Source: a bacterium (GTDB lineage Bacteria; UBP7; UBA6624). Taken from it: a DNA stretch of 64,000 nt. Location: assembly GCA_002716355.1 (NCBI GenBank), contig PBAU01000005.1, positions 20,425 to 84,424 on the forward strand. Direction: 5' to 3'. The translations under genes and the position numbers were made by a program. Of the stretch, positions 1 through 64,000 are shown one piece after another (position 1 is the first letter of the stretch; each line of letters opens with the position of its first letter). A model generated the notes under the pieces. It saw only the letters and a list, made by a program, of their open reading frames with translations, did not search any database and had not been told where the DNA came from.

Positions 1-215
1 ATCCATAAACCTCTTCCTGTTATCAAGGTTATTGTGCCTATAGGGTAATCTTCAGGTTTTCCAACTTTAAACTTCTGTGGGGGTTCATAAATTGCATATG
101 GGAATAAAAACCTCAAAAAAGAAACCAAAGCACCTCCTACATAAAGGGCAATTGAAGAATAGGCTATAACTAAAAGACCTATAAAGCCTCTTCGACTTGT
201 TTCTTTATCCTGCAT
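1..215 (-). CDS. Rieske iron-sulfur subunit of a cytochrome bc-type complex, N-terminal part (cut by window edge)
   Basis: Translating the minus strand from the ATG at 215 gives an open frame to the edge of the window (about 71 residues). It begins MQDKETSRRGFIGLL, a twin-arginine-like start with SRRGF, followed by one hydrophobic segment (about residues 10-33) and then FLFPYAIYEPPQKFKVGKPE and an IGTITL stretch. This is the typical N-terminus of QcrA/PetC-type Rieske subunits of menaquinol-cytochrome c reductases. The 2Fe-2S ligands would lie beyond the edge. It is transcribed divergently from the quinone methyltransferase gene, with 44 bp between the two starts, which agrees with a respiratory role. 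The family call rests on the anchor and linker only, so it is good but not certain. Confidence 0.75.
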   Translation of the reverse strand, partial: MQDKETSRRGFIGLLVIAYSSIALYVGGALVSFLRFLFPYAIYEPPQKFKVGKPEDYPIGTITLITGRGLW

Positions 216-259
216 GGTAATGTTTAGTAAATTCTAATATTTTTAATAAGATAACGAAC

Positions 260-961
260 GTGAAAAGTAACCATTCGATAGAAATGTTTGAAGAATTAGC
301 TCCAAAGTATGACTTTATGAACAGCGTAATTACATTTGGGCTCTATAAAAAATGGCAAAAAAAACTTGTAGAACAAATAAATCCAAAAGAAGGTGAGAGA
401 ATACTTGATACAGCAACTGGAACAGGAGACATAGCCATTCTTCTCTCTAGAAAAAAAGCTGATATTTTTGCTAGCGATCTATCTTTAAATATGTTGAAAA
501 TTGCAAAAAAAAGATCTATTGACGAAAAAGATAGTATCAAATTTTTTATAGATGATGCATCAACTCCAAAAATAAACAATCTCGACGCCATAACTATTAG
601 TTTTGGGATCAGAAACATACCCAACATAAAAAAAACTATTCAAAACCATGTCGAATGTTTAAAGCCGGGTGGAAGATGGGGCTGCCTGGAAACTGCAGAA
701 CCGGAAAACCCACTATTAAGAATGTTTTTTAATCTATGGATGATGATAATGCCTATTTTTGCAAAATTTTTTAAAGCTCCAAAAAGTGCTTATGCTTATC
801 TTAGAGATTCTGTAAAAACCTTTCCAAGATTAGAAATGATGAAAAAAACAATGGAAAAATCCGGCCTTAAAGTAATTTATGCAAAAGAGCTTTTTCCCAT
901 GGGGGCAATATTGCTCATAGGTGAAAAATCAGAGATTTCAAAAAGACAAAAGCTCAATTGA
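260..961 (+). CDS. ubiE: Demethylmenaquinone/ubiquinone C-methyltransferase (UbiE/MenG family)
   Basis: A 233-aa class I SAM-dependent methyltransferase of usual UbiE length, performing the C-methylation step of menaquinone (or ubiquinone) synthesis in the cytoplasm. Visible hallmarks are MFEELAPKYDFMNS near the N-terminus, the SAM-binding motif I ILDTATGTGDIA (about residues 49-60), acidic SDLS at the end of strand 2, and the UbiE signature ISFGIRNIPN (about residues 113-122). Start is GTG at 260. The divergent neighbour encodes a quinol-oxidising Rieske protein. Its 3' end overlaps the end of the convergent lptD-like gene by 24 nt, so the two transcripts can form antisense tails. The sequence does not decide between menaquinone and ubiquinone. 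Confidence 0.92.
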   Translation: MKSNHSIEMFEELAPKYDFMNSVITFGLYKKWQKKLVEQINPKEGERILDTATGTGDIAILLSRKKADIFASDLSLNMLKIAKKRSIDEKDSIKFFIDDASTPKINNLDAITISFGIRNIPNIKKTIQNHVECLKPGGRWGCLETAEPENPLLRMFFNLWMMIMPIFAKFFKAPKSAYAYLRDSVKTFPRLEMMKKTMEKSGLKVIYAKELFPMGAILLIGEKSEISKRQKLN

Positions 962-2290
962 AAAAGATGTTAATTTCTGTTTGGTATCGAAAATCAAACT
1001 CAACCCTAAGCCATTAAAAGACCTTATTAGGGTTATCTGATTGGTTATAAATGTTTCATCATTAATATCCCATTCAGAATTCGTCCTAAAAGCCCAATTT
1101 TCTGAAAAACTAAAAATGGAGCTCAAAACAGGTCCACTCCAAGAATATTCTTGTCTAGACGGTATTGGATGCAAGCCGCTAACATCCCTACTCCCAAAAC
1201 CCAAAACAATTGAACCTTTTGGGAAATCAAATGGAAAAGAGATACTTCCGTGAAGCGACTCATAAGCAGATTGATTGTTTTTAAATCGTGAAAAACCTGA
1301 CCTCAAAACGAAATTTTCAAATGTTTTTTTGTATGTTGCAGCACTTCCAGTAGCATGAAAAAGATTTCCATCATTCAAAGAAAACCTACCTGCGCTGAAT
1401 TTAACATTAATCTCTTCGTCTTTCTTCTTGAAAGATCTGTTGAAACTATAGGATGGCGATGAAGAAACCCAATAACCCTTTCCATCTTTGCCAACCTCAA
1501 AAACAGAACCCAAACCCAAAGAAAAATAAGAATCTTTTTGTAATGGCAATTTTCCATCAAAGAACAATTCACTCTTGCCAGATTCTGATAAGCTTAAATA
1601 ACCAGACAAAAACCCTCCAAAAACTCCAAAATCTTGTAATTTGAAACCCAGCATGCTGCCTTCATCTGGGTGATTTTGAATAACTGGAGCAAAACTCAAT
1701 ATGTTTCCAAAATCTTCATTTGATCGAAATTCTCTCTGTAGGGAATCTAAGGAGAAAACCTTTTTGGAAAGCACATAAAAATCAACATTTTCAAAATTCA
1801 ATCTGTATAAATCATTAGTGATTTTTTGCAAAGTACATGTTTTGGACCTAATCAACAATCCTGATTTTGTTACAGGTTGCCAATTTCCAAAATTAATATT
1901 TTTAAAACTCCACAATCCATCACTGTAAATAAAATCATCACCAGAAAAATTCCAAACAGAAGAAAATTTTTCTTCCGACTTTATCTTTAATGTAAATTTA
2001 TTTGATGTTAATTTTTTAATCATCTCTGTCTGGTCATCAAATTCACCATATATTCCATCAAGAATAAAAACAAGGTTTCCGGATTTTGCCTCAATCAGGG
2101 ATTCTGAATAAAAAGATGCGGATTCTTTGTCAAAGGTGATTGACTCTGATGAAAACAAAAAATCCTCTGATTCAAACTCAACATCCCCTCTTGCTTCTAT
2201 TGAGCCATCAGGAAAATAAATAAGCTCTTCGGAAGAAAATGCAGGAAAAATCAAAAAAAGAAAACTTTGTAAAAAAAATAAAAAATTCAC
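938..2290 (-). CDS. LptD/OstA-like outer-membrane LPS assembly protein, short form
   Basis: 450 aa with an N-terminal signal peptide (MNFLFFLQSFLFLIFPAFSS). Residues about 22-120 read as OstA/LptA-like beta-jellyroll repeats (GSIEARGDVEFES, ESITFDKESASFYS). The rest is alternating polar and aromatic beta strands ending in LLSF, like an outer-membrane barrel with a C-terminal phenylalanine. This order, OstA domain then barrel, is that of LptD, which inserts lipopolysaccharide into the outer leaflet. It is much shorter than the roughly 780-aa E. coli protein and has no Cys pairs for the usual interdomain disulfides. The GTG start overlaps the folD stop (GTGA), so translation is probably coupled. 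Other barrel proteins with an OstA domain are possible. Confidence 0.6.
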   Translation of the reverse strand: MNFLFFLQSFLFLIFPAFSSEELIYFPDGSIEARGDVEFESEDFLFSSESITFDKESASFYSESLIEAKSGNLVFILDGIYGEFDDQTEMIKKLTSNKFTLKIKSEEKFSSVWNFSGDDFIYSDGLWSFKNINFGNWQPVTKSGLLIRSKTCTLQKITNDLYRLNFENVDFYVLSKKVFSLDSLQREFRSNEDFGNILSFAPVIQNHPDEGSMLGFKLQDFGVFGGFLSGYLSLSESGKSELFFDGKLPLQKDSYFSLGLGSVFEVGKDGKGYWVSSSPSYSFNRSFKKKDEEINVKFSAGRFSLNDGNLFHATGSAATYKKTFENFVLRSGFSRFKNNQSAYESLHGSISFPFDFPKGSIVLGFGSRDVSGLHPIPSRQEYSWSGPVLSSIFSFSENWAFRTNSEWDINDETFITNQITLIRSFNGLGLSLIFDTKQKLTSFSIELLSF

Positions 2291-3114
2291 TTTTTAAAAG
2301 ATGCTAAAATAGACACATTTTCCAAAAGCATGGCCACAGTCATTGGCCCAACACCTCCTGGAACTGGAGTTATCGCTTCAGCAAAATGGCAAGCTTTTTC
2401 ATATTCAACATCTCCACATAGACCATTTTCAGTTCTTGTGATCCCAACATCAAGAACATAAGCGCCTTTTTTAATCCAATTTCCTTTTATCAAATTTGGA
2501 ATTCCTGTTGCCGCAATAACAACATCAGATTTTTTTATCTTGCCTTCAAGGTTCCTGGTTCTGCTATGAGCAAGAGTTACAGTGGCATTAGCATGAGTTA
2601 ACAAAATTGCCATAGGGAATCCAACAAGAATACTCCTGCCTATAACTATTGCATTTTTGCCATTAAGATCACATCCAACTTCTCTCAAGAGCCTCATGCA
2701 GCCTTTTGGGGTGCAGGATGCAATCCTGTTCTCGCCTCTAACCAACTCACCAAGACTAGCTGGGGTCAAACCATCAACATCCTTATGTGATGGGATTTTT
2801 CTAATCAATTCATCAGAATCCAAATGAGAAGGAAGTGGTAATTGAACCAGAATGCCATCAACTAACGGATCATCCCCCCATAACTCAACGATTTGATTAA
2901 TCTCTTCTTGAGTTACGCCAGAAGAAACCTTCTTGACTAATGAGCTGATTCCAACTTCAGCAGCAGCTTTCTCTTTTGCATTTACATAAATTGAACTAGC
3001 AGGATCGTCACCAACGAGTAAAACAGCTAAAGTGACTTTCCTATCGATTAAAGACACTCTTTCTTTGACCTCTTTCCTAACGAGTGAGGAAATGCTTTTT
3101 CCATCAATTATCAT
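2287..3114 (-). CDS. folD: Bifunctional methylenetetrahydrofolate dehydrogenase/cyclohydrolase FolD
   Basis: About 275 aa, the usual FolD length. It interconverts 5,10-methylene-THF, methenyl-THF and 10-formyl-THF in the cytoplasm. Signatures seen are the catalytic Tyr-Lys region SSIYVNAKEKAAAEVGI, the GILVQLPLP motif, KDVDGLTP, the Rossmann motif VIGRSILVGFP and the C-terminal PVPGGVGPMTVAML. An upstream in-frame GTC-free extension gives MVEM, but the ATG at 3114 overlaps the yqeG stop as ATGA and begins MIIDGKSIS, so I prefer that start. It is the third gene of a coupled mltG-yqeG-folD-lptD-like operon. Confidence 0.95.
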   Translation of the reverse strand: MIIDGKSISSLVRKEVKERVSLIDRKVTLAVLLVGDDPASSIYVNAKEKAAAEVGISSLVKKVSSGVTQEEINQIVELWGDDPLVDGILVQLPLPSHLDSDELIRKIPSHKDVDGLTPASLGELVRGENRIASCTPKGCMRLLREVGCDLNGKNAIVIGRSILVGFPMAILLTHANATVTLAHSRTRNLEGKIKKSDVVIAATGIPNLIKGNWIKKGAYVLDVGITRTENGLCGDVEYEKACHFAEAITPVPGGVGPMTVAMLLENVSILASFKK

Positions 3115-3590
3115 TTCGACCATAGATTGTAAATTATTTTTTCCAACCTTCTAGAAATTAATCTAGTCACGATGAAGTCTTTATTGGTTATCGGTTTCAC
3201 CAAAACAGAATCTATATTTGCAAAAATTGCGGCAAGGTGATCGGTAAAAATCTGATCGCCTATCATTACAACCTCACTTTTTTTGTATCCATTTTTCTTA
3301 ATCCATTTTTTAATAGCAAGTGGAAAAGGTTTATAGGCGACAAAAACATCCATGCCGAACTTTTCAGATAAAATTTTTGCTCTTTTTTTTGAAGTGTTTG
3401 ATGCAAGAGCAACCTTCTTTCCGCTATTAACCAAACTTTCAATCCAGTATTTTTTTTCTTTAGTCAATTTTCTTTCATGATGTTTTGTTAAAGTGTTGTC
3501 GACATCTATCAAAACAGCTTTATACTTTTTCAACTGTTTTAACTTTATGCTTTCAACATTTTCTGAAAAAAATACTGGTTTTGAAATCAT
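3111..3590 (-). CDS. YqeG-like HAD-superfamily IIIA phosphatase
   Basis: 159 aa with the HAD motifs in order: motif I IDVDNT (residues about 27-32, nucleophile Asp first), motif II VALASNTS with the Ser/Thr, then a Lys-containing segment AYKPFPLAIKKW and motif III MIGDQIFTDHLAA. That arrangement is characteristic of the YqeG family, thought to act on small phosphorylated substrates; the physiological substrate is not known from the sequence. It overlaps the mltG stop (ATGA) and the folD start, so it is translated as part of that operon. Phosphatidylglycerophosphatase-type HAD proteins share the fold and are an alternative. Confidence 0.8.
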   Translation of the reverse strand: MISKPVFFSENVESIKLKQLKKYKAVLIDVDNTLTKHHERKLTKEKKYWIESLVNSGKKVALASNTSKKRAKILSEKFGMDVFVAYKPFPLAIKKWIKKNGYKKSEVVMIGDQIFTDHLAAIFANIDSVLVKPITNKDFIVTRLISRRLEKIIYNLWSK

Positions 3591-4606
3591 TCTGAATAAG
3601 TTCCCCTTAGTAATTTTATATAACCTAGATGCTCATCATAAGTTTCAGAAAAATAATGATGCAATCCGTCTCGCTCAAGAACATAAAAATGGTAATTGTG
3701 ACTTGAAGGGTTCATTGCTGCATTAAGAGCTGCCAAGCCAGGAGCAGATATTGGGCCAGGAGGCAAGCCGGAATTTGTATAAGTGTTGTAATCGCAATCT
3801 ATTTCTAAATCCTTATAAAACAACCTATCGGGTCTTTCAGCCATCAAAAAATTGGAATCTAGAGAAAGCTCAAAACAAAAAATGACCGTTGCGTCCATCT
3901 CAAATTTCATGTTTTTATTAATTCGATTCTGGATAACGCCAGAAACAATTTCTTTTTCACTGTCAATTTTAGTTTCTGACTCAATTATTGAAGCTATAGT
4001 GAAAACTCGATTCATTTCATCAGCAGTTATACCTTTACTTTCAGCAATGGCGACTGAATAAGAAAAAATAGGATTGATAATATTCAAAAATCTTTTTTGG
4101 TAGACTTCAAATAAATTTAAACTAGGTTCAACTGCAGAAAAGCCATCCATCATATCAAGCTTATAAGTATTTCCTAAAAGATAACCGGAATTAAAATCGT
4201 AAAAATCTTTTTCTTTGCAAAAATGATGATTCTCAAAAATCAAATCACATAAATCCTTATACGAAGAAACAAGAGATTTACCTTCATAAATCATAACTTC
4301 CTTATGGTAGGGCCTATAGACTTCCAGCTTTTTAGCGATATCCCAAGCCCATTCATTTCCATCTAACAAAAGTGGTCCAGCATGAACCCTCTTGTCACCA
4401 TTGTTGAAAAACCAAATCAACTTAATTGAAATTGGATCCCTAATAACATTCTGATCTTGAAGGTTTTCTAAAATTAAATTTGGCGTAAATGAAATTTGAT
4501 CATTAGCTGGTTTCCAGATAACATAATTTCCAGAAGCACCAGTTGGCCCAAACAGAAGGAAAAACAATAATCCAAAAAGGCAGATTGCATAATATAAATT
4601 TTTCAA
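3587..4606 (-). CDS. mltG: Endolytic peptidoglycan transglycosylase MltG (YceG-like)
   Basis: 339 aa with a single N-terminal membrane anchor (residues about 5-25), then a LysM-like region and the YceG catalytic domain. Hallmarks: ASIIESETK holding the predicted catalytic glutamate, EMDATVIF in place of the usual QSDPTVxY, YNTYTNSGLPPGPISAPG and the C-terminal HHYFSETYDEH. MltG cleaves nascent glycan strands in the periplasm and sets their length. The start ATG at 4606 lies 95 bp from the divergent lipoprotein gene. It heads the operon with yqeG, folD and the lptD-like gene. Confidence 0.88.
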   Translation of the reverse strand: MKNLYYAICLFGLLFFLLFGPTGASGNYVIWKPANDQISFTPNLILENLQDQNVIRDPISIKLIWFFNNGDKRVHAGPLLLDGNEWAWDIAKKLEVYRPYHKEVMIYEGKSLVSSYKDLCDLIFENHHFCKEKDFYDFNSGYLLGNTYKLDMMDGFSAVEPSLNLFEVYQKRFLNIINPIFSYSVAIAESKGITADEMNRVFTIASIIESETKIDSEKEIVSGVIQNRINKNMKFEMDATVIFCFELSLDSNFLMAERPDRLFYKDLEIDCDYNTYTNSGLPPGPISAPGLAALNAAMNPSSHNYHFYVLERDGLHHYFSETYDEHLGYIKLLRGTYSE

Positions 4607-4701
4607 AAATACTTAAACAAAATTATAAATCTTCAGCCTCTGAAAAAAAGCAATAAAAAAGAAACCGCAACAAATGGAGAAAGAATTACAATTAGAAAAC
4701 A

Positions 4702-6684
4702 ATGAAAACAAAAAAGATCTTATTGTTATTGCTTGTTTTATTTTTTTCATCATGCACAAATATTTTTGTAGAAGAAGAGAACCCTTTGGAGAAAATGCAG
4801 GTCACAATGGATGCTATGCAGGAACAAAGAGATGCAATACCGGTATTTGGATTTTATGGGTTTTCACCAGTAGAAGTTAAAGAGAGTGATTTATGGATTG
4901 GTGATATTGCAACATTTGGACTTCAATGGAGAATACAGCCAAAAGAGCTCCAATGGGGTTTTGCAAGCCCTCATTGGCTTGGAACAAGCATCGGAACTCA
5001 TGCAAGACTCCTTAAAGGATTACCCGAACTGCAAGAAGTTCGAATAATGAATGAAATTTTGGATATAGATAGGTTTTATCTTGGAGAATATACTGTTGAA
5101 AACAACAAGGTTCTATTGACAATATACATATTTGAAGATGACCAGAAGAAAAAAATCATTGAGGAGTCTTCTGCGATTGAGGATATGTATCAGCTCATAT
5201 CAACAACAACAGAAAAATTAGTAAGAGACCTTGGTGTAGAAGGCGAAATTGAATGGACTGAAAATCAAATCCCACAAAACAAAGATGCGATGGAAGAGTT
5301 TGCATGGGCGAATAGATATCTAGATAACAAATGGTATGGATATGGCCTTGTTCATTTAAAAAACTTGATCGAATTGGAACCGACTTTTTTGCCTGCTTAC
5401 AGAAGCCTTTTGTCGATATATAGAAATCAGGATAATCTTGATGCTGCTGTAGAGCTTCTTTCAGATATAGAAAATGCTAATAATGACCCAATAATACAAG
5501 ACAACATAGGAAAAATATTATTCTTCAAAGGTGATTATGAAAATGCAGAAATTGCATTCAGAAACTCTTTATCAATCAACCCTCAAAATGGTGACGCAAT
5601 GTACTACCTAGGAAAAATTGCTGAAGCACAGGGGAATGAAAAACTCAGACAAACAATGATGAAAAGTTTTCTTGACATGGGTGGAACTGGAGGAGCTTTG
5701 CAGGCTGCAGCAAGGGCGTCAATTCAATTTAGTAATTCGAATGCAATCCTGACATTAAAACAAAGATGGAAAGATAGAAACCTATCCAGGCTTCCGCCTA
5801 ATTCAAATCCAAAATCAGTCAACAAAACCTTGAAACTATTACATGAAAAACCACTATACAGCGAAGGGAAAATAGGTTTTCCTACAGGTTTGGTTTCTGA
5901 CAAGAATGGTTTTTGGGTTTCTGTGCATTACAACAATTATGGAGAGGTTATCAATTTTGACTGGGATGGAAATGTGATAAACAGAATAAAAGAATCATTG
6001 TTGGAACCAAAACACATAACTATGCACAATGACCAACTTTACATTTCAGACGTTAGGAAAGATCTCATATACAAAATGGAAAATAACAAATTGATTGAAT
6101 GGTCAAAAGGCGTGAATAAGATTGAAGGATTAACATCAAGCCCAATGGGAATTTGGGCCATAGATAAAAAAAGATCTACTGCCGTCCTGCTTAACGAAGA
6201 TGGAAGCAAGGCAAAAATAGAAATAAAAAATCCAGAAACTGAAATACTGGAAGAAAAAACAAAACAGTTTGTATTAAGCAAAAAAATATCTACCCCATTT
6301 GCTCAGCCAACAGATATCGAATGGGGAAATGAAAATCTTTTATGGGTGCCTGATGATGCAATGGGTTCAATTGTTGGTTATGACGCTAATGGTGATGAAA
6401 TAAAAAAAATCGGCTTAAATGGCGTTGGCCCTGCAGAGCTCCTAGCACCACATGGAATCACATTCAATAATGGCTGGTTATTTGTTTCAGACACAGGGAA
6501 CTCTCGAATTCAAGCATGGGATGAAAACCAAACATTAAGAATAATGTATGGAAACGAACAATTTGGATCAAGACTTTTTGATAACCCTTTTGGAGTAGCG
6601 GTTTCAGAAAATCAGAATTTTATGGCTGTCACAAACCCTGGAACCAATAGAGTATTAATTTTTCAAATAGAAAACCAAAATTGA
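4702..6684 (+). CDS. Lipoprotein with TPR region and NHL-type beta-propeller
   Basis: 660 aa. The N-terminus has a lipoprotein signal with lipobox FFSSC (Cys about residue 18). Residues about 230-315 form two or three TPR-like helical repeats (IGKILFFKGDYENAEIAFRN, MYYLGKIAEAQGN). From about residue 385 to the end there are NHL/SMP-30-like propeller blades (GFPTGLVSDKNGFWVSV, PHGITFNNGWLFVSDTGNSR, NPFGVAVSENQNFMAVTNPG). It is probably anchored in the outer or inner membrane facing the periplasm, as a binding or scaffold protein; no enzymatic residues can be assigned. Its stop overlaps the mfd start (TTGA), an odd partner for a DNA repair gene. Confidence 0.7.
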   Translation: MKTKKILLLLLVLFFSSCTNIFVEEENPLEKMQVTMDAMQEQRDAIPVFGFYGFSPVEVKESDLWIGDIATFGLQWRIQPKELQWGFASPHWLGTSIGTHARLLKGLPELQEVRIMNEILDIDRFYLGEYTVENNKVLLTIYIFEDDQKKKIIEESSAIEDMYQLISTTTEKLVRDLGVEGEIEWTENQIPQNKDAMEEFAWANRYLDNKWYGYGLVHLKNLIELEPTFLPAYRSLLSIYRNQDNLDAAVELLSDIENANNDPIIQDNIGKILFFKGDYENAEIAFRNSLSINPQNGDAMYYLGKIAEAQGNEKLRQTMMKSFLDMGGTGGALQAAARASIQFSNSNAILTLKQRWKDRNLSRLPPNSNPKSVNKTLKLLHEKPLYSEGKIGFPTGLVSDKNGFWVSVHYNNYGEVINFDWDGNVINRIKESLLEPKHITMHNDQLYISDVRKDLIYKMENNKLIEWSKGVNKIEGLTSSPMGIWAIDKKRSTAVLLNEDGSKAKIEIKNPETEILEEKTKQFVLSKKISTPFAQPTDIEWGNENLLWVPDDAMGSIVGYDANGDEIKKIGLNGVGPAELLAPHGITFNNGWLFVSDTGNSRIQAWDENQTLRIMYGNEQFGSRLFDNPFGVAVSENQNFMAVTNPGTNRVLIFQIENQN

Positions 6685-9485
6685 AAATACCAAAAAAACT
6701 AGAAAGAAAATTAAAAAAAATCAATTTTCCGCAATCATTTGGTTCACCATCACCACTTCTTCTTGCAGCAATAATATTATCAAAGAAAAAAAAATCTGTA
6801 CTTGTCGTTCCTGAAAGCGATTTAAGAGTTTTTCAAAAAATATTCAAACAATCCTCCAGACCTGTAAAAGACAACTGCCTTCCTCTTAAAAATAAAGGCA
6901 TTTTGATATTAACATACAGAGAAATTGCAAAAATAAATAAAAAATCAAAAAAAGATATCCTTTGGAAAAATGGCACAAAAATTCATGAAAAACACTCAAT
7001 AAAAGAGTACCTTGATTTAATTGGATATACAAGAAAACCCTATAAGCCAGAAGCTGTTGGTGAATGGTTTATGTCCGGAGATCGACTCTATATATTTACA
7101 CCAAATGAAAATGATCTTATCGATATTGAGCTTTTTGGGGAAACTATGGATGATCCTAGGCATAGAGACATTGCAATAACTCCTTTAGTTGAAGGTGATG
7201 ACATATTGGAAGAAGATTATGCAAAATTAGGGGATTGGTGGTTGTATAGAGATGGGGAAATAGAAGGTAAAGCCAACCTTCCAAAAGATTTGAAAATCAT
7301 AAAAGTTACTGGTTTTTCTAAACCAGAAGACATGTTCAAGATAACCTATAGCGACAATATTTTTTCTAACATTAATGAAGAAGAAAAATGGAAAGAATTT
7401 CTGGCACAAAGAGATGTGGACTTGATCCAATGTGGCTGGGGAAGAGAATGGGACACCAACTTAACATCACATGAATATTGGGAAGATTTAAAAGTATGGG
7501 TTTCGCCAAAACCTTCAAATCAAGAAGTAAAAAAAAGAATATTCTCTTTAGACAATTTAAAAACTGGTGACCATCTTGTTCATAAAGATCATGGCATTTG
7601 TAAGTTTGGAGGATTGAAAACAGCAACAGTTTCAGGAAGAAAAAAAGAATTTCTGAGATTGATATTTGACGGTTCAGATGAAATACTAGTTCCAATAATG
7701 CTGCTAACTAGAATACAAAGATATATAGGTCCTCCAGTAAAAAAACTTGCTAAACTTGGTGGGAAAAAATGGAAGAAAAAAGTATATGAAACAAAAAAAG
7801 AAACCCTTCAGTTTGCAAAAGACCTATTTAAACTTTACAACACAAGGAAAAATATCAAAAGGGAATTCGTTTGGGAGAAAGATCCTGAACTTGAATCCAT
7901 CTTTTCGAAAAACTTCCCGCATAAATTAACAAGTGAGCAACTTCTTGCTCTTAATGAAATATTTCAAGACATGTCTTCGGAAAAAATAATGAACAGAATT
8001 CTTGCAGGTGATGTTGGTTATGGCAAAACGGAAGTTGCCTTAAGGGCAGCATTCAGGGTTTTAATGAATAATTTTCAAGTTGCCCTACTTGCTCCAACTA
8101 CAGTTTTGGTTCAACAACACTACAGAAGAATAAAACGAAGGTTAGAAAATTTTGATATTAAATGCTTTAATCTATCCAGAATTGCATCAACAAAAGAAAG
8201 AGATGAAGCTTACTCAGAAATAAATAATGGATCATGTTGTTTCATTGTCGGAACACATGCACTATTGAATGAAAAAATAAATTTTAAAAAACTTGGACTG
8301 TTGATAATTGACGAAGAGCAAAGATTTGGTGTAAAGCACAAAGAGAAAATAACATTAAAAAATAAAAATATAGATGTTTTAACATTATCCGCAACTCCAA
8401 TTCCGAGAACGCTATTCACATCATTAGTTGGATTAAAAGATGCAACAACGATAACCACTCCACCAAGAGGAAGATTGCCAATAGAGACAATAATAAAAAA
8501 ATGGAATGAAAATGATGCAATAAAACTTATCGAAAATGAAATTCAAAGCAACGGGAAGGTCTTCTTTCTTCACAACAAGATAAACACAATAAAAAAACGA
8601 GAATCCTGGCTCAAGGATCGATTTGAAAATGTCATCACGATTCATGGAAGACTGAATCCAAAAACAATAGAAGACCGAATGATCAATTTCACAAATAGCA
8701 AAAAATCAATACTTCTAACAACAACGATAATTCAAAATGGAGTTGATTTCGATAATGCAAACACAATCATCGTAGAGGATGCAACAAGATTGGGCCTTGC
8801 ACAGCTTCACCAACTTAGAGGCAGAATTGGTAGGAGAGATAAAAAAGGCACGGCATGCTTTTTTACACCGGTGGGTTCTCCGACTTCCAAAAAGGTAGAA
8901 GAAAGGCTTAAAAAACTTGCTCAATACAGTGATTTAGGAGCTGGATTTTCTATAGCAAAAGCTGACCTTGAGCTTCGGGGTGCTGGTGAAGTTTTAGGAA
9001 CAAATCAATCTGGACATATTTGGCAATTAGGCTTAGAGCTTTTTGCCGAAATGCTACATGAATCAGTGATTAACATAAAACAATCAGAAACAAAAAATGA
9101 TCCAGAAATTGCAATACCATTTTTTGGAATGCTGCCAGGATTTTACGAAGAGCAAGAAAAATTATCAGTTTATTCTTATATTTTTGAGGATGCAAATGAA
9201 CAAGATTTAAAAAATCTTAAAACTGAATGGTATAAAAAAAACGAAGTCACAGATTCAGTAGAAGACCTTCTGTTAAGCTCAATGATTTACAAAACAGCCA
9301 AATCCCTACCAATAAAAAAGGCATCATATAGCGATAAGTTTCTCAAAATAACGCTATTGAAAAAACCAAACAAAAAAATACCAGCAAAATGGCTGCTGGA
9401 AAACGAAAGCTTAAAAATAAAAGTTGAACCAGACGCAAGAAAAATCCTTGAAAAACTTGATAAACTTGAACAAGTAATTTCTTAA
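6681..9485 (+). CDS. mfd: Transcription-repair coupling factor Mfd, short form
   Basis: 934 aa against about 1150 in E. coli. Mfd displaces RNA polymerase stalled at lesions and recruits UvrA. Seen in order: a reduced UvrB-like N-terminal module (GYTRKPYKPEAVGEWFMSG), the RNA-polymerase-interacting domain (LKTGDHLVHKDHGICKFGG near residue 292), Walker A GDVGYGKTEVA (about residue 441), DEEQRFGVKHKEK (about 543), TLSATPIPRTL, the helicase motif VI region QLRGRIGRRDKKG (about 713), DLELRGAGEVLG and a C-terminal D7 domain. The shortening lies mainly before the RID, in the UvrB-like part. The TTG start overlaps the upstream stop. Motor residues look complete, so it should be functional. Confidence 0.93.
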   Translation: MKIPKKLERKLKKINFPQSFGSPSPLLLAAIILSKKKKSVLVVPESDLRVFQKIFKQSSRPVKDNCLPLKNKGILILTYREIAKINKKSKKDILWKNGTKIHEKHSIKEYLDLIGYTRKPYKPEAVGEWFMSGDRLYIFTPNENDLIDIELFGETMDDPRHRDIAITPLVEGDDILEEDYAKLGDWWLYRDGEIEGKANLPKDLKIIKVTGFSKPEDMFKITYSDNIFSNINEEEKWKEFLAQRDVDLIQCGWGREWDTNLTSHEYWEDLKVWVSPKPSNQEVKKRIFSLDNLKTGDHLVHKDHGICKFGGLKTATVSGRKKEFLRLIFDGSDEILVPIMLLTRIQRYIGPPVKKLAKLGGKKWKKKVYETKKETLQFAKDLFKLYNTRKNIKREFVWEKDPELESIFSKNFPHKLTSEQLLALNEIFQDMSSEKIMNRILAGDVGYGKTEVALRAAFRVLMNNFQVALLAPTTVLVQQHYRRIKRRLENFDIKCFNLSRIASTKERDEAYSEINNGSCCFIVGTHALLNEKINFKKLGLLIIDEEQRFGVKHKEKITLKNKNIDVLTLSATPIPRTLFTSLVGLKDATTITTPPRGRLPIETIIKKWNENDAIKLIENEIQSNGKVFFLHNKINTIKKRESWLKDRFENVITIHGRLNPKTIEDRMINFTNSKKSILLTTTIIQNGVDFDNANTIIVEDATRLGLAQLHQLRGRIGRRDKKGTACFFTPVGSPTSKKVEERLKKLAQYSDLGAGFSIAKADLELRGAGEVLGTNQSGHIWQLGLELFAEMLHESVINIKQSETKNDPEIAIPFFGMLPGFYEEQEKLSVYSYIFEDANEQDLKNLKTEWYKKNEVTDSVEDLLLSSMIYKTAKSLPIKKASYSDKFLKITLLKKPNKKIPAKWLLENESLKIKVEPDARKILEKLDKLEQVIS

Positions 9486-9486
9486 C

Positions 9487-10593
9487 TTATTGAATCTCCT
9501 GCAACCTTTCCAGTAAAGCAGGAAGTGAGGGTTTATTCCAACTCTGATCTAATATTCCATACCAATCCAAAGCCCCATAAGTTCTTGTTTCACCATTTGC
9601 CATTGTGCCATTTAATGGCCAATAAGCCCAATCAATATCTTTTTCAGATAAATACCTAGTGAAATTCAAAAACCAAGAACCACTTACTGAAGATTCTTTT
9701 ACACAATTGGGATCATTGCTACATGTTCCAAATTCACCAATCCAAACAGGAGCAGTCCATGATTGACCTTCATTTAAAACAAAACCCCAAAGGTAATCAA
9801 AACCTTTTTTCATTTCCTGATAACTTTGAAAGTCAGGATGAAACCAACTGTAATCATGAATCGAATAAACAATCCTGTTTGGAACAGAATAAACAATAGG
9901 CTGATCAAAAACACCCCTAAGATCAGAAGCATAATTTATACCTTCAACAATAATCAATTTACTTGGGTCTATTTTCAGAATGGCCTCTCCTGCACGTATC
10001 GCTGCTCCTCTCCAATCAGTCTCTTTAGACCCCCCCCATGTGGCCCCATTTCTCAATTCATTCCTTAAATCAAAACCAACAACAGCAGGATAATCTTTGT
10101 ATCTTTCAGCTATGATTTCCCATGCTTCTATCCATGCTTTTTCAGGATATTCATCCGTATACCAAAACCCATTCTCCAAACTGTACCAAACAGCCTCACT
10201 TGAATGATTATCAAGAATAACAACCAAGCCCTGATTCCACAAGGATTTAATAACAATATCCATAACCTCAATTGGCCTCAATCCTTTCATTTCAGGATTT
10301 GCAGCAACAACATCATCTGAAACAGCATTTTCCTCAAGGATCATTTCTATTGAAAAAGGAAGTCGGACAGAATTAAACCCAAATAAAGACACTTTTTCTG
10401 AAATTTTATCCACATGTGCTATTTCCAAACCAGCAGGAACATAATCAAGCTCTTCAAAACCATACCAGTTAACACCAGCTAACTTGAATCGTTTATTTTC
10501 TGAATCCATAATCCAACGATCTTCTGTATGAAAAGGGACTTGAGGTTTTTGGATATTATTTAAAAAAAGAAAAAACAAATGAAAAAAGATCAT
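9487..10593 (-). CDS. Secreted glycoside hydrolase family 5 (cellulase-like)
   Basis: 368 aa with a hydrophobic N-terminal secretion signal. The clan GH-A barrel is clear: GVNWYGFEELDYVPAGLE near the start, SVRLPFS, VVILDNHSSEAVW, the acid/base motif DLRNEL (Glu179), IHDYSWFHPDF, and the nucleophile motif WIGEFGT (Glu287), then DWAYWPLNG. This pattern is like GH5 endoglucanases of the E1 type, which cut beta-1,4-glucans outside the cytoplasm; other beta-glycans are possible. The ATG overlaps the stop of the VOC gene (ATGA), so it is co-translated with the aldehyde dehydrogenase operon. Stop codons of this gene and mfd are one base apart. Confidence 0.88.
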   Translation of the reverse strand: MIFFHLFFLFLNNIQKPQVPFHTEDRWIMDSENKRFKLAGVNWYGFEELDYVPAGLEIAHVDKISEKVSLFGFNSVRLPFSIEMILEENAVSDDVVAANPEMKGLRPIEVMDIVIKSLWNQGLVVILDNHSSEAVWYSLENGFWYTDEYPEKAWIEAWEIIAERYKDYPAVVGFDLRNELRNGATWGGSKETDWRGAAIRAGEAILKIDPSKLIIVEGINYASDLRGVFDQPIVYSVPNRIVYSIHDYSWFHPDFQSYQEMKKGFDYLWGFVLNEGQSWTAPVWIGEFGTCSNDPNCVKESSVSGSWFLNFTRYLSEKDIDWAYWPLNGTMANGETRTYGALDWYGILDQSWNKPSLPALLERLQEIQ

Positions 10594-10994
10594 TTTTTCT
10601 CTATATCGTAGGTTACTATTTCCAACCTATGGCCATCAGGGTCATCAAAATAAATCGAATAGCAATTTCCATGATCGACAAACTTGTATTCGATATTTTT
10701 CTGTTTTAACTCTTCACAACTTTTTTCCCAATTCTTAAAATCCGAACCAAAAGCTAAATGTTGGAATGCTAAATCATTTCTTTTTGGATGGCTTCCAGGA
10801 TTTTTACCCACAGGAAAAATTGCTAGCCATTGATCGCCTAAAGTTATCTTTAATGGATTTCCAGGTTTATTTACACCTACAATTTCAAAACCTAAAACAT
10901 CTCTATACCATTCAGCTGATTTTTCTGGATTGGTAACCGTTAAGGCTACATGGTTTATTCCATCAAGCTGCAATTTACTCAGTTCCCATAACAA
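10590..10994 (-). CDS. Glyoxalase/VOC-superfamily metalloenzyme
   Basis: Up to 134 aa, a single VOC domain with two beta-alpha-beta-beta-beta halves. Conserved features are INHVALTVTNPEKSAEWYRDVLGF, with the first metal His, FQHLAFG with the second, and DDPDGHRLEIV with the metal Glu. VOC enzymes include glyoxalases, extradiol dioxygenases and epimerases; the small size and position after an aldehyde dehydrogenase suggest an isomerase or detoxifying lyase, but the substrate cannot be read. The ATG at 10994 overlaps the ALDH gene by 20 nt; a TTG at 10973, one base after the ALDH stop, is an alternative start giving the more usual N-terminus. Confidence 0.75.
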   Translation of the reverse strand: MLWELSKLQLDGINHVALTVTNPEKSAEWYRDVLGFEIVGVNKPGNPLKITLGDQWLAIFPVGKNPGSHPKRNDLAFQHLAFGSDFKNWEKSCEELKQKNIEYKFVDHGNCYSIYFDDPDGHRLEIVTYDIEKK

Positions 10995-12408
10995 CAGACT
11001 TGGTTGCCATGTAATGCTCTAAAGCTTCATAACCATGCTCTGCACCAAGACCGCTTTCTTTCATTCCTCCAAAAGGAAGTTCGTCATAAATCTTTGAAAT
11101 GCTATTAATCCAAGTGTAACCAGATTCAATTTTTTCAGCAGCCTTCATTGCAGAATTAACATCTTTAGTCCAGACAGAAGAGCCCAAACCAAAAGGGCTA
11201 TCATTTGCTTTTGAAATTGCTTCATCCATTCCAGAAACCTTCCATAAAGGTAAAGCTGGGCCAAAAACCTCTTCGGTATTCATCTTGCTATCAAAAGAAC
11301 AATCTTCTAAAACTGTTGGCATTAAATAATTACCCTTGTCATATGAATCACCTGATGGCCTCTTACCGCCTATAAGAATTTTTGCACCTTTGTTAACGGC
11401 ATCACTAAATTGATCTTCAACCTCTGCTCTTTGCCCCTCTGTATGCAATGGCCCCATCCTGTTTGATGTATCAAAACCTGAACCTACTGTAATCTTTTTC
11501 ACCTTTTCAACAATCTTCTCTTTAAACTCTTCATAAACTGGCTCATCTACAAAAACTCTTTTAACAGCAAGACAAGCTTGACCGCAGTTAAAAAACCTTC
11601 CAACTGAACAAGCAGAAACAGCTTTATCGATATTTGCATCAGACATAACAATAAAAGGATCGCTACCACCTAGCTCTAAAGTAACCCTTTTAACTGTTGA
11701 TGCTGCTTTGCTCATAACACCTTTACCGACTGGTGTTGAACCTGTAAAACCTATTTTTGCTATATCTGGATGAGTAGCCAAACGATCACCTACAGTTCCT
11801 CCTGGACCACAAACAATATTCAATACGCCTGCTGGCAATCCAGCTTCAAACATAATTGAAGCTACTCTCAAAACAGTTAGAGGTGTTGTGCTCGCGGGTT
11901 TCAAGACAAAAGTGTTTCCAGCAATCAAACCAGGGCCTAATTTATTTCCAGCCAAAGATAGTGGAAAATTCCAAGGTGTAATCGCTCCACAAACACCCAG
12001 TGGTCTTTTTAATATAAGTCCCATCCTTGCAGGATTATGGTCTAAATTTGGGACAGAACCACCCCTTAAAGATTTCGCCATTCCAGCATAATGCTCTAAA
12101 GTATGTGTGAATCTAAAAACCTCCATTTTTGCTTCCTTTATTGGTTTTCCTTGTTCTGAAGTTAATAATTGAGACAATTCATCCACATTTGACTTTACAG
12201 CATTAGCACAAGAATAAAGAATGTCACCTCTTTTCGCTGCTGAAAAAGACCACCAACATTCAAAAGCGTTTTTTGCTGCCCCAACAGCTTCATCAACAAT
12301 TCTTTCATCACCCAAGGCGACTGTCCCAACAACAGAGCCATCAGCAGGATTAAAAACTTTTGATGAATTTTCTCCCATTAATTCTTTTCCATTTATAAAA
12401 AATCCCAT
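10975..12408 (-). CDS. NAD(P)-dependent aldehyde dehydrogenase
   Basis: About 477 aa, full ALDH length. Motifs: ITPWNFPLSLAGNKLGPGL (cofactor site), FTGSTPVGKGVM, LELGGSDPF with the general-base Glu, NCGQACLAVKRVF with the catalytic Cys, and EVFGPALPLW near the end. It resembles succinate-semialdehyde-type ALDHs and probably oxidises a semialdehyde or CoA-semialdehyde product of the nearby ring-attack genes, taking the role of the ALDH half of PaaZ; that role is inference. I place the start at ATG 12408, one base past the PaaY-like stop; two further ATGs (12417, 12426) would overlap that gene. It is paralogous to the ALDH at 19183-20721. Confidence 0.88.
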   Translation of the reverse strand: MGFFINGKELMGENSSKVFNPADGSVVGTVALGDERIVDEAVGAAKNAFECWWSFSAAKRGDILYSCANAVKSNVDELSQLLTSEQGKPIKEAKMEVFRFTHTLEHYAGMAKSLRGGSVPNLDHNPARMGLILKRPLGVCGAITPWNFPLSLAGNKLGPGLIAGNTFVLKPASTTPLTVLRVASIMFEAGLPAGVLNIVCGPGGTVGDRLATHPDIAKIGFTGSTPVGKGVMSKAASTVKRVTLELGGSDPFIVMSDANIDKAVSACSVGRFFNCGQACLAVKRVFVDEPVYEEFKEKIVEKVKKITVGSGFDTSNRMGPLHTEGQRAEVEDQFSDAVNKGAKILIGGKRPSGDSYDKGNYLMPTVLEDCSFDSKMNTEEVFGPALPLWKVSGMDEAISKANDSPFGLGSSVWTKDVNSAMKAAEKIESGYTWINSISKIYDELPFGGMKESGLGAEHGYEALEHYMATKSVVMGTE

Positions 12409-12409
12409 G

Positions 12410-12937
12410 TTAATCATTTTCCACATCCTTATGTAAATCCATTAATTTTTGATAAAAAACATCTGCAGCAGTCGAAACATGCTCTAAAGCAGGACCGTTC
12501 AATTCTTTTTTAACTTTGGCAGGAACGCCAGCAGCAAGCATTTTTGCTGGTATATCATCACCCTCTCTAACAACACTTCCAGCAGCTATAAGCGATCCAG
12601 CGCCAACACTTGATCCATCCAAGACACATGCATTCATTCCAATCAAAGCTCCATCTTCAATCACACAACCTTCAAGAACAGCCCCATGCCCAACGGTAAC
12701 ACTATCCTTAACTATTGTTGGATTTATATGACTTGTGTGAATCACACTGTTATCCTGAATGCTTGAATTCCTTCCAATTCTTATATCGAAACCTTGATCA
12801 GCTCTCAAAACAGCTCCATACCAAACATTTGCCCTTTCACCAATATAAACTTGACCAGCAATAGTTGCGTTACTCGCAATAAATGCTGATGGATGTATAA
12901 CGGGGGTTTTTCCATTTACTGTCAGTATGGTTGGCAT
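12410..12937 (-). CDS. PaaY/gamma-carbonic-anhydrase-like hexapeptide repeat protein
   Basis: 175 aa left-handed beta-helix protein with repeated hexapeptides (NATIAGQVYIG, SVTVGHGAVLEG, ALIGMNACVLDG, SVGAGSLIAAGSVV). It matches PaaY and YrdA-type gamma-CA homologues through IQDNSVIH, GMNACVLDG and AAGVPAKVKKEL. PaaY is a thioesterase companion of phenylacetate catabolism in other bacteria. The usual metal triad includes His of IQDNxxxH (His67 here), His of VGHG (His84) and His of LHGC; the last is replaced by Glu89 (AVLEGC), so carbonic anhydrase activity is doubtful unless Glu89 or His70 serves. It lies between a crotonase and an ALDH gene, spaced by a few bases. Confidence 0.8.
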   Translation of the reverse strand: MPTILTVNGKTPVIHPSAFIASNATIAGQVYIGERANVWYGAVLRADQGFDIRIGRNSSIQDNSVIHTSHINPTIVKDSVTVGHGAVLEGCVIEDGALIGMNACVLDGSSVGAGSLIAAGSVVREGDDIPAKMLAAGVPAKVKKELNGPALEHVSTAADVFYQKLMDLHKDVEND

Positions 12938-12939
12938 TG

Positions 12940-13722
12940 TTACTCTCCTTTAAAAAAGGGTTTTCTCTTTTCTCTGAAAGCCCTGACTCCCTCTTTATGA
13001 TCTTTTGACAAAAGCATTTTTGTTTGAGATTTATATTCCCTTTCAAGAGCAGAATCTCTATCTGTACATGTCATGCTGTTTAGTAATTTTATAGCTTCTC
13101 CAGTTGCCATTGGAGCTCTTGTAACAAGCGTTTTTGCCCAATTGAGAACAAATTCAAGAAGACTCTTGTTTTCCACAGCATGTGAAACAAAACCCATCCT
13201 TAACAACTCATTTGAGCTTGCCAATCTTTGAGAAAGATAAAAATGTTTAGCTTTAGAAAGGCCTAACAATTTCACAAGCCTATAAGTACCTCCGTGAGAA
13301 GGGATTAAATTTAACTGATGTTCTCTAAAACCAGCTTTTGCTTCAGTAGCTATAACCCTAACATCACATGCCATTGCAAGCTGTAATCCTGCTCCGGTTG
13401 CAACACCGTTCATGGCAGCAAAAACAGGCTTCGGTAAATCTTCTAAAAAATCATAAAAATCACTTACAACTCGACTTTGCTTGGTGAAATTATCAGCATT
13501 CCATTTTTTTTCAAAATGGCTAATATCACCTCCAGCACAAAAAGCTTTTCCTGCGCCTGTGAAGACAACTGCCTTGACGTTTTCTTTTGCTAACAACGGT
13601 GTTAAATTTTTAAAATCCTCTCTCATTCCATCATCAAGAGCATTTAAAAAATCAGGCCTATTCAAGGTGATCAATGCAATGCCATTTTCTAGCAGTTCGT
13701 ACTTAATTGAATTCCAACTCAT
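12940..13722 (-). CDS. Enoyl-CoA hydratase/isomerase (crotonase fold), single catalytic Glu
   Basis: 260 aa crotonase. Oxyanion-hole motifs are KAFCAGGDISHF and GVATGAGLQLAMACDV. By ungapped alignment to rat crotonase motifs, the position of Glu144 (GGCELA) is Gln here (GAGLQLA), while the position of Glu164 (GQPE) is retained in GFREHQLNLIP. One acidic residue is common in isomerases such as PaaG-type Delta3-Delta2 isomerases rather than hydratases, so I infer an isomerase or other CoA-thioester rearrangement. The C-terminus KRKPFFKGE is typical. It sits between the split PaaD zinc ribbon gene and the PaaY-like gene, transcribed with the oxygenase genes. Confidence 0.85.
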   Translation of the reverse strand: MSWNSIKYELLENGIALITLNRPDFLNALDDGMREDFKNLTPLLAKENVKAVVFTGAGKAFCAGGDISHFEKKWNADNFTKQSRVVSDFYDFLEDLPKPVFAAMNGVATGAGLQLAMACDVRVIATEAKAGFREHQLNLIPSHGGTYRLVKLLGLSKAKHFYLSQRLASSNELLRMGFVSHAVENKSLLEFVLNWAKTLVTRAPMATGEAIKLLNSMTCTDRDSALEREYKSQTKMLLSKDHKEGVRAFREKRKPFFKGE

Positions 13723-13907
13723 CTTTCATCTTCTTTCCATTTAATTATTGAAAATGGGGAACTGCACTCAAGGCAATGATACTGTGCCGACATATGGAAA
13801 GGTCCAAAAATGCCTGTTTTTTCTATATTATTAGATCCACAATGAGGGCAACGTTGTTGATTTTTTCTTACGTTTACTTGTTTTTTTCTTTTTTCAAATA
13901 TATTCAA
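13719..13907 (-). CDS. Stand-alone PaaD C-terminal zinc-ribbon-like protein
   Basis: 62 aa with a CPHC...CLEC pair of knuckles. The stretch CPHCGSNNIEKTGIFGPFHM then YHCLECSSPFSIIKW lines up with the C-terminal domain of PaaD (CPRCGS...FGSTACKALYRC...EPFDxFK), with the four ribbon cysteines retained and the extra Cys of the STACK segment replaced by Met. In most bacteria this domain is fused to the MIP18/DUF59 domain of PaaD; here that domain is encoded separately at 14920-15267. It probably helps metal-centre assembly or maturation of the oxygenase. Start ATG 13907 overlaps the paaC-like stop by four nt, and its end overlaps the next crotonase start. Confidence 0.75.
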   Translation of the reverse strand: MNIFEKRKKQVNVRKNQQRCPHCGSNNIEKTGIFGPFHMSAQYHCLECSSPFSIIKWKEDER

Positions 13908-14536
13908 TTTAAAGTTTCCATTAATGATTGAATTTTTGCCTCAAATGCCTTGATCAATTCATTTGAATCCTTATTAATAACCCGCTCTTGCTTGGCTTTT
14001 TTCATTAATTCTTCATCCTCAAAAGAAAGCCATTTTACTGTTTCAGGATATATCTTTTTTACTGATTTTTTCAAATCATCTTTAGCTTCTTCTGAAAGCA
14101 AGCCAAACCAACCAAATGAAAAAATCTCATGGTAATTTTCCTCTTGTAACATCTTAGGGATCCTGGAAGAAAAAAATTCAAAACTGCTTTCCTTCAGAGA
14201 TTCCAAGACAATTGTCATAGCGGTATCGAAAATACAGGAAACAGCAACAAAATCAGTCCAACTATCCCAATCTTCTTTCAAAAATTCGGGAACTTCAAAA
14301 TCTGTTCTATCGGCTACTACAGTCATTTCTTTTGGAGCATTTTCTATTTTTTTAAACAAGGGATACAAAACCCTGGCATGACCAACTTCATCACCTGCCA
14401 TGGAAGCTGCGGCTACGGAAGCTTCAAGTGTTGGGCCGCTACAGCACCAATGCCCATAACGCCTTCCAAGACAATATTTTGCATCAGCCAAGCGTACCAA
14501 AATCTGGAGAATTGAATCTTCTCTTGATTTATTCAT
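13904..14536 (-). CDS. PaaC-like ferritin-fold oxygenase subunit
   Basis: 210 aa, shorter than the roughly 248-aa E. coli PaaC. The N-terminal part LADAKYCLGRRYGHWCCSGP aligns with the PaaC segment that runs LGDNxxxLSQRLxEWCGHAP. Unlike E. coli PaaC (LDLLGQAR), it has DEVGHAR, an ExxH pair (Glu50, His53). The second half has FDTAMTIV (Asp104) and EENYH (Glu133, His136). With Asp18 this gives a possible full di-iron ligand set with the about 30-residue spacing of the family. It is expected to pair with the PaaA-like subunit at 15267-16271. The ATG overlaps the stop of the small PaaB-like gene (ATGA). Confidence 0.78.
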   Translation of the reverse strand: MNKSREDSILQILVRLADAKYCLGRRYGHWCCSGPTLEASVAAASMAGDEVGHARVLYPLFKKIENAPKEMTVVADRTDFEVPEFLKEDWDSWTDFVAVSCIFDTAMTIVLESLKESSFEFFSSRIPKMLQEENYHEIFSFGWFGLLSEEAKDDLKKSVKKIYPETVKWLSFEDEELMKKAKQERVINKDSNELIKAFEAKIQSLMETLN

Positions 14537-14697
14537 ATGACCTTGATTATGGCATCCTCAGGAATCGCAACTAACTCCAGCCACTCCTGACCATACTCCC
14601 CTAAAACAGCATCTTTTGGCGAGCTTGCTTTAATCAAGCCTAGAAAACCCAAAGGATCCTCTCCTTTTTTCCTTCCAAAAATGTGCCAATTAGTCAT
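14533..14697 (-). CDS. Second, very small PaaB-like subunit (54 aa)
   Basis: This short gene fills the space between the longer paaB-like gene and the paaC-like gene. From the ATG at 14697 it reads MTNWHIFGRKKGEDPLGFLG and ends with WLELVAIPEDAIIKVI then TGA. It shares with PaaB the pattern of an initial W/Y-x-V/I-F strand, a run of A-x-x-P-x-D-A, and a terminal strand ending in A-I. Its start overlaps the previous stop by 8 nt and its stop overlaps the paaC-like start (ATGA), so it has perfect operon context. It probably bridges oxygenase subunits as PaaB does. A usual length cut-off of 60 aa would miss it. Confidence 0.75.
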   Translation of the reverse strand: MTNWHIFGRKKGEDPLGFLGLIKASSPKDAVLGEYGQEWLELVAIPEDAIIKVI

Positions 14698-14929
14698 CCT
14701 TAACTAAAACTCCATCGTCTATTATCTGGACAGTATCCTTTCTAGCAACTGCAATCATTTCAACCCAAGTACTTTCTTGATACATTTGATAAGCATAGGC
14801 TTTGGCTAAATAGGGGCTTGGTGCAATAACATCCCCATTCAGCTTAATGAATTCATCTTTTGTAGATTTTGAATAAACGTCATACACATCTCCAGTTCGC
14901 TTAGATAGGTTAGTGTCTCTTATTCCCAT
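14690..14929 (-). CDS. PaaB-like oxygenase subunit
   Basis: About 79 aa from the ATG at 14929 (an upstream ATG at 14944 adds five residues inside the paaD-like gene). The core GDVYDVYSKSTKDEF, APSPYLAKAYAYQMY and WVEMIAVARKDTVQI follows the PaaB pattern of W-x-V-F strand, ADAExAxxxARxxY helix and VSIWVVPxxxI strand. PaaB of phenylacetyl-CoA epoxidase is a small non-catalytic bridge between PaaAC heterodimers. The gene overlaps both neighbours (paaD-like upstream, the 54-aa PaaB-like downstream). Similarity is at pattern level; the position in the operon raises confidence. Confidence 0.75.
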   Translation of the reverse strand: MGIRDTNLSKRTGDVYDVYSKSTKDEFIKLNGDVIAPSPYLAKAYAYQMYQESTWVEMIAVARKDTVQIIDDGVLVKDD

Positions 14930-15267
14930 TTGATAACACCCCAATCATTTAAGACGTTTACACCTGTTTCAGAAAGCATGTTTTGATTCCACGGAGGGTC
15001 CCAAACCACATTTATACATGCATCTTTAACGTCTTTTTCAAGCAAAAGCCTCTCAACAACATCATCAGACATAAAATCCAAAGCAGGACATGACATCGAA
15101 GTGAAAGTCATGTCAACTATTACATTTTGTTTTTTTTCATCAAAATGAACACCATAAATCAAACCCATATCGACAACATCTATGTCAAATTCAGCATCTT
15201 GGACATCATGAAGAATCTGGTAAAGCTCTTCCTCTCTTGCTGTTCTTTCCTTCGGGTCTTGAATCAT
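14920..15267 (-). CDS. PaaD N-terminal (MIP18/DUF59) domain protein
   Basis: 115 aa. A MIP18/DUF59 fold with FDIDVVDMGLIYGVHFDEKK, the reactive-Cys region TFTSMSCPALDFM and VWDPPWNQNMLSETG near the C-terminus; the last matches the WxPxWtxxxLSexar signature of PaaD and SufT-like proteins. It ends at INDWGVIKW-like residues where ordinary PaaD continues into a zinc ribbon. The missing ribbon is encoded three genes further on (13719-13907). PaaD-type proteins are needed for maturation of the PaaABC oxygenase, probably through iron centre assembly. Its ATG overlaps the stop of the paaA-like gene by a single base. Confidence 0.85.
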   Translation of the reverse strand: MIQDPKERTAREEELYQILHDVQDAEFDIDVVDMGLIYGVHFDEKKQNVIVDMTFTSMSCPALDFMSDDVVERLLLEKDVKDACINVVWDPPWNQNMLSETGVNVLNDWGVIKWE

Positions 15268-16271
15268 TATCCTTCCAGCATTTGACAGACTTGCTTGTGA
15301 CCTTTTTGCAAAATGCTAACAAATTCATCATTCATTTCACCCCGGTTTCTCCATCTTTTCATAACGCTATAACCATCTGAGTTTGGTTCGATCCAAGGAA
15401 TCTCACCTTCTTCAAAAAGCCATTTTTTCTCAGCTGCATCAAATTTAGATGGAAACGGGAATTCCAAAACATATTTCTTTTCGTTTTCGCAATAATGTGC
15501 TGGAACTTTCAAACCAAGACTTTCTGCAAGAGGCACAGCAGTGCTCATCCATGTTTGCCTTAATTGGTCATTACTTTGACCCTTGAAGCCATATTCAAGT
15601 TGAATATTTTGAGTTTTAAGATTATCAGGAAGGCCAAACCATTCCACAGTCAAAGGGAACATCCAGTCCAAAGCTCTTTGTAATGACTTTCTGCCATCAA
15701 CATCTTTCGACAGTTTTTTCATCCAGGTTTCACCATGTCTCAAATGAAAGCCCTCTTCTTTTCCAACTTTCACCAATGCTCTTTTCCATGGGCCAAAAGT
15801 TGTGTTGTCGAAAACATCATCCAGTAAAACAAAACCTGCCCTGTCATAAAATGCATTCGCTACAGCTAGTTCTGTCCATGTCAATAATGGAACATCAAAA
15901 GCATATGGGTATCTAAAGCTTTTTGGATCTCTTTCATAGATAAATTCTTCCTTATCAACACCAAGATCTTCCATAAGCCTATAAGCTATATGTGCATGGC
16001 CCAATTCATCCTGAATGATTCCCATGGCAGAAATGAATGCATTTGTGGTTGGAGCATCTTTAGCTGCCAAGTAATAAGCAGGCGCACTCATCAGCTCAGT
16101 ATCTGCAGAAACAGTTAATATTTTTTTGATACCATCTAAATATTTAGGAGACATCATAGAGAGTTCCTCTATGTACTTCCCATCGCTTAACCTATTCTCA
16201 ACGAAAGATTCTTCTTTTAACTTAAACAAATAATTACTCCCCCTTGAAATCAGCTCTTCTTTTTTCGACAA
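15267..16271 (-). CDS. PaaA-like di-iron oxygenase catalytic subunit
   Basis: 334 aa with a ferritin-like fold. Ligands follow the PaaA spacing: Glu59 (DTELMSAP), then 30 residues to Glu89-His92 (QDELGHAHIAYRLM), and in the second half Asp143 (FYDRAGF), then 30 residues to Glu173-His176 (EEGFHLRHGE). E. coli PaaA has the same 30-residue interval and QDExGH motif. PaaA uses a di-iron centre and O2 to epoxidise the ring of phenylacetyl-CoA; here the substrate may differ, since the sequence is divergent. The first 38 nt overlap the end of the upstream crotonase gene. No PaaE-like reductase lies in the window, so electrons must come from elsewhere. Confidence 0.85.
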   Translation of the reverse strand: MSKKEELISRGSNYLFKLKEESFVENRLSDGKYIEELSMMSPKYLDGIKKILTVSADTELMSAPAYYLAAKDAPTTNAFISAMGIIQDELGHAHIAYRLMEDLGVDKEEFIYERDPKSFRYPYAFDVPLLTWTELAVANAFYDRAGFVLLDDVFDNTTFGPWKRALVKVGKEEGFHLRHGETWMKKLSKDVDGRKSLQRALDWMFPLTVEWFGLPDNLKTQNIQLEYGFKGQSNDQLRQTWMSTAVPLAESLGLKVPAHYCENEKKYVLEFPFPSKFDAAEKKWLFEEGEIPWIEPNSDGYSVMKRWRNRGEMNDEFVSILQKGHKQVCQMLEG

Positions 16272-17019
16272 AAGCTGTCAAGCCTTCTTTTGCATCATGG
16301 CTTCCAAAAAGAGGTCTCATGTGTTCTCTTTCATTAGAAAGAGCATCATTTAATGACATATTCAAACCTTGGTAAACACTGCTTTTTATATGTGCAATCG
16401 CCATTGAAGCTTGTGAAGAAACCCTTTTAGCCCACTTCACTGTTTCCTCTTCAAGATTTTCAATTGGGAAAAGTTTGTCAACAATTCCATATTCAAGTGC
16501 AGTCTGAGGATCAACAACTCTACCAGTCACCATCATGTCTAAAGCTTTTTGGCAACCAATTAATCTTGGTAGCCTTACAGTACCGCCATTACCCGGCAAA
16601 AGACCTAATGTCACCTCTGGCAAACCCATTCTGTATTCTCCTTCGGCAGCAAATCTAAAATCACAAGCGAGAGTCATTTCAAGACCACCACCAAAAGCAC
16701 CTCCATTAATCATTGCTACAAAAATCTTGCCAGAATTAGCCATTTTTGATAAAGTTTTATGTGCATAATTAATCATGTCAAGATTAGCCTCAAGGTCATC
16801 TAAGTTTTCAATAAACTTTTTTATGTTCGCGCCAGCACTAAAAAGCTTTGAGCTGCCGCTTTTCATGATTACAACCTTAACATCTTCATCATTAATGTTT
16901 TGGTCAATAACCGTGTTCAATTGTTTCATTGTGTCAATGTCATAAGAATTAACTTTTCCATCATCAAGAATGATGAAACCAACTGAACCGTCCTTATCAA
17001 AATGTACTCTTTTTTCCAT
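16234..17019 (-). CDS. Enoyl-CoA hydratase (crotonase fold), both catalytic Glu present
   Basis: 261 aa. KLFSAGANIKKF and NGGAFGGGLEMTLACDF carry the oxyanion hole and the first catalytic Glu; YRMGLPEVTLGLLPGNGG carries the second. Having both acidic residues, it can be a true hydratase, comparable to PaaF, acting on 2,3-dehydro-acyl-CoA intermediates. The end KRRADFKGE is family-typical. It is the first gene of the lower half of the catabolic operon after the SRPBCC gene; the paaA-like gene starts inside its 3' end. Confidence 0.88.
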   Translation of the reverse strand: MEKRVHFDKDGSVGFIILDDGKVNSYDIDTMKQLNTVIDQNINDEDVKVVIMKSGSSKLFSAGANIKKFIENLDDLEANLDMINYAHKTLSKMANSGKIFVAMINGGAFGGGLEMTLACDFRFAAEGEYRMGLPEVTLGLLPGNGGTVRLPRLIGCQKALDMMVTGRVVDPQTALEYGIVDKLFPIENLEEETVKWAKRVSSQASMAIAHIKSSVYQGLNMSLNDALSNEREHMRPLFGSHDAKEGLTAFVEKRRADFKGE

Positions 17020-17063
17020 AATTACCTTCCTTGTTATATTTTATTAATTTAAATACTATCTAA

Positions 17064-17089
17064 ACATATATCCTAACTCTGTTATATGT
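17064..17089. repeat. Inverted repeat downstream of the SRPBCC gene
   Basis: ACATATA (17064-17070) and TATATGT (17083-17089) form a 7-bp inverted repeat with a 12-nt loop in the 75-bp gap between the SRPBCC stop and the following crotonase start. It could be a weak terminator, an operator upstream of the paa-like genes, or chance in AT-rich DNA. There is no good T-run. Confidence 0.3.
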
Positions 17090-17094
17090 AAAAA

Positions 17095-17556
17095 TTAACC
17101 GAAAAAATTTTGTAATTTTTCAGTTCTGAATTGAAAAATTTTCTCAACATCTTTCTCGACAAACATCTTGTAGATTAAAGAACCACCTGGAACAGCAAAT
17201 TTAATTGAATCAATTACCAATGTACCGCCATCCTTTTCTTCAAAAAGATGCATATGGTCCCAATAAACATAAGGACCTCTTCTCTGACAATCCTCAAAAG
17301 CGGATTTTGGTTCCCATTTTGTTATTTCGCTTTGCCATCTGAATGGTATTCCATGTAGCTTGAGCTTGTAGTCAATCAAAAGTCCTTCTTTCATTTCGAT
17401 TTCACCTTCATTTAAAACTTTGAATTCAAGAAAATCTGGAGTGATTCTTTCAAGATTTCTAGCATTTGAAAAAAAGGAAAAAACCTTATCTATTTTTTCT
17501 GGAACCCAGATTTCATATCTTTTCGATACATGGTGTACAAAAAATGACATGGGCAA
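17095..17556 (-). CDS. SRPBCC-superfamily ligand-binding protein
   Basis: 153 aa. The pattern YEIWVPEKIDKVFSFFSNAR, NLERITPDFLEFKV, IDYKLKLHGIPFRWQSEI and YWDHMHLFEEKDGGTLVIDS is that of the START/SRPBCC helix-grip fold (polyketide cyclase/CoxG-like group). Such proteins bind hydrophobic or aromatic ligands and are often placed in oxygenase or dehydrogenase operons. No catalytic residues can be assigned. It is divergent from the M28 peptidase gene with 28 bp between starts (an internal ATG at 17550 is also possible), and precedes the crotonase and oxygenase genes. Confidence 0.7.
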   Translation of the reverse strand: MPMSFFVHHVSKRYEIWVPEKIDKVFSFFSNARNLERITPDFLEFKVLNEGEIEMKEGLLIDYKLKLHGIPFRWQSEITKWEPKSAFEDCQRRGPYVYWDHMHLFEEKDGGTLVIDSIKFAVPGGSLIYKMFVEKDVEKIFQFRTEKLQNFFG

Positions 17557-17584
17557 AGTCTAAATCCTCGTTAGGATTTTATCA

Positions 17585-19186
17585 ATGCCAAAACATTTCC
17601 TATTCGGCCTGAAAGTTCTTTTTCTAATTTTCATCATATCTTTTTTCTCTTATTTTCCACCAAAAGCAAAAAACCTGGGAGCACCATTGGGTGAATTTTC
17701 ATCTGCAAGAGCTTCATTAGTTCTTCTTGATTTGCTCAAAGAGGAGAAGCCACACCCCTCCGGATCAGAAGAAAATGAAAAGATAAGAGATTTGATTATT
17801 GAAAAAATTATTGAAATGGGCCTTGAGCCTGAAGTACAAAGTTTTGAAACCACTATAAAAGGGAAAAAAGAAACCCTTTTCAATGTTATTACAAAGATAA
17901 ATGGCAGCAACCCTGAAAGCCAAAAGATATTACTCTCATCTCATTATGACTCTGTTGTCGAAGCTCCTGGAGCCGCAGACGACATGCATGCTGTAGCTGC
18001 AACATTTGAAATAATGAGAATATTTTTAGAAGGCGGAAAACAGCTCAAACATGATCTTGTGATTATGTTTAACGATGGAGAAGAGATAGGCCTGCTTGGA
18101 GCAAAAGCATTTATGGATGGGCATCCTTGGGCAAAGGAAATTGGGTATGTGATAAATATGGAAGCTAGAGGGACAAGTGGCCCAAGCCTTATGTTTGAAA
18201 CAAGTGAAAACAGCTCGAAATTGATTGAGATTTACGGATCATCGGTAACACATCCAAGATCATCATCAATTTTTTATGAAATTTACAAAAGACTTCCAAA
18301 TGGAACTGATTTTTTAATATACAAAAAATATGGATTAAAAGGATTTAATTTTGCATTCATAGGAAATGCTCAAAATTACCACACAGAGAATGACAATATA
18401 AAAAATCTAAATTTTGATACCCTCCAGCATCAGGGCCAAAATGTATTTCAAGTTCTTGATGCTTTGCAAGAAATGAACCTTTCAGAAATCAAGCATGATT
18501 CAAATAATGTTTATTTTGACCTAATAGGAAAATTTTTCTTTAGCTGGCCAGAAAAAAACAACATTCCTCTTTCTGTAACAACAATGCTTTTGTTGTATTT
18601 TGTCCTCATGCGATTAGGGCAACTCAAAGCTCTAACCTGGAAAAAACTTGGTTGGGGCTCGTTGGCATTTCCTGGTCTTGTATTTGGAACCATTGGAGTT
18701 GGTATAGTCTTTGATGTGTATATTTTTGAAAGTTTTCAGCTTTATGGATGGTGGCCTAAAAATCCGGCACCCTCAATCTTTCTCCTTTTTCTAATTCCTT
18801 GTTTTGTATTTTGGCCAATACTTAAGTTTCTAAGAAAAAGAGCAACATTTTGGGGCCTTTGGGGGACAACATGGAGGTTCTTCTGTGGCCTTTCAATACT
18901 GATGGCCTTTATTCTTCCAGGTGCAATATACCTATTCCTTGTTCCATCATTAATTGCTGTAATTTCAGGATTGATCCTTACAAGCACCAAAACAATAAGC
19001 GGTCCCAAGGCAAAATTGCTTGCATCGATTCCAGCACTTATTGGATTAGGCTTAATATGGATTCCGACAGGTGTATTACTTTACGACGCAATTGGTTTCT
19101 ATATGAGAACTTATGTATCCTTGATTTTTGCAATGACACTTGCAGGGCTTATACCTTTAAGTGCCCCTATAGAAAAAAAGAATTAA
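17585..19186 (+). CDS. Membrane-bound M28-family zinc metallopeptidase
   Basis: 533 aa. One N-terminal transmembrane segment, an extracytoplasmic M28 peptidase domain to about residue 310, then about six or seven transmembrane helices. Zinc ligands are all visible: SSHYDSV (His), AADDMHA (bridging Asp), GEEIGLLGA (catalytic and ligand Glu), NMEARGTSGP (Glu) and NYHTENDNI (His). The layout is like Fxna/ER-type M28 aminopeptidases and the YwaD-like enzymes with a membrane tail. It lies on the opposite strand inside the catabolic cluster, and its last bases overlap the end of the convergent ALDH gene. A role in peptide scavenging is inferred. Confidence 0.85.
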   Translation: MPKHFLFGLKVLFLIFIISFFSYFPPKAKNLGAPLGEFSSARASLVLLDLLKEEKPHPSGSEENEKIRDLIIEKIIEMGLEPEVQSFETTIKGKKETLFNVITKINGSNPESQKILLSSHYDSVVEAPGAADDMHAVAATFEIMRIFLEGGKQLKHDLVIMFNDGEEIGLLGAKAFMDGHPWAKEIGYVINMEARGTSGPSLMFETSENSSKLIEIYGSSVTHPRSSSIFYEIYKRLPNGTDFLIYKKYGLKGFNFAFIGNAQNYHTENDNIKNLNFDTLQHQGQNVFQVLDALQEMNLSEIKHDSNNVYFDLIGKFFFSWPEKNNIPLSVTTMLLLYFVLMRLGQLKALTWKKLGWGSLAFPGLVFGTIGVGIVFDVYIFESFQLYGWWPKNPAPSIFLLFLIPCFVFWPILKFLRKRATFWGLWGTTWRFFCGLSILMAFILPGAIYLFLVPSLIAVISGLILTSTKTISGPKAKLLASIPALIGLGLIWIPTGVLLYDAIGFYMRTYVSLIFAMTLAGLIPLSAPIEKKN

Positions 19187-20721
19187 ATTCCGCCTATTAC
19201 AGCACCTTTATTTTCAAGGTAATAATCAACGGCTTCAGGCCCATGCTCATGACCTATACCACTTGCTTTCACGCCACCAAAAGGAAGTTCGTCAAAGCCA
19301 TAGTGCAACATGTTCACCCATGTAACTCCTGCCTCAATCTCTCTTATTGCCTTATGTGAATCAGCAAGACTTGCTGTCCATATCGAAGAACCAAGCCCCC
19401 ATTCAGTATCGTTTGCCATGTTTATGGCTTCATCCAAGCTTGAAACTTTAAACACAGGTAAAACAGGACCGAAAACTTCTTCGGTAACTAATTTGCAGTC
19501 ATTTGGAACATCTACAACGATAGTGGGTTCAAAATAATAACCATCTTTAAGTTCAGCGTCTTCTGGCCTTTTACCACCACAAATCACCTTTGCACCTTTT
19601 GAGACAGCATCAGCAAGCTGATCTTCTATCTCCTCTCTTTGGAAAGCTGTATGCAAAGGCCCCATTCTCAATTGACCTTTTTCTGGACGACTCTTTGGAT
19701 CACCAGGAACATAACTGACAGTTGCAGCCTTAAGCATTTCCAAAAACTCATCATAAATATCTTCATGAAGAATCAGTCTCTTTACAGCTAAACAAGCTTG
19801 TCCGGCATTCCAGAACCTACCAATTCGACATCCTTGAACTGCAGCCTTAAGATTTGCATCAGGCATCACAATCATCGGATCGCTTCCACCAAGCTCAAGT
19901 GTTATCCTTTTGAATTCAGGGGCCGCTGCCTCCATCACCTTCTTACCAGTATCAGAAGCACCTGTAAAAGCTATCCTTCTGACAACTGGATTCTCTAGAA
20001 GCTCTTGCCCTACAGTGCTTCCAGGCCCAGTAACAACATTCAAAACTCCAGCAGGAAGACCTGCTTCCATGAACAATTCAGCGATTCTCAATGTTGTTAA
20101 TGGTGTTGTTCCCGCAGGCTTGACAACAACAGTGTTTCCAGCAATAAGAGCGGGTCCTAATTTTGTTCCAAGCAAAGTTATTGGGAAATTCCAAGGCACG
20201 ATTGCTGCACATACACCAACAGGTCTCTTTATGACCATTCCATATGCATTCTTACCCATTGCGCTTGGCAAAGGAACCTGAGCTCCTCTTATCTTGCTTG
20301 CAAGACCAGCATAAAAATCCATGCCATGGACAAAATGGTGTATTTCACCATTAGCTTCAAAAGGAGGTTTTCCTTGTTCTTCAGAAAGCATATTTGCAAG
20401 TTCAGCCATGTTTGCCTTAACCAAACCCATCGCTTTGTTGATGATTGCAGCCCTATGTTCAGCATCTGTTTCTTTCCATGTCTTAAAAGCCTCACTTGCA
20501 GCTGAGATTGCTTTGCGAACATCCTTGACTGTTCCTTTGGGCACAGTGCCTGCAACAGAACCATTTGCTGGATTCTTTATCTCTGATCTTTCTCCTGATT
20601 CTGATTCTGTCCAAACCGGTATCAATATTTTTTCAGGGTTTCTTGGCCCAGCTCTTTTTTCCGGATTGAATTTTGGATTGTCTTTCCATTCTCCACCTAT
20701 CAACATTTTGAAATCTGCCAT
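19183..20721 (-). CDS. NAD(P)-dependent aldehyde dehydrogenase (paralogue)
   Basis: 512 aa ALDH. Motifs: IVPWNFPITLLGTKLGPAL, FTGASDTGKKVM, LELGGSDPMIV (general-base Glu), NAGQACLAVKRLI (catalytic Cys), EVFGPVLPVF. Shared phrases with the ALDH at 10975-12408 (NPA-GSV-GTV near the N-terminus, GQACLAVKR, GPLHT, GGKRP) show the two are paralogues. This copy has about 25 extra residues near the N-terminus (PEKRAGPRNPEKILIPVW). It is the last gene of the upper catabolic operon, converging on the M28 peptidase gene with a 4-nt overlap. Confidence 0.88.
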   Translation of the reverse strand: MADFKMLIGGEWKDNPKFNPEKRAGPRNPEKILIPVWTESESGERSEIKNPANGSVAGTVPKGTVKDVRKAISAASEAFKTWKETDAEHRAAIINKAMGLVKANMAELANMLSEEQGKPPFEANGEIHHFVHGMDFYAGLASKIRGAQVPLPSAMGKNAYGMVIKRPVGVCAAIVPWNFPITLLGTKLGPALIAGNTVVVKPAGTTPLTTLRIAELFMEAGLPAGVLNVVTGPGSTVGQELLENPVVRRIAFTGASDTGKKVMEAAAPEFKRITLELGGSDPMIVMPDANLKAAVQGCRIGRFWNAGQACLAVKRLILHEDIYDEFLEMLKAATVSYVPGDPKSRPEKGQLRMGPLHTAFQREEIEDQLADAVSKGAKVICGGKRPEDAELKDGYYFEPTIVVDVPNDCKLVTEEVFGPVLPVFKVSSLDEAINMANDTEWGLGSSIWTASLADSHKAIREIEAGVTWVNMLHYGFDELPFGGVKASGIGHEHGPEAVDYYLENKGAVIGGI

Positions 20722-20744
20722 TATCTTTTCTCCTATTTTGGGAT

Positions 20745-21083
20745 TTACTCTAATCCTAACAAATCATCACACTTTGCTGCAAAAACAAAGTCACTTTCTG
20801 TCAGTCCATCAATCTTGTGTGTCCAGATTTTGACTTTAACCCTCCCCCAAGAAAGTTCCAAATCTGGATGATGGTCCTGCTGTTCTGACATCTGAGCAAC
20901 CTTATTCAAATAACCCCATGCTTCTTGAAAGTTCGGAAAATTGAATTCCCTTTCAAGATGATGCTCTTTAACAAGATTCCAATCTTCACTTATCTCTTTC
21001 ATAAAGGATAAAAGGTCTTTTCCTTTCAGTGGGGGAACACCACCTTTACATGGAACACAGTCTCTTTCAGAAAAAGAATTCAT
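20745..21083 (-). CDS. Pterin-4a-carbinolamine dehydratase (PCD/PhhB family)
   Basis: About 112 aa from the ATG at 21083, which overlaps the previous stop (ATGA). The PCD signature is intact: EQQDHHPDLELSWGRVKV followed by KIWTHKIDGLTESD, with the active-site His pair and distal His. PCD regenerates pterin cofactor after aromatic amino acid hydroxylation, but some homologues serve other roles. The extra N-terminal CVPCKGGVPPL is common in bacterial members. No phenylalanine hydroxylase is present in the window, so its place within an aromatic-type catabolic operon is unexplained. Confidence 0.88.
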   Translation of the reverse strand: MNSFSERDCVPCKGGVPPLKGKDLLSFMKEISEDWNLVKEHHLEREFNFPNFQEAWGYLNKVAQMSEQQDHHPDLELSWGRVKVKIWTHKIDGLTESDFVFAAKCDDLLGLE

Positions 21084-21295
21084 TTGACAATCGGTTTCCA
21101 TTTGGCTGCGTCAAGACATGATGCTATATGAACTATCCAGCCAAAAATACCAACAGTAAAAATATAAATAATTACAGCAAGAAAAATATGGCAAAAAGCA
21201 ACCCAGCCTCGACCTTGAATCAACTGCCCTAATCCTGGTATGAAAAAACTCGCCAAAGCAGCGATGGTGTTACCTGCTGAACCCTGTCCGCTCAT
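21080..21295 (-). CDS. Small membrane protein, TM2-like
   Basis: 71 aa with ASFFIPGLGQLIQGRGWVAF and a long hydrophobic stretch of two helices (about residues 10-55), ending in a charged tail (DAAKWKP). The FxPGxGQxxxGR phrase is typical of TM2/DUF5683-like small membrane proteins. Function unknown. It starts one base after the stop of the hydroxyacyl-CoA dehydrogenase gene and overlaps the PCD gene start, so it is embedded in the operon. Confidence 0.6.
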   Translation of the reverse strand: MSGQGSAGNTIAALASFFIPGLGQLIQGRGWVAFCHIFLAVIIYIFTVGIFGWIVHIASCLDAAKWKPIVK

Positions 21296-22141
21296 CTAGT
21301 AATCGTAAACCCCTTTACCTGTCTTTCTTCCCAGTCTTCCTTTTTCCACAAGCTCCTCAAGCTTCTTGCTTGGCTTGAAAGCAGGGCCAAGATGTTCCTC
21401 AAGGTTTTTCATGCTTGCCAGCCTAACATCTAAACCGACAAGATCAATCATTTCAAATGGTCCCATTGGATGATTAAGACCTAACTTCAAAGCTTTGTCG
21501 ATATCCTCAGGTGAAGCAACTCCTTCTTCCCACATTCGAAATGCCTCAGCCCCTATAAGAGCATTCATTCTTGATGTGACAAATCCTGCAGCTTCATTGA
21601 TTTTAACCGTCTGTTTTCCCATTTTTTCTGAAACCGCTTTAACAATCTCATAGGTTTCCTGTGAGGTTGATTTAGACTTGACAATTTCAATCAATTTCAT
21701 AATATGCACTGGATTGAAGAAATGCATCCCTATCACCTTGTCTTCCCTTTTTGTCGCATTACCCATTTCAGTGATTGACAACCCCGTCGTGTTTGTCGCA
21801 AAGATCGTTTCTTTATGAACAAATTTCTCAGCATCACTGAATATCTTTTTCTTCAATTCCATATTTTCTGGGACAGCTTCAATAATGAGATCTGAATCTT
21901 TTACAGCCATTTCAAAATCTTCTGTAAAAACCAGTTTTTCTTTTGCGTTATCTCTTTTTTCTGCAGCAATCTTTCCAAGTTCAAACCCTTTATCAAGATT
22001 CTTGTTGATCTTCAATTCCGCAAGATCAAGCTGCTTTTTGCTTATGTCAAAAAGTGATGTTTCGAAACCAGCCATTGCAGAAACCTGCGCAATACCATTT
22101 CCCATTGTCCCTGAACCTATAACAGTAATTTTATTAATCAT
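21296..22141 (-). CDS. 3-hydroxyacyl-CoA (3-hydroxybutyryl-CoA-type) dehydrogenase
   Basis: 281 aa, single-domain type. NAD-binding motif VIGSGTMGNGIAQVSAMAG at the N-terminus, EAVPENMELKKKIF, the catalytic His region MHFFNPVHIMKLIEIV, and the C-terminal NHPMGPFEMIDLVGLD with GRKTGKGVYDY at the end. It oxidises 3-hydroxyacyl-CoA to 3-ketoacyl-CoA, the role of PaaH in phenylacetate breakdown or Hbd in butanoate metabolism. The ATG at 22141 sits inside the end of the amidohydrolase gene. No thiolase gene is seen nearby to take its product. Confidence 0.92.
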   Translation of the reverse strand: MINKITVIGSGTMGNGIAQVSAMAGFETSLFDISKKQLDLAELKINKNLDKGFELGKIAAEKRDNAKEKLVFTEDFEMAVKDSDLIIEAVPENMELKKKIFSDAEKFVHKETIFATNTTGLSITEMGNATKREDKVIGMHFFNPVHIMKLIEIVKSKSTSQETYEIVKAVSEKMGKQTVKINEAAGFVTSRMNALIGAEAFRMWEEGVASPEDIDKALKLGLNHPMGPFEMIDLVGLDVRLASMKNLEEHLGPAFKPSKKLEELVEKGRLGRKTGKGVYDY

Positions 22142-22985
22142 CAAAAACTCCTTGTGCAGACTTGTATGAAAGGTTATCCTTATCTTCTTGCGAGATGGGC
22201 AAACTTAAGATAGCGTCAAGATTCTTCCTTATTCCGGGAACGCCAGGACTTGGCCAATCTGTTCCGAATATAACCTTATTACCAAGTTCAAATAATCTTG
22301 GATACCATTCCAGTATCCTCTTTGGAGGAATTGAGGAAAGATCCCAATAGACATTCTTATGCCTTCTGAAAACAAACCAAGCTTCATTGATCCATAATGG
22401 CCTTCCTCCATGGGCCATAATGATTTTCAAATCAGGAAAATCAATTGCAATATCATCAATCTCCATTGGATTGCCCCATTTGCTTCTTGCTCCAGGAAAG
22501 GTACTGGTGCCAGTGTGGATCAAAACAGGTTTTGAGTATTCTTGACACATCTCATAAACAGTGGCCAATTCAGGCATAGACCCATCAGCATATGCATTTG
22601 CAGGCATATCTTGATGTGGAGGATGGATCTTCAAGGCATCAAGCTGACAATCCTCAAAGATAACCCTCATCTCATCCTTGACATTTTTGCAAGCAGGTGG
22701 ATGCACTCCACCAAATGCAATGATTCTGTCAGGTGCTCCTGCCCTGTACTCTGCAGCCCATTGGTTAACGCCAGAAGTAAAACCCATGATATCTGGAGCT
22801 ACATAATTGATAACACCGACTTTTGAAATCCTTTCCTTGTCCAAATGTTCAGCAAGGGCTTTTGGTGAGTCCAAACACCTTTTCACAATTTCAGAATCAG
22901 GCCTTCCGCTTTCAATAAATGCAAGTGCCCCTGGAGACATCATTTCTCTAGGTTGCATATGTATATGGATATCTATAGCGTTCAT
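22134..22985 (-). CDS. Amidohydrolase-2 family metal-dependent hydrolase/decarboxylase
   Basis: 283 aa TIM-barrel enzyme. Metal motif HIH (residues 7-9) at the N-terminus, ALKIHPPHQDM, VLIHTGTSTF, IMAHGGRPLW and FGTDWPSPG with the terminal Asp. The amidohydrolase-2 group contains ACMSD and the gamma-resorcylate-type decarboxylases as well as lactonases; position in a ring-degradation cluster suggests decarboxylation or hydrolysis of a ring-derived acid, which is inference. It follows the crotonase gene (overlap 4 nt) and precedes the hydroxyacyl-CoA dehydrogenase. Confidence 0.82.
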   Translation of the reverse strand: MNAIDIHIHMQPREMMSPGALAFIESGRPDSEIVKRCLDSPKALAEHLDKERISKVGVINYVAPDIMGFTSGVNQWAAEYRAGAPDRIIAFGGVHPPACKNVKDEMRVIFEDCQLDALKIHPPHQDMPANAYADGSMPELATVYEMCQEYSKPVLIHTGTSTFPGARSKWGNPMEIDDIAIDFPDLKIIMAHGGRPLWINEAWFVFRRHKNVYWDLSSIPPKRILEWYPRLFELGNKVIFGTDWPSPGVPGIRKNLDAILSLPISQEDKDNLSYKSAQGVFDD

Positions 22986-23746
22986 TTTTTATTCTTTTTT
23001 TCCAAAAATTTTGTCATTCTTTGCTTCTTGTCTTTAGATTCAAAAAGTATCGCTTGATATTCACTTTCAATTTTTCCATGATCATGCGAAGGCGATGCAG
23101 CTTTGTTTAAAGCTTTTTTGCCAAGTCGAATTGCCTCTGGTGCCATTTTTGATATCTTAACCATCATCTCTCTTGCTTTCCCGATAACCTTATCATCTTC
23201 AACAACGCAATTCAGCAAACCTATTCTGTATGCCTCCTCTGCATCAATAATCTTTCCTGTAAAAAACATCTCCCTTGCTATACCTGTGCCAACAATCCTT
23301 GGCAACCTGTAAGTTCCACCGGCAGCAGCAATTATCCCTAATCTTGCCTCTGGTTGCCCCATTTGGGTTGTCTTGCCTCCCACTCTTATGTCGCAAGCAA
23401 GAGTCAACTCGCAACCTCCACCAAGTGCATACCCTTTGATTGCCGCAATTACAGGCCATGGAAAATCTTCAACTTTCTGAAAAAGCTTTTGATTGATTCC
23501 CTTCAACGCATCATCTCTTCCCCTTTTTAACAAAGCTTCAATATCAGCGCCAGCAACAAAAGCTTTATCTCCAGCGCCTGAAATGATCAATCCCATGATT
23601 CCAGAATCACCCTTCAGTTCATCCAATGCCGCATGTAAATCAGCTACAACATCATCATTTATTGCATTTAGCACATTGGGCCTATTGATGATTATTTCTG
23701 CCCATTTTTCCTTTTTTTCAACTAACAAGGTCTTGTATTTGCTCAT
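22982..23746 (-). CDS. Enoyl-CoA hydratase (crotonase fold)
   Basis: 254 aa, first gene of the upper catabolic operon. Motifs: DKAFVAGADIEALL and GYALGGGCELTLACDI with the first catalytic Glu, TTQMGQPEARLGIIAAAGG with the second. Both acidic residues are as in classical crotonase, so hydratase activity on enoyl-CoA esters is expected. It is divergent from nnr, with only 24 bp between the annotated starts, so the promoters of both operons must overlap or lie within the coding ends. Confidence 0.9.
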   Translation of the reverse strand: MSKYKTLLVEKKEKWAEIIINRPNVLNAINDDVVADLHAALDELKGDSGIMGLIISGAGDKAFVAGADIEALLKRGRDDALKGINQKLFQKVEDFPWPVIAAIKGYALGGGCELTLACDIRVGGKTTQMGQPEARLGIIAAAGGTYRLPRIVGTGIAREMFFTGKIIDAEEAYRIGLLNCVVEDDKVIGKAREMMVKISKMAPEAIRLGKKALNKAASPSHDHGKIESEYQAILFESKDKKQRMTKFLEKKNKK

Positions 23747-23770
23747 ATTAGTGATTCTAGATTCAAATTA

Positions 23771-25267
23771 GTGCCTAAAATTAAAGATATGGCTTCTCAC
23801 TTACCAATTCTTAGCGTTACACAAATGCGAGAGCTTGATAAAAGGACTGTTGTTGAAGACATACCGCTTTTAACATTGATGGAAAATGCAGGAAGGTCTG
23901 CATTTGAGTTTTATCTTGAAAAATGGGATGATAGCCCAATGCATCTAATGATTGGAAAAGGCCATAATGGTGCTGATGGAATAGTTATGGCAAGATGGGC
24001 AGCAGTCCATGGAGTCAACGCAACCCTCTATGGTCAAAAAGATGAATTGGGAGAGATTGCAAAAATACAATTAAGGCTTGCTGAAAAAGAAGGTGTCAAG
24101 TGGTCAAAAAAAGACCCTGAAAACCTAAGTGACAAGAATGGTGTTGTAGTTGATTGTCTCTTGGGTACTGGAATAAAAGGAAAACCAAAAGAACCATATT
24201 CAAAATGGATATCTGCAGCAAACAAAGCAGCATTTAAAGGAAGAATGGCTTTAGATAGTCCAAGTGGTATAAACATGGACAATGGCTCCAAAGAAGGTGT
24301 TGCTTTTCAAGCCGATCTAACTGTAACTTTCGCTTACCTTAAACCTGGATTGCTGCTAAACCCTGGAAGAAAATATTCAGGTGAAATATGTATTGCATAT
24401 ATAGGAATACCGACCAAACTTGACTTTAAACCAATGGGTTACATGCCGAATAAAGATTCAATCAAAAACATGTTGCTTGACTTTCCGAAAGATGGCCATA
24501 AAGGAATTGCTGGTAGGCTTGGGCTTTGGGCTGGAAGCAAGAAATACCCAGGTGCAGCAAGGCTTGCTATGGAGGGGGCTTTAAGAAGTGGCGTTGGTGT
24601 TGTGCATTGGATAGGCGAATCTAAAGATGCTCCACCAGAAATAGTACAAGAAACTGGACTTGCTAGCAAGATTAGAAAAATGAATGCCTGGGCGATAGGA
24701 CCAGGATTAGGAAGGAATCAAGAGGTCAAAAAAACAATAAAATCCCAACTTCAAGGAATAAAATGTCCGACTGTTGTTGATGCTGATGCACTAACTGCCT
24801 TTTCAGGAAAAAAAAATCCTGAAAAAAGGTTACAGGGTTTAGGTTCAAGCATCGGTGAAAGAATCATCACTCCTCATCATTCTGAAGCAGCTGGCCTTCT
24901 TTGCGGAGATATAAAAAAGATAGAATCAGACAGGGTGGGAGCCGCAAAAGCAATATCACAAATATCACAAGCAATAACACTTTTAAAAGGATCCCCTACA
25001 TTGATATCATCCCAAAATGAACCTATTTTTTTTATTGATTCAGGAAATGAAAATTTAGCAACTGGCGGCAGCGGTGATGTTCTTTCTGGATTGATTGGAG
25101 GGCTTCTTGCACAACAAATCAAACCATTAGAAGCAACAATAATTGGATCATGGATACATGGCAGGTCAGGAAGCATTTTGGCTGAAAAAGGAATACCGAG
25201 ACAATCAGTTTCTGCTTCAGATATTGCTGAATCTATAAAATTAGCATGGATGGAATTGAATGTATAG
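23771..25267 (+). CDS. nnr: Bifunctional NAD(P)H-hydrate epimerase/dehydratase
   Basis: 498 aa fusion as in bacterial Nnr (YjeF). The N-terminal epimerase domain has SVTQMRELDKRTVVEDIPLL, GKGHNGADGIVMARW (where GxGNNGGDG is usual) and DCLLGTGIKG. The C-terminal ADP-dependent dehydratase domain has GRLGLWAGSKKYPGAARLA, DADALTAF, TPHHSEAAGLL and ATGGSGDVLSGLIGGLLA. The pair repairs damaged hydrated NAD(P)H. Start is GTG at 23771 or the ATG at 23789, which gives the more usual N-terminus. It overlaps alr by 8 nt. Confidence 0.93.
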   Translation: MPKIKDMASHLPILSVTQMRELDKRTVVEDIPLLTLMENAGRSAFEFYLEKWDDSPMHLMIGKGHNGADGIVMARWAAVHGVNATLYGQKDELGEIAKIQLRLAEKEGVKWSKKDPENLSDKNGVVVDCLLGTGIKGKPKEPYSKWISAANKAAFKGRMALDSPSGINMDNGSKEGVAFQADLTVTFAYLKPGLLLNPGRKYSGEICIAYIGIPTKLDFKPMGYMPNKDSIKNMLLDFPKDGHKGIAGRLGLWAGSKKYPGAARLAMEGALRSGVGVVHWIGESKDAPPEIVQETGLASKIRKMNAWAIGPGLGRNQEVKKTIKSQLQGIKCPTVVDADALTAFSGKKNPEKRLQGLGSSIGERIITPHHSEAAGLLCGDIKKIESDRVGAAKAISQISQAITLLKGSPTLISSQNEPIFFIDSGNENLATGGSGDVLSGLIGGLLAQQIKPLEATIIGSWIHGRSGSILAEKGIPRQSVSASDIAESIKLAWMELNV

Positions 25268-26393
25268 AAGAGTCTGGTCTGAAATAAACCTTGATAACTT
25301 GAAGCATAACCTTAGAGTTTTGCAATCCCAAGCCAATAATGTCGGAATTTGGGCTGTCGTAAAGGCAGATGCTTATGGCCATGGAGCTATAGAGGTTTCG
25401 AAAGCTATACAGAAATCAAAAATACGAGGCTTGTGTGTTGCAAGCCTTGAAGAGGCCATAGAGCTTAGAGAAAATGGAATCAATATTGAAATTTTAGTCT
25501 TAGGTGAAACTATACCTGAAGGGGTTCCATTACTTCAAAGATACAAAATTACACAATGTTTATTCAGGCCAGAACACCTTGAAGGCTGGAAGGAGCAACT
25601 TGATCCAAATTTACCTGCGCCAAACATACACGTCAAAATTGACACCGGAATGCATAGATTAGGTGTTCCTCCAGCAGCATTAAAACAACTTGCAAAAGAA
25701 TTCAAAGAAACACCATTTAAGCCTACTGGTATTTTTTCTCATTTCCATGTTGCAGACACGGATCCAAAATCAACATTTAAAGCTTTAGATAAATTTAGAA
25801 GCTCATTAAAAGAATCAGACTGGATGGAAAATTTTCCTGCGTGTGAAAGGCATATTGCAAACTCTCCTGCATTCTTAAGAGGCCCCGAATACTATATGGA
25901 TTCTGTTCGAATTGGATACCTTTTATATGGATCGAAACCAACTGGAACAGATTTAAAAAATGCTCCACCAGTTCTGCCTGTCATGAGCGTTCACGCAAGA
26001 GTGATTGACAGAAAAACAATTGAAAAAAATGAAGGTTTTGGATATGGTAATATAACGAAATTCAATAAACCTAGAAGGCTTGCAATTGTTCCGATTGGTT
26101 ATGCTGATGGATATACACGAAGCTTATCTGGCTATTCTGAAGTTCTAATAAGAGGAAAAAGAGCGCCTGTTGTTGGGGCGATATCAATGGATTTCCTTTA
26201 TGCAGATATATCCCATATACCTGATGTAGAAATTGGAGACAGGGTAACAATCCTTGGAAAGCAAGGTCACGAAGAGATAACAATGATGGACTTGGCTAAA
26301 TGGGGAAAAACAATACCTTATGAAATGTTATGTTCATTTGGCAAACGACCTCCTAGACAATTCAAAAGTACGGAAAGCAAGTTAACAATTTGA
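25260..26393 (+). CDS. alr: Alanine racemase
   Basis: 377 aa PLP enzyme making D-alanine for peptidoglycan. The PLP-lysine motif VVKADAYGHGAIEV is near residue 35, with IDTGMHRLGV, GFGYGNITKF, VPIGYADGYTRSL (catalytic Tyr region) and VGAISMDFLYADIS. The usual C-terminal LCSLGRRVPR appears as LCSFGKRPPRQF. Pairing with nnr is a frequent bacterial arrangement. Its stop overlaps the TTG start of the following membrane protein. Confidence 0.95.
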   Translation: MYRRVWSEINLDNLKHNLRVLQSQANNVGIWAVVKADAYGHGAIEVSKAIQKSKIRGLCVASLEEAIELRENGINIEILVLGETIPEGVPLLQRYKITQCLFRPEHLEGWKEQLDPNLPAPNIHVKIDTGMHRLGVPPAALKQLAKEFKETPFKPTGIFSHFHVADTDPKSTFKALDKFRSSLKESDWMENFPACERHIANSPAFLRGPEYYMDSVRIGYLLYGSKPTGTDLKNAPPVLPVMSVHARVIDRKTIEKNEGFGYGNITKFNKPRRLAIVPIGYADGYTRSLSGYSEVLIRGKRAPVVGAISMDFLYADISHIPDVEIGDRVTILGKQGHEEITMMDLAKWGKTIPYEMLCSFGKRPPRQFKSTESKLTI

Positions 26394-26992
26394 TCAATAT
26401 AAAAACAAGAGACTTAAGAGGCATTGGTCATATGTCAGCAATATCTCTTCTTTTTTTACCAATAATAAAAACTGCTACTGATGCACTTTTCCTGTCATTG
26501 TTTGGTTTAATTTTGACAATATTTTGGCCAAGAATACCTTTACTAAATACCTTATATAAAAAATGGCCAGACTGGGGGATAATCTCATATCCAATATCTG
26601 TTGGGTTGTCAATTTTATTATTCATGTTGACAGCATCCTTATACGAACTGGAAAAAAACACTATTTTAGAATTTGCAAGAATCACATGTTTATGCATGGC
26701 TATATCAGATCCCATCCATGGATTCATTGGAAGAAGAATCAAAAATAAAAATAAAAAAAATTACCACGGAATTTTATTTTCAATACCGATTTTGATACTT
26801 GTTGCAAATTTGTGGATAAAGGACACATCAATAAATTGGTACTGGGTTGACTTTCAGCACAACCCTATTGCATCATCTGTTCCATTTATTGTCGGTACAA
26901 CAACTGAATTATGGTGGAAATGGGTTTCAGATAATATTGGTATGGTTTTTATGACGTGGCTTACGTTCACTATCATGTTCTACTTTATATAA
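26390..26992 (+). CDS. Phytol/dolichol-kinase-like integral membrane protein
   Basis: 200 aa with five or six predicted transmembrane helices. Two segments resemble the CTP-dependent phytol/dolichol kinase group: SDPIHGFIGRRIKNKNKKNYHG (shortened here: DPIHGFIGRR then K-rich, compare GDxxADxxGRRxG...K) and TTTELWWKWVSDNIGMV (compare xTxxExxxxxxxDNxxxP). If right, it phosphorylates a polyprenol or phytol-like lipid alcohol, perhaps for quinone or cell-envelope lipids. TTG start overlapping the alr stop (TTGA). The call is at motif level only; it could be an unrelated membrane protein. Confidence 0.45.
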   Translation: MINIKTRDLRGIGHMSAISLLFLPIIKTATDALFLSLFGLILTIFWPRIPLLNTLYKKWPDWGIISYPISVGLSILLFMLTASLYELEKNTILEFARITCLCMAISDPIHGFIGRRIKNKNKKNYHGILFSIPILILVANLWIKDTSINWYWVDFQHNPIASSVPFIVGTTTELWWKWVSDNIGMVFMTWLTFTIMFYFI

Positions 26993-27014
26993 TTCTTTCC
27001 CGGTTGTAGAAAAA

Positions 27015-27740
27015 ATGAGTGAAACAGTGTTTAAAGAAACGGTTCTTGAGCTTAAAAACCTTAATGTCGGTTATGTTTCAAAAAAACCAATACTAGAAAA
27101 CATCAATCTTGAAATTGAAAAAGGTGAAATAGTAGCATTTGTTGGACCTTCAGGCGCAGGTAAAACAACACTTATCAAAACAATAGCATCAATAATCCCT
27201 CAAATATCTGGTGAAATCTGCATACTTGGAGAATGCTGTGCTGACTGTCTTCCTTCTGGTAATATTGGATACATACCTCAAAGACTTGGTCTTGTAAACA
27301 ATAAAACTGTTATTGAAAATGTTATTTTTGGAAAATTCCATAAAATGAATTTTCTAGATGTGTTTCTATCAAACCCAAATGAAAAAATAATCAAAGAAGC
27401 AATGGATATACTCGAATCACTTGAAATGAAAGAAAAAGCAAATGAGCAAGTTAAATTCCTTTCTGGAGGCGAGAGGAAAAGAGTTGCAGTTGCAAGAACC
27501 CTTCTTCAAAAACCAAAAATAATCCTTGCAGATGAATTTTTAGGTGAGCTTGATGATGAAACATCAATAAGTGTTGGTTTCAAGATGTTCAATTATGTAA
27601 AAAAGAATGGATCAAGCATTATTTTTATAGATCACAATCCAGCAAGAGCCATGGGTGTGTCTGACAAAATTTTTAAAGTTTGCGAAAAGAAGGTTGTCAA
27701 ACTTGACAAAAAAGAACAAAATGTTGAAGTTGCAAGATGA
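27015..27740 (+). CDS. ABC transporter ATP-binding protein, PhnC-like
   Basis: 241 aa nucleotide-binding subunit: Walker A GPSGAGKTTLIK (about residue 43), Q-loop YIPQRLGL, signature LSGGERKRVAVARTLLQ, Walker B KIILADEFLGELD and the H-loop IIFIDHNP. The two-Cys insert GECCADC is unusual. It is coupled by ATGA to a PhnE-type permease, so it probably energises phosphonate or phosphate-ester import. It follows the kinase-like gene by 22 bp. Confidence 0.82.
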   Translation: MSETVFKETVLELKNLNVGYVSKKPILENINLEIEKGEIVAFVGPSGAGKTTLIKTIASIIPQISGEICILGECCADCLPSGNIGYIPQRLGLVNNKTVIENVIFGKFHKMNFLDVFLSNPNEKIIKEAMDILESLEMKEKANEQVKFLSGGERKRVAVARTLLQKPKIILADEFLGELDDETSISVGFKMFNYVKKNGSSIIFIDHNPARAMGVSDKIFKVCEKKVVKLDKKEQNVEVAR

Positions 27741-28558
27741 CAGAAAAAAACAAAACTAAACTTAGCCTTGTTGTAGCAGTCTTTATCTTGTTTATATTCT
27801 CAAACAATCTAAACCTTGATGCTGGATCAATTATTGACGGAGGCAGGAATTCAAAAGATTTTATTCAAGAAGCTTTGCCTTTGGATATGAATGTTTTTAA
27901 TGCTCAACCATACCCTGAATGTGAAAAGAAAATTCCATTTTTCTGCAGTATTGCCTGGCTAGGTCTTTCAGAAACATTCCAAATGGCATACATTGCAACA
28001 ATATTAGGATTCCTTCTTGCAATTCCATTTTCAGTTGTTGCATCTTCTAATTTAAATTTTGGAAAATTTAAATTTGTATCAAGGTCAATGCTTTCATTTA
28101 TACGTGTTTTACCAAGTTTAGTATGGGCAATTTTCTTTGTTGTTGCTGTTGGCTTGGGGCCACTTGCAGGAGTCCTTGCAATGACCATTTACACTATTGG
28201 CTTTCTTGGAAAATTACAATACGAAGCGTTTGAAGGTGTAAGCAATCATCCTATTGAAAGTGCAAAAGCAATTGGAATGAAAAAATGGCAAATAGTTAAT
28301 CATGTTGTTTTTCCAGAATCAGCAAACAATCTCATGTCACAACTTCTATTCATGCTTGAATACAACATGAGGCATGGTGCAATTATCGGACTGGTTGGAG
28401 CTGGAGGGATCGGATATTATCTAAATCTATATTTAAAACTCGGTATTTACGACAGGGTTATGTCGATACTAATGATTATGTTTGTGAGCGTTATGCTTAT
28501 TGACTCAATCAGCAACGCTTTAAGAAAAAAATATTTCAACGAAACAAATAAAAGTTAA
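27737..28558 (+). CDS. ABC transporter permease, PhnE-like
   Basis: 273 aa with an N-terminal anchor, a periplasmic segment and the permease core. SMLSFIRVLPSLVWAIFFVV and AVGLGPLAGVLAMTIYTIGF, then KLQYEAFEGVSNHPIESAKA with the EAA-type loop KAIGMKKWQIVNHVVFPES, match phosphonate permease PhnE. There is no periplasmic binding protein (PhnD) gene on either side; the next gene is convergent msrA, three bases away. The partner may be elsewhere, or the substrate is delivered differently. Confidence 0.85.
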   Translation: MTEKNKTKLSLVVAVFILFIFSNNLNLDAGSIIDGGRNSKDFIQEALPLDMNVFNAQPYPECEKKIPFFCSIAWLGLSETFQMAYIATILGFLLAIPFSVVASSNLNFGKFKFVSRSMLSFIRVLPSLVWAIFFVVAVGLGPLAGVLAMTIYTIGFLGKLQYEAFEGVSNHPIESAKAIGMKKWQIVNHVVFPESANNLMSQLLFMLEYNMRHGAIIGLVGAGGIGYYLNLYLKLGIYDRVMSILMIMFVSVMLIDSISNALRKKYFNETNKS

Positions 28559-28561
28559 GAA

Positions 28562-29083
28562 CTATATGAGGAATTTATCTAACTTTTTTTTAATAACAAT
28601 CTGACAATATGGTTGATTTTTGTTCAATTCATAATAATTCTGGTGATAATCTTCAGCTTTGTAAAAATCACTTAAAGGCTCTATCGTTGTAACAATTGGA
28701 TCACTAAAAACCTTTTTTTCTTCAAGAGATTCAATGAATTTTTCAGAAATCTTCTTTTGGTCTTCGCTTGCATAAAATATTACAGATCGATACTGCGTTC
28801 CAACATCTGCTCCCTGGCGATTTAGTGTCGTTGGGTCATGCGTCTCAAAAAAAATTCTCAAAAGATCTTGAAACGAGATTTCTTTTGAATCGAAAGACAC
28901 TTTGCACACTTCAGCATGGCTAGTTGAACCTGAGCAAACAGCCTTATAGTTAGCATTCTCTGAAGAGTCGCCAGAATAACCCGAAACAACACTTTTTACT
29001 CCCTGAACTTTTAAAAAAATAGCTTCCACACACCAGAAACAACCTGCACCGAAAACAGCAGATTCAAGCTTGTTTTGATCCAT
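28562..29083 (-). CDS. msrA: Peptide methionine sulfoxide reductase MsrA
   Basis: About 173 aa. Catalytic motif GAGCFWCVEAIF with the nucleophilic Cys, GYSGDSSENANYKAV, HAEVCKVSFD, FFETHDPTTLNRQGADVGTQYRS and EDYHQNYYELN are all present. It reduces S-methionine sulfoxide in damaged proteins. I prefer the ATG at 29083, which overlaps the epimerase stop as TGATG; an upstream TTG/GTG would lengthen it by two residues. No MsrB is fused. Confidence 0.95.
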   Translation of the reverse strand: MDQNKLESAVFGAGCFWCVEAIFLKVQGVKSVVSGYSGDSSENANYKAVCSGSTSHAEVCKVSFDSKEISFQDLLRIFFETHDPTTLNRQGADVGTQYRSVIFYASEDQKKISEKFIESLEEKKVFSDPIVTTIEPLSDFYKAEDYHQNYYELNKNQPYCQIVIKKKLDKFLI

Positions 29084-30054
29084 CACCAATACCTGCTTTG
29101 ATATTTGTTATAGAAATCAAACGTATTCCTCAACCCTTCATCGATAGCCAGAGATGGTTTCCAATCAAGCAATTTTCTAGAATGTGAATCATCTGATATA
29201 AAGTCACCCACTTCTATTGATTTTCTATCTTCAGGCCATTCCACACTTACAACTTTGCTTAAACCAACTATGTTCACAATTTTTTCAGACATTTCAGCAA
29301 ATGATATTCTTTCTGCCGCTCCTAAATTCAATATTTCACCATTAACTTTCAAAGGGTCGATACTACACAATTTAGTGAAAGCGTTGGTTATGTCACCTAT
29401 CCATGCATATTCGCGCAATTGCTCACCCTTACCATAAACAGTTAAATCTTTACCATCCATTGCAAGTCTTAAAAACCAATTTAATATACCCCATTTTGAA
29501 TGTTTCATTTGATGCCTTGGGCCATAAGCATTAGTAAACCTAACAGAGCAAGCATTTATGTTATTTGTTCTTGAAAGAACCAATGAATACTGTTCGCCGG
29601 CTGTTTTATTCACTCCATATATATCTGTTGGATGCAAAGCTGTATCTTTTGTTGCTGGAGGGTTAAGGACCTTGCCATACTGTCCTCTTGTACCACCATA
29701 AATAAATAACGATCCAGGACAATTGTCCTTAAAGGAGTAAAGAAGCCTTAAGGTCCCCAGTGCGTTATGGTTAAAATCATTCTCAGGATCAATCATTGAA
29801 TCAATATGGCTAACATGGCCAGCCAAATGCACAACCACATCCTGATCTTTTAATAAAGATTGGTATTTTTCAGGCTTGCGAATATCAGCTTTTAAAAATT
29901 CACCTTTGAATCCATCTAAGTTAAAAAGATTTGCTCCTGAACCCTCTATCAAACCGTCAATCACACTTACACTAAAACCTTTTGATTCAAGATCTAAAGC
30001 AAGATTGCTTCCTACAAACCCAGCTCCACCAGTAACAAGAACCTTTCTTGACAT
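29083..30054 (-). CDS. Extended SDR NAD-dependent sugar epimerase/dehydratase
   Basis: 323 aa. NAD motif VTGGAGFVGSNLALDL at the N-terminus, HLAGHVSHIDS, the catalytic Tyr-Lys as IYGVNKTAGEQY (YxxxK) and RFTNAYGPRHQMKHSKWG. The usual SSxxVYG is replaced by YGGTRGQYG. It belongs with UDP-glucose 4-epimerase, CDP-paratose epimerase and dTDP-glucose dehydratase relatives; the exact nucleotide sugar cannot be read. The gene directly after it upstream is a sugar nucleotidyltransferase, so the two probably make one activated sugar for surface polysaccharide. Confidence 0.82.
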   Translation of the reverse strand: MSRKVLVTGGAGFVGSNLALDLESKGFSVSVIDGLIEGSGANLFNLDGFKGEFLKADIRKPEKYQSLLKDQDVVVHLAGHVSHIDSMIDPENDFNHNALGTLRLLYSFKDNCPGSLFIYGGTRGQYGKVLNPPATKDTALHPTDIYGVNKTAGEQYSLVLSRTNNINACSVRFTNAYGPRHQMKHSKWGILNWFLRLAMDGKDLTVYGKGEQLREYAWIGDITNAFTKLCSIDPLKVNGEILNLGAAERISFAEMSEKIVNIVGLSKVVSVEWPEDRKSIEVGDFISDDSHSRKLLDWKPSLAIDEGLRNTFDFYNKYQSRYW

Positions 30055-31113
30055 TTAATCAGGAACCTCAAGAACAGACCTGTCTCCAAGAACTACATTT
30101 AACCTTGTATCAATATTTCCCTTTACAGTACATCCTTCACCTATCAAACAATTTGACATAGGGTACGAAACTGCAGAAAGAATACAGTTATCCATAATTA
30201 TTGAATTTCCAATATCAACTGTGTTTATACGACAATTTTTGCCAATGCTTGTCCCAGCACTAATATTGGAATTTTTAACTATTGAATTTTTTCCTATGTA
30301 GACAGGTCCTTCAATATATGAATTTTCAATCTTAGCTCCCTTTTCGACAATAACTTTTCCAGTAATTCGACCACCAGAAACAACACCATCGACTTTTGTT
30401 TGAACATCTTCCAATAACAATTTATTTGCCTCTATTAAATCTTCAGGCAATCCAGTGTCCTTCCACCAACCATCAACTCTCATATGGTGAACTTTTACAG
30501 AATCATCAATAAGACCTTGGATAGCATCAGTTATCTCATACTCACCCCTGTTGGAAGGTTTTAAATTTTCGATTATTTTATGAATTTTATTATTGAAAAA
30601 ATATATACCAACAAGTGCAAGGTCAGAAGGTGGATTTTTTGGTTTTTCAATCATGCCAACAAGTTTTTCACCTTCAAAAATAGCAACACCAAACTGCTGT
30701 GGCTTGTCAACCTTTGAAAGAAGAACCATTGATTCCATGTTTTTAGAATGAAATTCATCTGCGTATTTCTTAATACCGCCCTTTAAAACATTATCCCCTA
30801 AAAACAAAAGGAAAGGATCATCCCCAAGCAACGGCCTTGCTGTTGCAACAGCATGGGCAAGACCCAAAGGCTGATCTTGAACAACGTATTCTAGATTCAT
30901 GGAACCCCAAGAAGATCCACAAGATTCTCTTACCAAATCACCTGTTTCTGGAGAGATAAGAATAACAGTTTCTCTTATGCCTGCAACCTCTAAAGAATCC
31001 AATATGTGATGAAGTATAGGGGCTCCCACGATAGGAAGCAATTGTTTAGCTCTAGTGTGGGTTAAAGGCCTTAGCCTGGTCCCACTACCTCCAGATAGAA
31101 TCAACCCTTTCAT
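30055..31113 (-). CDS. Glucose-1-phosphate thymidylyltransferase-like nucleotidyltransferase (long, StrD-like form)
   Basis: 352 aa. N-terminal nucleotidyltransferase domain with ILSGGSGTRLRPLTHTRAKQ, QDQPLGLAHAVATARPLLG, LFLGDNVLKGG, and VGIYFFN; C-terminal left-handed beta-helix (VYIGKNSIVKNSNISAGTSIG). The length and helix match long RmlA/StrD-type enzymes rather than the 290-aa RmlA. It makes a dTDP- or UDP-activated hexose. One base separates it from the epimerase gene. A GlmU-like specificity is less likely because the acetyltransferase active site is not visible. Confidence 0.82.
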   Translation of the reverse strand: MKGLILSGGSGTRLRPLTHTRAKQLLPIVGAPILHHILDSLEVAGIRETVILISPETGDLVRESCGSSWGSMNLEYVVQDQPLGLAHAVATARPLLGDDPFLLFLGDNVLKGGIKKYADEFHSKNMESMVLLSKVDKPQQFGVAIFEGEKLVGMIEKPKNPPSDLALVGIYFFNNKIHKIIENLKPSNRGEYEITDAIQGLIDDSVKVHHMRVDGWWKDTGLPEDLIEANKLLLEDVQTKVDGVVSGGRITGKVIVEKGAKIENSYIEGPVYIGKNSIVKNSNISAGTSIGKNCRINTVDIGNSIIMDNCILSAVSYPMSNCLIGEGCTVKGNIDTRLNVVLGDRSVLEVPD

Positions 31114-31140
31114 AACAGGTTTTAAGAAAAGATCGTATTG

Positions 31141-31998
31141 TTAAGGCTTTCCAAATGTTTCAAATAATTCAACAAGTTCATCTTCTTCTTCATAGTCAAA
31201 ATAGCTATTTATACCAACTGCAAACCCAAAAGTAAACATTGTTTCATCAGTTCTGAAAGCATCATTATCACAACCTGTCAAATTAACAGTACAGCCATAA
31301 CTTTCTAAAGTTGTTGCACCAAGGCTTATCCATAAAGGATTATCGGGGCTTGTTTGCCACCATAACGCAACACTTTGTCCAGGTTCCTTAGTAACAAATG
31401 CTGAAGATGCAAACTCATAATGCATTTTTAGCCTAGGGGAAAACCAAAGGCTGAAATTTCCAAAAACTGAAGCCTCTGTAGCATCAAACTCATCAGCACC
31501 AATACTGACACCTAAATTAAAATCACCTCTAGAGTAAGGGGATTGAGCAACAAGGAAACCACCCCATTCTTCAAAATTCCCATGAGAAGCTGTCCAACCC
31601 ATGGTTCCACCCATAGAGATTCTCCCAAAAAATGAATCTGGATTGTTACGTAATGATTTCTTGATCGTGAACTGATGCCAATCATATCCATGAACATTCG
31701 AAGTGCTCCAACCACCTTCAAGGCCTTCACCCATCCACCAAGAGATGCCTCCTAAATGTAAAACGTCTGAATTAGCATCAGACATATTCGATGTACCCCA
31801 TCTAGAAAGATAAAAAAAGTCTGCCTCCGGTTCAGAAACCTGAGAAAAACCAATCCTGATTTCATTTTTATTAGGCATTTCTGCTGTAGGCGTTAAAAAA
31901 TAACCTGAAGAACCATTGTTCCCAGCATAATGACTAGGTAAAGCAAATAAATTGCTACTAAAAATCAAACCACAAAGTATAAATAATATTTTTTTCAT
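31141..31998 (-). CDS. Predicted outer-membrane beta-barrel protein, unknown family
   Basis: 285 aa with a clean signal peptide (MKKILFILCGLIFSSNLFAL). The mature part opens with SSGYFLTPTAEMPNKNEIRI, similar in style to YjbH-like exopolysaccharide outer-membrane proteins, then continues as alternating beta strands rich in W, F, Y and G (GGTMGWTASHGNFEEWGG, ASVFGNFSLWFSPRL). Two cysteines (YGCTVNLTGCDN) may form a loop disulfide. The end is acidic (EEEDELVELFETFGKP). It sits between rodA and the sugar nucleotidyltransferase gene, so a link to envelope polysaccharide is possible. I do not recognise a defined function. Confidence 0.6.
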   Translation of the reverse strand: MKKILFILCGLIFSSNLFALPSHYAGNNGSSGYFLTPTAEMPNKNEIRIGFSQVSEPEADFFYLSRWGTSNMSDANSDVLHLGGISWWMGEGLEGGWSTSNVHGYDWHQFTIKKSLRNNPDSFFGRISMGGTMGWTASHGNFEEWGGFLVAQSPYSRGDFNLGVSIGADEFDATEASVFGNFSLWFSPRLKMHYEFASSAFVTKEPGQSVALWWQTSPDNPLWISLGATTLESYGCTVNLTGCDNDAFRTDETMFTFGFAVGINSYFDYEEEDELVELFETFGKP

Positions 31999-32003
31999 AA
32001 TTA

Positions 32004-33116
32004 CTACCCTCCAACAACCCTTGAATTATAAAGGTTTAGATGGCTAGATAAAACACTTAACACCAATCCTACTAAACATCCGAGCGATATCCAACCTGAA
32101 CCACCTTGAGATAAAGGTATTAATGGAAAGCCGGTCGTTGGAATCAGCTCCAAAGCAACACCTATGTTAAAACAACAATGGAAAATCATATAACCTGCAA
32201 AGCCTATAAGCAGCTGTTTGGCTGCTCCAGCCGGAATTCTTTCCGAAAGATTCAAAGCCCCAAATGAAGCCCAGGAATATAAGCCAACAATTAAGGAAAC
32301 TAGAAAAAGTCCTCCAGTTCTAAAAAAAACAGCAAAAACAAGGTCATTTTGACGTTCTGGCAACCAATGTACCTCCTGTTTAACAGATTCAGAAAAACCA
32401 GAACCCCATAATCCACCTTTAGCCATTTGAATATGTGCTGCTTCAATCTGCCAACGATCATCCGATGAAGCTTCAGAACCAGCAAAAAAAGTCTCGATCC
32501 TTTTAACCTGGTGAGGTTTCACGAAGGGAATGCTTTCGTAAACAGGAATTAAACTTTTGCCACCTATAAAAAAAATCAGGATTGCAATAATGGGCAAGCC
32601 TGTACTGAAAAATTTATTAACCTTTGAGCAAAAAATTTGAATCCATGTGATTCCAGCCATAACTATCAAGGTTCCCATTTCTGGTTGTAATGCAATCAAA
32701 ATAAATACCAATGCATTCACCAAGATGCAAAAAACAAATCCATTTAATGGTCCTAACCCAACACCTTTTCTTCCTCCTAAAATAACTGAATTTACTACAA
32801 TCAATCCAACTTTAGCTAATTCGGAAGGCTGAAGCGTAAAAGGACCTATTTGGATCCATGAATTAATACCTCTTATCTCTGGTAAAAACAAAACTAAAAT
32901 CAAAAGAAAAAAACAAATAATTGTACTTATTATCGATATATTCCAGGCATTATTAACTTTCTGCCTAGAAAAAAAATAACCTGCAAGATATGCAACTGTC
33001 ATCAATGAAACAATTTTTATAGAATCACTAGATGAATTACTTAGATAAAGCTGAATGAAAACACCTAAAAAAGAAAGAATGAAAACTGGATAAATAAAAC
33101 TTGGAATTCTCAACAT
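32004..33116 (-). CDS. rodA: SEDS-family peptidoglycan polymerase RodA
   Basis: 370 aa with about ten transmembrane helices. Diagnostic phrases are SWIQIGPFTLQPSELAKVGL, ALQPEMGTLIVMAGITW, HWLPERQNDLVFAVFF containing the catalytic Asp region, and TTGFPLIPLSQGGSGW. RodA polymerises lipid II glycan strands in cell elongation with a class B PBP; no pbp2 gene is in the window. It is preceded at the same base by tpiA, so it is translated at the end of a glycolytic gene string. Confidence 0.92.
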   Translation of the reverse strand: MLRIPSFIYPVFILSFLGVFIQLYLSNSSSDSIKIVSLMTVAYLAGYFFSRQKVNNAWNISIISTIICFFLLILVLFLPEIRGINSWIQIGPFTLQPSELAKVGLIVVNSVILGGRKGVGLGPLNGFVFCILVNALVFILIALQPEMGTLIVMAGITWIQIFCSKVNKFFSTGLPIIAILIFFIGGKSLIPVYESIPFVKPHQVKRIETFFAGSEASSDDRWQIEAAHIQMAKGGLWGSGFSESVKQEVHWLPERQNDLVFAVFFRTGGLFLVSLIVGLYSWASFGALNLSERIPAGAAKQLLIGFAGYMIFHCCFNIGVALELIPTTGFPLIPLSQGGSGWISLGCLVGLVLSVLSSHLNLYNSRVVGG

Positions 33117-33826
33117 TAGGCAACGGCATCAATTAAAGCTCTATAGCTATCGGCATTCAAACTTGCACCACCAATTAAAAATCCGCTAATTAAACCTGAA
33201 TTTAAGTAATTAGATACATTGTGACTATTGACAGAGCCTCCGTAAAGAACATCAATGTCCCTTTTACAAAAATCCTTACATAGCAATGATGCCTCATCAG
33301 CATCTTTGGAACCTGCGGGCATGCCACTGCCAATTGCCCATACTGGCTCATACGCTATTGTCAAATTCTCATCAGAAAGAAAATCTCCAAGATAAGAAAT
33401 TTGTTTTTTTAACACCTCGCCTGTTAAGCCTTTTTCTTTGTCTTCAATCGTTTCACCAACACAATAAACAGTTTTTATCCCTAGACTCAATGCAGTTTCA
33501 ACCTTTTTTTTCAAAAATTCTGAACCTTCTTTGAACACATGTCTTCTTTCACTATGACCAACTAAAAGCCAATTGACATTTATTTTTGGAAAATCAAAAA
33601 TAGAAACCTCACCGGTTAAGGCTCCTGACTTTTCAGGATTACCATTTTGTGCACCAATTTCAACCCCTAATAAATTATTTTGCGCTGAACTGAGGCAAAG
33701 AAAAGTTGGAAAAATAACAGTTTTTACATTATCTGGTATAGACCCATAGGATTTAAGTTTTTCAAAAAAAGCTAAAGATGAATCAGGATCATGGTTCATC
33801 TTCCAGTTACCTGCAATTATTGTCAT
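33116..33826 (-). CDS. tpiA: Triosephosphate isomerase
   Basis: 236 aa, slightly short for the usual 250. All active-site pieces are there: AGNWKMN (Asn, Lys), VGHSERRHVF (catalytic His), IAYEPVWAIGSG (catalytic Glu) and LYGGSVNSHNVS. It interconverts DHAP and glyceraldehyde-3-phosphate. The ATG overlaps the pgk stop (ATGA), placing it third in gap-pgk-tpi. Confidence 0.96.
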   Translation of the reverse strand: MTIIAGNWKMNHDPDSSLAFFEKLKSYGSIPDNVKTVIFPTFLCLSSAQNNLLGVEIGAQNGNPEKSGALTGEVSIFDFPKINVNWLLVGHSERRHVFKEGSEFLKKKVETALSLGIKTVYCVGETIEDKEKGLTGEVLKKQISYLGDFLSDENLTIAYEPVWAIGSGMPAGSKDADEASLLCKDFCKRDIDVLYGGSVNSHNVSNYLNSGLISGFLIGGASLNADSYRALIDAVA

Positions 33827-34980
33827 AAATTTAAAACCTCCAAACCAGGTAATTTTTTACCTGAAAGATAATATAAAGTGGCTCCTCCAGCTAGAGATTC
33901 AAAATAAAAACTGCCTTCCATTCTTGCCATCTTGACAGATGCTAAAGTCTCACCACCGCCTATGTAAACCTTTGCTGAATGGTTTCCCAATATCATAGCT
34001 AAAGTTTCAGTGCCTTTGCTAGCGCCTTCCATTTCAAAAGCACCAAAAGCACCATTCCAAAAGAATGTATTAACAGAATCTAAATCTTTAAATGAGTCTG
34101 ATATTGAAGAAGGGCTCGCATCCAAAATATTATCTTCAGGAAGAACTTTTTTAAAATCCTTTTCTTTAAAAATATTTTGATTTTTGACAACAACTTTTTG
34201 CGGCAAGATTAACCTTGGAGAATTCTCACTTTGACACCATTCAAAAAAACTTTTTGCCCAGTCTAAATTATCAGGGTCATGCAAGCTAGAACCTATCTCA
34301 TAACCTAAAGCCTTATAAAAAGTGTTTGCAATACCTCCACCCAACACAAAACCTTGAACTTTATCCTTTAAGGAGGATATTAATGGTATTTTTGTTTTTA
34401 ATTTTGCACCTCCCATAACAACCCAAAAAGGATTTTTAGGGTTATGTGTCAAAGCATGAAGGTTTTGTGTTTCATGCAATATTGACGGTCCTGCAAAAGA
34501 AGGCAAATGTTGTGCAATACCAAAAACTGATCCATGTGCTCTATGGCAAACTGAAAAAGCATCATTCACAAAACAGTCTCCAATACTGGAAATTTTTTTA
34601 ATAAAATCTTCACTACAGTTCTGTTCTCCTGCATCAAACCTAACATTCTCTAAAAAAACAACAGAATGTTTCAATTGTTTTTTTATTGATTTTCTATCAA
34701 TATTTCCAAGATACAAAAAACAAGGAAGATTAGAATTTTGTGAAAAACTTTCAACAACTGGCTTAAGGCTTAAGCTTGAAACTTTTTTACCATTTGGTTT
34801 ACCTAAATGGCTAATAACAATAATTTTTGCACCAGCTTCATATAGATTTCTAACAGTTTCTACAGAGTTTAAAATCCTTGAATCATCAAGGATTTTAGAA
34901 CCAGATATAGGAACATTTAAGTCAAGTCTTAAGAGTACATTTTTGGACTTAAAATGTTTATACCATTTTTGATCAATCAC
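33823..34980 (-). CDS. pgk: Phosphoglycerate kinase
   Basis: 385 aa. LLRLDLNVPIS, VISHLGKPNGKK, FLENVRFDAGEQN, NDAFSVCHRAHGS, VVMGGAKLKTKIPLI and the C-terminal IGGGETLASV mark a complete PGK, making ATP from 1,3-bisphosphoglycerate. It is a little shorter than the 390-400 aa norm. The GTG start overlaps the gap stop (GTGA). Confidence 0.96.
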   Translation of the reverse strand: MIDQKWYKHFKSKNVLLRLDLNVPISGSKILDDSRILNSVETVRNLYEAGAKIIVISHLGKPNGKKVSSLSLKPVVESFSQNSNLPCFLYLGNIDRKSIKKQLKHSVVFLENVRFDAGEQNCSEDFIKKISSIGDCFVNDAFSVCHRAHGSVFGIAQHLPSFAGPSILHETQNLHALTHNPKNPFWVVMGGAKLKTKIPLISSLKDKVQGFVLGGGIANTFYKALGYEIGSSLHDPDNLDWAKSFFEWCQSENSPRLILPQKVVVKNQNIFKEKDFKKVLPEDNILDASPSSISDSFKDLDSVNTFFWNGAFGAFEMEGASKGTETLAMILGNHSAKVYIGGGETLASVKMARMEGSFYFESLAGGATLYYLSGKKLPGLEVLNL

Positions 34981-35984
34981 TCATTTGCCGCCATATATTC
35001 TGCTAAATCAACAACCCTTGTTGCGTAACCAGTTTCATTGTCATACCATGAAAGAACCTTGATCAAAGAACCCATAACATAAGTTGAAGCAGCATCAAGT
35101 ATTGAAGATCTTTTATCACCTTCAAAATCCTTTGAAACTAATGGGATATCTTCATATCCTAAAATTCCGTTAAGCTCACCCTTGCTAGCTTTTTTAAATT
35201 TCTCATTTACAGACTCAACATTATCGGCAGGGTTTTTAACCTTGACAGTCAAGTCAACAAGCGAAACTGTTGGTGTGGGAACCCTGATAGCCATACCGTT
35301 CAGCTTGCCTTTTATTTCTGGTAAAACAACACCTATCGCTTTAGCTGCGCCAGTGCTTGTTGGAACAGTGTTCAAGGCAGCAGATCTAGCTCTTCTTAAA
35401 TCTTTGTTTGGGCCATCAATAAGATTTTGTCCAGCGGTATAGGCATGAATAGTTGTCATTAAACCTTCATCAATACCATAATTATCATTCAAAACTTTAG
35501 CAATAGGTGCTAAACAATTTGTAGTACACGAAGCATTGCTGACAATCACATCTTTTGAAGCGTTGAAATCTTTATGGTTTACACCCATCACAAAAGTACC
35601 ATCTATATCACCTTTTCCAGGTGCTGAAATAATTACCCTTCTTGCTCCTGCACGAATATGAGATAAACCAAGTTCTTTTGTTCTAAATATACCTGTTGAT
35701 TCAACAACATAATCAACCCCAATGTCACCCCAAGGTAAATCTTCAGGATTACGTGAATTAAAGATAGGGATTTCCTGATCGTCAACATAAAGACTAGAGC
35801 CTTTTGCCCTTACGTTACAAGGCAACTTTCCATAAACTGAATCATACTTTAAAAGATGCGCTAAAGATTCAACAGGCATTAAATCATTAATGCCCACTAC
35901 CTCAACATTCTTTCGTCCGAATGCGGACCTAAAAACAAGTCGCCCTATCCTACCGAACCCATTAATTGCAAGTTTAATTTTCAT
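34977..35984 (-). CDS. gap: Glyceraldehyde-3-phosphate dehydrogenase
   Basis: 335 aa from the ATG at 35984, chosen because GGAGG lies about 8 nt before it within the end of yvcK and the ATG overlaps the yvcK stop (ATGA). Features: KLAINGFGRIGRLVFR at the N-terminus, SNASCTTNCLAPIAKVL with the catalytic Cys, TIHAYTAGQNLIDGP, RRARSAALNTVPTSTGAAKA and SWYDNETGYATR. It is the type I enzyme of glycolysis/gluconeogenesis. The -LMPVESLAHLLKYDS- segment is a typical NAD-site loop. Confidence 0.97.
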   Translation of the reverse strand: MKIKLAINGFGRIGRLVFRSAFGRKNVEVVGINDLMPVESLAHLLKYDSVYGKLPCNVRAKGSSLYVDDQEIPIFNSRNPEDLPWGDIGVDYVVESTGIFRTKELGLSHIRAGARRVIISAPGKGDIDGTFVMGVNHKDFNASKDVIVSNASCTTNCLAPIAKVLNDNYGIDEGLMTTIHAYTAGQNLIDGPNKDLRRARSAALNTVPTSTGAAKAIGVVLPEIKGKLNGMAIRVPTPTVSLVDLTVKVKNPADNVESVNEKFKKASKGELNGILGYEDIPLVSKDFEGDKRSSILDAASTYVMGSLIKVLSWYDNETGYATRVVDLAEYMAANE

Positions 35985-37255
35985 TTTTTCTTCCTCCATT
36001 TTTTAGCAATCTCATATATACATTTTCCCAATTTATCAGAATCATGATGAGCAAATTTTTTCTCATTTGTAAATTTTTTTACTATTGGTTTAACACCAGA
36101 AGCAAGCAAATTTATTAAATCGTATTTTAAAGGCGCAACGCCTCTTTCAGCATATCTTTTCTTTTGCTTTTCAGACACCTCTTTATTTAAAATTATGTAA
36201 TCCAATTTACCAACTTTAGAAATTATCTCAAACATATGATCTTCAACAGACATATCATTTGTTTCTCCGTTTTGAGTCATCATATTTGAAATATAAATTT
36301 TGCATGCTTTGGATTTTTTAATCTCCTTTGAAAGATCCTCAATCAATAAATTTGCAATTACCGAAGTGAATAAACTTCCAGGACCAAAAATTATCAAATC
36401 AGATTCCCTGATAGCTTTTACTGCTTCCGGTGTGGGCTTTACATTTTTTTCTTTCAACCTCAAATTAAAAATTCTTCCTTCTGATTCAGGAAGATTGGCT
36501 TCTCCCTCAATAACCTTTCCGTTTTCTTTTTCTCCAATTAAAGTCAAAGGAATGTTAGCAGCAGGTATAACAGAACCCATCAGATTGAATGCTTTACCGA
36601 TATCACCTATACCTTTTGCTAAATCTTTTTCTTGTTCGGAAAGAGCAAAAAGGATTAAATTCCCCAATGAATGACCTTTAATTTTTCCTTTCTTAAACCT
36701 GTATTGAAAAAACCTCTCCATGAAAGATTCATTTTCAGCCAGTGCAACTAAACAATTTCTAATATCTCCTTGTGGTATGGATCCAAATTCGTCTCTAAGC
36801 ATACCGCTTGAGCCACCAGAGTCAGCTACAGTCACAATTGCGTTGATATTTGTTGTCCATTTTTTTAAACCTCTAAGAAGGGTTGAAAGCCCATGTCCTC
36901 CACCTATAACAGTGACCGACATCCTGTGGGAAAGAACCTGATCCACAAAAACTTTACCCGCTAACTGTCCCTTTTTTAAGTCTCTACTTACTGACTTGAT
37001 TAATATTTGATTAATTCTATAAATACCTAAAATAAAAATAAAAAAACCACTGATTAGGAAAAAATTAGTAAAGAAAGCTTCCTCAGTCAAAAAACTTATT
37101 ATGCTAAACGCAATACTTTCATCTATGCTTGAGACTAAAAAACCATGAAAACCAAGGCTGAATACAACAAGTCCAAATAATGCCAACCATGTCCACCTCT
37201 TGATATTCATACCTGGAAAAAACCAAGCCAAATACTTTTTCAAAAAATCCCTCAA
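35981..37255 (-). CDS. yvcK: YvcK/CofD-family protein (gluconeogenesis factor) with N-terminal membrane segments
   Basis: 424 aa. The YvcK core begins near residue 112: VTVIGGGHGLSTLLRGLKKW, VTVADSGGSSGMLRDEFGS, QGDIRNCLVALAE, GNLILFAL and IFGPGSLFTSVIANLL. YvcK binds UDP-sugars and is needed for cell-wall homeostasis and growth on gluconeogenic carbon in other bacteria. Here residues about 15-75 add two hydrophobic helices before the core, so the protein is probably membrane-tethered. TTG start overlaps the murA stop; its own end carries the ribosome site of gap. Confidence 0.9.
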   Translation of the reverse strand: MRDFLKKYLAWFFPGMNIKRWTWLALFGLVVFSLGFHGFLVSSIDESIAFSIISFLTEEAFFTNFFLISGFFIFILGIYRINQILIKSVSRDLKKGQLAGKVFVDQVLSHRMSVTVIGGGHGLSTLLRGLKKWTTNINAIVTVADSGGSSGMLRDEFGSIPQGDIRNCLVALAENESFMERFFQYRFKKGKIKGHSLGNLILFALSEQEKDLAKGIGDIGKAFNLMGSVIPAANIPLTLIGEKENGKVIEGEANLPESEGRIFNLRLKEKNVKPTPEAVKAIRESDLIIFGPGSLFTSVIANLLIEDLSKEIKKSKACKIYISNMMTQNGETNDMSVEDHMFEIISKVGKLDYIILNKEVSEKQKKRYAERGVAPLKYDLINLLASGVKPIVKKFTNEKKFAHHDSDKLGKCIYEIAKKWRKKK

Positions 37256-38496
37256 GATATCTTTACCCCATTTCTTTTAAGCTGTTCAATAAAATTATAA
37301 TAACCTCTCTTTAAATGCCCTTTGTCAAATATAGTGCATTTTTTCCCTTCTGATAATGCAGCGACAATCAAAGCTGCCGCACATCGCAAATCTGTCGAAT
37401 TCAATTCAGCGCTATTTAAATTTTCCACACCTTCGATAATGCACTCTTGATTTTTTATTATCACATTAGCTCCCATTTTTCGCAATTGCTTCAAATGCAA
37501 AAACCTTTTTTCAAAAACCGTTTCAACAATCCTGCTTACACCTGTAGCTTTGCATAAAACTGCGCTAACCAAAGGTTGCAAATCAGTAGGAAAAGCTGGA
37601 TGTGGTCCAGTTTGAAAATTAATTGCCTTTATTGACTTTGGTGATTTTATAAATATATCATTTTTATCTCTTGTTACCTTTGCTCCCATTGATTGAATAA
37701 GAGCTGTAAAGGACTCCAGATCGTCAAAAGGATAATTACGTATTTTTCCAGAACCTCTACTTGACAAAAGACAACATGCAAAAGTTCCAGCAACAATCCT
37801 GTCTGAAGGTATTTTTATCCTTGCGCCAGAAAGAGAATCATGTTCAACATACAAAGAAGAGCTTCCTATACCTTTAATCTTTGCTCCATATTTTTTTAAA
37901 GCCTTGCATAAAGAAATGATTTCAGGTTCTCTTGCAGCATTATGAATAGTTACATTATTATGAAAAAACATAGAAGCCATAAGTATGTTTTCTGTTGCTC
38001 CAACACTAACCCCTACCATATTTACTATTTTTTCATGCTGTTTATCTTTCCTTTTATCGTAAAAAACCTCGATTAAACCATCCTTATGATACTTGCACTG
38101 AAAGCCTAAAGATTCAAAACCAGCTAAATGAAAATCTATAGGTCTTTTTCCTATCTTGCATCCTCCAGGAAGATACACTTTCGCTTTACCAAACCTAGCT
38201 AAAAGTGCTCCTAAAAATAAAACACTTGCACGCATTTTTTTACTTGAATTAAAATCTATTGAATAGCTATTGATAGATCTTGTGTCAACATTGATGCCAC
38301 CATTCTCCCATGAACATTTAGCACCTAACTTTTCCAAAATGCCTACAGCAACATCAACATCGGATATCTTTACAACAGGATAAAGCCTGCATTTATCATT
38401 TGCAATTATTGTGGAAGCGAGAATAGGCAATACCGCATTCTTTGAAGGCTGCACATCAAAATCACCCTTTAAAGGTTTTCCGCCTTTGACTTCAAT
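37252..38496 (-). CDS. murA: UDP-N-acetylglucosamine 1-carboxyvinyltransferase MurA (non-canonical start)
   Basis: First committed step of peptidoglycan synthesis. Motifs: KNAVLPI, the PGGCKIGKRPIDFH loop with the catalytic Cys, VGVSVGATENILMAS, NAAREPEI, ALIQSMGAKV and HPAFPTDLQPLVSA. The first standard start codon is GTG at 38454, but homology to E. coli MurA runs without a gap 13-16 residues further upstream (KIEVKGGKPLKGDFDVQPSK against [20 protein letters not shown]). In that frame only ATT (38496), TTA or ACG codons are available, so initiation is probably at ATT just after the atpC stop or at another rare codon. From ATT the protein is 414 aa. Confidence 0.93.
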   Translation of the reverse strand: MEVKGGKPLKGDFDVQPSKNAVLPILASTIIANDKCRLYPVVKISDVDVAVGILEKLGAKCSWENGGINVDTRSINSYSIDFNSSKKMRASVLFLGALLARFGKAKVYLPGGCKIGKRPIDFHLAGFESLGFQCKYHKDGLIEVFYDKRKDKQHEKIVNMVGVSVGATENILMASMFFHNNVTIHNAAREPEIISLCKALKKYGAKIKGIGSSSLYVEHDSLSGARIKIPSDRIVAGTFACCLLSSRGSGKIRNYPFDDLESFTALIQSMGAKVTRDKNDIFIKSPKSIKAINFQTGPHPAFPTDLQPLVSAVLCKATGVSRIVETVFEKRFLHLKQLRKMGANVIIKNQECIIEGVENLNSAELNSTDLRCAAALIVAALSEGKKCTIFDKGHLKRGYYNFIEQLKRNGVKIS

Positions 38497-38497
38497 C

Positions 38498-41196
<2,699 letters not shown>

Positions 41197-41197
<1 letters not shown>

Positions 41198-42717
41198 TAC
41201 TCTCCTTTCTTAAACACCTTAGCGAATTTTTCACAAACAGATTTCAATCTTTTATCAATTTCATCAGTTAATTTTGCTTCTTTGTTAACTTCATTCATCA
41301 AATCAGGATCTTCATGATTAACAAAAGTTAATATTTCAGATTCGTATTGAGAAATGTCATCAACTTCAACTGCATCAAGATAGCCTTTTGTTCCTGCATA
41401 CAGCACCAAAGCCATTTCACCAATAGACATTGGGTTGTATTGGGGTTGTTTTAAAATCTCAACCATTCTTTGACCCCTGTCTAATCTTGCTTGTGTTCTT
41501 TCATCAAGATCACTACCGAATTTAGCAAATGCTTCAATTTCTCTATATTGTGCTAACTCTAATCTCAAACTACCACCTAGCTTTTTAATTATGTTTGTTT
41601 GTGCAGCACCACCAACACGACTTACAGAAAGACCAACATTGATAGAAGGTCTTACCCCTGCATTAAACAAATCAGGATAGAGGAAAATTTGACCATCTGT
41701 AATCGATATAACATTGGTCGGTATGTATGCCGTCTCGTTACCCTCAAGTGTTTCTATAACAGGAAGACATGTCATAGATCCACCTCCTAATTTATCACTT
41801 AATTTAGAAGCTCTTTCAAGAAGCCTACTATGTAAATAAAAAACATCACCAGGGTAAGCTTCTCGACCTGGAGGCCTTCTTAAAAGAAGTGAAATTTCTC
41901 TATAAGCATTCGCTTGTTTTGACAAATCATCAATCAACAATAAAGAATGCTTACCGTCAAACATGAAATGTTCCCCCATTGCAGCAGCTGCATATGGAGC
42001 CAAAAACTGTAAAGCTGCCGGTGAACTTGCTGGAGAGCTGACAACTGTTGTGTAATCCATAGCACCAGCTTGCTCCAAAGCTTCAACAACCTCCTTAACG
42101 GCAGATGCTTTTTGTCCAACCGCAACATAAACACAATAAACATCAGTATTTTTCTGATTAATTATCGCATCAACAAGAATTGCAGTTTTTCCTATCTGCC
42201 TATCACCAATAACCAACTCTCTTTGACCCCTTCCTATCGGCACCATCGCATCAACTGCCTTTAATCCTGTTTGCAAGGGTTCATGTACTGCTTTTCTTTC
42301 CAAAACCCTAGGGGCAATAATTTCCATAGGACGATTGGAGGCACCTATAATTTCGCCTTTTCCATCAATAGGTCTTCCCAAGGCATCCACTACTCTTCCC
42401 AATAAAGCTTCACCAGTTGGTATATCAAGCTGTCTTTGAGATCTTTTAACCGTATTGCCTTCTTTGATGCCTTTGTAATCATCAAGAATGATGACTCCAA
42501 CAGAACCTTCATTCAAGCTTAAAGCAAGACCTCTTTCTCCTCCTGGTTCAAATTCAACCATCTCTCCTGCTTGAACCTTGTCTAAACCATACACCTCAGC
42601 AATACCATCTCTTACCTGTATAACAGTTCCAACGCTTTCAAGCTTTAATGCATCTTTATGATTGTCTAAAGATTTTTTTAAAGCAGATGCAATTTCATCA
42701 GTTCTTAATTTACTCAT
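41197..42717 (-). CDS. atpA: F1Fo ATP synthase alpha subunit
   Basis: 506 aa. P-loop [78 protein letters not shown] and [20 protein letters not shown] identify alpha, with the conserved Arg finger in the SxSRVGGxAQ region. An AGGAGG site lies five nt before the ATG. Nothing unusual in length or motifs. Confidence 0.97.
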
Positions 42718-42725
42718 ATTTCCTC

Positions 42726-43277
42726 CTAATTACTTGCGAGTGATTGTTTAATTTTCTTCAATGCACTTTGAACACTCGCGTCAACCATGTATCTTCCCAT
42801 CCTCAACTTGAATCCCCCAATCAAACCCTTAACAGTTTTTTGTTTCAAAATAACTTTGCAGCCAAGTTTTTTTCCAAGATCTTTTTCAAAATTTGCTAAT
42901 AATTTATTTGAAATTTCTTGACCTAACTCCAAAACACCTCTTTTAATGCCTTGATGGTCATCAACCAATTCCTCATAATATTCAGCTATCTGACTGAAAT
43001 AATCAATTTTTCCATTTTTAACAATTATGTTTAAAAACAAATAAAAATCTTTGTCGGTCTTAAGATCCTTACAAATCGAATCTAAAATACCTTGCTTCTC
43101 CTTAGAAGAAACTGAAGGATGTTGAAAAACCTTCATCAGATCAGGTTCGTCTATTAACAAAGCTGAAAATGAATTAAACCACTCTTTTGATTCAGTTAAC
43201 CCTTTTTCAGAATCAGACCAAATTCTCCAAGCGCCTTTAGCATAAGCGGATCCGATAGACAGACCTTCAAGTCTCAA
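42726..43277 (-). CDS. atpH: F1Fo ATP synthase delta subunit
   Basis: 183 aa peripheral-stalk subunit (OSCP). Starts with [20 protein letters not shown] and ends with [36 protein letters not shown], the conserved C-terminal delta signature (GGxxxxxGxxxxDxSxxxxLxxl). It links F1 to the b-subunit stalk and overlaps the end of atpF by 11 nt. Confidence 0.92.
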
Positions 43278-43764
43278 GAGAGCTACTAACCTCCTCCATT
43301 AACTTTTCAATCAACTTCTCATCTTCTTTATCCAACTTTGAAGTTAAAAACCTTTCACTTACACCAACAATTAAATCAGCAGCGTCTTTCTTGATTTCCC
43401 TTCTAACTCTCTCTCTCATGTCATCAATTTCTTTCTGCATTTTCTTTTTCGTTTCCTCAGATGCAAGTTCAGCTTTTTCTGTCATTTCCGCAACAATAGC
43501 CTCACCTTTACTGATCGCTTCAGAAATCTTTTGACTAACCTCTATCTCAAGATTAGACATTTTTTTGTCATAATCTTCTTTCAAAGATTCCATGTCTGCA
43601 CGATTTTTCTCGGCTAAATCTACATCATGCTTGATCTTTGTTTTTCTTTCTTCAAGAATTTTAGAGATGGGCGAAGCTAAAAATTTAACAAACGCCCACC
43701 AAACTAGACCAAAAGCAGCAGCTTCTACAAGAAGCTGCCCTAATTTGGGCGTGATTAATTCCAT
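43267..43764 (-). CDS. atpF: F1Fo ATP synthase b subunit
   Basis: 165 aa. A single N-terminal transmembrane helix (LLVEAAAFGLVWWAFVKFLA), then a long charged coiled coil (ILEERKTKIKHDVDLAEKNR) and a C-terminal ADLIVGVSERFLTSKLD segment. Only one b gene is seen, so the stalk is a homodimer, unlike the b/b-prime pairs of cyanobacteria and many alphaproteobacteria. Confidence 0.93.
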   Translation of the reverse strand: MELITPKLGQLLVEAAAFGLVWWAFVKFLASPISKILEERKTKIKHDVDLAEKNRADMESLKEDYDKKMSNLEIEVSQKISEAISKGEAIVAEMTEKAELASEETKKKMQKEIDDMRERVRREIKKDAADLIVGVSERFLTSKLDKEDEKLIEKLMEEVSSSLET

Positions 43765-43768
43765 TGTC

Positions 43769-44011
43769 TTAAGACAATTTACCCATTAGCATTATGGCCA
43801 AAAGAAGACCAAAAATACCTAGAGCCTCAGGGAAAGCCAAAGCAATAATTAACTTTCCTCCAATTGAATCAGAAACCTCAGGCTGTCTAGCCATTCCGTC
43901 CCAAGCAGCTGAAATAGCCTTACCTTGACTTATCGCAGCAGCAGCTGCTGGTATAGCAAAAGCAAAAGCAATAGCCATAAAATCAATATTTACACTGTCA
44001 CCAAAAATCAT
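43769..44011 (-). CDS. atpE: F1Fo ATP synthase c subunit with alanine motif
   Basis: 80 aa hairpin of two helices with the polar loop ARQPEVSDS and the ion-carrying Glu62 in helix 2 (LAFPEALGIFGLL). Aligning to the Ilyobacter tartaricus c subunit by Gln32, ARQPE and the Glu, the four glycines of the GxGxGxG packing motif are Ala22, Ala24, Ala26 and Ser28 here, with Gln29 kept. Residue after the Glu is Ala, not the Ser/Thr typical of Na+-binding rings, so protons are the likely ion. A full AGGAGG site precedes the start. The motif may change ring size. Confidence 0.95.
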   Translation of the reverse strand: MIFGDSVNIDFMAIAFAFAIPAAAAAISQGKAISAAWDGMARQPEVSDSIGGKLIIALAFPEALGIFGLLLAIMLMGKLS

Positions 44012-44017
44012 AATTAA

Positions 44018-44023
44018 CCTCCT
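44018..44023 (-). promoter_or_regulatory. Strong Shine-Dalgarno of atpE
   Basis: AGGAGG on the minus strand, six nt before the atpE ATG, in the 15-nt gap after atpB. It is one of the best ribosome sites of the window, as expected for a subunit needed in many copies per complex. Confidence 0.8.
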
Positions 44024-44026
44024 AAA

Positions 44027-45022
44027 TTAATGTTTATGATCATGTTCTTCATCATGATGATGAGAACAAAAGCCTGATATATAAACCGATATCAGGGCTG
44101 TAAAAACTATTGCCTGTATAACAGAAGCAAGAATATGCAACAAGAGAACAGGCAATTGTAAAGGTAGTGGGATCCAAATCTTTACAGCTATATCTGCAAG
44201 TAAAACAACAAAAACGGCAAGAACAACATCTCCACCATATATGTTTCCAAACAATCTCAGTGCAAGGGATATCATTCTTGCAAACTGAGCCACTATTTCC
44301 AATGGGAGCAACAAAATAGCACCTATAACCTTAGCTAAACTATCTCCAGGCTCAGGCTCTCCCATCCAATGATCAATAATATGTTTTAAACCAGATTCTT
44401 TAAGTCCAATTACCAAACTTGCAATTATGCCAACAACACCAAAAGCCAATGTTGTATTTATATTTGCTGTTGGGGAATGAAATCCTGGGATAATACCCCA
44501 TAAATTCAAAGAAAGTATAAAAGTGAAATATGCTCCAAGCAAGCCAAAATATTTTGTAGCAACATATTCACCACCAAAACTTGCAAAGAAATTCCTCAGA
44601 CCATCAACCCAGATTTCAGCAAAAGCCTGTGCCTTCCCTGGTAAAAACTCAATCTTTCTAGTTCCCTTTTTGAACAAAGCAATCAAAATACCACTGACAA
44701 TAAACGTATTAAAAGCCATGGTCATACTTATCTCACCCATTGGATCTGAACCAGGGCCAGAACATTTCCAAAAAGCTGGCATCCATGGCTGCTCTTCCAC
44801 ATAAGTGTGAACAGTTCCCCCTTTTGGGCCAATACCTTTCCAGTTAAAAATATTTAGCAATTCATATTCTGGATGAGCGCATGCGCTATGATGATGGTCG
44901 CCGTGGTGGTCGTCGCCGTGGTGGTCGTCACCGTGGTGGTCGTCGCCGTGGTGGTCGTCGCCGTGGTGGTCGTCGCCGTGGTGGTGATCTTGATCTTCGG
45001 GTTTAAATTCAAAAATAGTCAT
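44027..45022 (-). CDS. atpB: F1Fo ATP synthase a subunit with His-rich termini
   Basis: 331 aa, long for subunit a. The membrane core has LGAYFTFILSLNLWGIIPGF, FARMISLALRLFGNIYGGD with the essential Arg256, and LPVLLLHILASVIQAIVFTAL. Before it lies an unusual N-terminal tail, residues 13-45, made of five HHGDD repeats and carrying 16 His in that span; the C-terminus HHHDEEHDHKH is also His-rich. The tails could bind divalent metals or buffer protons near the half-channels; this is inference. First structural gene of the operon proper after the AtpZ-like and 105-aa genes. Confidence 0.95.
   Translation of the reverse strand: MTIFEFKPEDQDHHHGDDHHGDDHHGDDHHGDDHHGDDHHGDHHHSACAHPEYELLNIFNWKGIGPKGGTVHTYVEEQPWMPAFWKCSGPGSDPMGEISMTMAFNTFIVSGILIALFKKGTRKIEFLPGKAQAFAEIWVDGLRNFFASFGGEYVATKYFGLLGAYFTFILSLNLWGIIPGFHSPTANINTTLAFGVVGIIASLVIGLKESGLKHIIDHWMGEPEPGDSLAKVIGAILLLPLEIVAQFARMISLALRLFGNIYGGDVVLAVFVVLLADIAVKIWIPLPLQLPVLLLHILASVIQAIVFTALISVYISGFCSHHHDEEHDHKH
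44899..44988 (-). repeat. 15-bp tandem repeat (six units) in the 5' end of atpB
   Basis: Six head-to-tail 15-bp units, each differing at most at a few bases, encode (HHGDD)n. On the plus strand the unit is CGCCGTGGTGGTCGT. It is much richer in G+C than its surroundings and is likely to change in copy number by slippage. Each change keeps the reading frame because the unit is five codons. Confidence 0.95.
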
Positions 45023-45095
45023 AAAAACAATCGGATTAAAAACTTATATATCTAAGTTGAAAATCATAAATCGATATATTAAAAAATTAACTAAA

Positions 45096-45413
45096 TTAAT
45101 TCGTTTTTTTAGACTTTTTTACCATTTTCACCAATCCAAAAATAGAACCAATGATAAAAAAAAGAAAAGAGTCCTTTTGAATAATTAAATTTTTATAAAA
45201 AATCATCAAAAAAGATGCAAGAAGAAAATGCAAAAATAATATTGTTCTTAAAAGCTTTTGATTGATATTTTTGATATTATTTTTAACAAAAAAACTTATA
45301 GGCACCCATGAATAAAAAATCAAAAAACCCAATAAGCCAGAAAATATTTTTGGCCTGTAGAAGTCGAATAATGAATCTTCATTGAGGATTCCAAACAAAA
45401 AAAGACTTTCCAT
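45096..45413 (-). CDS. Small hydrophobic protein in the AtpI position
   Basis: 105 aa, with three or four hydrophobic segments (GLLGFLIFYSWVPISFFV, TILFLHFLLASFLMIFY, SFLFFIIGSIFGLVKMV) and a Lys-rich tail. I see no family signature. Its place between the AtpZ-like gene and atpB, in the same direction, is where AtpI is found in many atp operons, so an accessory role in c-ring assembly is possible. It is read across an AT-rich 73-bp gap from atpB. Confidence 0.45.
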   Translation of the reverse strand: MESLFLFGILNEDSLFDFYRPKIFSGLLGFLIFYSWVPISFFVKNNIKNINQKLLRTILFLHFLLASFLMIFYKNLIIQKDSFLFFIIGSIFGLVKMVKKSKKTN

Positions 45414-45416
45414 GAA

Positions 45417-45644
45417 TCAAGAATTCAATCTTTTATGTACTTTTAAAACTAACCTGCATGCTGCTCCTAATCCAATCAAAAAACCAATCAAAGTTCCCAA
45501 AGGCTCAGAATCATTATTCTTATCGTACATTTGACCAAAATACAATCCAATTCCAACAGCAACTGCGATTGACCAACCAAGGCTTGAATCTTCAATTACT
45601 TGTGAATACTTACCAGATTTTCTAATTACTGATCTCTCCACCAA
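45417..45644 (-). CDS. AtpZ/AtpI-like accessory protein
   Basis: 75 aa with two transmembrane helices. SSLGWSIAVAVGIGLYFGQM followed by GTLIGFLIGLGAACRLVLKV is the pattern of the AtpZ/putative F0F1-ATPase subunit family (small Gly-rich hairpin). Proteins of this group aid ATP synthase assembly or ion supply to the a/c interface. It begins inside the end of the sugar reductase gene and is followed after three bases by the 105-aa gene. Confidence 0.75.
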   Translation of the reverse strand: MVERSVIRKSGKYSQVIEDSSLGWSIAVAVGIGLYFGQMYDKNNDSEPLGTLIGFLIGLGAACRLVLKVHKRLNS

Positions 45645-46570
45645 TTAAGCAAATCCTCTAGAGTTTGATCTAAAGATATTTTTGGTTCCCAAGATGTTTG
45701 ATTTTTAAATTTACTACAATCTCCAAGCAACAAAGGCACATCACTTGGCCTATCTAAATCCGGGTCTTTTATCACCTCAGGTTTAATGGAGGACAAATCA
45801 ATCAACTTTTCCAACAATGTAGAAATAGAAATTGCAGTTCCAGTACATATGTTGTAAACTTCGCCTGGCTTACCTTTTTCAACAGATACTTTATATGCGG
45901 AAACCACATCTCTTACATCTGTAAAATCTCTTTCAGCATCAAGGTTCCCAACCTTTATAACAGCTGGAGCTCCTCTTTCGATATTTACGATTTGTCGTGC
46001 AAATGCACTGGCAACAAATTCCTCACCTCGTCTCGGTCCAGTATGGTTAAAAGCTCTTGTTCTGATAATTTTCATACCATAAGATTGATAATACTGATAA
46101 CCTAGAAAATCTTGAGCAACCTTACTTACAGCATAAGGAGAAAGTGGTCTTAAAGGGTTATCTTCTTTTATGGGAGTTTCATTTGGGTGAACAAGGCCAT
46201 ACTCTTCTGAAGAACATGCAATCTGTATAGTTGGAGAAAGTGATAAGTCACGAACAGCTTCGAAAAGATTAACCTGTCCGGTAATATTGGTGTTAATAGT
46301 GTCTGCAGGTGCTCTCCAAGAGGTTGGAACAAATGATTGAGCAGCAAGATGAAAGATCCAGTCTGGCTTAGCTTCCCTTAAGATTGTTCTCAAGCTTGTT
46401 GAATCTTGCAAATCTCCTTCAACAAGATTGATTGAATCCTGAATTGAATTTAAATGATGCAAGGGAGACCTTCGTCTTATGAGTCCAAAAACTTCAACTT
46501 GCTCATTTAGCAAAAACTCTGCTAGATGACTCCCTGCAAAACCACTAATACCTGTTATTAAAGCCTTCAT
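45626..46570 (-). CDS. GDP-6-deoxy-4-keto-mannose reductase-like SDR (RMD/GMD group)
   Basis: 314 aa extended SDR. NAD(P) motif ITGISGFAGSHLAEFLL, HLAAQSFVPTSWRAP, IACSSEEYGLV with the active Ser, SPYAVSKVAQDFLG (YxxxK), and TRAFNHTGPRRGEEFVASAF, the last typical of GDP-mannose 4,6-dehydratase and GDP-6-deoxy-4-keto-D-mannose reductase (Rmd). Its length suits Rmd, which makes GDP-rhamnose; GMD is normally longer. A GMD partner is not in the window. It shares one base with the eno stop. Confidence 0.8.
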   Translation of the reverse strand: MKALITGISGFAGSHLAEFLLNEQVEVFGLIRRRSPLHHLNSIQDSINLVEGDLQDSTSLRTILREAKPDWIFHLAAQSFVPTSWRAPADTINTNITGQVNLFEAVRDLSLSPTIQIACSSEEYGLVHPNETPIKEDNPLRPLSPYAVSKVAQDFLGYQYYQSYGMKIIRTRAFNHTGPRRGEEFVASAFARQIVNIERGAPAVIKVGNLDAERDFTDVRDVVSAYKVSVEKGKPGEVYNICTGTAISISTLLEKLIDLSSIKPEVIKDPDLDRPSDVPLLLGDCSKFKNQTSWEPKISLDQTLEDLLNWWRDQ

Positions 46571-47844
46571 TATCTAAATCTTACTCCTATATTCTTAAAT
46601 TTCAAATCCTTATGATCTGAAGCAATAGCAATTAGTCTATTGTATTTTGATGTTCTTTCCCCTCTTGCAGGTGCACCTGTTTTAATGAATCGAGAACCTG
46701 TTCCAACTGCAAGATCTGCAATAAAATCATCTTCAGTTTCACCAGACCTATGGCTTACTGACCAGTCCCAACCTGCCAATCTAACTTTTTTTATCGCATC
46801 AATAGTTTCAGTAACTGTACCAACTTGATTCAATTTAACCAACAAAGTGTTGCATAGATTATTCTCTATAGCATGGTTGATTTTTTTTACCTGTGTTACA
46901 AGTAAATCATCTCCAACAATATTAATTTTTTTTCCTAATATCTCATTCAACAGCAACCATGCTTCATCGTGTGATTCATCCATTCCATCCTCTATTGAAA
47001 CTATAGGATACCTGGAAGTCCAATCAGCATAAATATCGACCAAATCCTGAAAAGCAACTGATGAACCCTCCCATTCATAATATTTGTCTTTAAACAATTC
47101 TGAACTTGCAACATCTAAAGCCAAGAATACATTCTCACCAAGACTATATCTTGAATTAGAAATTGATTCATCGAGCAAATCCAATGCTGCTAAATTGCTT
47201 TTTAAATCAGGAGCAAAACCACCTTCATCACCTAGTGACGTTGACATTTGCTTATTATTTATTGTAGATTTTAATTCATGGTATATTTCAACACCTGCTC
47301 TAAGGGAATTCAAGAAATCTCCAGCTAGCCAAGGAACAATCATAAATTCCTGAACATCTAAATTATTATTTGCATGAGCTCCACCATTCAAAACATTCAT
47401 AGTCGGTATAGGTAAAGATGATTTGGATTCACTTAAACAGGATATCCACTGAAAGAGCTCTTGGTTTTCAATTACAGCGCCAGCTCTACAGATTGCCATA
47501 GACAATGGTAATAAACAATTAGCGCCAAGTTTTGATTTTTGAGCTGTACCATCCAATTGAAGAAGAATTTCGTCTACTCTGCCCTGCTCTCTGGGATCAA
47601 TATTTAAGATTTCAGGAATAATATTGTTGTTAAGATCATTTAAAACATCATCTACACCTTTTCCGCACCAAAAAGAACCTCCGTCCCTACGCTCTAAGGC
47701 TTCATGCGCTCCTGTAGATGCTCCAGAAGGAGCATTAGACCCAACAACAATCCCATTATTCAATTTCAGATCCACCCGCACAGAAGGAAAGCCCCTGCTG
47801 TCTAAAATCAATCTTGCTTTATAGTTTATTACTTTGTTGACCAT
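46570..47844 (-). CDS. eno: Enolase
   Basis: 424 aa. ARLILDSRGFPSVRVDL, NAPSGASTGAHEALERRD, GDEGGFAPDL, SIEDGMDESHDEAW, IVGDDLLVT and VSHRSGETEDDFIADLAVG are all enolase signatures with metal-binding Asp/Glu and the catalytic Lys loop. It makes phosphoenolpyruvate, one of the substrates of MurA encoded downstream. Its ATG lies inside the end of the lipoprotein gene (16-nt overlap). Confidence 0.96.
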   Translation of the reverse strand: MVNKVINYKARLILDSRGFPSVRVDLKLNNGIVVGSNAPSGASTGAHEALERRDGGSFWCGKGVDDVLNDLNNNIIPEILNIDPREQGRVDEILLQLDGTAQKSKLGANCLLPLSMAICRAGAVIENQELFQWISCLSESKSSLPIPTMNVLNGGAHANNNLDVQEFMIVPWLAGDFLNSLRAGVEIYHELKSTINNKQMSTSLGDEGGFAPDLKSNLAALDLLDESISNSRYSLGENVFLALDVASSELFKDKYYEWEGSSVAFQDLVDIYADWTSRYPIVSIEDGMDESHDEAWLLLNEILGKKINIVGDDLLVTQVKKINHAIENNLCNTLLVKLNQVGTVTETIDAIKKVRLAGWDWSVSHRSGETEDDFIADLAVGTGSRFIKTGAPARGERTSKYNRLIAIASDHKDLKFKNIGVRFR

Positions 47845-48473
47845 TTTATTTTTACACCTCTTGAGATTGCCTCAATTGCTTTTTCTTTGTATATAGGATT
47901 TGATGATTTATGTTGTATTAAGGCACTTCGACAATATTGATATGCATAAGTTTCTGGAATCTTTTCAGGAGAAGAAACTTTGGTTCCTTTTGCCCATTCA
48001 CCCCACATAAAATCAAGAACTTCTTTATTGTTGTCGCACCATCTTTCAATATCAAAATCAGTTACACCAAGGTAAAGATCCATAATATCTTCGTAAGTGA
48101 TTTTTCTCTGAAAGTGAATCACAATATCTGGCCAAGATAAATTATTTCTATTTAAAAAAGAAACCAACTCACCATTATCTTCAAAATTCAATCCGGCCCA
48201 ATTAATAGCTGCTGATTCGGAAGCGCTGTAATTGGTTTGAATGTTTCTAAAAAAAGCTTCCCTGAGAGCAAGGTTTTCTAAAAGAAAATATTCAACAAGA
48301 CTTTGAAATTCCTGATCACTAGCATTATTTTCTTTTAAAAGGATAAAATCTGGCCGCCTGGAAAGTTCTGATTGAGTAAAAGATTGATCATTAATGCTGA
48401 ATAAATAATCACTTTCCTTGTATGCACAATTAGAAAACAATAGACAAAATGCTATCAGTTTGTAAATCTTCAA
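47829..48473 (-). CDS. Lipoprotein with SurA-N-like chaperone domain
   Basis: 214 aa. Signal with lipobox LLFSNCA (Cys about residue 16). The mature part reads like the helical SurA/trigger-factor N-terminal fold: FSINDQSFTQSELSRRP, LVEYFLLENLALREAFFRNI, NLSWPDIVIHFQRKITYEDI, VTDFDIERWCDNNKEVLD. There is no parvulin PPIase domain. It probably acts as a periplasmic chaperone or holdase for outer-membrane proteins. It follows the third protease-like gene by 15 bp and belongs to that operon. Family call at pattern level only. Confidence 0.5.
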   Translation of the reverse strand: MKIYKLIAFCLLFSNCAYKESDYLFSINDQSFTQSELSRRPDFILLKENNASDQEFQSLVEYFLLENLALREAFFRNIQTNYSASESAAINWAGLNFEDNGELVSFLNRNNLSWPDIVIHFQRKITYEDIMDLYLGVTDFDIERWCDNNKEVLDFMWGEWAKGTKVSSPEKIPETYAYQYCRSALIQHKSSNPIYKEKAIEAISRGVKIKWSTK

Positions 48474-48488
48474 AATAAGATTTCTTGT

Positions 48489-49652
48489 TTAAACTGTACC
48501 TGGCAACGCTTCAACTGGCCTATCTTCAGGACTCATTAAAAATTCCTCAACCTCTCCAGACCTCAACACCACAAAGCCTAAAGTGTCTTGAGGGTGGCTG
48601 TCACGAATCAAACCAGCTAACTCTAAAGGAGTTGACACAATCTCTTCACTTGTATTTTCCTCACCATTGTAAAGTCGCCTTACTCTTGTCATTCCAAGTA
48701 TTATGTCACCTCTTGATAGACCTTGTCTTGAAGCAGGGGAGTTAGGGTCAACATCCTGGACCATGACTCCTGATTTTCCTAAATACTCTTCAGGGATATT
48801 TGCATAAATTGCTAATGTATCATCCAAAGGCCTCAAACCAAGTCCAACCCAAGGATGAAAAACCTCTTCACCCTGCATCATTTTGTATACAGATTCCCAA
48901 ACAATATTCGATGGTGTTGCAAAATTCAAATCCAAAACACTTGTTGATAGGTATTGAGGTGTACCTTGATTCTCTTGAACCGAAAAAGACATCAAGCCTA
49001 TTATTTTTCCTGTTAAGTCTATTAAAGGTCCACCTCTATTGAAAGTAAAATTATGAGCATCAGTCTGAATCATATTGGGCATCAGGTAACCGTTAGGTAA
49101 AAAATAATCTCTCAAAGCTGAGACAATGCCTCTTGTTGCTGCTTGCTGATTTGGCAAGGGCCTTCCAACGGCTATAACAGTTTGACCTTGTGTCAATTTA
49201 TCTGAATCAGCAAAAGAGGCAGCTTCAAATAAGGTATCTGGATTGTCAATCTTCAACAAAGCAACATCATTAAACTTATCAGAACCAACCAAAGATGCAG
49301 TGTATCTTTTATTTGCAACAATCACATTAATCCTTAATGCATCTTCCATGTTTTTAGCTGTAGTAACAACAAATCCATCTGGAGAAATAACAACACCAGG
49401 AAAACCATTGATCCCCACAGTCCTAGTAAAAGTTCCAGACATACTGATTCCATACCTGTTTTCAACAACCTCTATTGAAGCTAATGATGGATCAATAACC
49501 TCAAGAGCTTTAACGGTTGGTAATTGCGAAGTGTCTAAATCAAAAGTGGGAACCTCTTTTGCAAAAAGAGAACCTGCAAAAGAAAAAAACAGAACAAAAA
49601 GAACTAAGAGAATTGTAGTTTTATCATTTTTAGAGAAATTTATTTTTTTCAT
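48489..49652 (-). CDS. HtrA-like trypsin-PDZ pseudoprotease (triad His and Ser replaced)
   Basis: 387 aa with signal peptide, chymotrypsin-like domain (about 70-225) and one PDZ domain (about 265-375, SGVMVQDVDPNSPASRQGLS). Aligned with DegP-type proteases, the catalytic His of TNNHVV is Lys100 (GFVVTTAKNM), the Asp is kept (Asp129, FNDVALLKI) and the Ser of GNSGG is Arg206 (FNRGGPLI). Two of three triad residues are lost, so I infer it is not a protease but a binding or regulatory protein. It is coupled to the active protease gene upstream (ATGA). Confidence 0.88.
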   Translation of the reverse strand: MKKINFSKNDKTTILLVLFVLFFSFAGSLFAKEVPTFDLDTSQLPTVKALEVIDPSLASIEVVENRYGISMSGTFTRTVGINGFPGVVISPDGFVVTTAKNMEDALRINVIVANKRYTASLVGSDKFNDVALLKIDNPDTLFEAASFADSDKLTQGQTVIAVGRPLPNQQAATRGIVSALRDYFLPNGYLMPNMIQTDAHNFTFNRGGPLIDLTGKIIGLMSFSVQENQGTPQYLSTSVLDLNFATPSNIVWESVYKMMQGEEVFHPWVGLGLRPLDDTLAIYANIPEEYLGKSGVMVQDVDPNSPASRQGLSRGDIILGMTRVRRLYNGEENTSEEIVSTPLELAGLIRDSHPQDTLGFVVLRSGEVEEFLMSPEDRPVEALPGTV

Positions 49653-50914
49653 AAAGTTCCCCCTGCAAATTGGCCTTCACCTGGCTGTTCACCTAAAACA
49701 ACAGGAACATTGAAAACCTGTCCATTTCTTTCAACTGAAAGAATCACTTTAATATTCTTATCTAAACTGCGAATCCAAAACCTTGCCTCAAAAGCATCCT
49801 TTGGCATTTTCATTTCGCTTTTTGTGATTTTGCCATCATCATTCATGTCCCAGGCAATTTCAAGAATTTTGTCTCCCTGACGGAGCCCTGCTTTGTAAGA
49901 AGGACTTTCTGGATAAACATCAAAAACCTCAAAAGGTGTCTTAACTTGGTTTCTAGCTTGTCTAGCAAATGTGTCTGAAGCCCTGTCCCAAGCTTCTCTT
50001 CCTCCAAATGCACCCATGCCACCGCCTAAAGGGTTCCTTCCCTGTATGCCAATTTCATCAGACCACTCAAGAGTCATCCTGTCTATAAACACATAAAGAC
50101 CTAACCATGGGTATACAACCCGACCATGATCAATCGTGTCAAGCAAGGTTTTTTTTGCATCATTGGAGACTATAGCCATATTTTGACCTTCAAGCATAGA
50201 AGATCCTGCAAAATTAACACCTACCTGAAAACCATTCTCATCAAATAAAGGCCCCCCTGAGTTACCACCATTGATAGTTGCATCAGTATCAAAAGTATGT
50301 GAAAGCTCTGTACCGTAATCCCAAACAGTTGATGTACCACCTATTGCTCCATTTCCACCCAACATACGATTAACCAATTGTGGAGAAAGAACTCTATCTC
50401 TAACCGAACCAGCTGTTACTGTGTTTTTAAGCAAAAAATCTTTGTACATTGTGAAATTAGAACTATCTCCAGGGTTTCCTATTGCATAAACCTGCTCCCC
50501 TGCAACCACTTCATCAGAATCCCCAAATTTCACATAAGGAAAGACCTTACCCTCTTCTCCTGGCTCAGGAACAATCTGAAGAATAGCTATATCAATCTTG
50601 CAATTGTTAAACAAAAGTTTTGCATCCTCTACAGAGCCATCATTCAACCTTATAAAAGCCCATCTTTGTTTACCCCAGCCCATAACGTGACAATTTGTAA
50701 CAATATGACCTTCAGGAGTAACAATTGAACCTGAACCTCCGCCTAAGACGAAACCGGATTTATCTCCAGCGTAATCGCCGCCACCAGCTGTAACAGTTAC
50801 AGTTGACTGAACACTTGTGTTGACATTTTCAACCCACTTGGGATCGTCCTCGCCAAAAACAAATGCAAAAAATGCAACTGCGAACAAAACAAACAAACTA
50901 TTCTTAAAATTCAT
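49649..50914 (-). CDS. HtrA/Deg-like periplasmic serine protease with EF-hand-like loop in PDZ
   Basis: 421 aa with signal peptide. The triad is complete: His76 (IVTNCHVM), Asp108 (KIDIAILQI), Ser219 (NGGNSGGPLF). A long insertion (about residues 155-200) separates beta strands of the second barrel. The C-terminal PDZ domain (about 325-405) starts VFDVYPESPSYKAGLRQGDK and holds a perfect EF-hand loop, Asp356 to Glu367 (DMNDDGKITKSE), suggesting Ca2+ binding. It is flanked by two homologues without a working triad and is likely to form mixed assemblies with them, which is inference. Confidence 0.9.
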   Translation of the reverse strand: MNFKNSLFVLFAVAFFAFVFGEDDPKWVENVNTSVQSTVTVTAGGGDYAGDKSGFVLGGGSGSIVTPEGHIVTNCHVMGWGKQRWAFIRLNDGSVEDAKLLFNNCKIDIAILQIVPEPGEEGKVFPYVKFGDSDEVVAGEQVYAIGNPGDSSNFTMYKDFLLKNTVTAGSVRDRVLSPQLVNRMLGGNGAIGGTSTVWDYGTELSHTFDTDATINGGNSGGPLFDENGFQVGVNFAGSSMLEGQNMAIVSNDAKKTLLDTIDHGRVVYPWLGLYVFIDRMTLEWSDEIGIQGRNPLGGGMGAFGGREAWDRASDTFARQARNQVKTPFEVFDVYPESPSYKAGLRQGDKILEIAWDMNDDGKITKSEMKMPKDAFEARFWIRSLDKNIKVILSVERNGQVFNVPVVLGEQPGEGQFAGGTL

Positions 50915-50926
50915 AACATAACCTCT

Positions 50927-51970
50927 TTAAAAAAATTTCTTTTCGTCAAAATCTATAATTCGTCTGACGACCTTAAAATCAAAATCTAAGAAAGTGCCGT
51001 TTCTGTAGATAGTAACAGTATGCCCTTTCATAGAAAAATTATCTTTATCTATCCAAGATCCAAAAATTGACCAAAAATCATCATGCACAGCTAAAGATTT
51101 ACCATCTAATGCCGTAATAATATCACCTGTCCTCAATCCAGTTCTCCAACCAGAACCAGTTTCAGCAAGCCCTGGTATATAAAGACCTTCGCCAAGATAA
51201 CCTGTTTTTAATCTAATTTCTTCAGGTATAGCCACAGGATCCAAACCCCAATCGACATGTAAATATCTTCCGCTTTCTATAAGTTCAGGCAGTACGATGT
51301 TGATGATATCTACAGGAAGAGCAAAGTTCAAAAATAAATTTTCACTATTTCTTTGCTTCAATGTGGGCATTCCAATCACCTCACCCCTTAAAGAAAGCAA
51401 GGCTCCCCCTTGTTGTCCCCCATTCAAAGCTGCATCAAATTGAAAAAATGTAGATAATCCACCACCCAGCTTGTTACCGGATAAAGTCGTAGCAGAAACA
51501 ATTCCTTTTGAAGTATTGCAACAAATACCTTCAGGGTTTGGAGACATAACCATTAAAGATTCACCAACAGAATAAGAATTTTGAGATAATTTCAAAGATG
51601 GAATATGAGGTCTCTTGATCTTAAGTTCCAAAACTGCCAAATCTGTAGGCACATCGTAACCAATTACTTTAGCCTCTACTGACCTCCCATCATTAAAAAG
51701 AATTCCAACATGTTTAGCGTCTCTTACATTTGAAGCTGTTGTCAATATGAGACCTTCTTCAGAGTCATAAACAAAACCGCTACCTATTTCAGTTTGGCTG
51801 ACATCACCATAAACCGAAGTAGACATTTTTGATTTAACAACTTTTATCCCTACGATACTATTTCTTGAATTTCTATAAATTTCCTCAAATCTACCTCTTT
51901 CAAAATCACCTAAATCAACATCTGAAAAAGATATAACGAATAAACAAAATAATATTTTTAAAATTTTCAT
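50927..51970 (-). CDS. HtrA-like trypsin-PDZ pseudoprotease (triad His and Ser replaced)
   Basis: 347 aa with signal peptide, chymotrypsin-like domain and PDZ domain (GLYIPGLAETGSGWRTGLRT). The His position is Ser80 (LILTTASNV), the Asp is kept (Asp110, VPTDLAVLEL) and the nucleophile is Gln187 (LNGGQQGGALL). Like the homologue at 48489-49652 it shares a TTAxN signature in place of TNNHV. I infer a non-proteolytic partner. Short PDZ linker and a CC pair (GICCNTS) are further features. Its ATG overlaps the stop of the BON lipoprotein gene (ATGA). Confidence 0.88.
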   Translation of the reverse strand: MKILKILFCLFVISFSDVDLGDFERGRFEEIYRNSRNSIVGIKVVKSKMSTSVYGDVSQTEIGSGFVYDSEEGLILTTASNVRDAKHVGILFNDGRSVEAKVIGYDVPTDLAVLELKIKRPHIPSLKLSQNSYSVGESLMVMSPNPEGICCNTSKGIVSATTLSGNKLGGGLSTFFQFDAALNGGQQGGALLSLRGEVIGMPTLKQRNSENLFLNFALPVDIINIVLPELIESGRYLHVDWGLDPVAIPEEIRLKTGYLGEGLYIPGLAETGSGWRTGLRTGDIITALDGKSLAVHDDFWSIFGSWIDKDNFSMKGHTVTIYRNGTFLDFDFKVVRRIIDFDEKKFF

Positions 51971-52512
51971 AAAATTCTCCCTGGACCTCCTGGTGGAATT
52001 ATTGGTGGGATACCAGGATGGCCACCACCCGGCAAACCTGGATCAATAGGATCTCTTGAATCATCTTCCTCTTCAGCATGATCGTCTTCATCATCATCTA
52101 AGCCAAAACCAACAAACTCACATACCTCAGTAGCATCTCTTGGGCCAATAATTTCAAGCCTATTTACAACATCTCTAATTTCAGGGACTAAACTTGCCAA
52201 TCTTTCCGCTTCTCTCTTTTGTCCGATAGTTTCTATAGTTCCTTCAAGTATCGCAACTCTATTTTCAACTCGTGGTTTTATCACTCCATGATTACCGTTA
52301 TCCTTATCGTTAAGTTGTAATTGCAAGCAAACATCAGATGAAAGCTGTACCAACAAAGCGGCTTCAAGAGTTTTATCAATAGCTTCTTTTGTTTTTTCTA
52401 ATGGAGCAATTTTTGTTTGTTCTGCAACAGTTTTACCAACCCCCAAGTTCAACAAACAAGCTTGAAGAGAAAGCAAAGAAAAAATCAATATAAAAAACTT
52501 CATATCCCGCAA
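51967..52512 (-). CDS. BON-domain lipoprotein with acidic and Pro/Gly-rich tail
   Basis: 181 aa. Lipobox LLSLQAC (Cys about residue 19), then one BON domain (about residues 48-130): VENRVAILEGTIETIGQKRE, ERLASLVPEIRDVVNRLEII. BON domains bind phospholipid or envelope components. After a VCEFVGFG segment comes an acidic stretch (DDDEDDHAEEEDD) and a tail of Pro and Gly (DPGLPGGGHPGIPPIIPPGG). It is the first gene before the protease array and overlaps it, so it probably localises or regulates that system. Confidence 0.75.
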   Translation of the reverse strand: MRDMKFFILIFSLLSLQACLLNLGVGKTVAEQTKIAPLEKTKEAIDKTLEAALLVQLSSDVCLQLQLNDKDNGNHGVIKPRVENRVAILEGTIETIGQKREAERLASLVPEIRDVVNRLEIIGPRDATEVCEFVGFGLDDDEDDHAEEEDDSRDPIDPGLPGGGHPGIPPIIPPGGPGRIL

Positions 52513-52563
52513 CCTAAAGATTATAAATTAATTCTTATATAAAATTCTATGAATTTTAGGATA

Positions 52564-53973
52564 TTAGCTAACCAATGAGTAATCTAAAACAATAGCTTGC
52601 TCATATGCAGGCATAATCATTTCTGTTGAAAAGCCATAAATAATACCTCCAACGAACAAAACCCACATAAATCTAGAAAAGATAATAGCGGTATATGCTT
52701 GAGAATTAGACAATCTGTAAAGTTGACCAAAACCTAAAACAGCAACTCTAAAAAGCATAAATGCAGCAAAACCAATCAGTGTGATCCCAATATACAAAGA
52801 AAAGCCTTGAGTGAAGAAAGCCAATAAGCAGCCTAAACCAAGAATACAGCTATAAGGGGTTAACAAGCTGGAAGCAAAAAATGTTGTACCAAACTTTAAA
52901 TCACTCTTAACAATTAATGAACCAAGATAGTTTGCTAACGCATTTACAAACCACAAACCAATAACTATAGCAGGAAACCATTGTATAAACATGTCTATAT
53001 GCTGTCTAAAGAAATTAATTAAATTTTGGGCCAAACCAGCTAATACGATGTAACCTTTTTCAGGATCATTTTCAACATTAGAAAAAACTGAAAACTTCAT
53101 TACCTCCAAGTATGCATAAACAACATTCCCATTAATCCAAGATAAAAGCATTCCTTTCAAGGATGAGGTGAATCCAACAAAAAGAAAAGAGGAGCATAAA
53201 ACCAGTGCAAAAGGATAAAAGAATGTTTCCCCTTTACCAAAATCTGCAAACAATTCTCCTGGCTCGTCAAAAGACCTCATAAAATCATCTACACCTTTTT
53301 TGCCTAAAGTTAAAAGCAAAACAATACCTATAAAAAAGAAAGTTAATGCTGTTGCAGATCTTTCTGTTAAGACAATAGGCCCTAAATTAAAAATTACAGG
53401 ATAAACAGAAACAAAAAACAGATTTTCAAATTCTTCAATCTGCTTTCCGTTCAATAAAGAAACATCTGTCATCCATAATCTATGCAAAGTGGAAGACTCT
53501 TGGCTATAGACAATCCACCAAGCTCCAGATTTTTGGTTTTGATCTGTGTAGTCAAGCCTGACTATATAGTGACTATCAGAATAAACTGTTTTTGAATCAA
53601 CCTCAAAGCCAAGGTTCTCCTGCAGGTGTCTCTCTAACAGTCTCGCTTTAAGAACTGTAGTGGAAACCTGCCCTGATGAAACACCTAGAGGTGTGGATCT
53701 TACATCTAAAACTTTTTGTGAACCAGAATTACAAATAAACCGATCACCAACTTCTTCAATCTTAAGCCAGCCATTTTTAAATTTTTTACCTGAAGAATAC
53801 TCTGTATCAGGAACAACAACTTCCCAAGAATCCTCCTGAGTGGAATTACACGTCCAAGATGAAGGTAAATTAAGTCTTATACCGGTTGACTCATCAACAG
53901 TTTTTGCATCCAATAAAAATGAAAAACTGGAAGAAGCAACAAGGCAAAAAAATATTATTATTTTTTTAAGCAT
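52564..53973 (-). CDS. Signal-peptide protein with Yip1-like membrane domain
   Basis: 469 aa. N-terminal signal (KIIIFFCLVASSSFSFLLDA) and a soluble domain to about residue 195 (strands such as HYIVRLDYTDQNQKSGAWWI), then a transmembrane helix and a five-helix domain (about 265-450) resembling Yip1: FFYPFALVLCSSFLFVGF, IVIGLWFVNALANYLGSLIV, FASSLLTPYSCILGLG. Function unknown; in the same direction as the BON/protease genes, 51 bp before them. The hairpin after groEL lies upstream, so it may have its own promoter. Confidence 0.5.
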   Translation of the reverse strand: MLKKIIIFFCLVASSSFSFLLDAKTVDESTGIRLNLPSSWTCNSTQEDSWEVVVPDTEYSSGKKFKNGWLKIEEVGDRFICNSGSQKVLDVRSTPLGVSSGQVSTTVLKARLLERHLQENLGFEVDSKTVYSDSHYIVRLDYTDQNQKSGAWWIVYSQESSTLHRLWMTDVSLLNGKQIEEFENLFFVSVYPVIFNLGPIVLTERSATALTFFFIGIVLLLTLGKKGVDDFMRSFDEPGELFADFGKGETFFYPFALVLCSSFLFVGFTSSLKGMLLSWINGNVVYAYLEVMKFSVFSNVENDPEKGYIVLAGLAQNLINFFRQHIDMFIQWFPAIVIGLWFVNALANYLGSLIVKSDLKFGTTFFASSLLTPYSCILGLGCLLAFFTQGFSLYIGITLIGFAAFMLFRVAVLGFGQLYRLSNSQAYTAIIFSRFMWVLFVGGIIYGFSTEMIMPAYEQAIVLDYSLVS

Positions 53974-53998
53974 AGTTAGATTTTATTTTAAATAAGGC

Positions 53999-54020
53999 GG
54001 GGGTGAACAATTTCACCCCC
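53999..54020 (-). terminator. Rho-independent-like hairpin after groEL
   Basis: Nine-bp inverted repeat GGGGGTGAA / TTCACCCCC with a 4-nt loop, 12 bases after the groEL stop on the minus strand. The downstream sequence is only moderately T-rich (CTTATTT after a few bases). It is the strongest hairpin of the window and fits a stop for groES-groEL. Confidence 0.7.
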
Positions 54021-54031
54021 ATTTCCTTAAA

Positions 54032-55687
54032 TTAAAATCCGCCCATTCCAGGCATTCCTCCACCAGGAGGAGGTCCACCCATTGGTTGCTCTTTCTCTTC
54101 CGGAAGATCTGTAACCATAACTTCAGTAGTTAAAACCATTGATGCAATACTAGCAGCATTTCTCAAAGCGCTTCTTGTAACAACAAGAGGATCTATAACT
54201 CCAACTTTAAGCAAATCACAGTATTCTCCAGTTAATGCATTAAATCCATGTGAACCTTTTTGTTCTTGAACTTTTTCAACAACTACAGAACCTTCATAAC
54301 CAGCATTTTCAGCAACTCTTCTCATTGGTTCTGTTAAAGCATTCCTAACAACATTTATACCCCAGTTTATAGAAACATCCTCATCATTCAATTTTTTAAT
54401 TTTATCAACACATCTAAGCAAAGTGACACCACCACCAGGAACAACACCTTCTTCAACAGCGGCTCTTGTAGCTGATAAAGCATCTTCAAATCTATGTTTC
54501 TTTTCTTTCATTTCTACTTCTGTTGGGGCACCTACTTTTATTTCAGCAACACCACCAGCTAACTTTGCTAATCTTTCTTGAAGCTTTTCTCTTTCCCAGT
54601 CACTATCAGTGCCATCAATTTCAGATCTTATTTGCTCTATCCTCCCCAAAACTGCAGGAGAACCTGAGTTTGAGCTAACTATTGTTGTATTATTTTTATC
54701 AATTATGACCTTCTGGGCAACCCCCATTTGATCTACATCAACATTTTCAAGTTTCATTCCAAGATCTTTACTAATAAATTCACCACCGGTCAAAATAGCT
54801 ATGTCTTGCATCATTGCTTTTCTTCTGTCACCATAACCAGGAGCTTTAACCGCGCATACGTTTAAAGTGCCACGAAGCTTGTTTAAAACAAGTGTTGACA
54901 AAACATCATTTTCAACCTCTTCAGAAATAATCAAAAAAGGTCTACCGTCTTGAGCAACTTTTTCAAGTATTGGTAAAAATTCTTGTGCGTTGCTAATTTT
55001 TGATTCATATATAAGAATCAAAACACCCCTGTCATCACCACCTATCTCACATTTTTGCATTTCTTTATCGTTTGCAAAATAAGGACTCTGGAAACCTCTA
55101 TCAAACTGCATTCCTTCAACAAAATCAGGACCAGTAGTTAAACCTGTCTTAGATTCCTCAATCGTAATCACTCCATCATTTCCAACTTTTTCTATTGCTT
55201 CAGCTATCAATCTACCAATCTCTGAATCATTGTTTCCGGATATTGTTGCAACACGCTCAATATCCTGTCTACCTTTAATTGGTTTTGCTGTTTTTTGCAA
55301 ATTTTCAACAACAGCATCAACAGCAGATTGAATGCCTCTTTTTAAAAGCATTGGATTAGCTCCAGCAGCTACAGCTTTTAAGCCCTCTTGAACCATTTTT
55401 TCAGTCAGAATAATAGCAGTGGTTGTTCCATCTCCAGCAGCATCATTCGTTTTACTTGCTGCTTCTTTTGCAACCTGTGCTCCCATATTCTCAAAAGGAT
55501 CTGGAAGTTCTATTTCCTTTGCAATAGTTATTCCATCATTTGTAACAACAGGAGAGCCAAATTTTTTATCAAGAATAACATTTCTGCCTCTTGGACCAAG
55601 CGTTTCACCAACTGCCTTAGCAACTTTTTCAACGCCTCCTAAAAACTTTTCCCTTGCTTCAGTATTAAAAATCAATTGTTTTGCCAT
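54032..55687 (-). CDS. groEL: 60-kDa chaperonin GroEL
   Basis: 551 aa. Clear signatures: ETLGPRGRNVILDKKFGSP, DGITIAKEIELPDPFENMGA, NDAAGDGTTTAIILTE, ALSATRAAVEEGVVPGGGVT and the Gly/Met-rich tail GGGMPGMGGF. It folds proteins with GroES. Only one copy is seen. It follows groES by 24 bp with an AGAGG ribosome site, and ends at a strong hairpin. No CIRCE element lies upstream of groES. Confidence 0.98.
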   Translation of the reverse strand: MAKQLIFNTEAREKFLGGVEKVAKAVGETLGPRGRNVILDKKFGSPVVTNDGITIAKEIELPDPFENMGAQVAKEAASKTNDAAGDGTTTAIILTEKMVQEGLKAVAAGANPMLLKRGIQSAVDAVVENLQKTAKPIKGRQDIERVATISGNNDSEIGRLIAEAIEKVGNDGVITIEESKTGLTTGPDFVEGMQFDRGFQSPYFANDKEMQKCEIGGDDRGVLILIYESKISNAQEFLPILEKVAQDGRPFLIISEEVENDVLSTLVLNKLRGTLNVCAVKAPGYGDRRKAMMQDIAILTGGEFISKDLGMKLENVDVDQMGVAQKVIIDKNNTTIVSSNSGSPAVLGRIEQIRSEIDGTDSDWEREKLQERLAKLAGGVAEIKVGAPTEVEMKEKKHRFEDALSATRAAVEEGVVPGGGVTLLRCVDKIKKLNDEDVSINWGINVVRNALTEPMRRVAENAGYEGSVVVEKVQEQKGSHGFNALTGEYCDLLKVGVIDPLVVTRSALRNAASIASMVLTTEVMVTDLPEEKEQPMGGPPPGGGMPGMGGF

Positions 55688-55711
55688 AATATTAAACCTC
55701 TTTATTTATAT

Positions 55712-56011
55712 TTATTTTATTTGTGCAAGAATATCATCTTCTCTAAGAATTAAATATTCTTCTCCCTCATGCGACAGCTCGTTTCCTCCATATTTTGAAA
55801 AAACAACAGTATCACCAACTTTTAAATTCATTGGTTGAACAAGCATTTGTCCATTAAGGTTTGCTTCCTTTTTCCCAGGGCCAACAGCTACAACTGTACC
55901 CTTCTGTGGTCTTTCTTTTGCTGAATCAGCAATAACAATACCACTTGGACTAGAAGACTCAGCATCTAGCCTCTTTACTATTACACGATCGCCCAATGGC
56001 GCCAACTTCAT
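55712..56011 (-). CDS. groES: 10-kDa co-chaperonin GroES
   Basis: 99 aa. [20 protein letters not shown], the mobile loop region [28 protein letters not shown] and [24 protein letters not shown] identify GroES. AGGAGG lies ten nt before the ATG. The 52-bp gap before the PD40 gene gives little room for a heat-shock operator; no TTAGCACTC-type element is present. Confidence 0.97.
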
Positions 56012-56063
56012 TACTTAAAACCTCCTAAATAAATAAAATCAAACTGCTATTATAAATTAAAAA

Positions 56064-57608
56064 CTAATCCAAAGGACATGGCCTGATTGTTTCAATTGAT
56101 TCAAAAACATCAGAAGAAACATCATTTTTTGGCATGCCTTCTATCTCAAAACCACATTTTGTCAATTTTCCAGTGACCCATACAGGATCAAAATCACCAA
56201 CTCTATTCGTTGTCAATTTTTTTGTATAGCCAGTTTTTAAATGAGTTACGTATATTTCATGTCTCAAATATCTATCTTGAGCAGAATACACAACCCATTC
56301 TCCATCTGGAGACCAGTCGCCGCTATGGTCAACACCCACAGAATTCGACAATCTAACTGGAGCTATGGAACCTGTTGGCAGGTCATAAACAACAAGGGCT
56401 TCAGCTACAACTGATATCAATAATCCTCCATCCATCTTTCCAGATAGTCTGCTTTTACCTTTTGCAGATTCCAAAAACATACTGGGAACGGTGTAAACAT
56501 TGGCTTCAATCAAGATTTGACTTGAATCTGGTGACCATTTAAATGTATTTGCACCAAGCCACATGTAAGGATTTTCAGAATAAAAAACTTTTGAATCAGT
56601 CATGTCACCCCAAAAATCTCTTTCAACATCAAGCATGACAGTAATCATATCTCTTTCACCTTCTTCATTTAAAGCAACACTCATAAGATAAAGATAATTT
56701 CTGATACCAGGTCTATTTGCCATGTATGCAATCCATTTTCCATCAGGAGAAACAGCAGGTTTAATATTACTGTCTACCTCATCGGTAATTCTTTCTTCGC
56801 ATAAAGCTTCAGGGCTTAATGTGTTTCTCTGATCGTAAGGCTCCAAACTTTCCCAATTCTCAATATCTGAACCTTCAATATCCATAATGCAATCTAGATC
56901 GACTATAAATAAATCTCTATAAGCTTCTTGTGACCAAGTTTCCAAAACAGTATTTTCCTCATAAAGATTATGTTTTGGGAAATAATGACCAATTGGTGGA
57001 TAAACATCTTGCTCAAGTCTGTAAGACTCGTAAATCATATATTTTCCATCAGGCGTGAAAGAAGGAGAGTAATCACCCCAGTAATTTCTAGTCACGGCTG
57101 TTCTTTTTGAGCCATCAGGTTTTGTAAGAATGATTTCAGATTCCTGACCCATGTCAGTAACATACGTGATCCATTCACCATCAGGGCTCCATAGAGCTTG
57201 ACCATTAATGCTTGAATCTTTTGTTAAAACATTAGTGTCACCATTAACCAAATCTATAATGACAACATCCTCAGAAGTGCCATCACAGATACCTGGCGCA
57301 AAGATACCTTTATGTTTAGGGTTTTTTAAAGTTTCAGCACAGGTTTCATTAGTGGAAGCGCCCCAAGCATAATACATAAGATACCTTCCATTTGGTGAAA
57401 TCTGCGGAGAAGCATCCCTGATTCCGTTAAAGGTTAAACGATGTGGGGTTTCACCTTTCGTATCCATGATGTAAAGCTCATCACCACCATCTCTATTTGT
57501 TCTAAAGATAATCGATCCCTCTGGTATATCAAGAGCTTCAGATGAAGCAAAAACAGTATAAGGGCTAAAAAATAGTTGCAAGAAAAAAATTAAATTAAAA
57601 ATCATCAC
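56064..57608 (-). CDS. Secreted TolB-like PD40 beta-propeller protein
   Basis: 514 aa with an N-terminal signal peptide. Repeated WD40-like (PD40) blades: SIIFRTNRDGGDELYIMDTK, DASPQISPNGRYLMYYAWG, ALWSPDGEWITYVTDMGQES, DYSPSFTPDGKYMIYESY, AVSPDGKWIAYMANRPG, DHSGDWSPDGEWVVYSAQD. It is probably a periplasmic or surface six-bladed propeller for binding; TolB itself is shorter and found in the tol operon. Here it lies in an operon with a metzincin protease and a small lipoprotein, one base after the latter, suggesting a joint extracellular role. Confidence 0.75.
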   Translation of the reverse strand: MMIFNLIFFLQLFFSPYTVFASSEALDIPEGSIIFRTNRDGGDELYIMDTKGETPHRLTFNGIRDASPQISPNGRYLMYYAWGASTNETCAETLKNPKHKGIFAPGICDGTSEDVVIIDLVNGDTNVLTKDSSINGQALWSPDGEWITYVTDMGQESEIILTKPDGSKRTAVTRNYWGDYSPSFTPDGKYMIYESYRLEQDVYPPIGHYFPKHNLYEENTVLETWSQEAYRDLFIVDLDCIMDIEGSDIENWESLEPYDQRNTLSPEALCEERITDEVDSNIKPAVSPDGKWIAYMANRPGIRNYLYLMSVALNEEGERDMITVMLDVERDFWGDMTDSKVFYSENPYMWLGANTFKWSPDSSQILIEANVYTVPSMFLESAKGKSRLSGKMDGGLLISVVAEALVVYDLPTGSIAPVRLSNSVGVDHSGDWSPDGEWVVYSAQDRYLRHEIYVTHLKTGYTKKLTTNRVGDFDPVWVTGKLTKCGFEIEGMPKNDVSSDVFESIETIRPCPLD

Positions 57609-57609
57609 T

Positions 57610-57828
57610 TTACTCCACCGTCAAGGTAACCTGATTACCTTGTAAAGAAGGTTGCTCCACTCCATTTTTCGTAGGAGTTATCAATGGTTGAAAATCATAA
57701 GTAGAAGAGGTTGAACCCCCTCCACCACCACCTGCAGGTCCACCTGAAGGAGAATCAGAATCACCACCTCCACAGGAAACAAAAACCATACATAAAACAA
57801 AAATAAATAATTTAAAAAATTTTCTCAT
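57610..57828 (-). CDS. Small Gly/Ser-rich lipoprotein
   Basis: 72 aa. Signal with lipobox VFVSCGGG, a low-complexity Gly/Ser stretch (GGPAGGGGGGSTSS) and a short C-terminal strand (NQVTLTVE). It looks like a flexible lipid-anchored linker. It lies between the metzincin gene and the PD40 gene with 3-bp and 1-bp spacing. Function unknown; may be a truncated paralogue of a larger lipoprotein. Confidence 0.6.
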   Translation of the reverse strand: MRKFFKLFIFVLCMVFVSCGGGDSDSPSGGPAGGGGGGSTSSTYDFQPLITPTKNGVEQPSLQGNQVTLTVE

Positions 57829-57831
57829 AAT

Positions 57832-60750
57832 TTAACTCCCAAAAACATAAGTTACGACATAATAATCATCAGCAGACAACGGACCATCTAAACTAATGGT
57901 AAATGAAGTTGACTCAACAAATGGATCAACGACTTCCTGCTCTAAGCTTAACAAGTCACCAGCTTGGTTTGACTTGTAAATCCTTACAGCATCAACTTTT
58001 TGCAGGTCATTCAAGCCAGCCCAAAGATCCCTGATTTCAAACGACAATGAATCACTAAGCAACACATCTTCCTTGATTTGGAAATGAACAATTGTGTAAT
58101 TGCTTGTGCCAGGAACAGCCTGCACGGTTTGTAATTCATTCTGCTTAATGATGAAAGGATCGATTGCAACCTGCAAACCATCAGACTCTACAACATTACC
58201 ATCTTGAATAAAATCAAAAGCAACTGCATAAACGCCAGGACTTGTATAACAGTGAGAAACACCTGCTGCAGGCAGTCTATAAACAGTGCCTTCCACAACA
58301 TCAACAGGGATACTGTCACATGTAAAAGAAAAACCTGCTTGCGAAACGACTTGACATGTAGATACACCATTATCGGTAAAGAAAGTCACTGTTTGTCCTG
58401 TAAGACCTGGATCAAAACCACCATTTGAAGGATTATGGTCACTATCAATAACCTCATTACCTATCGGGTTACTGTCAACAACACCTTCTTGCCCAATTGA
58501 GTTTCTCCAGAATAAATCACCAGAAAGAATTTCAATATTTTGCTCTAATGTTATATTGGTAAAACCAACTACACTATCACCGTCTCCAAAATCCCATTCA
58601 TAATTAAATCCAGCCATTCCGGAACCTGGTTTATCAGAGCTAATACTAAAAATTTTCTTAGTTCCAGCACATGAAGAACCATCAGTTGAATTAATGCTGT
58701 TAACAAAAGAAGAGAGAGCATCCTCCTGCTCATGGACAACAACAAAAGTATGCAAATTGTTTTCAAGATCAAAATCACTCTTGTTTGAATTGTTATCTCT
58801 AACGTTTAATGAGGATCTGAATGTTATTTGTCCTGGTATATCAACACCAGCATTAAACAACCTGTCATAATCAACCATTGTCCAATCATCATCACATAAA
58901 TCACCATTTGAATCTTGGAAATTTTCTGGATCATCATCAGAATCTTCGTTCTTACATGGTGGATCTGATATTATCAAATCACCTACCCCACCAGGGCCTG
59001 AATGACCGTCCCATGTAGTTAAAGCTATTTCAGTATCACAGCTTGAATTCAATGAACATGGCCTTGTGTAATTAAATTGCTTTGTCCAAACAGCCAAAAA
59101 TCCCTCAGAATCATCAGGGTCAGAGAAGTTCCATATAAAACTTCTTATCGAACCATCAGTGTCAACAGATTCAGAACCATCGAACCTTACCCATCTTGTA
59201 GATGCATCTGAATCAGATACACTACAATCTGCATCCTCATTGTCAATCTCCCAACTATCATCACTTGAAACAAACCTACTTCTGTAAGGAGCGTCACATG
59301 CTTGATCGGAAGGGAAGTCTAGTAGAACAGGAAGTGGATAGGATGGAACTAATACAAAAGGAGGAGTTGGCATAACTCCGTCATCTCCCTCATTATCAAC
59401 AACTGTCAAAAGTATTGGGAAAGAACCACCTTGAGTGTATTCATGATCAACAACACTGTCATTAACTAATGGACTGCCATCACTGAAGTTCCAAGTCCAA
59501 TCCACAACAATTCCATCAGGATCCAAAGACCCTGAACCATCAAAATTAAAAGTTACCCCATCGTCAATTGACTTAAAGAAATTTAATTCGTTTGGTTCAT
59601 TTAGTATGTTTCCATTTTTATCAGTTTTACAGTTGTCAATACATGTAATATTTATCAAAGGAACAGGATCTTCATTCGCAAAAGGATTCTTGACTTTAAT
59701 CGTTACAGTATCGGTATCAAGACTTGGTGGAACCAAGTCATCACCAACAGTTAACGTTACATCATAGTAACAGTTCCCCTTTTCATCCTGTTGAAGCTCT
59801 GTACAGTTTAAATTGTAAGTATGTGCTATCACAGTTGCACACAATCCATCCAAACATGGAATCAAATCAGTTGTACCATCACCCCAATTCCATTCGTAAA
59901 CAGCTATATAAGTACCTAGTTCACTTGGAGTTGAACTTCCACCATCAAAATTAAATGTTGATTCTGGACCCTCTCCAACAATTTTGTCGCTAACGATAAT
60001 TGCTTCTGAACCACTTGTGTCTCCGCCGCCACCTGGATCATCTGGATCATCCGGATCATCAACTGGCAAACATCCCTCTGGATTGCCACATGGGTATTTA
60101 CCTGAAGCATCAGTGGCATCATGGTGTCCTCGTGGATCATAATGAACACCTGATCCGAAATTATTAAGACCTGGAGGGTCGGGTGGAGTGCTGTAATTCA
60201 TAACAGATTGAAAATCCTCCAAACCTTCAGGTGGACCAAAACCATCAAAAGGATGTGCAAAACCAGCACAGTGACCAAATTCATGAGCAGAAATTGATCT
60301 TACTCTTTCCTGGCTCCAGTTATTGGCTCTATTTTCATGCATTTCAATATCACATTCAACCATTTGCCCTTGTCCATTCCATGTAAACACTGCCCAACCA
60401 GCAGCACCGCCTAAATCATCACAAACTGACCAGTCCCACTGGTTGTTTCCAAAATCTGGACATCTCGGAGCGTCATCAGCAACATAAACACCATCAAGGT
60501 CAGCAGTTTCAATCCACTGCCACCAAGTCATTCCCTCTTGAGATAAAACTTTCCATTCCTCTTGAGTGAAGCTGCTTCCAGAATAATTGGGATTGAAATG
60601 AAACTCTAAAGGACTTGTTGCCTTTACCCCACCACTGCTGTTGTATTCATGAGTGGTTACACTCTGAGGGAACGCGATTGCTATAGCAACAACAATCGGA
60701 AAAATACAAAGAAAGAGAAAATAATTAAACTTAAAATTCTTTTTAGCCAT
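57832..60750 (-). CDS. Secreted metzincin (matrixin-like) metalloprotease with PKD repeats
   Basis: 972 aa with signal peptide. The zinc motif SAHEFGHCAGFAH gives His156, Glu157, His160 and His166 (HExxHxxGxxH), and SVMNYSTPP holds the Met-turn (Met184), as in matrixins. After a spacer come several PKD-like Ig folds: YEWNWGDGTTDL, VVDWTWNFSDGSPL with VDHEYTQGGSFPILLTVVDN, FIWNFSDPDDS, YEWDFGDGDSV. No sorting tail is evident. It probably degrades extracellular protein and binds particles. Its ATG overlaps the previous stop (TAATG). Confidence 0.85.
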   Translation of the reverse strand: MAKKNFKFNYFLFLCIFPIVVAIAIAFPQSVTTHEYNSSGGVKATSPLEFHFNPNYSGSSFTQEEWKVLSQEGMTWWQWIETADLDGVYVADDAPRCPDFGNNQWDWSVCDDLGGAAGWAVFTWNGQGQMVECDIEMHENRANNWSQERVRSISAHEFGHCAGFAHPFDGFGPPEGLEDFQSVMNYSTPPDPPGLNNFGSGVHYDPRGHHDATDASGKYPCGNPEGCLPVDDPDDPDDPGGGGDTSGSEAIIVSDKIVGEGPESTFNFDGGSSTPSELGTYIAVYEWNWGDGTTDLIPCLDGLCATVIAHTYNLNCTELQQDEKGNCYYDVTLTVGDDLVPPSLDTDTVTIKVKNPFANEDPVPLINITCIDNCKTDKNGNILNEPNELNFFKSIDDGVTFNFDGSGSLDPDGIVVDWTWNFSDGSPLVNDSVVDHEYTQGGSFPILLTVVDNEGDDGVMPTPPFVLVPSYPLPVLLDFPSDQACDAPYRSRFVSSDDSWEIDNEDADCSVSDSDASTRWVRFDGSESVDTDGSIRSFIWNFSDPDDSEGFLAVWTKQFNYTRPCSLNSSCDTEIALTTWDGHSGPGGVGDLIISDPPCKNEDSDDDPENFQDSNGDLCDDDWTMVDYDRLFNAGVDIPGQITFRSSLNVRDNNSNKSDFDLENNLHTFVVVHEQEDALSSFVNSINSTDGSSCAGTKKIFSISSDKPGSGMAGFNYEWDFGDGDSVVGFTNITLEQNIEILSGDLFWRNSIGQEGVVDSNPIGNEVIDSDHNPSNGGFDPGLTGQTVTFFTDNGVSTCQVVSQAGFSFTCDSIPVDVVEGTVYRLPAAGVSHCYTSPGVYAVAFDFIQDGNVVESDGLQVAIDPFIIKQNELQTVQAVPGTSNYTIVHFQIKEDVLLSDSLSFEIRDLWAGLNDLQKVDAVRIYKSNQAGDLLSLEQEVVDPFVESTSFTISLDGPLSADDYYVVTYVFGS

Positions 60751-61427
60751 TACTCTTCGCCCTCCTCAAAATCGATTCCCCGCAACAGTGAAAGCATATT
60801 TTTTTCCTGGACTAAAAAAGCATCCAAGGTTATAGGAGATCCATCTTGAGCAGTTTCTCCAAAATCAGCGTCAACTGCCATTGTGCCTATCTCCATAATT
60901 TCCAAAGGGCTATCAGTAACCTCTCTAGAAATAAAACCCTTGACAGGGTAAACGCCCTCAAAACCATAAACTCTTGCTACGCCATTATTGTCTGGAATGA
61001 CCCTATAAGCACCATTGCTAAAACCAACAACAGGAACAGCTATGTTTCTAGCATCTCTATTCCATAAATGCAATACATAAACTTCACCTGGGAAAAATTG
61101 AGGGTGACCAGATATCCTGGTTGTTAAACCATCAAAAACACCACCTGGATGATCAATCTCAATGTAAACATTATCCCCAACCTGCTGATATGTAGCAAAA
61201 TTTTCTATATTCTTCATCAAATCCTCTTGAACCTTGATTGTTACATATGTTCTTTTCCAGAATCTTTCAGAAGGATCTATGCGATATTCATAAGAAACAA
61301 CCTCACCTAAAACTGCAAAATCAGTCGCTCTAACTTGCTCTTCCAGGGAAAGATTGCTGAATGTATGAGTGTCTAACCTCAAAACACTTACCAAGAAAAC
61401 TAAACAAAAGATAAAATATTTTTTCAT
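60750..61427 (-). CDS. Secreted protein of unknown function beside metzincin
   Basis: About 225 aa with a signal peptide (MKKYFIFCLVFLVSVLRL). The mature part is mainly beta: ATDFAVLGEVVSYEYRID, TYVTIKVQEDLMK, FFPGEVYVLHLW, AVPVVGFSNGAYRVI. The ATG at 61427 has AAGGAG eight nt upstream and is preferred over a TTG at 61433. It heads the four-gene secreted operon and may be a propeptide-like inhibitor, chaperone or binding partner of the protease; none is shown by the sequence. Confidence 0.6.
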   Translation of the reverse strand: MKKYFIFCLVFLVSVLRLDTHTFSNLSLEEQVRATDFAVLGEVVSYEYRIDPSERFWKRTYVTIKVQEDLMKNIENFATYQQVGDNVYIEIDHPGGVFDGLTTRISGHPQFFPGEVYVLHLWNRDARNIAVPVVGFSNGAYRVIPDNNGVARVYGFEGVYPVKGFISREVTDSPLEIMEIGTMAVDADFGETAQDGSPITLDAFLVQEKNMLSLLRGIDFEEGEE

Positions 61428-61510
61428 AACCAATACTCCTTATTGTTGCTTAAACCTAGAAATTATAAACACAAATTGAAGATATTTGAAGCAATGAAGC
61501 CTCGAAGTAT

Positions 61511-61534
61511 GATTACGCATAATCATAGATTATG
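61511..61534 (+). promoter_or_regulatory. Overlapping inverted repeats covering a start codon
   Basis: GATTA-CGCA-TAATC (61511-61524) shares its second arm with CATAATC-ATA-GATTATG (61518-61534). The last arm ends in the ATG of the gene at 61532. There is no Shine-Dalgarno. It could be an operator for the divergent pair or an RNA hairpin hiding the start. Confidence 0.45.
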
Positions 61535-62179
61535 AATGAACTCAATTCCTTTTCGATTTTAACCTGGAACCTAACAGCAGCTTGGATGGTTTTCCAAGCT
61601 TACAGAATGGGCTTCAAGCTCATTGAGTATATTGCTGCAATCGGGGTGCTTTCAGTCATACTTGTTGGTTGGGGCCTAAGCACAAATGCCGAAAGGCCTG
61701 AAATTATGCTTTTTGGAGTCCTGGTGAGCACATTGCTTGGAACAGTTGCCCTATTGCTGATTATGAATTATGGGGAATCCAAGAATAGCGGTTTTGGGGC
61801 AATCCACATGACAAGCATAAGGTCTTCAAAATCAGTCAATGCGACATATAGGAAAAACCTGTATGTGAAAAAATCTTTTCAAGTATGGGTAAAAAACAAA
61901 CCCAACCCATTTACAGGCATGCCTGAACATGGTCGTGATCACGAATTTGAAAAATTATGGACAGAAGGTGATGTGGAGGGATGTCGCTTCAGGCTAAACG
62001 AAATAGGCATAGAGGGTTATGAGCCTGAAAATGAAATTTATAAATGTTGGATCAAGTATGCTGCTGAAATAGCAGAATTCGACAAAGCTGTCATGAAGGG
62101 ATACAGAGGCAAAAAAGTTTACGGCATCGAGGATGATCCTGCAGGTGCCAAAATAGACCATTGGCAGAAACGGGATTAA
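61532..62179 (+). CDS. Membrane protein of unknown function with cytoplasmic domain
   Basis: 215 aa. Two or three hydrophobic helices in the first 85 residues (LIEYIAAIGVLSVILVGWGL, IMLFGVLVSTLLGTVALLLI), then a soluble domain to the end (TYRKNLYVKKSFQVWVKNKP, GRDHEFEKLWTEGDVEGCRF, KCWIKYAAEIAEFDKAVMKG). I do not recognise a family. It is the only plus-strand gene between 28.6 and 64 kb, starts without a ribosome site and is divergent from the secreted protease operon, so its expression may be set separately. Confidence 0.6.
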   Translation: MNELNSFSILTWNLTAAWMVFQAYRMGFKLIEYIAAIGVLSVILVGWGLSTNAERPEIMLFGVLVSTLLGTVALLLIMNYGESKNSGFGAIHMTSIRSSKSVNATYRKNLYVKKSFQVWVKNKPNPFTGMPEHGRDHEFEKLWTEGDVEGCRFRLNEIGIEGYEPENEIYKCWIKYAAEIAEFDKAVMKGYRGKKVYGIEDDPAGAKIDHWQKRD

Positions 62180-62203
62180 TCCTGTTCAAGAAACTTCTCC
62201 AAT

Positions 62204-62220
62204 AATAGATAAACTCTATT
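62204..62220 (+). terminator. Possible weak hairpin between convergent genes
   Basis: AATAGA (62204-62209) and TCTATT (62215-62220) could pair around a 5-nt loop in the 50-bp gap after the gene at 61532. The stem is AT-rich and the T-run poor, so this is only a candidate. Confidence 0.25.
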
Positions 62221-62229
62221 GTTTGCATG

Positions 62230-62529
62230 TTACTCGCGCGAAAAATTAATGATTGAGCCTAGGTACATCAAAATGCCAAAAATAAAAAATGTACCAAAGC
62301 TCATCATCACAATAAACATAAGACCTTCTACAGGTCCCATTGTTTTGAAAAAGTCTGAATTGATGGCGTCTGAAACACCAAACGCAACAATAACCCAACC
62401 AAAAAAGCCAAATAAAGCAATTTTTTTTTGGCTTGAGTCTGAATTGCCACATAAGTAAAGATATATTTGTTTTGAAAATATGAATGTCAGATACAAACCT
62501 ATTGTTAAAGATATAAAACCAATTTCCAT
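62230..62529 (-). CDS. Small three-helix membrane protein, unknown
   Basis: 99 aa with three hydrophobic segments (FISLTIGLYLTFIFSKQIYL, IALFGFFGWVIVAFGVSD, GLMFIVMMSFGTFFIFGILM). No signature recognised. It is seven bases after aroQ in the same direction, so it is likely co-transcribed with the shikimate genes, but its role is unknown. Confidence 0.5.
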   Translation of the reverse strand: MEIGFISLTIGLYLTFIFSKQIYLYLCGNSDSSQKKIALFGFFGWVIVAFGVSDAINSDFFKTMGPVEGLMFIVMMSFGTFFIFGILMYLGSIINFSRE

Positions 62530-62536
62530 TGTGATG

Positions 62537-62965
62537 TTAAGAGTCGGTTAAAAACCTGATGGCCATTTTATAACCTTCAAACCCAAAACCAGATATTACA
62601 GGTTGCCCTGCATCAGCAGTAACAAGCTGTTTCCTCCATGATTCATCTCTTGAATGAACAGCTGACAAATGCACCTCAACAACAGGAATTGCCAAACCCT
62701 TTAAGGCATCACGTATTGAAAATGAACTATGAGACAATGCTCCTGGATTGATGATCAAGGCTTCAAAAAGCACTGCAGAATCATTTATGCAGTCAACAAT
62801 AGAACCTTCTTCTGAAATGTTCTTGAAAGTCAAAGAGATATCTTTTGATTTTGCCCAAGCGTCAATAGATGATTTTTGATCAGATGATGAAATGCCACCA
62901 TAAGTTTCAGTTTCACGAATGCCAACCATATTCAAATTAGGGCCTTCAAGAACCAATATTTTCAT
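62537..62965 (-). CDS. aroQ: 3-dehydroquinate dehydratase, type II
   Basis: 142 aa from the ATG at 62965, which overlaps the aroB stop (ATGA). The type II signatures ILVLEGPNLNMVGIRETETY (with catalytic Arg and Tyr), INPGALSHSSFSIRDAL and VEVHLSAVHSRDESWRKQ (with the catalytic His) are present. It converts 3-dehydroquinate to 3-dehydroshikimate, directly after AroB. Confidence 0.95.
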   Translation of the reverse strand: MKILVLEGPNLNMVGIRETETYGGISSSDQKSSIDAWAKSKDISLTFKNISEEGSIVDCINDSAVLFEALIINPGALSHSSFSIRDALKGLAIPVVEVHLSAVHSRDESWRKQLVTADAGQPVISGFGFEGYKMAIRFLTDS

Positions 62966-64000
62966 GATATCAAGTCTAACCATTTTTCGGCTGGAGGGTT
63001 TGTCAAATTGGAAATTTCAAAATCCCCAATTGCTTTCGGATACACAACATTCAAGCCTTGGGATGTCCATTTTTTGTCCTTTTGGAGAGCTTCAAAGAAA
63101 GAAGCTTTATCTATATTGAAATGTTCAATGTTTGTTGGAAGACCTGCCCTCTCTAACATATCTTGGATAATCCCAGCTGTTCCTGTTTCAGATAATCCTT
63201 CCATCTCGGACCATTTTGACATTGCGACCATGCCAAGCCCAACCGCTTCACCGTGTCTTATTTTTTCGGATGAAGACAGTTCGATTGCATGTCCAACTGT
63301 ATGCCCAAAATTCAAAAATATTCTTTGATTATCGATGTCATAAGGGTCTGCATCGACATACTCGCACTTTAAATTAACAACTTTCTTTATGTATGAATCC
63401 AATTTAATAAGATTTTGATTTTTGAGAGATTTGATATCTTTATAAACAGCTGAAAAAAGCTCTTCATCAAGGCAACTCATTTTTATCATTTCAGCCAAAC
63501 CACTTAAATATTCTTCATGTTTTAAAGTCGGCAAAAACGAAGAATCTATTCTTATCGATTTGGGCATCTGGAAATTTCCCACAAGGTTCTTTGCATTGCC
63601 AAAATTAACAGCAAACTTACCTCCTATTGAAGCATCTACCATACTTAATAAAGTGGTCGGTATAAGATGAACAGGAACGCCTCTTAAATGTATAGAGGCT
63701 GCAAAACCAACGGTATCAGAAATTGCGCCACCACCCATAACCACTACAGAGCCATCTCTGGATAGCCCTGCTTGGTTGAAAAAATCTAACAAACCATGGA
63801 TGCTTTTGTATGTTTTTGAACCTTCTCCACCTGAAAAATTCAAAATTTCATTACAACCTTTTGGGAACGCGAAAAGATAACCAGAAACATCGTTTTCAAT
63901 TACCCCAACAGAATTATCCTCATCAATAGAGTGATTGGAACTACCCCATCCCAAAATAATGTTATGCTGTTTATTTATTATTTCTATACCAGCATTCAAG
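62962..64000 (-). CDS. aroB: 3-dehydroquinate synthase (5' end outside window)
   Basis: At least 345 residues; the frame stays open to the window edge, so the true start is beyond it. VVVMGGGAISDTVGFAASIH, VHLIPTTLLSMVDASIGGKF, NLVGNFQMPKSI, SGLAEMIKMSCL and NFGHTVGHAIELSS mark AroB, with the zinc-binding Glu and His residues in the last motifs. It makes the first carbocycle of the shikimate pathway. The gene is coupled to aroQ. Confidence 0.96.
   Translation of the reverse strand, partial: LNAGIEIINKQHNIILGWGSSNHSIDEDNSVGVIENDVSGYLFAFPKGCNEILNFSGGEGSKTYKSIHGLLDFFNQAGLSRDGSVVVMGGGAISDTVGFAASIHLRGVPVHLIPTTLLSMVDASIGGKFAVNFGNAKNLVGNFQMPKSIRIDSSFLPTLKHEEYLSGLAEMIKMSCLDEELFSAVYKDIKSLKNQNLIKLDSYIKKVVNLKCEYVDADPYDIDNQRIFLNFGHTVGHAIELSSSEKIRHGEAVGLGMVAMSKWSEMEGLSETGTAGIIQDMLERAGLPTNIEHFNIDKASFFEALQKDKKWTSQGLNVVYPKAIGDFEISNLTNPPAEKWLDLIS

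Follow-up and report, generated by a model that had tools for sequence, protein, structure and literature searches.

Results

Gene organization of the oxygenase operon

The window analyzed here, a stretch of 64,000 nucleotides of contig PBAU01000005.1 from a UBP7-related MAG, carries on its minus strand, read from 17019 to 12940, genes for a crotonase, a PaaA-like protein (A), a DUF59 protein (D), two PaaB-like proteins (B and B2), a PaaC-like protein (C), a 62-aa zinc ribbon (ZnR), and a second crotonase (Table 1). The ORFs of this Paa-like operon are connected by start/stop overlaps throughout. The six ORFs from A to the zinc ribbon were all found in the place and order given in the preliminary description, and the same order occurs in other phyla, where the larger arrangement ALDH-ECH-A-D-B-B2-C-ZnR-ECH, with aldehyde dehydrogenase (ALDH) and crotonase (ECH) genes at the flanks, is conserved across several of them. 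Comparison with the UBP7 relative L005 gave dN/dS values far below 1 in every ORF of the operon, those of 54 and 62 aa included, and all of its small ORFs are under purifying selection. A frameshift artefact was rejected because identical gene boundaries recur in relatives and the dN/dS values are low. Fusion of the zinc ribbon to C in relatives was also discarded, the two being separate ORFs wherever they were found. Family-model searches gave no Paa or Box equivalog assignment for the ALDH and crotonase subfamilies.

Table 1. Genes of the oxygenase operon and of its surroundings in the window.
Feature	Position	Strand	Evidence
ECH_up, crotonase, directly upstream of A	16234..17019	-	PF00378 2.4e-51; kept in most relatives
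A, PaaA-like diiron oxygenase, 334 aa, TTG start	15267..16271	-	PF05138 3.2e-52; fold match 4iit_A/3pw8_C
D, DUF59 protein, N-terminal half of PaaD, 115 aa	14920..15267	-	PF01883 4.5e-11; NF041868 (paad_haloarch) 3.5e-24
B, PaaB-like bridging subunit, 84 aa	14690..14944	-	hhalign to canonical PaaB 95.4%, E 1.8e-8
B2, second, diverged PaaB-like protein, 54 aa	14533..14697	-	hhalign to B 97.8%, E 1.3e-12
C, PaaC-like, 210 aa	13904..14536	-	PF05138 3.1e-30; AF2 pLDDT 91, top match PaaC 3pvr_C, TM 0.85
ZnR, free-standing PaaD-type zinc ribbon, 62 aa, TTG start overlapping C stop (TTGA)	13719..13907	-	PF23451 42.3 bits (cut-off 27); dN/dS ~0.11
ECH_dn, crotonase	12940..13722	-	PF00378 1.1e-49; orthologue adjoins zinc ribbon in relatives
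Gamma carbonic anhydrase/PaaY-like hexapeptide protein	12410..12937	-	NF050158 7.6e-48, PaaY TIGR02287 1.2e-34, both below cut-off
Aldehyde dehydrogenase 1, counterpart of Thermus ALDHb (which adjoins benzoate-CoA ligase)	10975..12426	-	55% identity
Aldehyde dehydrogenase 2, counterpart of ALDH adjoining ECH_up in relatives	19183..20721	-	54-70% identity
3-Hydroxyacyl-CoA dehydrogenase	21296..22144	-	NF006722 3.5e-112
Amidohydrolase 2 family protein	22134..22985	-	PF04909 2.8e-30; 42% identity in L112; relative follows benzoate-CoA ligase in HR24
ECH3, enoyl-CoA hydratase	22982..23746	-	NF004475 5.9e-79

Phylogenetic placement and conserved residues

In the tree of A and C sequences, the A proteins of this type (A_split) form one clade (support 99/97) that is sister to all canonical PaaA, and the A protein of the window lies outside the canonical clade (support 99/97 and 100/97), which bears out the earlier suggestion of a distinct oxygenase lineage. 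A_split occurs in 70 of 400 Chloroflexota genomes and also in KSB1 and Acidobacteria, on Thermus plasmids, and in haloarchaea and Agrobacterium. Three member genomes carry a canonical fused PaaD alongside the A_split system, which thus is not simply their phenylacetate epoxidase. NCBIfam equivalog scores of the window proteins were below cut-off for PaaA (117 of 280 bits), PaaC (78 of 133), and PaaD (40 and 32 of 108). No paper describing the lineage was found in the literature searched, which takes in few subscription journals.

All six diiron ligands of PaaA (E42, E72, H75, D126, E155, and H158; list taken from PMC4498308) are present in the A protein of the window and in 57 of 58 A_split sequences. 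The lysine bridge K68/E49, present in 10/10 canonical PaaA, is absent in 58/58 A_split sequences, and the window protein has I68 and Y49 at these positions. F108, the residue that places the phenyl group in PaaA, is retained by 55 of the 58 sequences and replaced in a few members. The C proteins of the lineage carry a lysine at the position of the A ligand E42 (52 of 53 sequences, including that of the window, which keeps the other five ligand positions), so that C was rejected as a second full diiron site in this lineage. Some canonical C proteins, from Chloroflexota and haloarchaea, keep all six ligands. As to the bridging proteins, profile comparison aligned B with canonical PaaB and identified B2 as a paralogue of B, while a direct comparison of B2 with canonical PaaB gave no significant match.

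Genome context and linkage to benzoate-CoA ligases

Statements on the whole window genome rest on searches of an 86.6% complete assembly, in which neither a second PaaA/PaaC nor a fused PaaD was found; the latter had been named in the preliminary description as a finding that would count against its reading. The same searches gave no match to benzoate-CoA ligase at E<=1e-60 and no PaaK over the cut-off, a single weak match lying inside a fatty-acyl ligase; with no recognisable benzoate- or phenylacetate-CoA ligase, the substrate in this organism is one that we infer. No PaaE-type reductase is encoded near the operon, and a Fer2 search of the incomplete genome returned three separate matches, none in the cluster.

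A gene of the benzoate-CoA ligase family was present in 63 of the 70 Chloroflexota genomes with A_split, versus 31 of the 330 without it, in a co-occurrence test that ignores shared ancestry; the remaining seven had no benzoate-CoA ligase at the cut-off used. Canonical PaaA showed no such link in the same phylum (8/46, p=0.36). Ligases linked to the oxygenase were found in Thermus, HR24, L012, L139, and L140. The plasmid cluster of Thermus thermophilus has one-to-one counterparts of the operon and also encodes an ABC transporter, a thiolase, and a member of the benzoate-CoA ligase family (590.9 bits, cut-off 375.25). Two Chloroflexota each carry a single operon A-D-B-C-ZnR-ECH-benzoate-CoA ligase-ALDH, with ligases scoring 648 and 621 bits; in one of the two, L139, the next gene is for a thiolase closest to 3-oxoadipyl-CoA thiolase. 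The ligase also adjoins the operon in an Acidobacteria MAG and in HR24. The nearest solved relatives include benzoate-CoA ligases, and the family also covers anthranilate and hydroxybenzoate, with 3-hydroxybenzoate ligases among its members; the L139 ligase is equally close to anthranilate-CoA ligase 4wv3 and benzoate-CoA ligase 2v7b. Across 11 genomes of the lineage, among them that of the window, no TIGR03225 (BoxB) match exceeded the cut-off, and the sole match (18.5 bits) fell in the A gene itself and was no more than chance.

Discussion

The analysis shows the homologies, the order of the genes, the structure of the clades, the residues, and the association with ligases; from these we infer the reaction and substrate of this system and the roles of D, the zinc ribbon, and C. 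The encoded oxygenase would be complete, of the Paa (phenylacetyl-CoA epoxidase) type, and from a separate sister lineage; in it A, through its diiron site, would add a single oxygen atom to an aryl-CoA ring, with C as its presumed structural partner and B/B2 as putative bridging proteins. D and the free zinc ribbon would jointly replace PaaD, whose part may be to help in metal loading or maturation. Once epoxidised, the ring could be isomerised and opened by the crotonases and aldehyde dehydrogenases at the flanks, which could also oxidise the semialdehyde so formed; the pathway would be completed by enzymes of the beta-oxidation type. On the sequence evidence, the operon is probably best read as part of a pathway built on a Paa-type epoxidase of benzoyl-CoA (aryl-CoA), in which PaaD is ancestrally unfused.

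The linkage to benzoate-CoA ligases provides good evidence for the suggestion that the substrate differs from phenylacetyl-CoA, and benzoyl-CoA or a substituted benzoyl-CoA appears most likely for the lineage. A crystal structure of PaaA with benzoyl-CoA bound is recorded in the title of 3pvr. It is unlikely, although the best placed of the alternatives, that the substrate is another aryl- or acyl-CoA varying by subclade (e.g., anthraniloyl-, hydroxybenzoyl-, or furoyl-CoA, or a non-aromatic ring). The anthranilate and 3-hydroxybenzoate ligases within the ligase family and the few replacements of F108 would suit such a view, as would the haloarchaeal members, which sit with a CoA-transferase and UbiD decarboxylases, and those of Agrobacterium, with a different gene neighbourhood; members of these two groups may indeed have other substrates. 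However, benzoate-CoA ligases stand among the nearest solved relatives, and the 3-oxoadipyl-CoA-thiolase-like gene of L139 fits benzoyl-CoA as well as the alternatives. Somewhat less probable still is a diverged phenylacetyl-CoA epoxidase in the ordinary Paa role, with an unusual gene order and an unfused PaaD. The identical subunit set, the retention of F108, and the nearby PaaY-like, hydratase, and hydroxyacyl-CoA dehydrogenase genes agree with that role, but the lysine bridge is lost throughout, the PaaA, PaaC, and PaaD equivalog scores all fall short, canonical Paa coexists in several member genomes, no PaaK was found in the window genome, and the ligase linked in Thermus and Chloroflexota is benzoate-CoA ligase, not PaaK.

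Regarding PaaD, the 62-aa and 115-aa proteins were checked against other families and matched PaaD families best, haloarchaeal PaaD (NF041868) being the best of all NCBIfam models for D, with a score below its cut-off. The preliminary description had taken PaaD to be always one protein with both domains, which is wrong because haloarchaea carry separate genes: NCBIfam already names the haloarchaeal DUF59 protein "PaaD" (NF041868) and the zinc-ribbon protein "PaaE" (NF041869). Unfused PaaD is therefore not new in itself, and the description of the operon as remodelled or split is unsupported as a headline. Between the ancestral and the secondarily split origin that had been left side by side, the former is favoured, since fused PaaD, the form in the bacterial canonical systems read in this analysis, occurs in one bacterial clade only, whose haloarchaeal sister is unfused. 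Most likely, PaaD was unfused in the common ancestor and was fused once, in the bacterial canonical branch. That a fused ancestor was later split, perhaps twice, is improbable: domain fission is possible and the fused form is the one that those bacterial systems carry, but the whole A_split clade is unfused as well as the haloarchaeal canonical sister, and D and the ribbon are not adjacent in the split lineage, whereas simple fission would leave neighbours. A proposed identity of the Thermus D protein with the solved DUF59 protein TTHB138 (2cu6) was dismissed, the sequences not being identical.

With a benzoyl-CoA-type substrate, the system would stand beside BoxAB as an alternative benzoyl-CoA epoxidase of the Paa type. 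The chances are about even that it represents a second kind of benzoyl-CoA epoxidase that has gone unrecognised and is widely spread among Chloroflexota, KSB1, Acidobacteria, Thermus, and haloarchaea, with an A lacking the lysine bridge, a C with a lysine-substituted diiron-like site, and an ancestrally unfused PaaD. If so, BoxAB is not the only enzyme type for aerobic opening of the benzoyl-CoA ring; the second type, common in phyla without detected Box genes, would supply a downstream enzyme for their benzoate-CoA ligases. PaaA and PaaC, recently put forward as markers of phenylacetate degradation in genomes (PMC13186573), would then mark a different pathway in this lineage, a warning for such use. 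Moreover, with an A that naturally lacks the lysine bridge and a C that carries a lysine, the lineage lends itself to testing directly how electrons are taken up in this oxygenase family and what role PaaC has. Since D and the zinc ribbon are encoded separately, each half of the poorly understood PaaD can also be studied on its own.

Compared with known systems, the operon shares with canonical PaaABCDE of E. coli, Klebsiella, and Pseudomonas the PaaA/PaaC pair of one superfamily, the PaaB-like bridge, the diiron ligands, both halves of PaaD, and nearby crotonases and ALDH. It differs in its A, which belongs to the sister clade (~29% identity), in the order A-D-B-B2-C-ZnR with unfused PaaD and a second PaaB, in the missing lysine bridge and the lysine in the C site, and in lacking a PaaE reductase within the cluster and, as far as the searches showed, a PaaK. 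The haloarchaeal canonical Paa likewise has the DUF59 protein and zinc ribbon as separate genes, but its order is A-B-C-D-ZnR, its A and C fall in the canonical clade, and its A keeps K68/E49. With the Box pathway (BoxAB, BoxC, BoxD, and benzoate-CoA ligase) the system would share the logic of ligase, aryl-CoA epoxidase, crotonase, and aldehyde dehydrogenase, whereas its oxygenase is of the PaaA/C type, BoxB is not above chance in member genomes, and the crotonases are separate, with no BoxC-type double protein identified. A further known counterpart is the second paa-like cluster on the Thermus thermophilus plasmid (annotated paaA_2/paaC_2 in TF24), a member of the lineage with the same genes and an A 58% identical, to which a benzoate-CoA ligase not found in the UBP7 genome, a thiolase, and an ABC transporter are linked.

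Gene organization of the operon

The operon represents a sister lineage of the phenylacetyl-CoA epoxidase (Paa) oxygenases, with a probable benzoyl-CoA-type substrate and a PaaD that was most likely unfused ancestrally. This lineage is apparently undescribed in the literature searched, which included a 2026 Paa pathway survey (PMC13186573), most subscription journals being outside the search. Profile searches bore out the gene order and the separate PaaD halves proposed in the preliminary description (see table). From ECH_up to ECH_dn, the flanking crotonases, starts and stops overlap in a pattern that, read from the sequence, is typical of a single transcript, and each ORF is under strong purifying selection (dN 0.02-0.07, dS 0.40-1.71 against UBP7 relative L005). 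The operon is real, conserved and functional-looking.

Operon genes in the window, with family assignments
Gene	Position	Strand	Assignment
ECH_up (crotonase)	16234-17019	minus	
A (PaaA-like)	15267-16271	minus	PF05138
D (DUF59 half of PaaD)	14920-15267	minus	PF01883; top score, haloarchaeal PaaD model
B (PaaB-like)	14690-14944	minus	Like canonical PaaB by profile comparison
B2 (PaaB-like)	14533-14697	minus	Diverged copy of B; tie to PaaB transitive only
C (PaaC-like)	13904-14536	minus	PF05138; 210 aa
ZnR (62-aa zinc ribbon)	13719-13907	minus	Above PF23451 (PaaD ribbon) cut-off
ECH_dn (crotonase)	12940-13722	minus	

The source genome is a 1.26 Mb MAG (86.6% complete), kin of UBP7 UBA7824, in which no second PaaA/PaaC was found; a fused PaaD, named beforehand as grounds for rejecting the split, was not found there either. 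The UBP7 C protein (13904-14536) is about 45 C-terminal residues shorter than most relatives and forms a long branch in the tree. SRPBCC-family and glyoxalase-family (VOC) proteins kept in UBP7 lie on the cluster flanks (17095-17556 and 10590-10994), and a pterin-4a-carbinolamine dehydratase (20745-21101) adjoins the aldehyde dehydrogenase ALDH2 amid the catabolic cluster.

Distribution, phylogeny and the unfused PaaD

In a GTDB species scan, the gene order recurred, to the extent of the contigs, in Gemmatimonadetes, Anaerolineales, KSB1, Acidobacteria, Chloroflexi and HR24 MAGs. Further members occur on plasmids, with A 58% identical in Thermus thermophilus, about 50% in several haloarchaea and 37% in Agrobacterium, and 70 genomes in a sample of 400 Chloroflexota carried a split-lineage A (E<=1e-40). 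Many Chloroflexota, as well as the haloarchaea, have a single B. A tree built from 74 A and C sequences, in which the two subunits rooted each other, placed the split-lineage A proteins in one clade (99/97) and all canonical A in a second (100/97), upholding the claim of a distinct lineage. In one Chloroflexota genome (L088) there are two systems of the split lineage, and no more than about 8 kb separates one of these from a canonical operon with fused PaaD. An Alteromonas plasmid (L081, 5929-8284) carries a separate, unexplained system in which a solitary PF05138 protein precedes a radical SAM protein and a MaoC dehydratase.

Contrary to the preliminary description, PaaD is not always a single protein, since Haloferax and Haloarcula plasmids carry separately annotated paaA, paaB (or a PacF protein), paaC, paaD (DUF59) and 'paaE' (a zinc ribbon of about 55 aa), with NCBIfam models for both of the latter. 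The split as such is therefore not new; the window differs from these haloarchaeal canonical systems in its order, A-D-B-B2-C-ZnR, where B, B2 and C stand between the PaaD halves. Because the fused-PaaD members form one subclade next to the unfused haloarchaeal canonical ones, an ancestral unfused state with one fusion is, by parsimony on modest sampling, more economical than the secondary split offered as its alternative.

Probable substrate and proposed pathway

The suggestion of a substrate other than phenylacetyl-CoA gained ground, a benzoyl-CoA-type substrate being probable for the lineage from its linkage to benzoate-CoA-ligase-family genes. In a Thermus thermophilus HB5018 plasmid cluster, both ALDHs (55%, 55%) and both crotonases (49%, 41%) of the window have counterparts; the cluster also encodes an ABC transporter and a thiolase, along with a gene that reaches 591 bits against the benzoate-CoA ligase family TIGR02262 (cut-off 375). 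The ligase adjoins the operon in an Acidobacteria MAG and belongs to a single operon, A-D-B-C-ZnR-ECH-ligase-ALDH, in two Chloroflexota; in one of these, L139, the operon ends in a 3-oxoadipyl-CoA-thiolase-like gene. In HR24, the transporter, an ALDH and the beginning of the ligase gene lie divergent from A at a contig end, and on another contig of that genome a relative of the window's amidohydrolase comes after part of a ligase. Among the 400 Chloroflexota, the ligase (E<=1e-100) occurred in 63/70 genomes with split-lineage A versus 31/330 others (Fisher p 1.7e-41, which ignores common descent and is not a true probability); canonical PaaA showed no such association (8/46, p=0.36), and only 2 genomes held both A types. 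BoxB gave no match above chance in the 11 genomes tested, and three member genomes also contain a canonical fused PaaD. As the ligase family takes in anthranilate and hydroxybenzoate enzymes, the aryl group is not fixed. Neither the ligase nor PaaK (phenylacetate-CoA ligase) was found in the window's own MAG, so a benzoyl-CoA-type substrate is proposed there by analogy with other members.

In the proposed pathway, an aryl carboxylate would first be activated as a CoA ester, the A/C core together with B and B2 would insert one atom of O2 into the ring, and D and the zinc ribbon may aid metal loading; E. coli PaaD is required in vivo and dispensable in vitro (PMC9493321, PMC4498308). The crotonases would then rearrange and open the ring, ALDH would oxidize the semialdehyde, and a hydratase, a dehydrogenase and a thiolase would close the route. 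The cluster holds no PaaE-type gene; a ferredoxin gene adjoins haloarchaeal members, and the window's genome encodes one stand-alone Fer2 protein away from the cluster. Beside the haloarchaeal members (L097, 7784-8570 and 13580-16494) lie a 2Fe-2S ferredoxin, a GNAT protein and two UbiD-family decarboxylases, neighbours that hint at a different feeder pathway.

Active-site residues compared with canonical systems

The AlphaFold model of C was confident (pLDDT 91) and matched PaaC (3pvr_C, TM 0.85), while that of A was moderate (pLDDT 77) and matched PaaA. At the ligand positions listed for E. coli PaaA (PMC4498308), lineage A proteins keep E42, E72, H75, D126, E155 and H158, the sole exception (1/58) being at E155. 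The lysine bridge of E. coli PaaA, K68 with E49, proposed to aid electron transfer (PMC4498308), is present in 10/10 canonical A sampled and absent from 58/58 lineage A, which mostly have I68 and Y49. Lineage C has lysine at the E42 position in 52/53 sequences and arginine in the other, and this residue may fill or alter the C site. The other five positions are near-invariant, unlike in proteobacterial C, which has lost several of these positions, and certain haloarchaeal and Chloroflexota canonical C proteins differ from lineage C in retaining all six ligands.

Follow-up and report, generated by a model that had tools for sequence, protein, structure and literature searches.

The window analysed here, a stretch of 64,000 nucleotides from a genome of the little-known candidate phylum UBP7, carries on its minus strand three adjacent genes of the HtrA fold, which we call A, B and C and which are transcribed in that order from position 51970 to 48489. 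Gene A (50927-51970, 347 aa) and gene C (48489-49652, 387 aa) encode pseudoproteases, and between them lies gene B (49649-50914, 421 aa), which encodes an HtrA-type serine protease with its triad intact. Each protein has one PDZ domain, which in B is putative; the N terminus of A looks like a signal peptide by eye, and C bears an HPWxG...YxxIPxxY signature. An initial annotation of this DNA had described three trypsin-PDZ genes with junctions that are short or overlap, and its coordinates proved exact, with a 12 bp gap between A and B and a 4 bp, ATGA-type overlap between B and C. Matches to Trypsin_2 are above the Pfam cut-off in all three proteins (74.8, 86.4 and 79.6 bits for A, B and C, respectively). 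Their PDZ matches lie at the expected position and under the Pfam gathering cut-off, as with the PDZ_6 match of B (22.2 bits against a cut-off of 27). A and C align to chains of the DegP/DegQ/DegS type over both protease and PDZ domains, and B does so mainly across the protease domain. Five Trypsin_2 proteins are encoded by the source genome, which is 1.26 Mb in size and 87% complete; besides the three of the array, there are two ordinary HtrAs with intact triads.

A check of individual residues bore out His76, Asp108 and Ser219 as the catalytic residues of B, and it also agreed with the annotation that both flanking proteins have lost the histidine and the serine. At the triad positions A has Ser80 for histidine and Gln187 for serine, with Asp110 kept, and C has Lys100 and Arg206 in the same places, with Asp129 kept. 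The annotated retention of aspartate is correct for the window and fails elsewhere, where the position is often N, G, E, K, H or S. A TTAxN signature said to be shared by the flanking proteins likewise does not extend to a more distant UBP7 relative, in which A has TSAQT, and it is thus no more than a remnant of the TNxHV motif.

Several conserved genes surround the array within UBP7. Immediately upstream, and overlapping A by 4 bp, is a gene for a BON-domain lipoprotein (51967-52512, minus strand, likely start codon at 52503), with a Pfam BON match of 27.6 bits against a cut-off of 27.0 and a lipobox, LQAC, recognised by eye. It holds the same position in both of the other UBP7 genomes available for comparison (G001 and G002) and is kept as the upstream neighbour of A in UBP7 only. 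Beyond it lie a membrane protein without known family (52564-53973, minus strand), which all three UBP7 genomes have at this place, and then groEL (54032-55687, minus strand), a recognisable GroEL sequence with a GGM tail that is conserved as upstream neighbour in UBP7 (also on L048 and L050). On the other side, 15 bp after C, is a lipoprotein of unassigned family (47829-48473, minus strand; lipobox FSNC by eye) whose conservation is limited to UBP7, followed by an enolase gene (46570-47844, minus strand), the conserved downstream neighbour in this group. By eye, the lipoprotein resembles the N-terminal chaperone module of SurA/PpiC; its one match in Pfam is a sub-threshold DUF1281, and we rejected a SurA_N identity, for which there is no Pfam support even with E values of up to 10.

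The array is conserved in all three UBP7 genomes. The nearest relative, G001, matches contig DLTY01000043.1 of UBP7_UBA7824, which places the window in UBP7. Its array is 96-97% identical to the array in the window and has identical residues at the triad positions; that of G002, which belongs to a different genus, shares 40% (A), 61% (B) and 53% (C) identity. Both genomes have the gene order groEL, membrane protein, BON lipoprotein, A, B, C, lipoprotein and enolase, the neighbourhood in G002 being spread over two contigs. The replacements differ in G002, where A has glutamine at both the histidine and the serine position and C has serine and arginine, with the aspartate also gone (to asparagine). 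A comparison of the source genome with G001 gives dN/dS values of 0.033 (A), 0.020 (B) and 0.027 (C), at a dS of 0.6-0.7. A and C are thus under strong purifying selection, and the constraint on these two inactive genes is nearly as tight as that on B.

Beyond UBP7, the array occurs in two further phylum-level groups, for a total of 15 genomes: of those available, 3 of 3 in UBP7, 8 of 10 in group 2 and 4 of 4 in group 3, the last found when the survey was widened and its best borderline matches were inspected in more detail. Among 57 genomes sampled outside UBP7, one alone (G018, of group 2) had three tandem HtrA genes, and these showed the same pattern. All 15 arrays have the dead-live-dead arrangement in the same order. 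The catalytic histidine and serine are both absent from every A and every C protein (15/15 each), the histidine position of A in group 3 having been assigned by eye from the sequences (Ser, Arg, Thr and Thr), and the triad is intact in all 18 B proteins, including both copies in three genomes that have two B genes each. The residues that replace the catalytic ones vary by lineage, and the aspartate has been lost in many proteins too. An intact triad in a relative's A or C gene would have spoken for sequence error in the window; such relatives were looked for, and none was found in the 15 arrays. By comparison, all 104 HtrA protease domains outside arrays at the loci that we fetched have an intact triad; three more matches at these loci are PDZ-only proteins and lie outside that count.

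The genes around the array differ from group to group. They are groEL and enolase in UBP7, rseP and proS in group 2 (with the order proS, A, B, C in 8 of 10 genomes), and coaE-folC upstream with gpmI or an acyl-CoA dehydrogenase gene downstream in group 3, the names in the latter two groups having been given by eye from translations. The array has therefore travelled or persisted as a unit of three genes in three different neighbourhoods, and no genome in the array-bearing groups was found to have A without C or C without A. When 384 sampled genomes were screened with a profile of the B family, B-type proteins were confined to these three groups and stood well apart in score (at least 311 bits, against 215 for the next protein). 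The B screen separates cleanly, whereas the screens for A and C, with models that lack group-3 sequences, do not cleanly separate divergent members and may miss some. A search of viral contigs found no relative.

Two observations concern individual genes in these groups. First, group 2 also encodes B-type proteases outside the array, with three genes at L198:5092-9159, two at L199:4684-7352 and one at L200:4504-5739; all keep histidine and serine, but in L198 the catalytic aspartate is replaced by glutamate in two of the three. Second, the C gene of one group-3 genome (G381; L166:4717-5813) has an apparent frameshift near its 5' end, which places the signal peptide and the mature part in different frames. 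In its relative in G393 (L176:4542-5678) the frame is open, and the frameshift is either an assembly error or a recent mutation.

A maximum-likelihood tree, computed from 74 HtrA proteins, gathers A, B and C into a clade apiece (98-100% bootstrap; branch support 98/91, 98/96 and 100/98, respectively), and each of the three roles has a single origin. It follows from one clade per role that each arose once before the lineages parted, or that the array passed between them in one piece. Within A and within C, groups 2 and 3 fall together and UBP7 stands apart. The tree is compatible both with a single event of catalytic loss and with repeated loss after the roles were set.

The three proteins also differ from ordinary HtrAs around the L3 loop, which in DegS is the sensor that relays PDZ occupancy to the catalytic loops (PMC11642142). 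The spacing from catalytic aspartate to serine is 108-121 residues in B (17/17 proteins), as against 72-82 in ordinary HtrAs (n = 29), 76-80 in A and 76-85 in C. The roughly 30 extra residues are diagnostic of B and are inserted around L3, after the GNP motif and ahead of the nucleophilic serine. At the start of this loop, ordinary HtrAs have an arginine in the context SAxxR (29/29), whereas in C (14/14) and in most A proteins (12/14) it comes one residue earlier, as SAxR; the two A proteins without SAxR are from UBP7. The L3 region has thus been remodelled in all three of A, B and C. The shifted arginine is common to A and C, though the tree does not join them, and this similarity reflects either an ancestry masked by long branches or convergence.

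Predicted structures indicate that A and C retain the HtrA fold. AlphaFold single-chain models, built from 15-row alignments, are fairly confident, with a pLDDT of 79.6 for A and 83.0 for C. The top PDB matches are DegQ, DegP, AlgW and DegS for A and DegQ, AlgW and MucD for C, and TM-scores normalised by target length reach about 0.80-0.83 against HtrA chains that comprise protease and PDZ domains. These matches uphold the annotation of PDZ domains in the flanking proteins. On the models, A and C are predicted to have kept their peptide-binding parts while losing catalysis, and plausibly to have kept the parts that form trimers as well.

Taken together, these data suggest that A and C are probably long-standing working partners of a live enzyme and not broken genes. 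The proposal that the consistent losses reflect selected non-proteolytic roles is strongly supported by dN/dS values of 0.033 and 0.027, by universal loss in 15 arrays and by the single clade for each role. We put at roughly 0.55 the probability that the trio makes up an envelope protease module of ancient origin, inherited together, in which catalytic B would be served by two dedicated non-catalytic HtrA partners. A bolder reading, which we place a little short of even odds, is that of a dedicated HtrA machine of hetero-oligomeric build that joins one type of catalytic subunit with two regulatory pseudoprotease subunits and is older than the split of the three lineages. HtrA proteins form trimers in which one PDZ domain activates both its own and the adjacent subunit, in cis and in trans (PMC11642142). 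In the proposed module, A and C would most likely join B, either as members of the same trimers or as trimers stacked with those of B, and their PDZ domains and pseudo-active sites could bind client peptides that are misfolded or exposed at protein tails. They might then turn the activity of B on or off in trans by a relay of the L3 and LD loops between neighbouring subunits, so that each assembly would combine few cutting sites with several different sensing sites.

Several lines of evidence favour a partnership of A and C with B: the constant order in three genomic contexts, the single clade for each role, the low dN/dS, the joint occurrence of A and C, the restriction of B-type proteins to the three groups, the changes in L3 and the precedent of MamO. 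Physical association, trans-allosteric control and the type of client are our inferences. A role in envelope quality control is suggested by the export signals seen by eye and by the BON lipoprotein and groEL neighbours, which are found in UBP7 only. Other points count against a mixed assembly. All characterised HtrA proteins are homo-oligomers, according to a review (PMC11642142), and bacterial hetero-oligomers would therefore be unusual. In addition, the unlinked B-type genes of group 2 indicate that such proteases can exist without linked partners, and A and C are missing from 2 of the 10 group-2 genomes (G060 and G068), both of which are incomplete (77% and 85%).

The array can be set against several known systems. 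B shares with DegP, DegQ, DegS and AlgW (MEROPS S1C) the protease domain, a putative PDZ domain, the export signal, the fold and the full triad, and differs in its long insertion in the L3 region, which ordinary HtrAs lack; A and C, of the same fold, differ in lacking the catalytic histidine and serine. The proteins are not members of the DegP, DegQ or DegS equivalog families, with scores of 59-114 bits against NCBIfam cut-offs of 408-756. In plants, the distinct HtrA-type proteins Deg5 and Deg8 have linked roles and share a compartment, and no protease activity has been detected for Deg5 (PMC3640471). Unlike A and C, however, Deg5 keeps its catalytic residues and has no PDZ domain, and the plant system involves one partner instead of two and no operon.

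The closest precedent is MamE/MamO of magnetotactic bacteria which, like MamE1/MamE2, combines an active and a degenerate HtrA in one gene island (PMC4794232). The pseudoprotease MamO activates MamE-dependent proteolysis, and the pairing of active and inactive HtrAs arose repeatedly (PMC4794232). By contrast, the active gene described here stands between pseudoproteases of two distinct families, and the array occurs in three phylum-level groups and shows no magnetosome context. Membership of the magnetosome families was also rejected, with scores of 24.5 to 60.3 bits for MamO (NCBIfam NF040961) and 52 to 96 bits for MamE (NF040960), each against a cut-off of 800. The view that no operon of this design had been described needs qualifying in the light of MamE/MamO and MamE1/MamE2, which do pair active with inactive HtrAs. 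For the two-flank arrangement, we found no description of an array with two different pseudoproteases flanking an active HtrA in the open-licence PMC literature.

Of the other explanations, the most serious, to which we would give about one chance in four, is that A and C act on their own in the periplasm, as chaperones or substrate binders that merely share an operon with B, stay outside its oligomer and hold or deliver clients. HtrA proteins such as DegP have chaperone activity besides proteolysis, and the predicted protease and PDZ fold of A and C is intact and the genes are under purifying selection, all of which would suit such a role. Nevertheless, the three genes keep a strict order across neighbourhoods and A and C occur together or not at all, which suggests a bond closer than shared function, and the L3 changes are present in all three subunits, B included.

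It is unlikely that A, C or both have taken on a different ligand, such as a transition metal. This idea has a precedent in the protease domain of MamO, an inactive HtrA domain that binds metal (PMC4794232). The NCBIfam models of MamO and MamE, however, score only 24-96 bits against their cut-off of 800, and the free variation among lineages in the residues that replace the catalytic ones does not suggest one shared new chemistry.

Slightly less probable still is that A and C are inhibitors or decoys, which would poison B trimers or compete for substrates, leaving B active only once they are removed or saturated. Dominant-negative mixing is indeed expected in trimeric proteases with cooperative activation. 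The activation of DegP is cooperative (PMC11642142). Two different inhibitors conserved around B would nonetheless be less economical than sensing or adaptor roles.

Nor are A, B and C ordinary tandem HtrA duplicates; at other tandem loci (L059-L063) every copy has an intact triad, and the loss therefore needs an explanation beyond tandem position. Finally, sequencing error or decaying pseudogenes, in favour of which one can cite only the group-3 C gene that looks frameshifted near its start and nothing in the window, are effectively ruled out by the 96-97% identical relative, the same losses in 15 genomes, dN/dS values of about 0.03 and the open frames.

To our knowledge, the only well-studied pseudoprotease partner in bacteria is the magnetosome one. 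If A, B and C do form a mixed assembly, it would be, among bacterial HtrA systems, the first known case of an obligate one, and the conserved trio would show that the regulation of envelope proteolysis by pseudoenzymes is older and wider than the magnetosome case. A and C would also provide natural loss-of-catalysis subunits for studying how signals pass between the subunits of an HtrA trimer, and the array offers a molecular marker common to three poorly known bacterial lineages. A related arrangement may exist elsewhere: on three contigs of Candidatus Hydrogenedentes (L055, L056 and L057), an intact HtrA lies in a same-strand cluster with apparent PDZ-only proteins on both sides, possibly an analogous design without dead protease domains.
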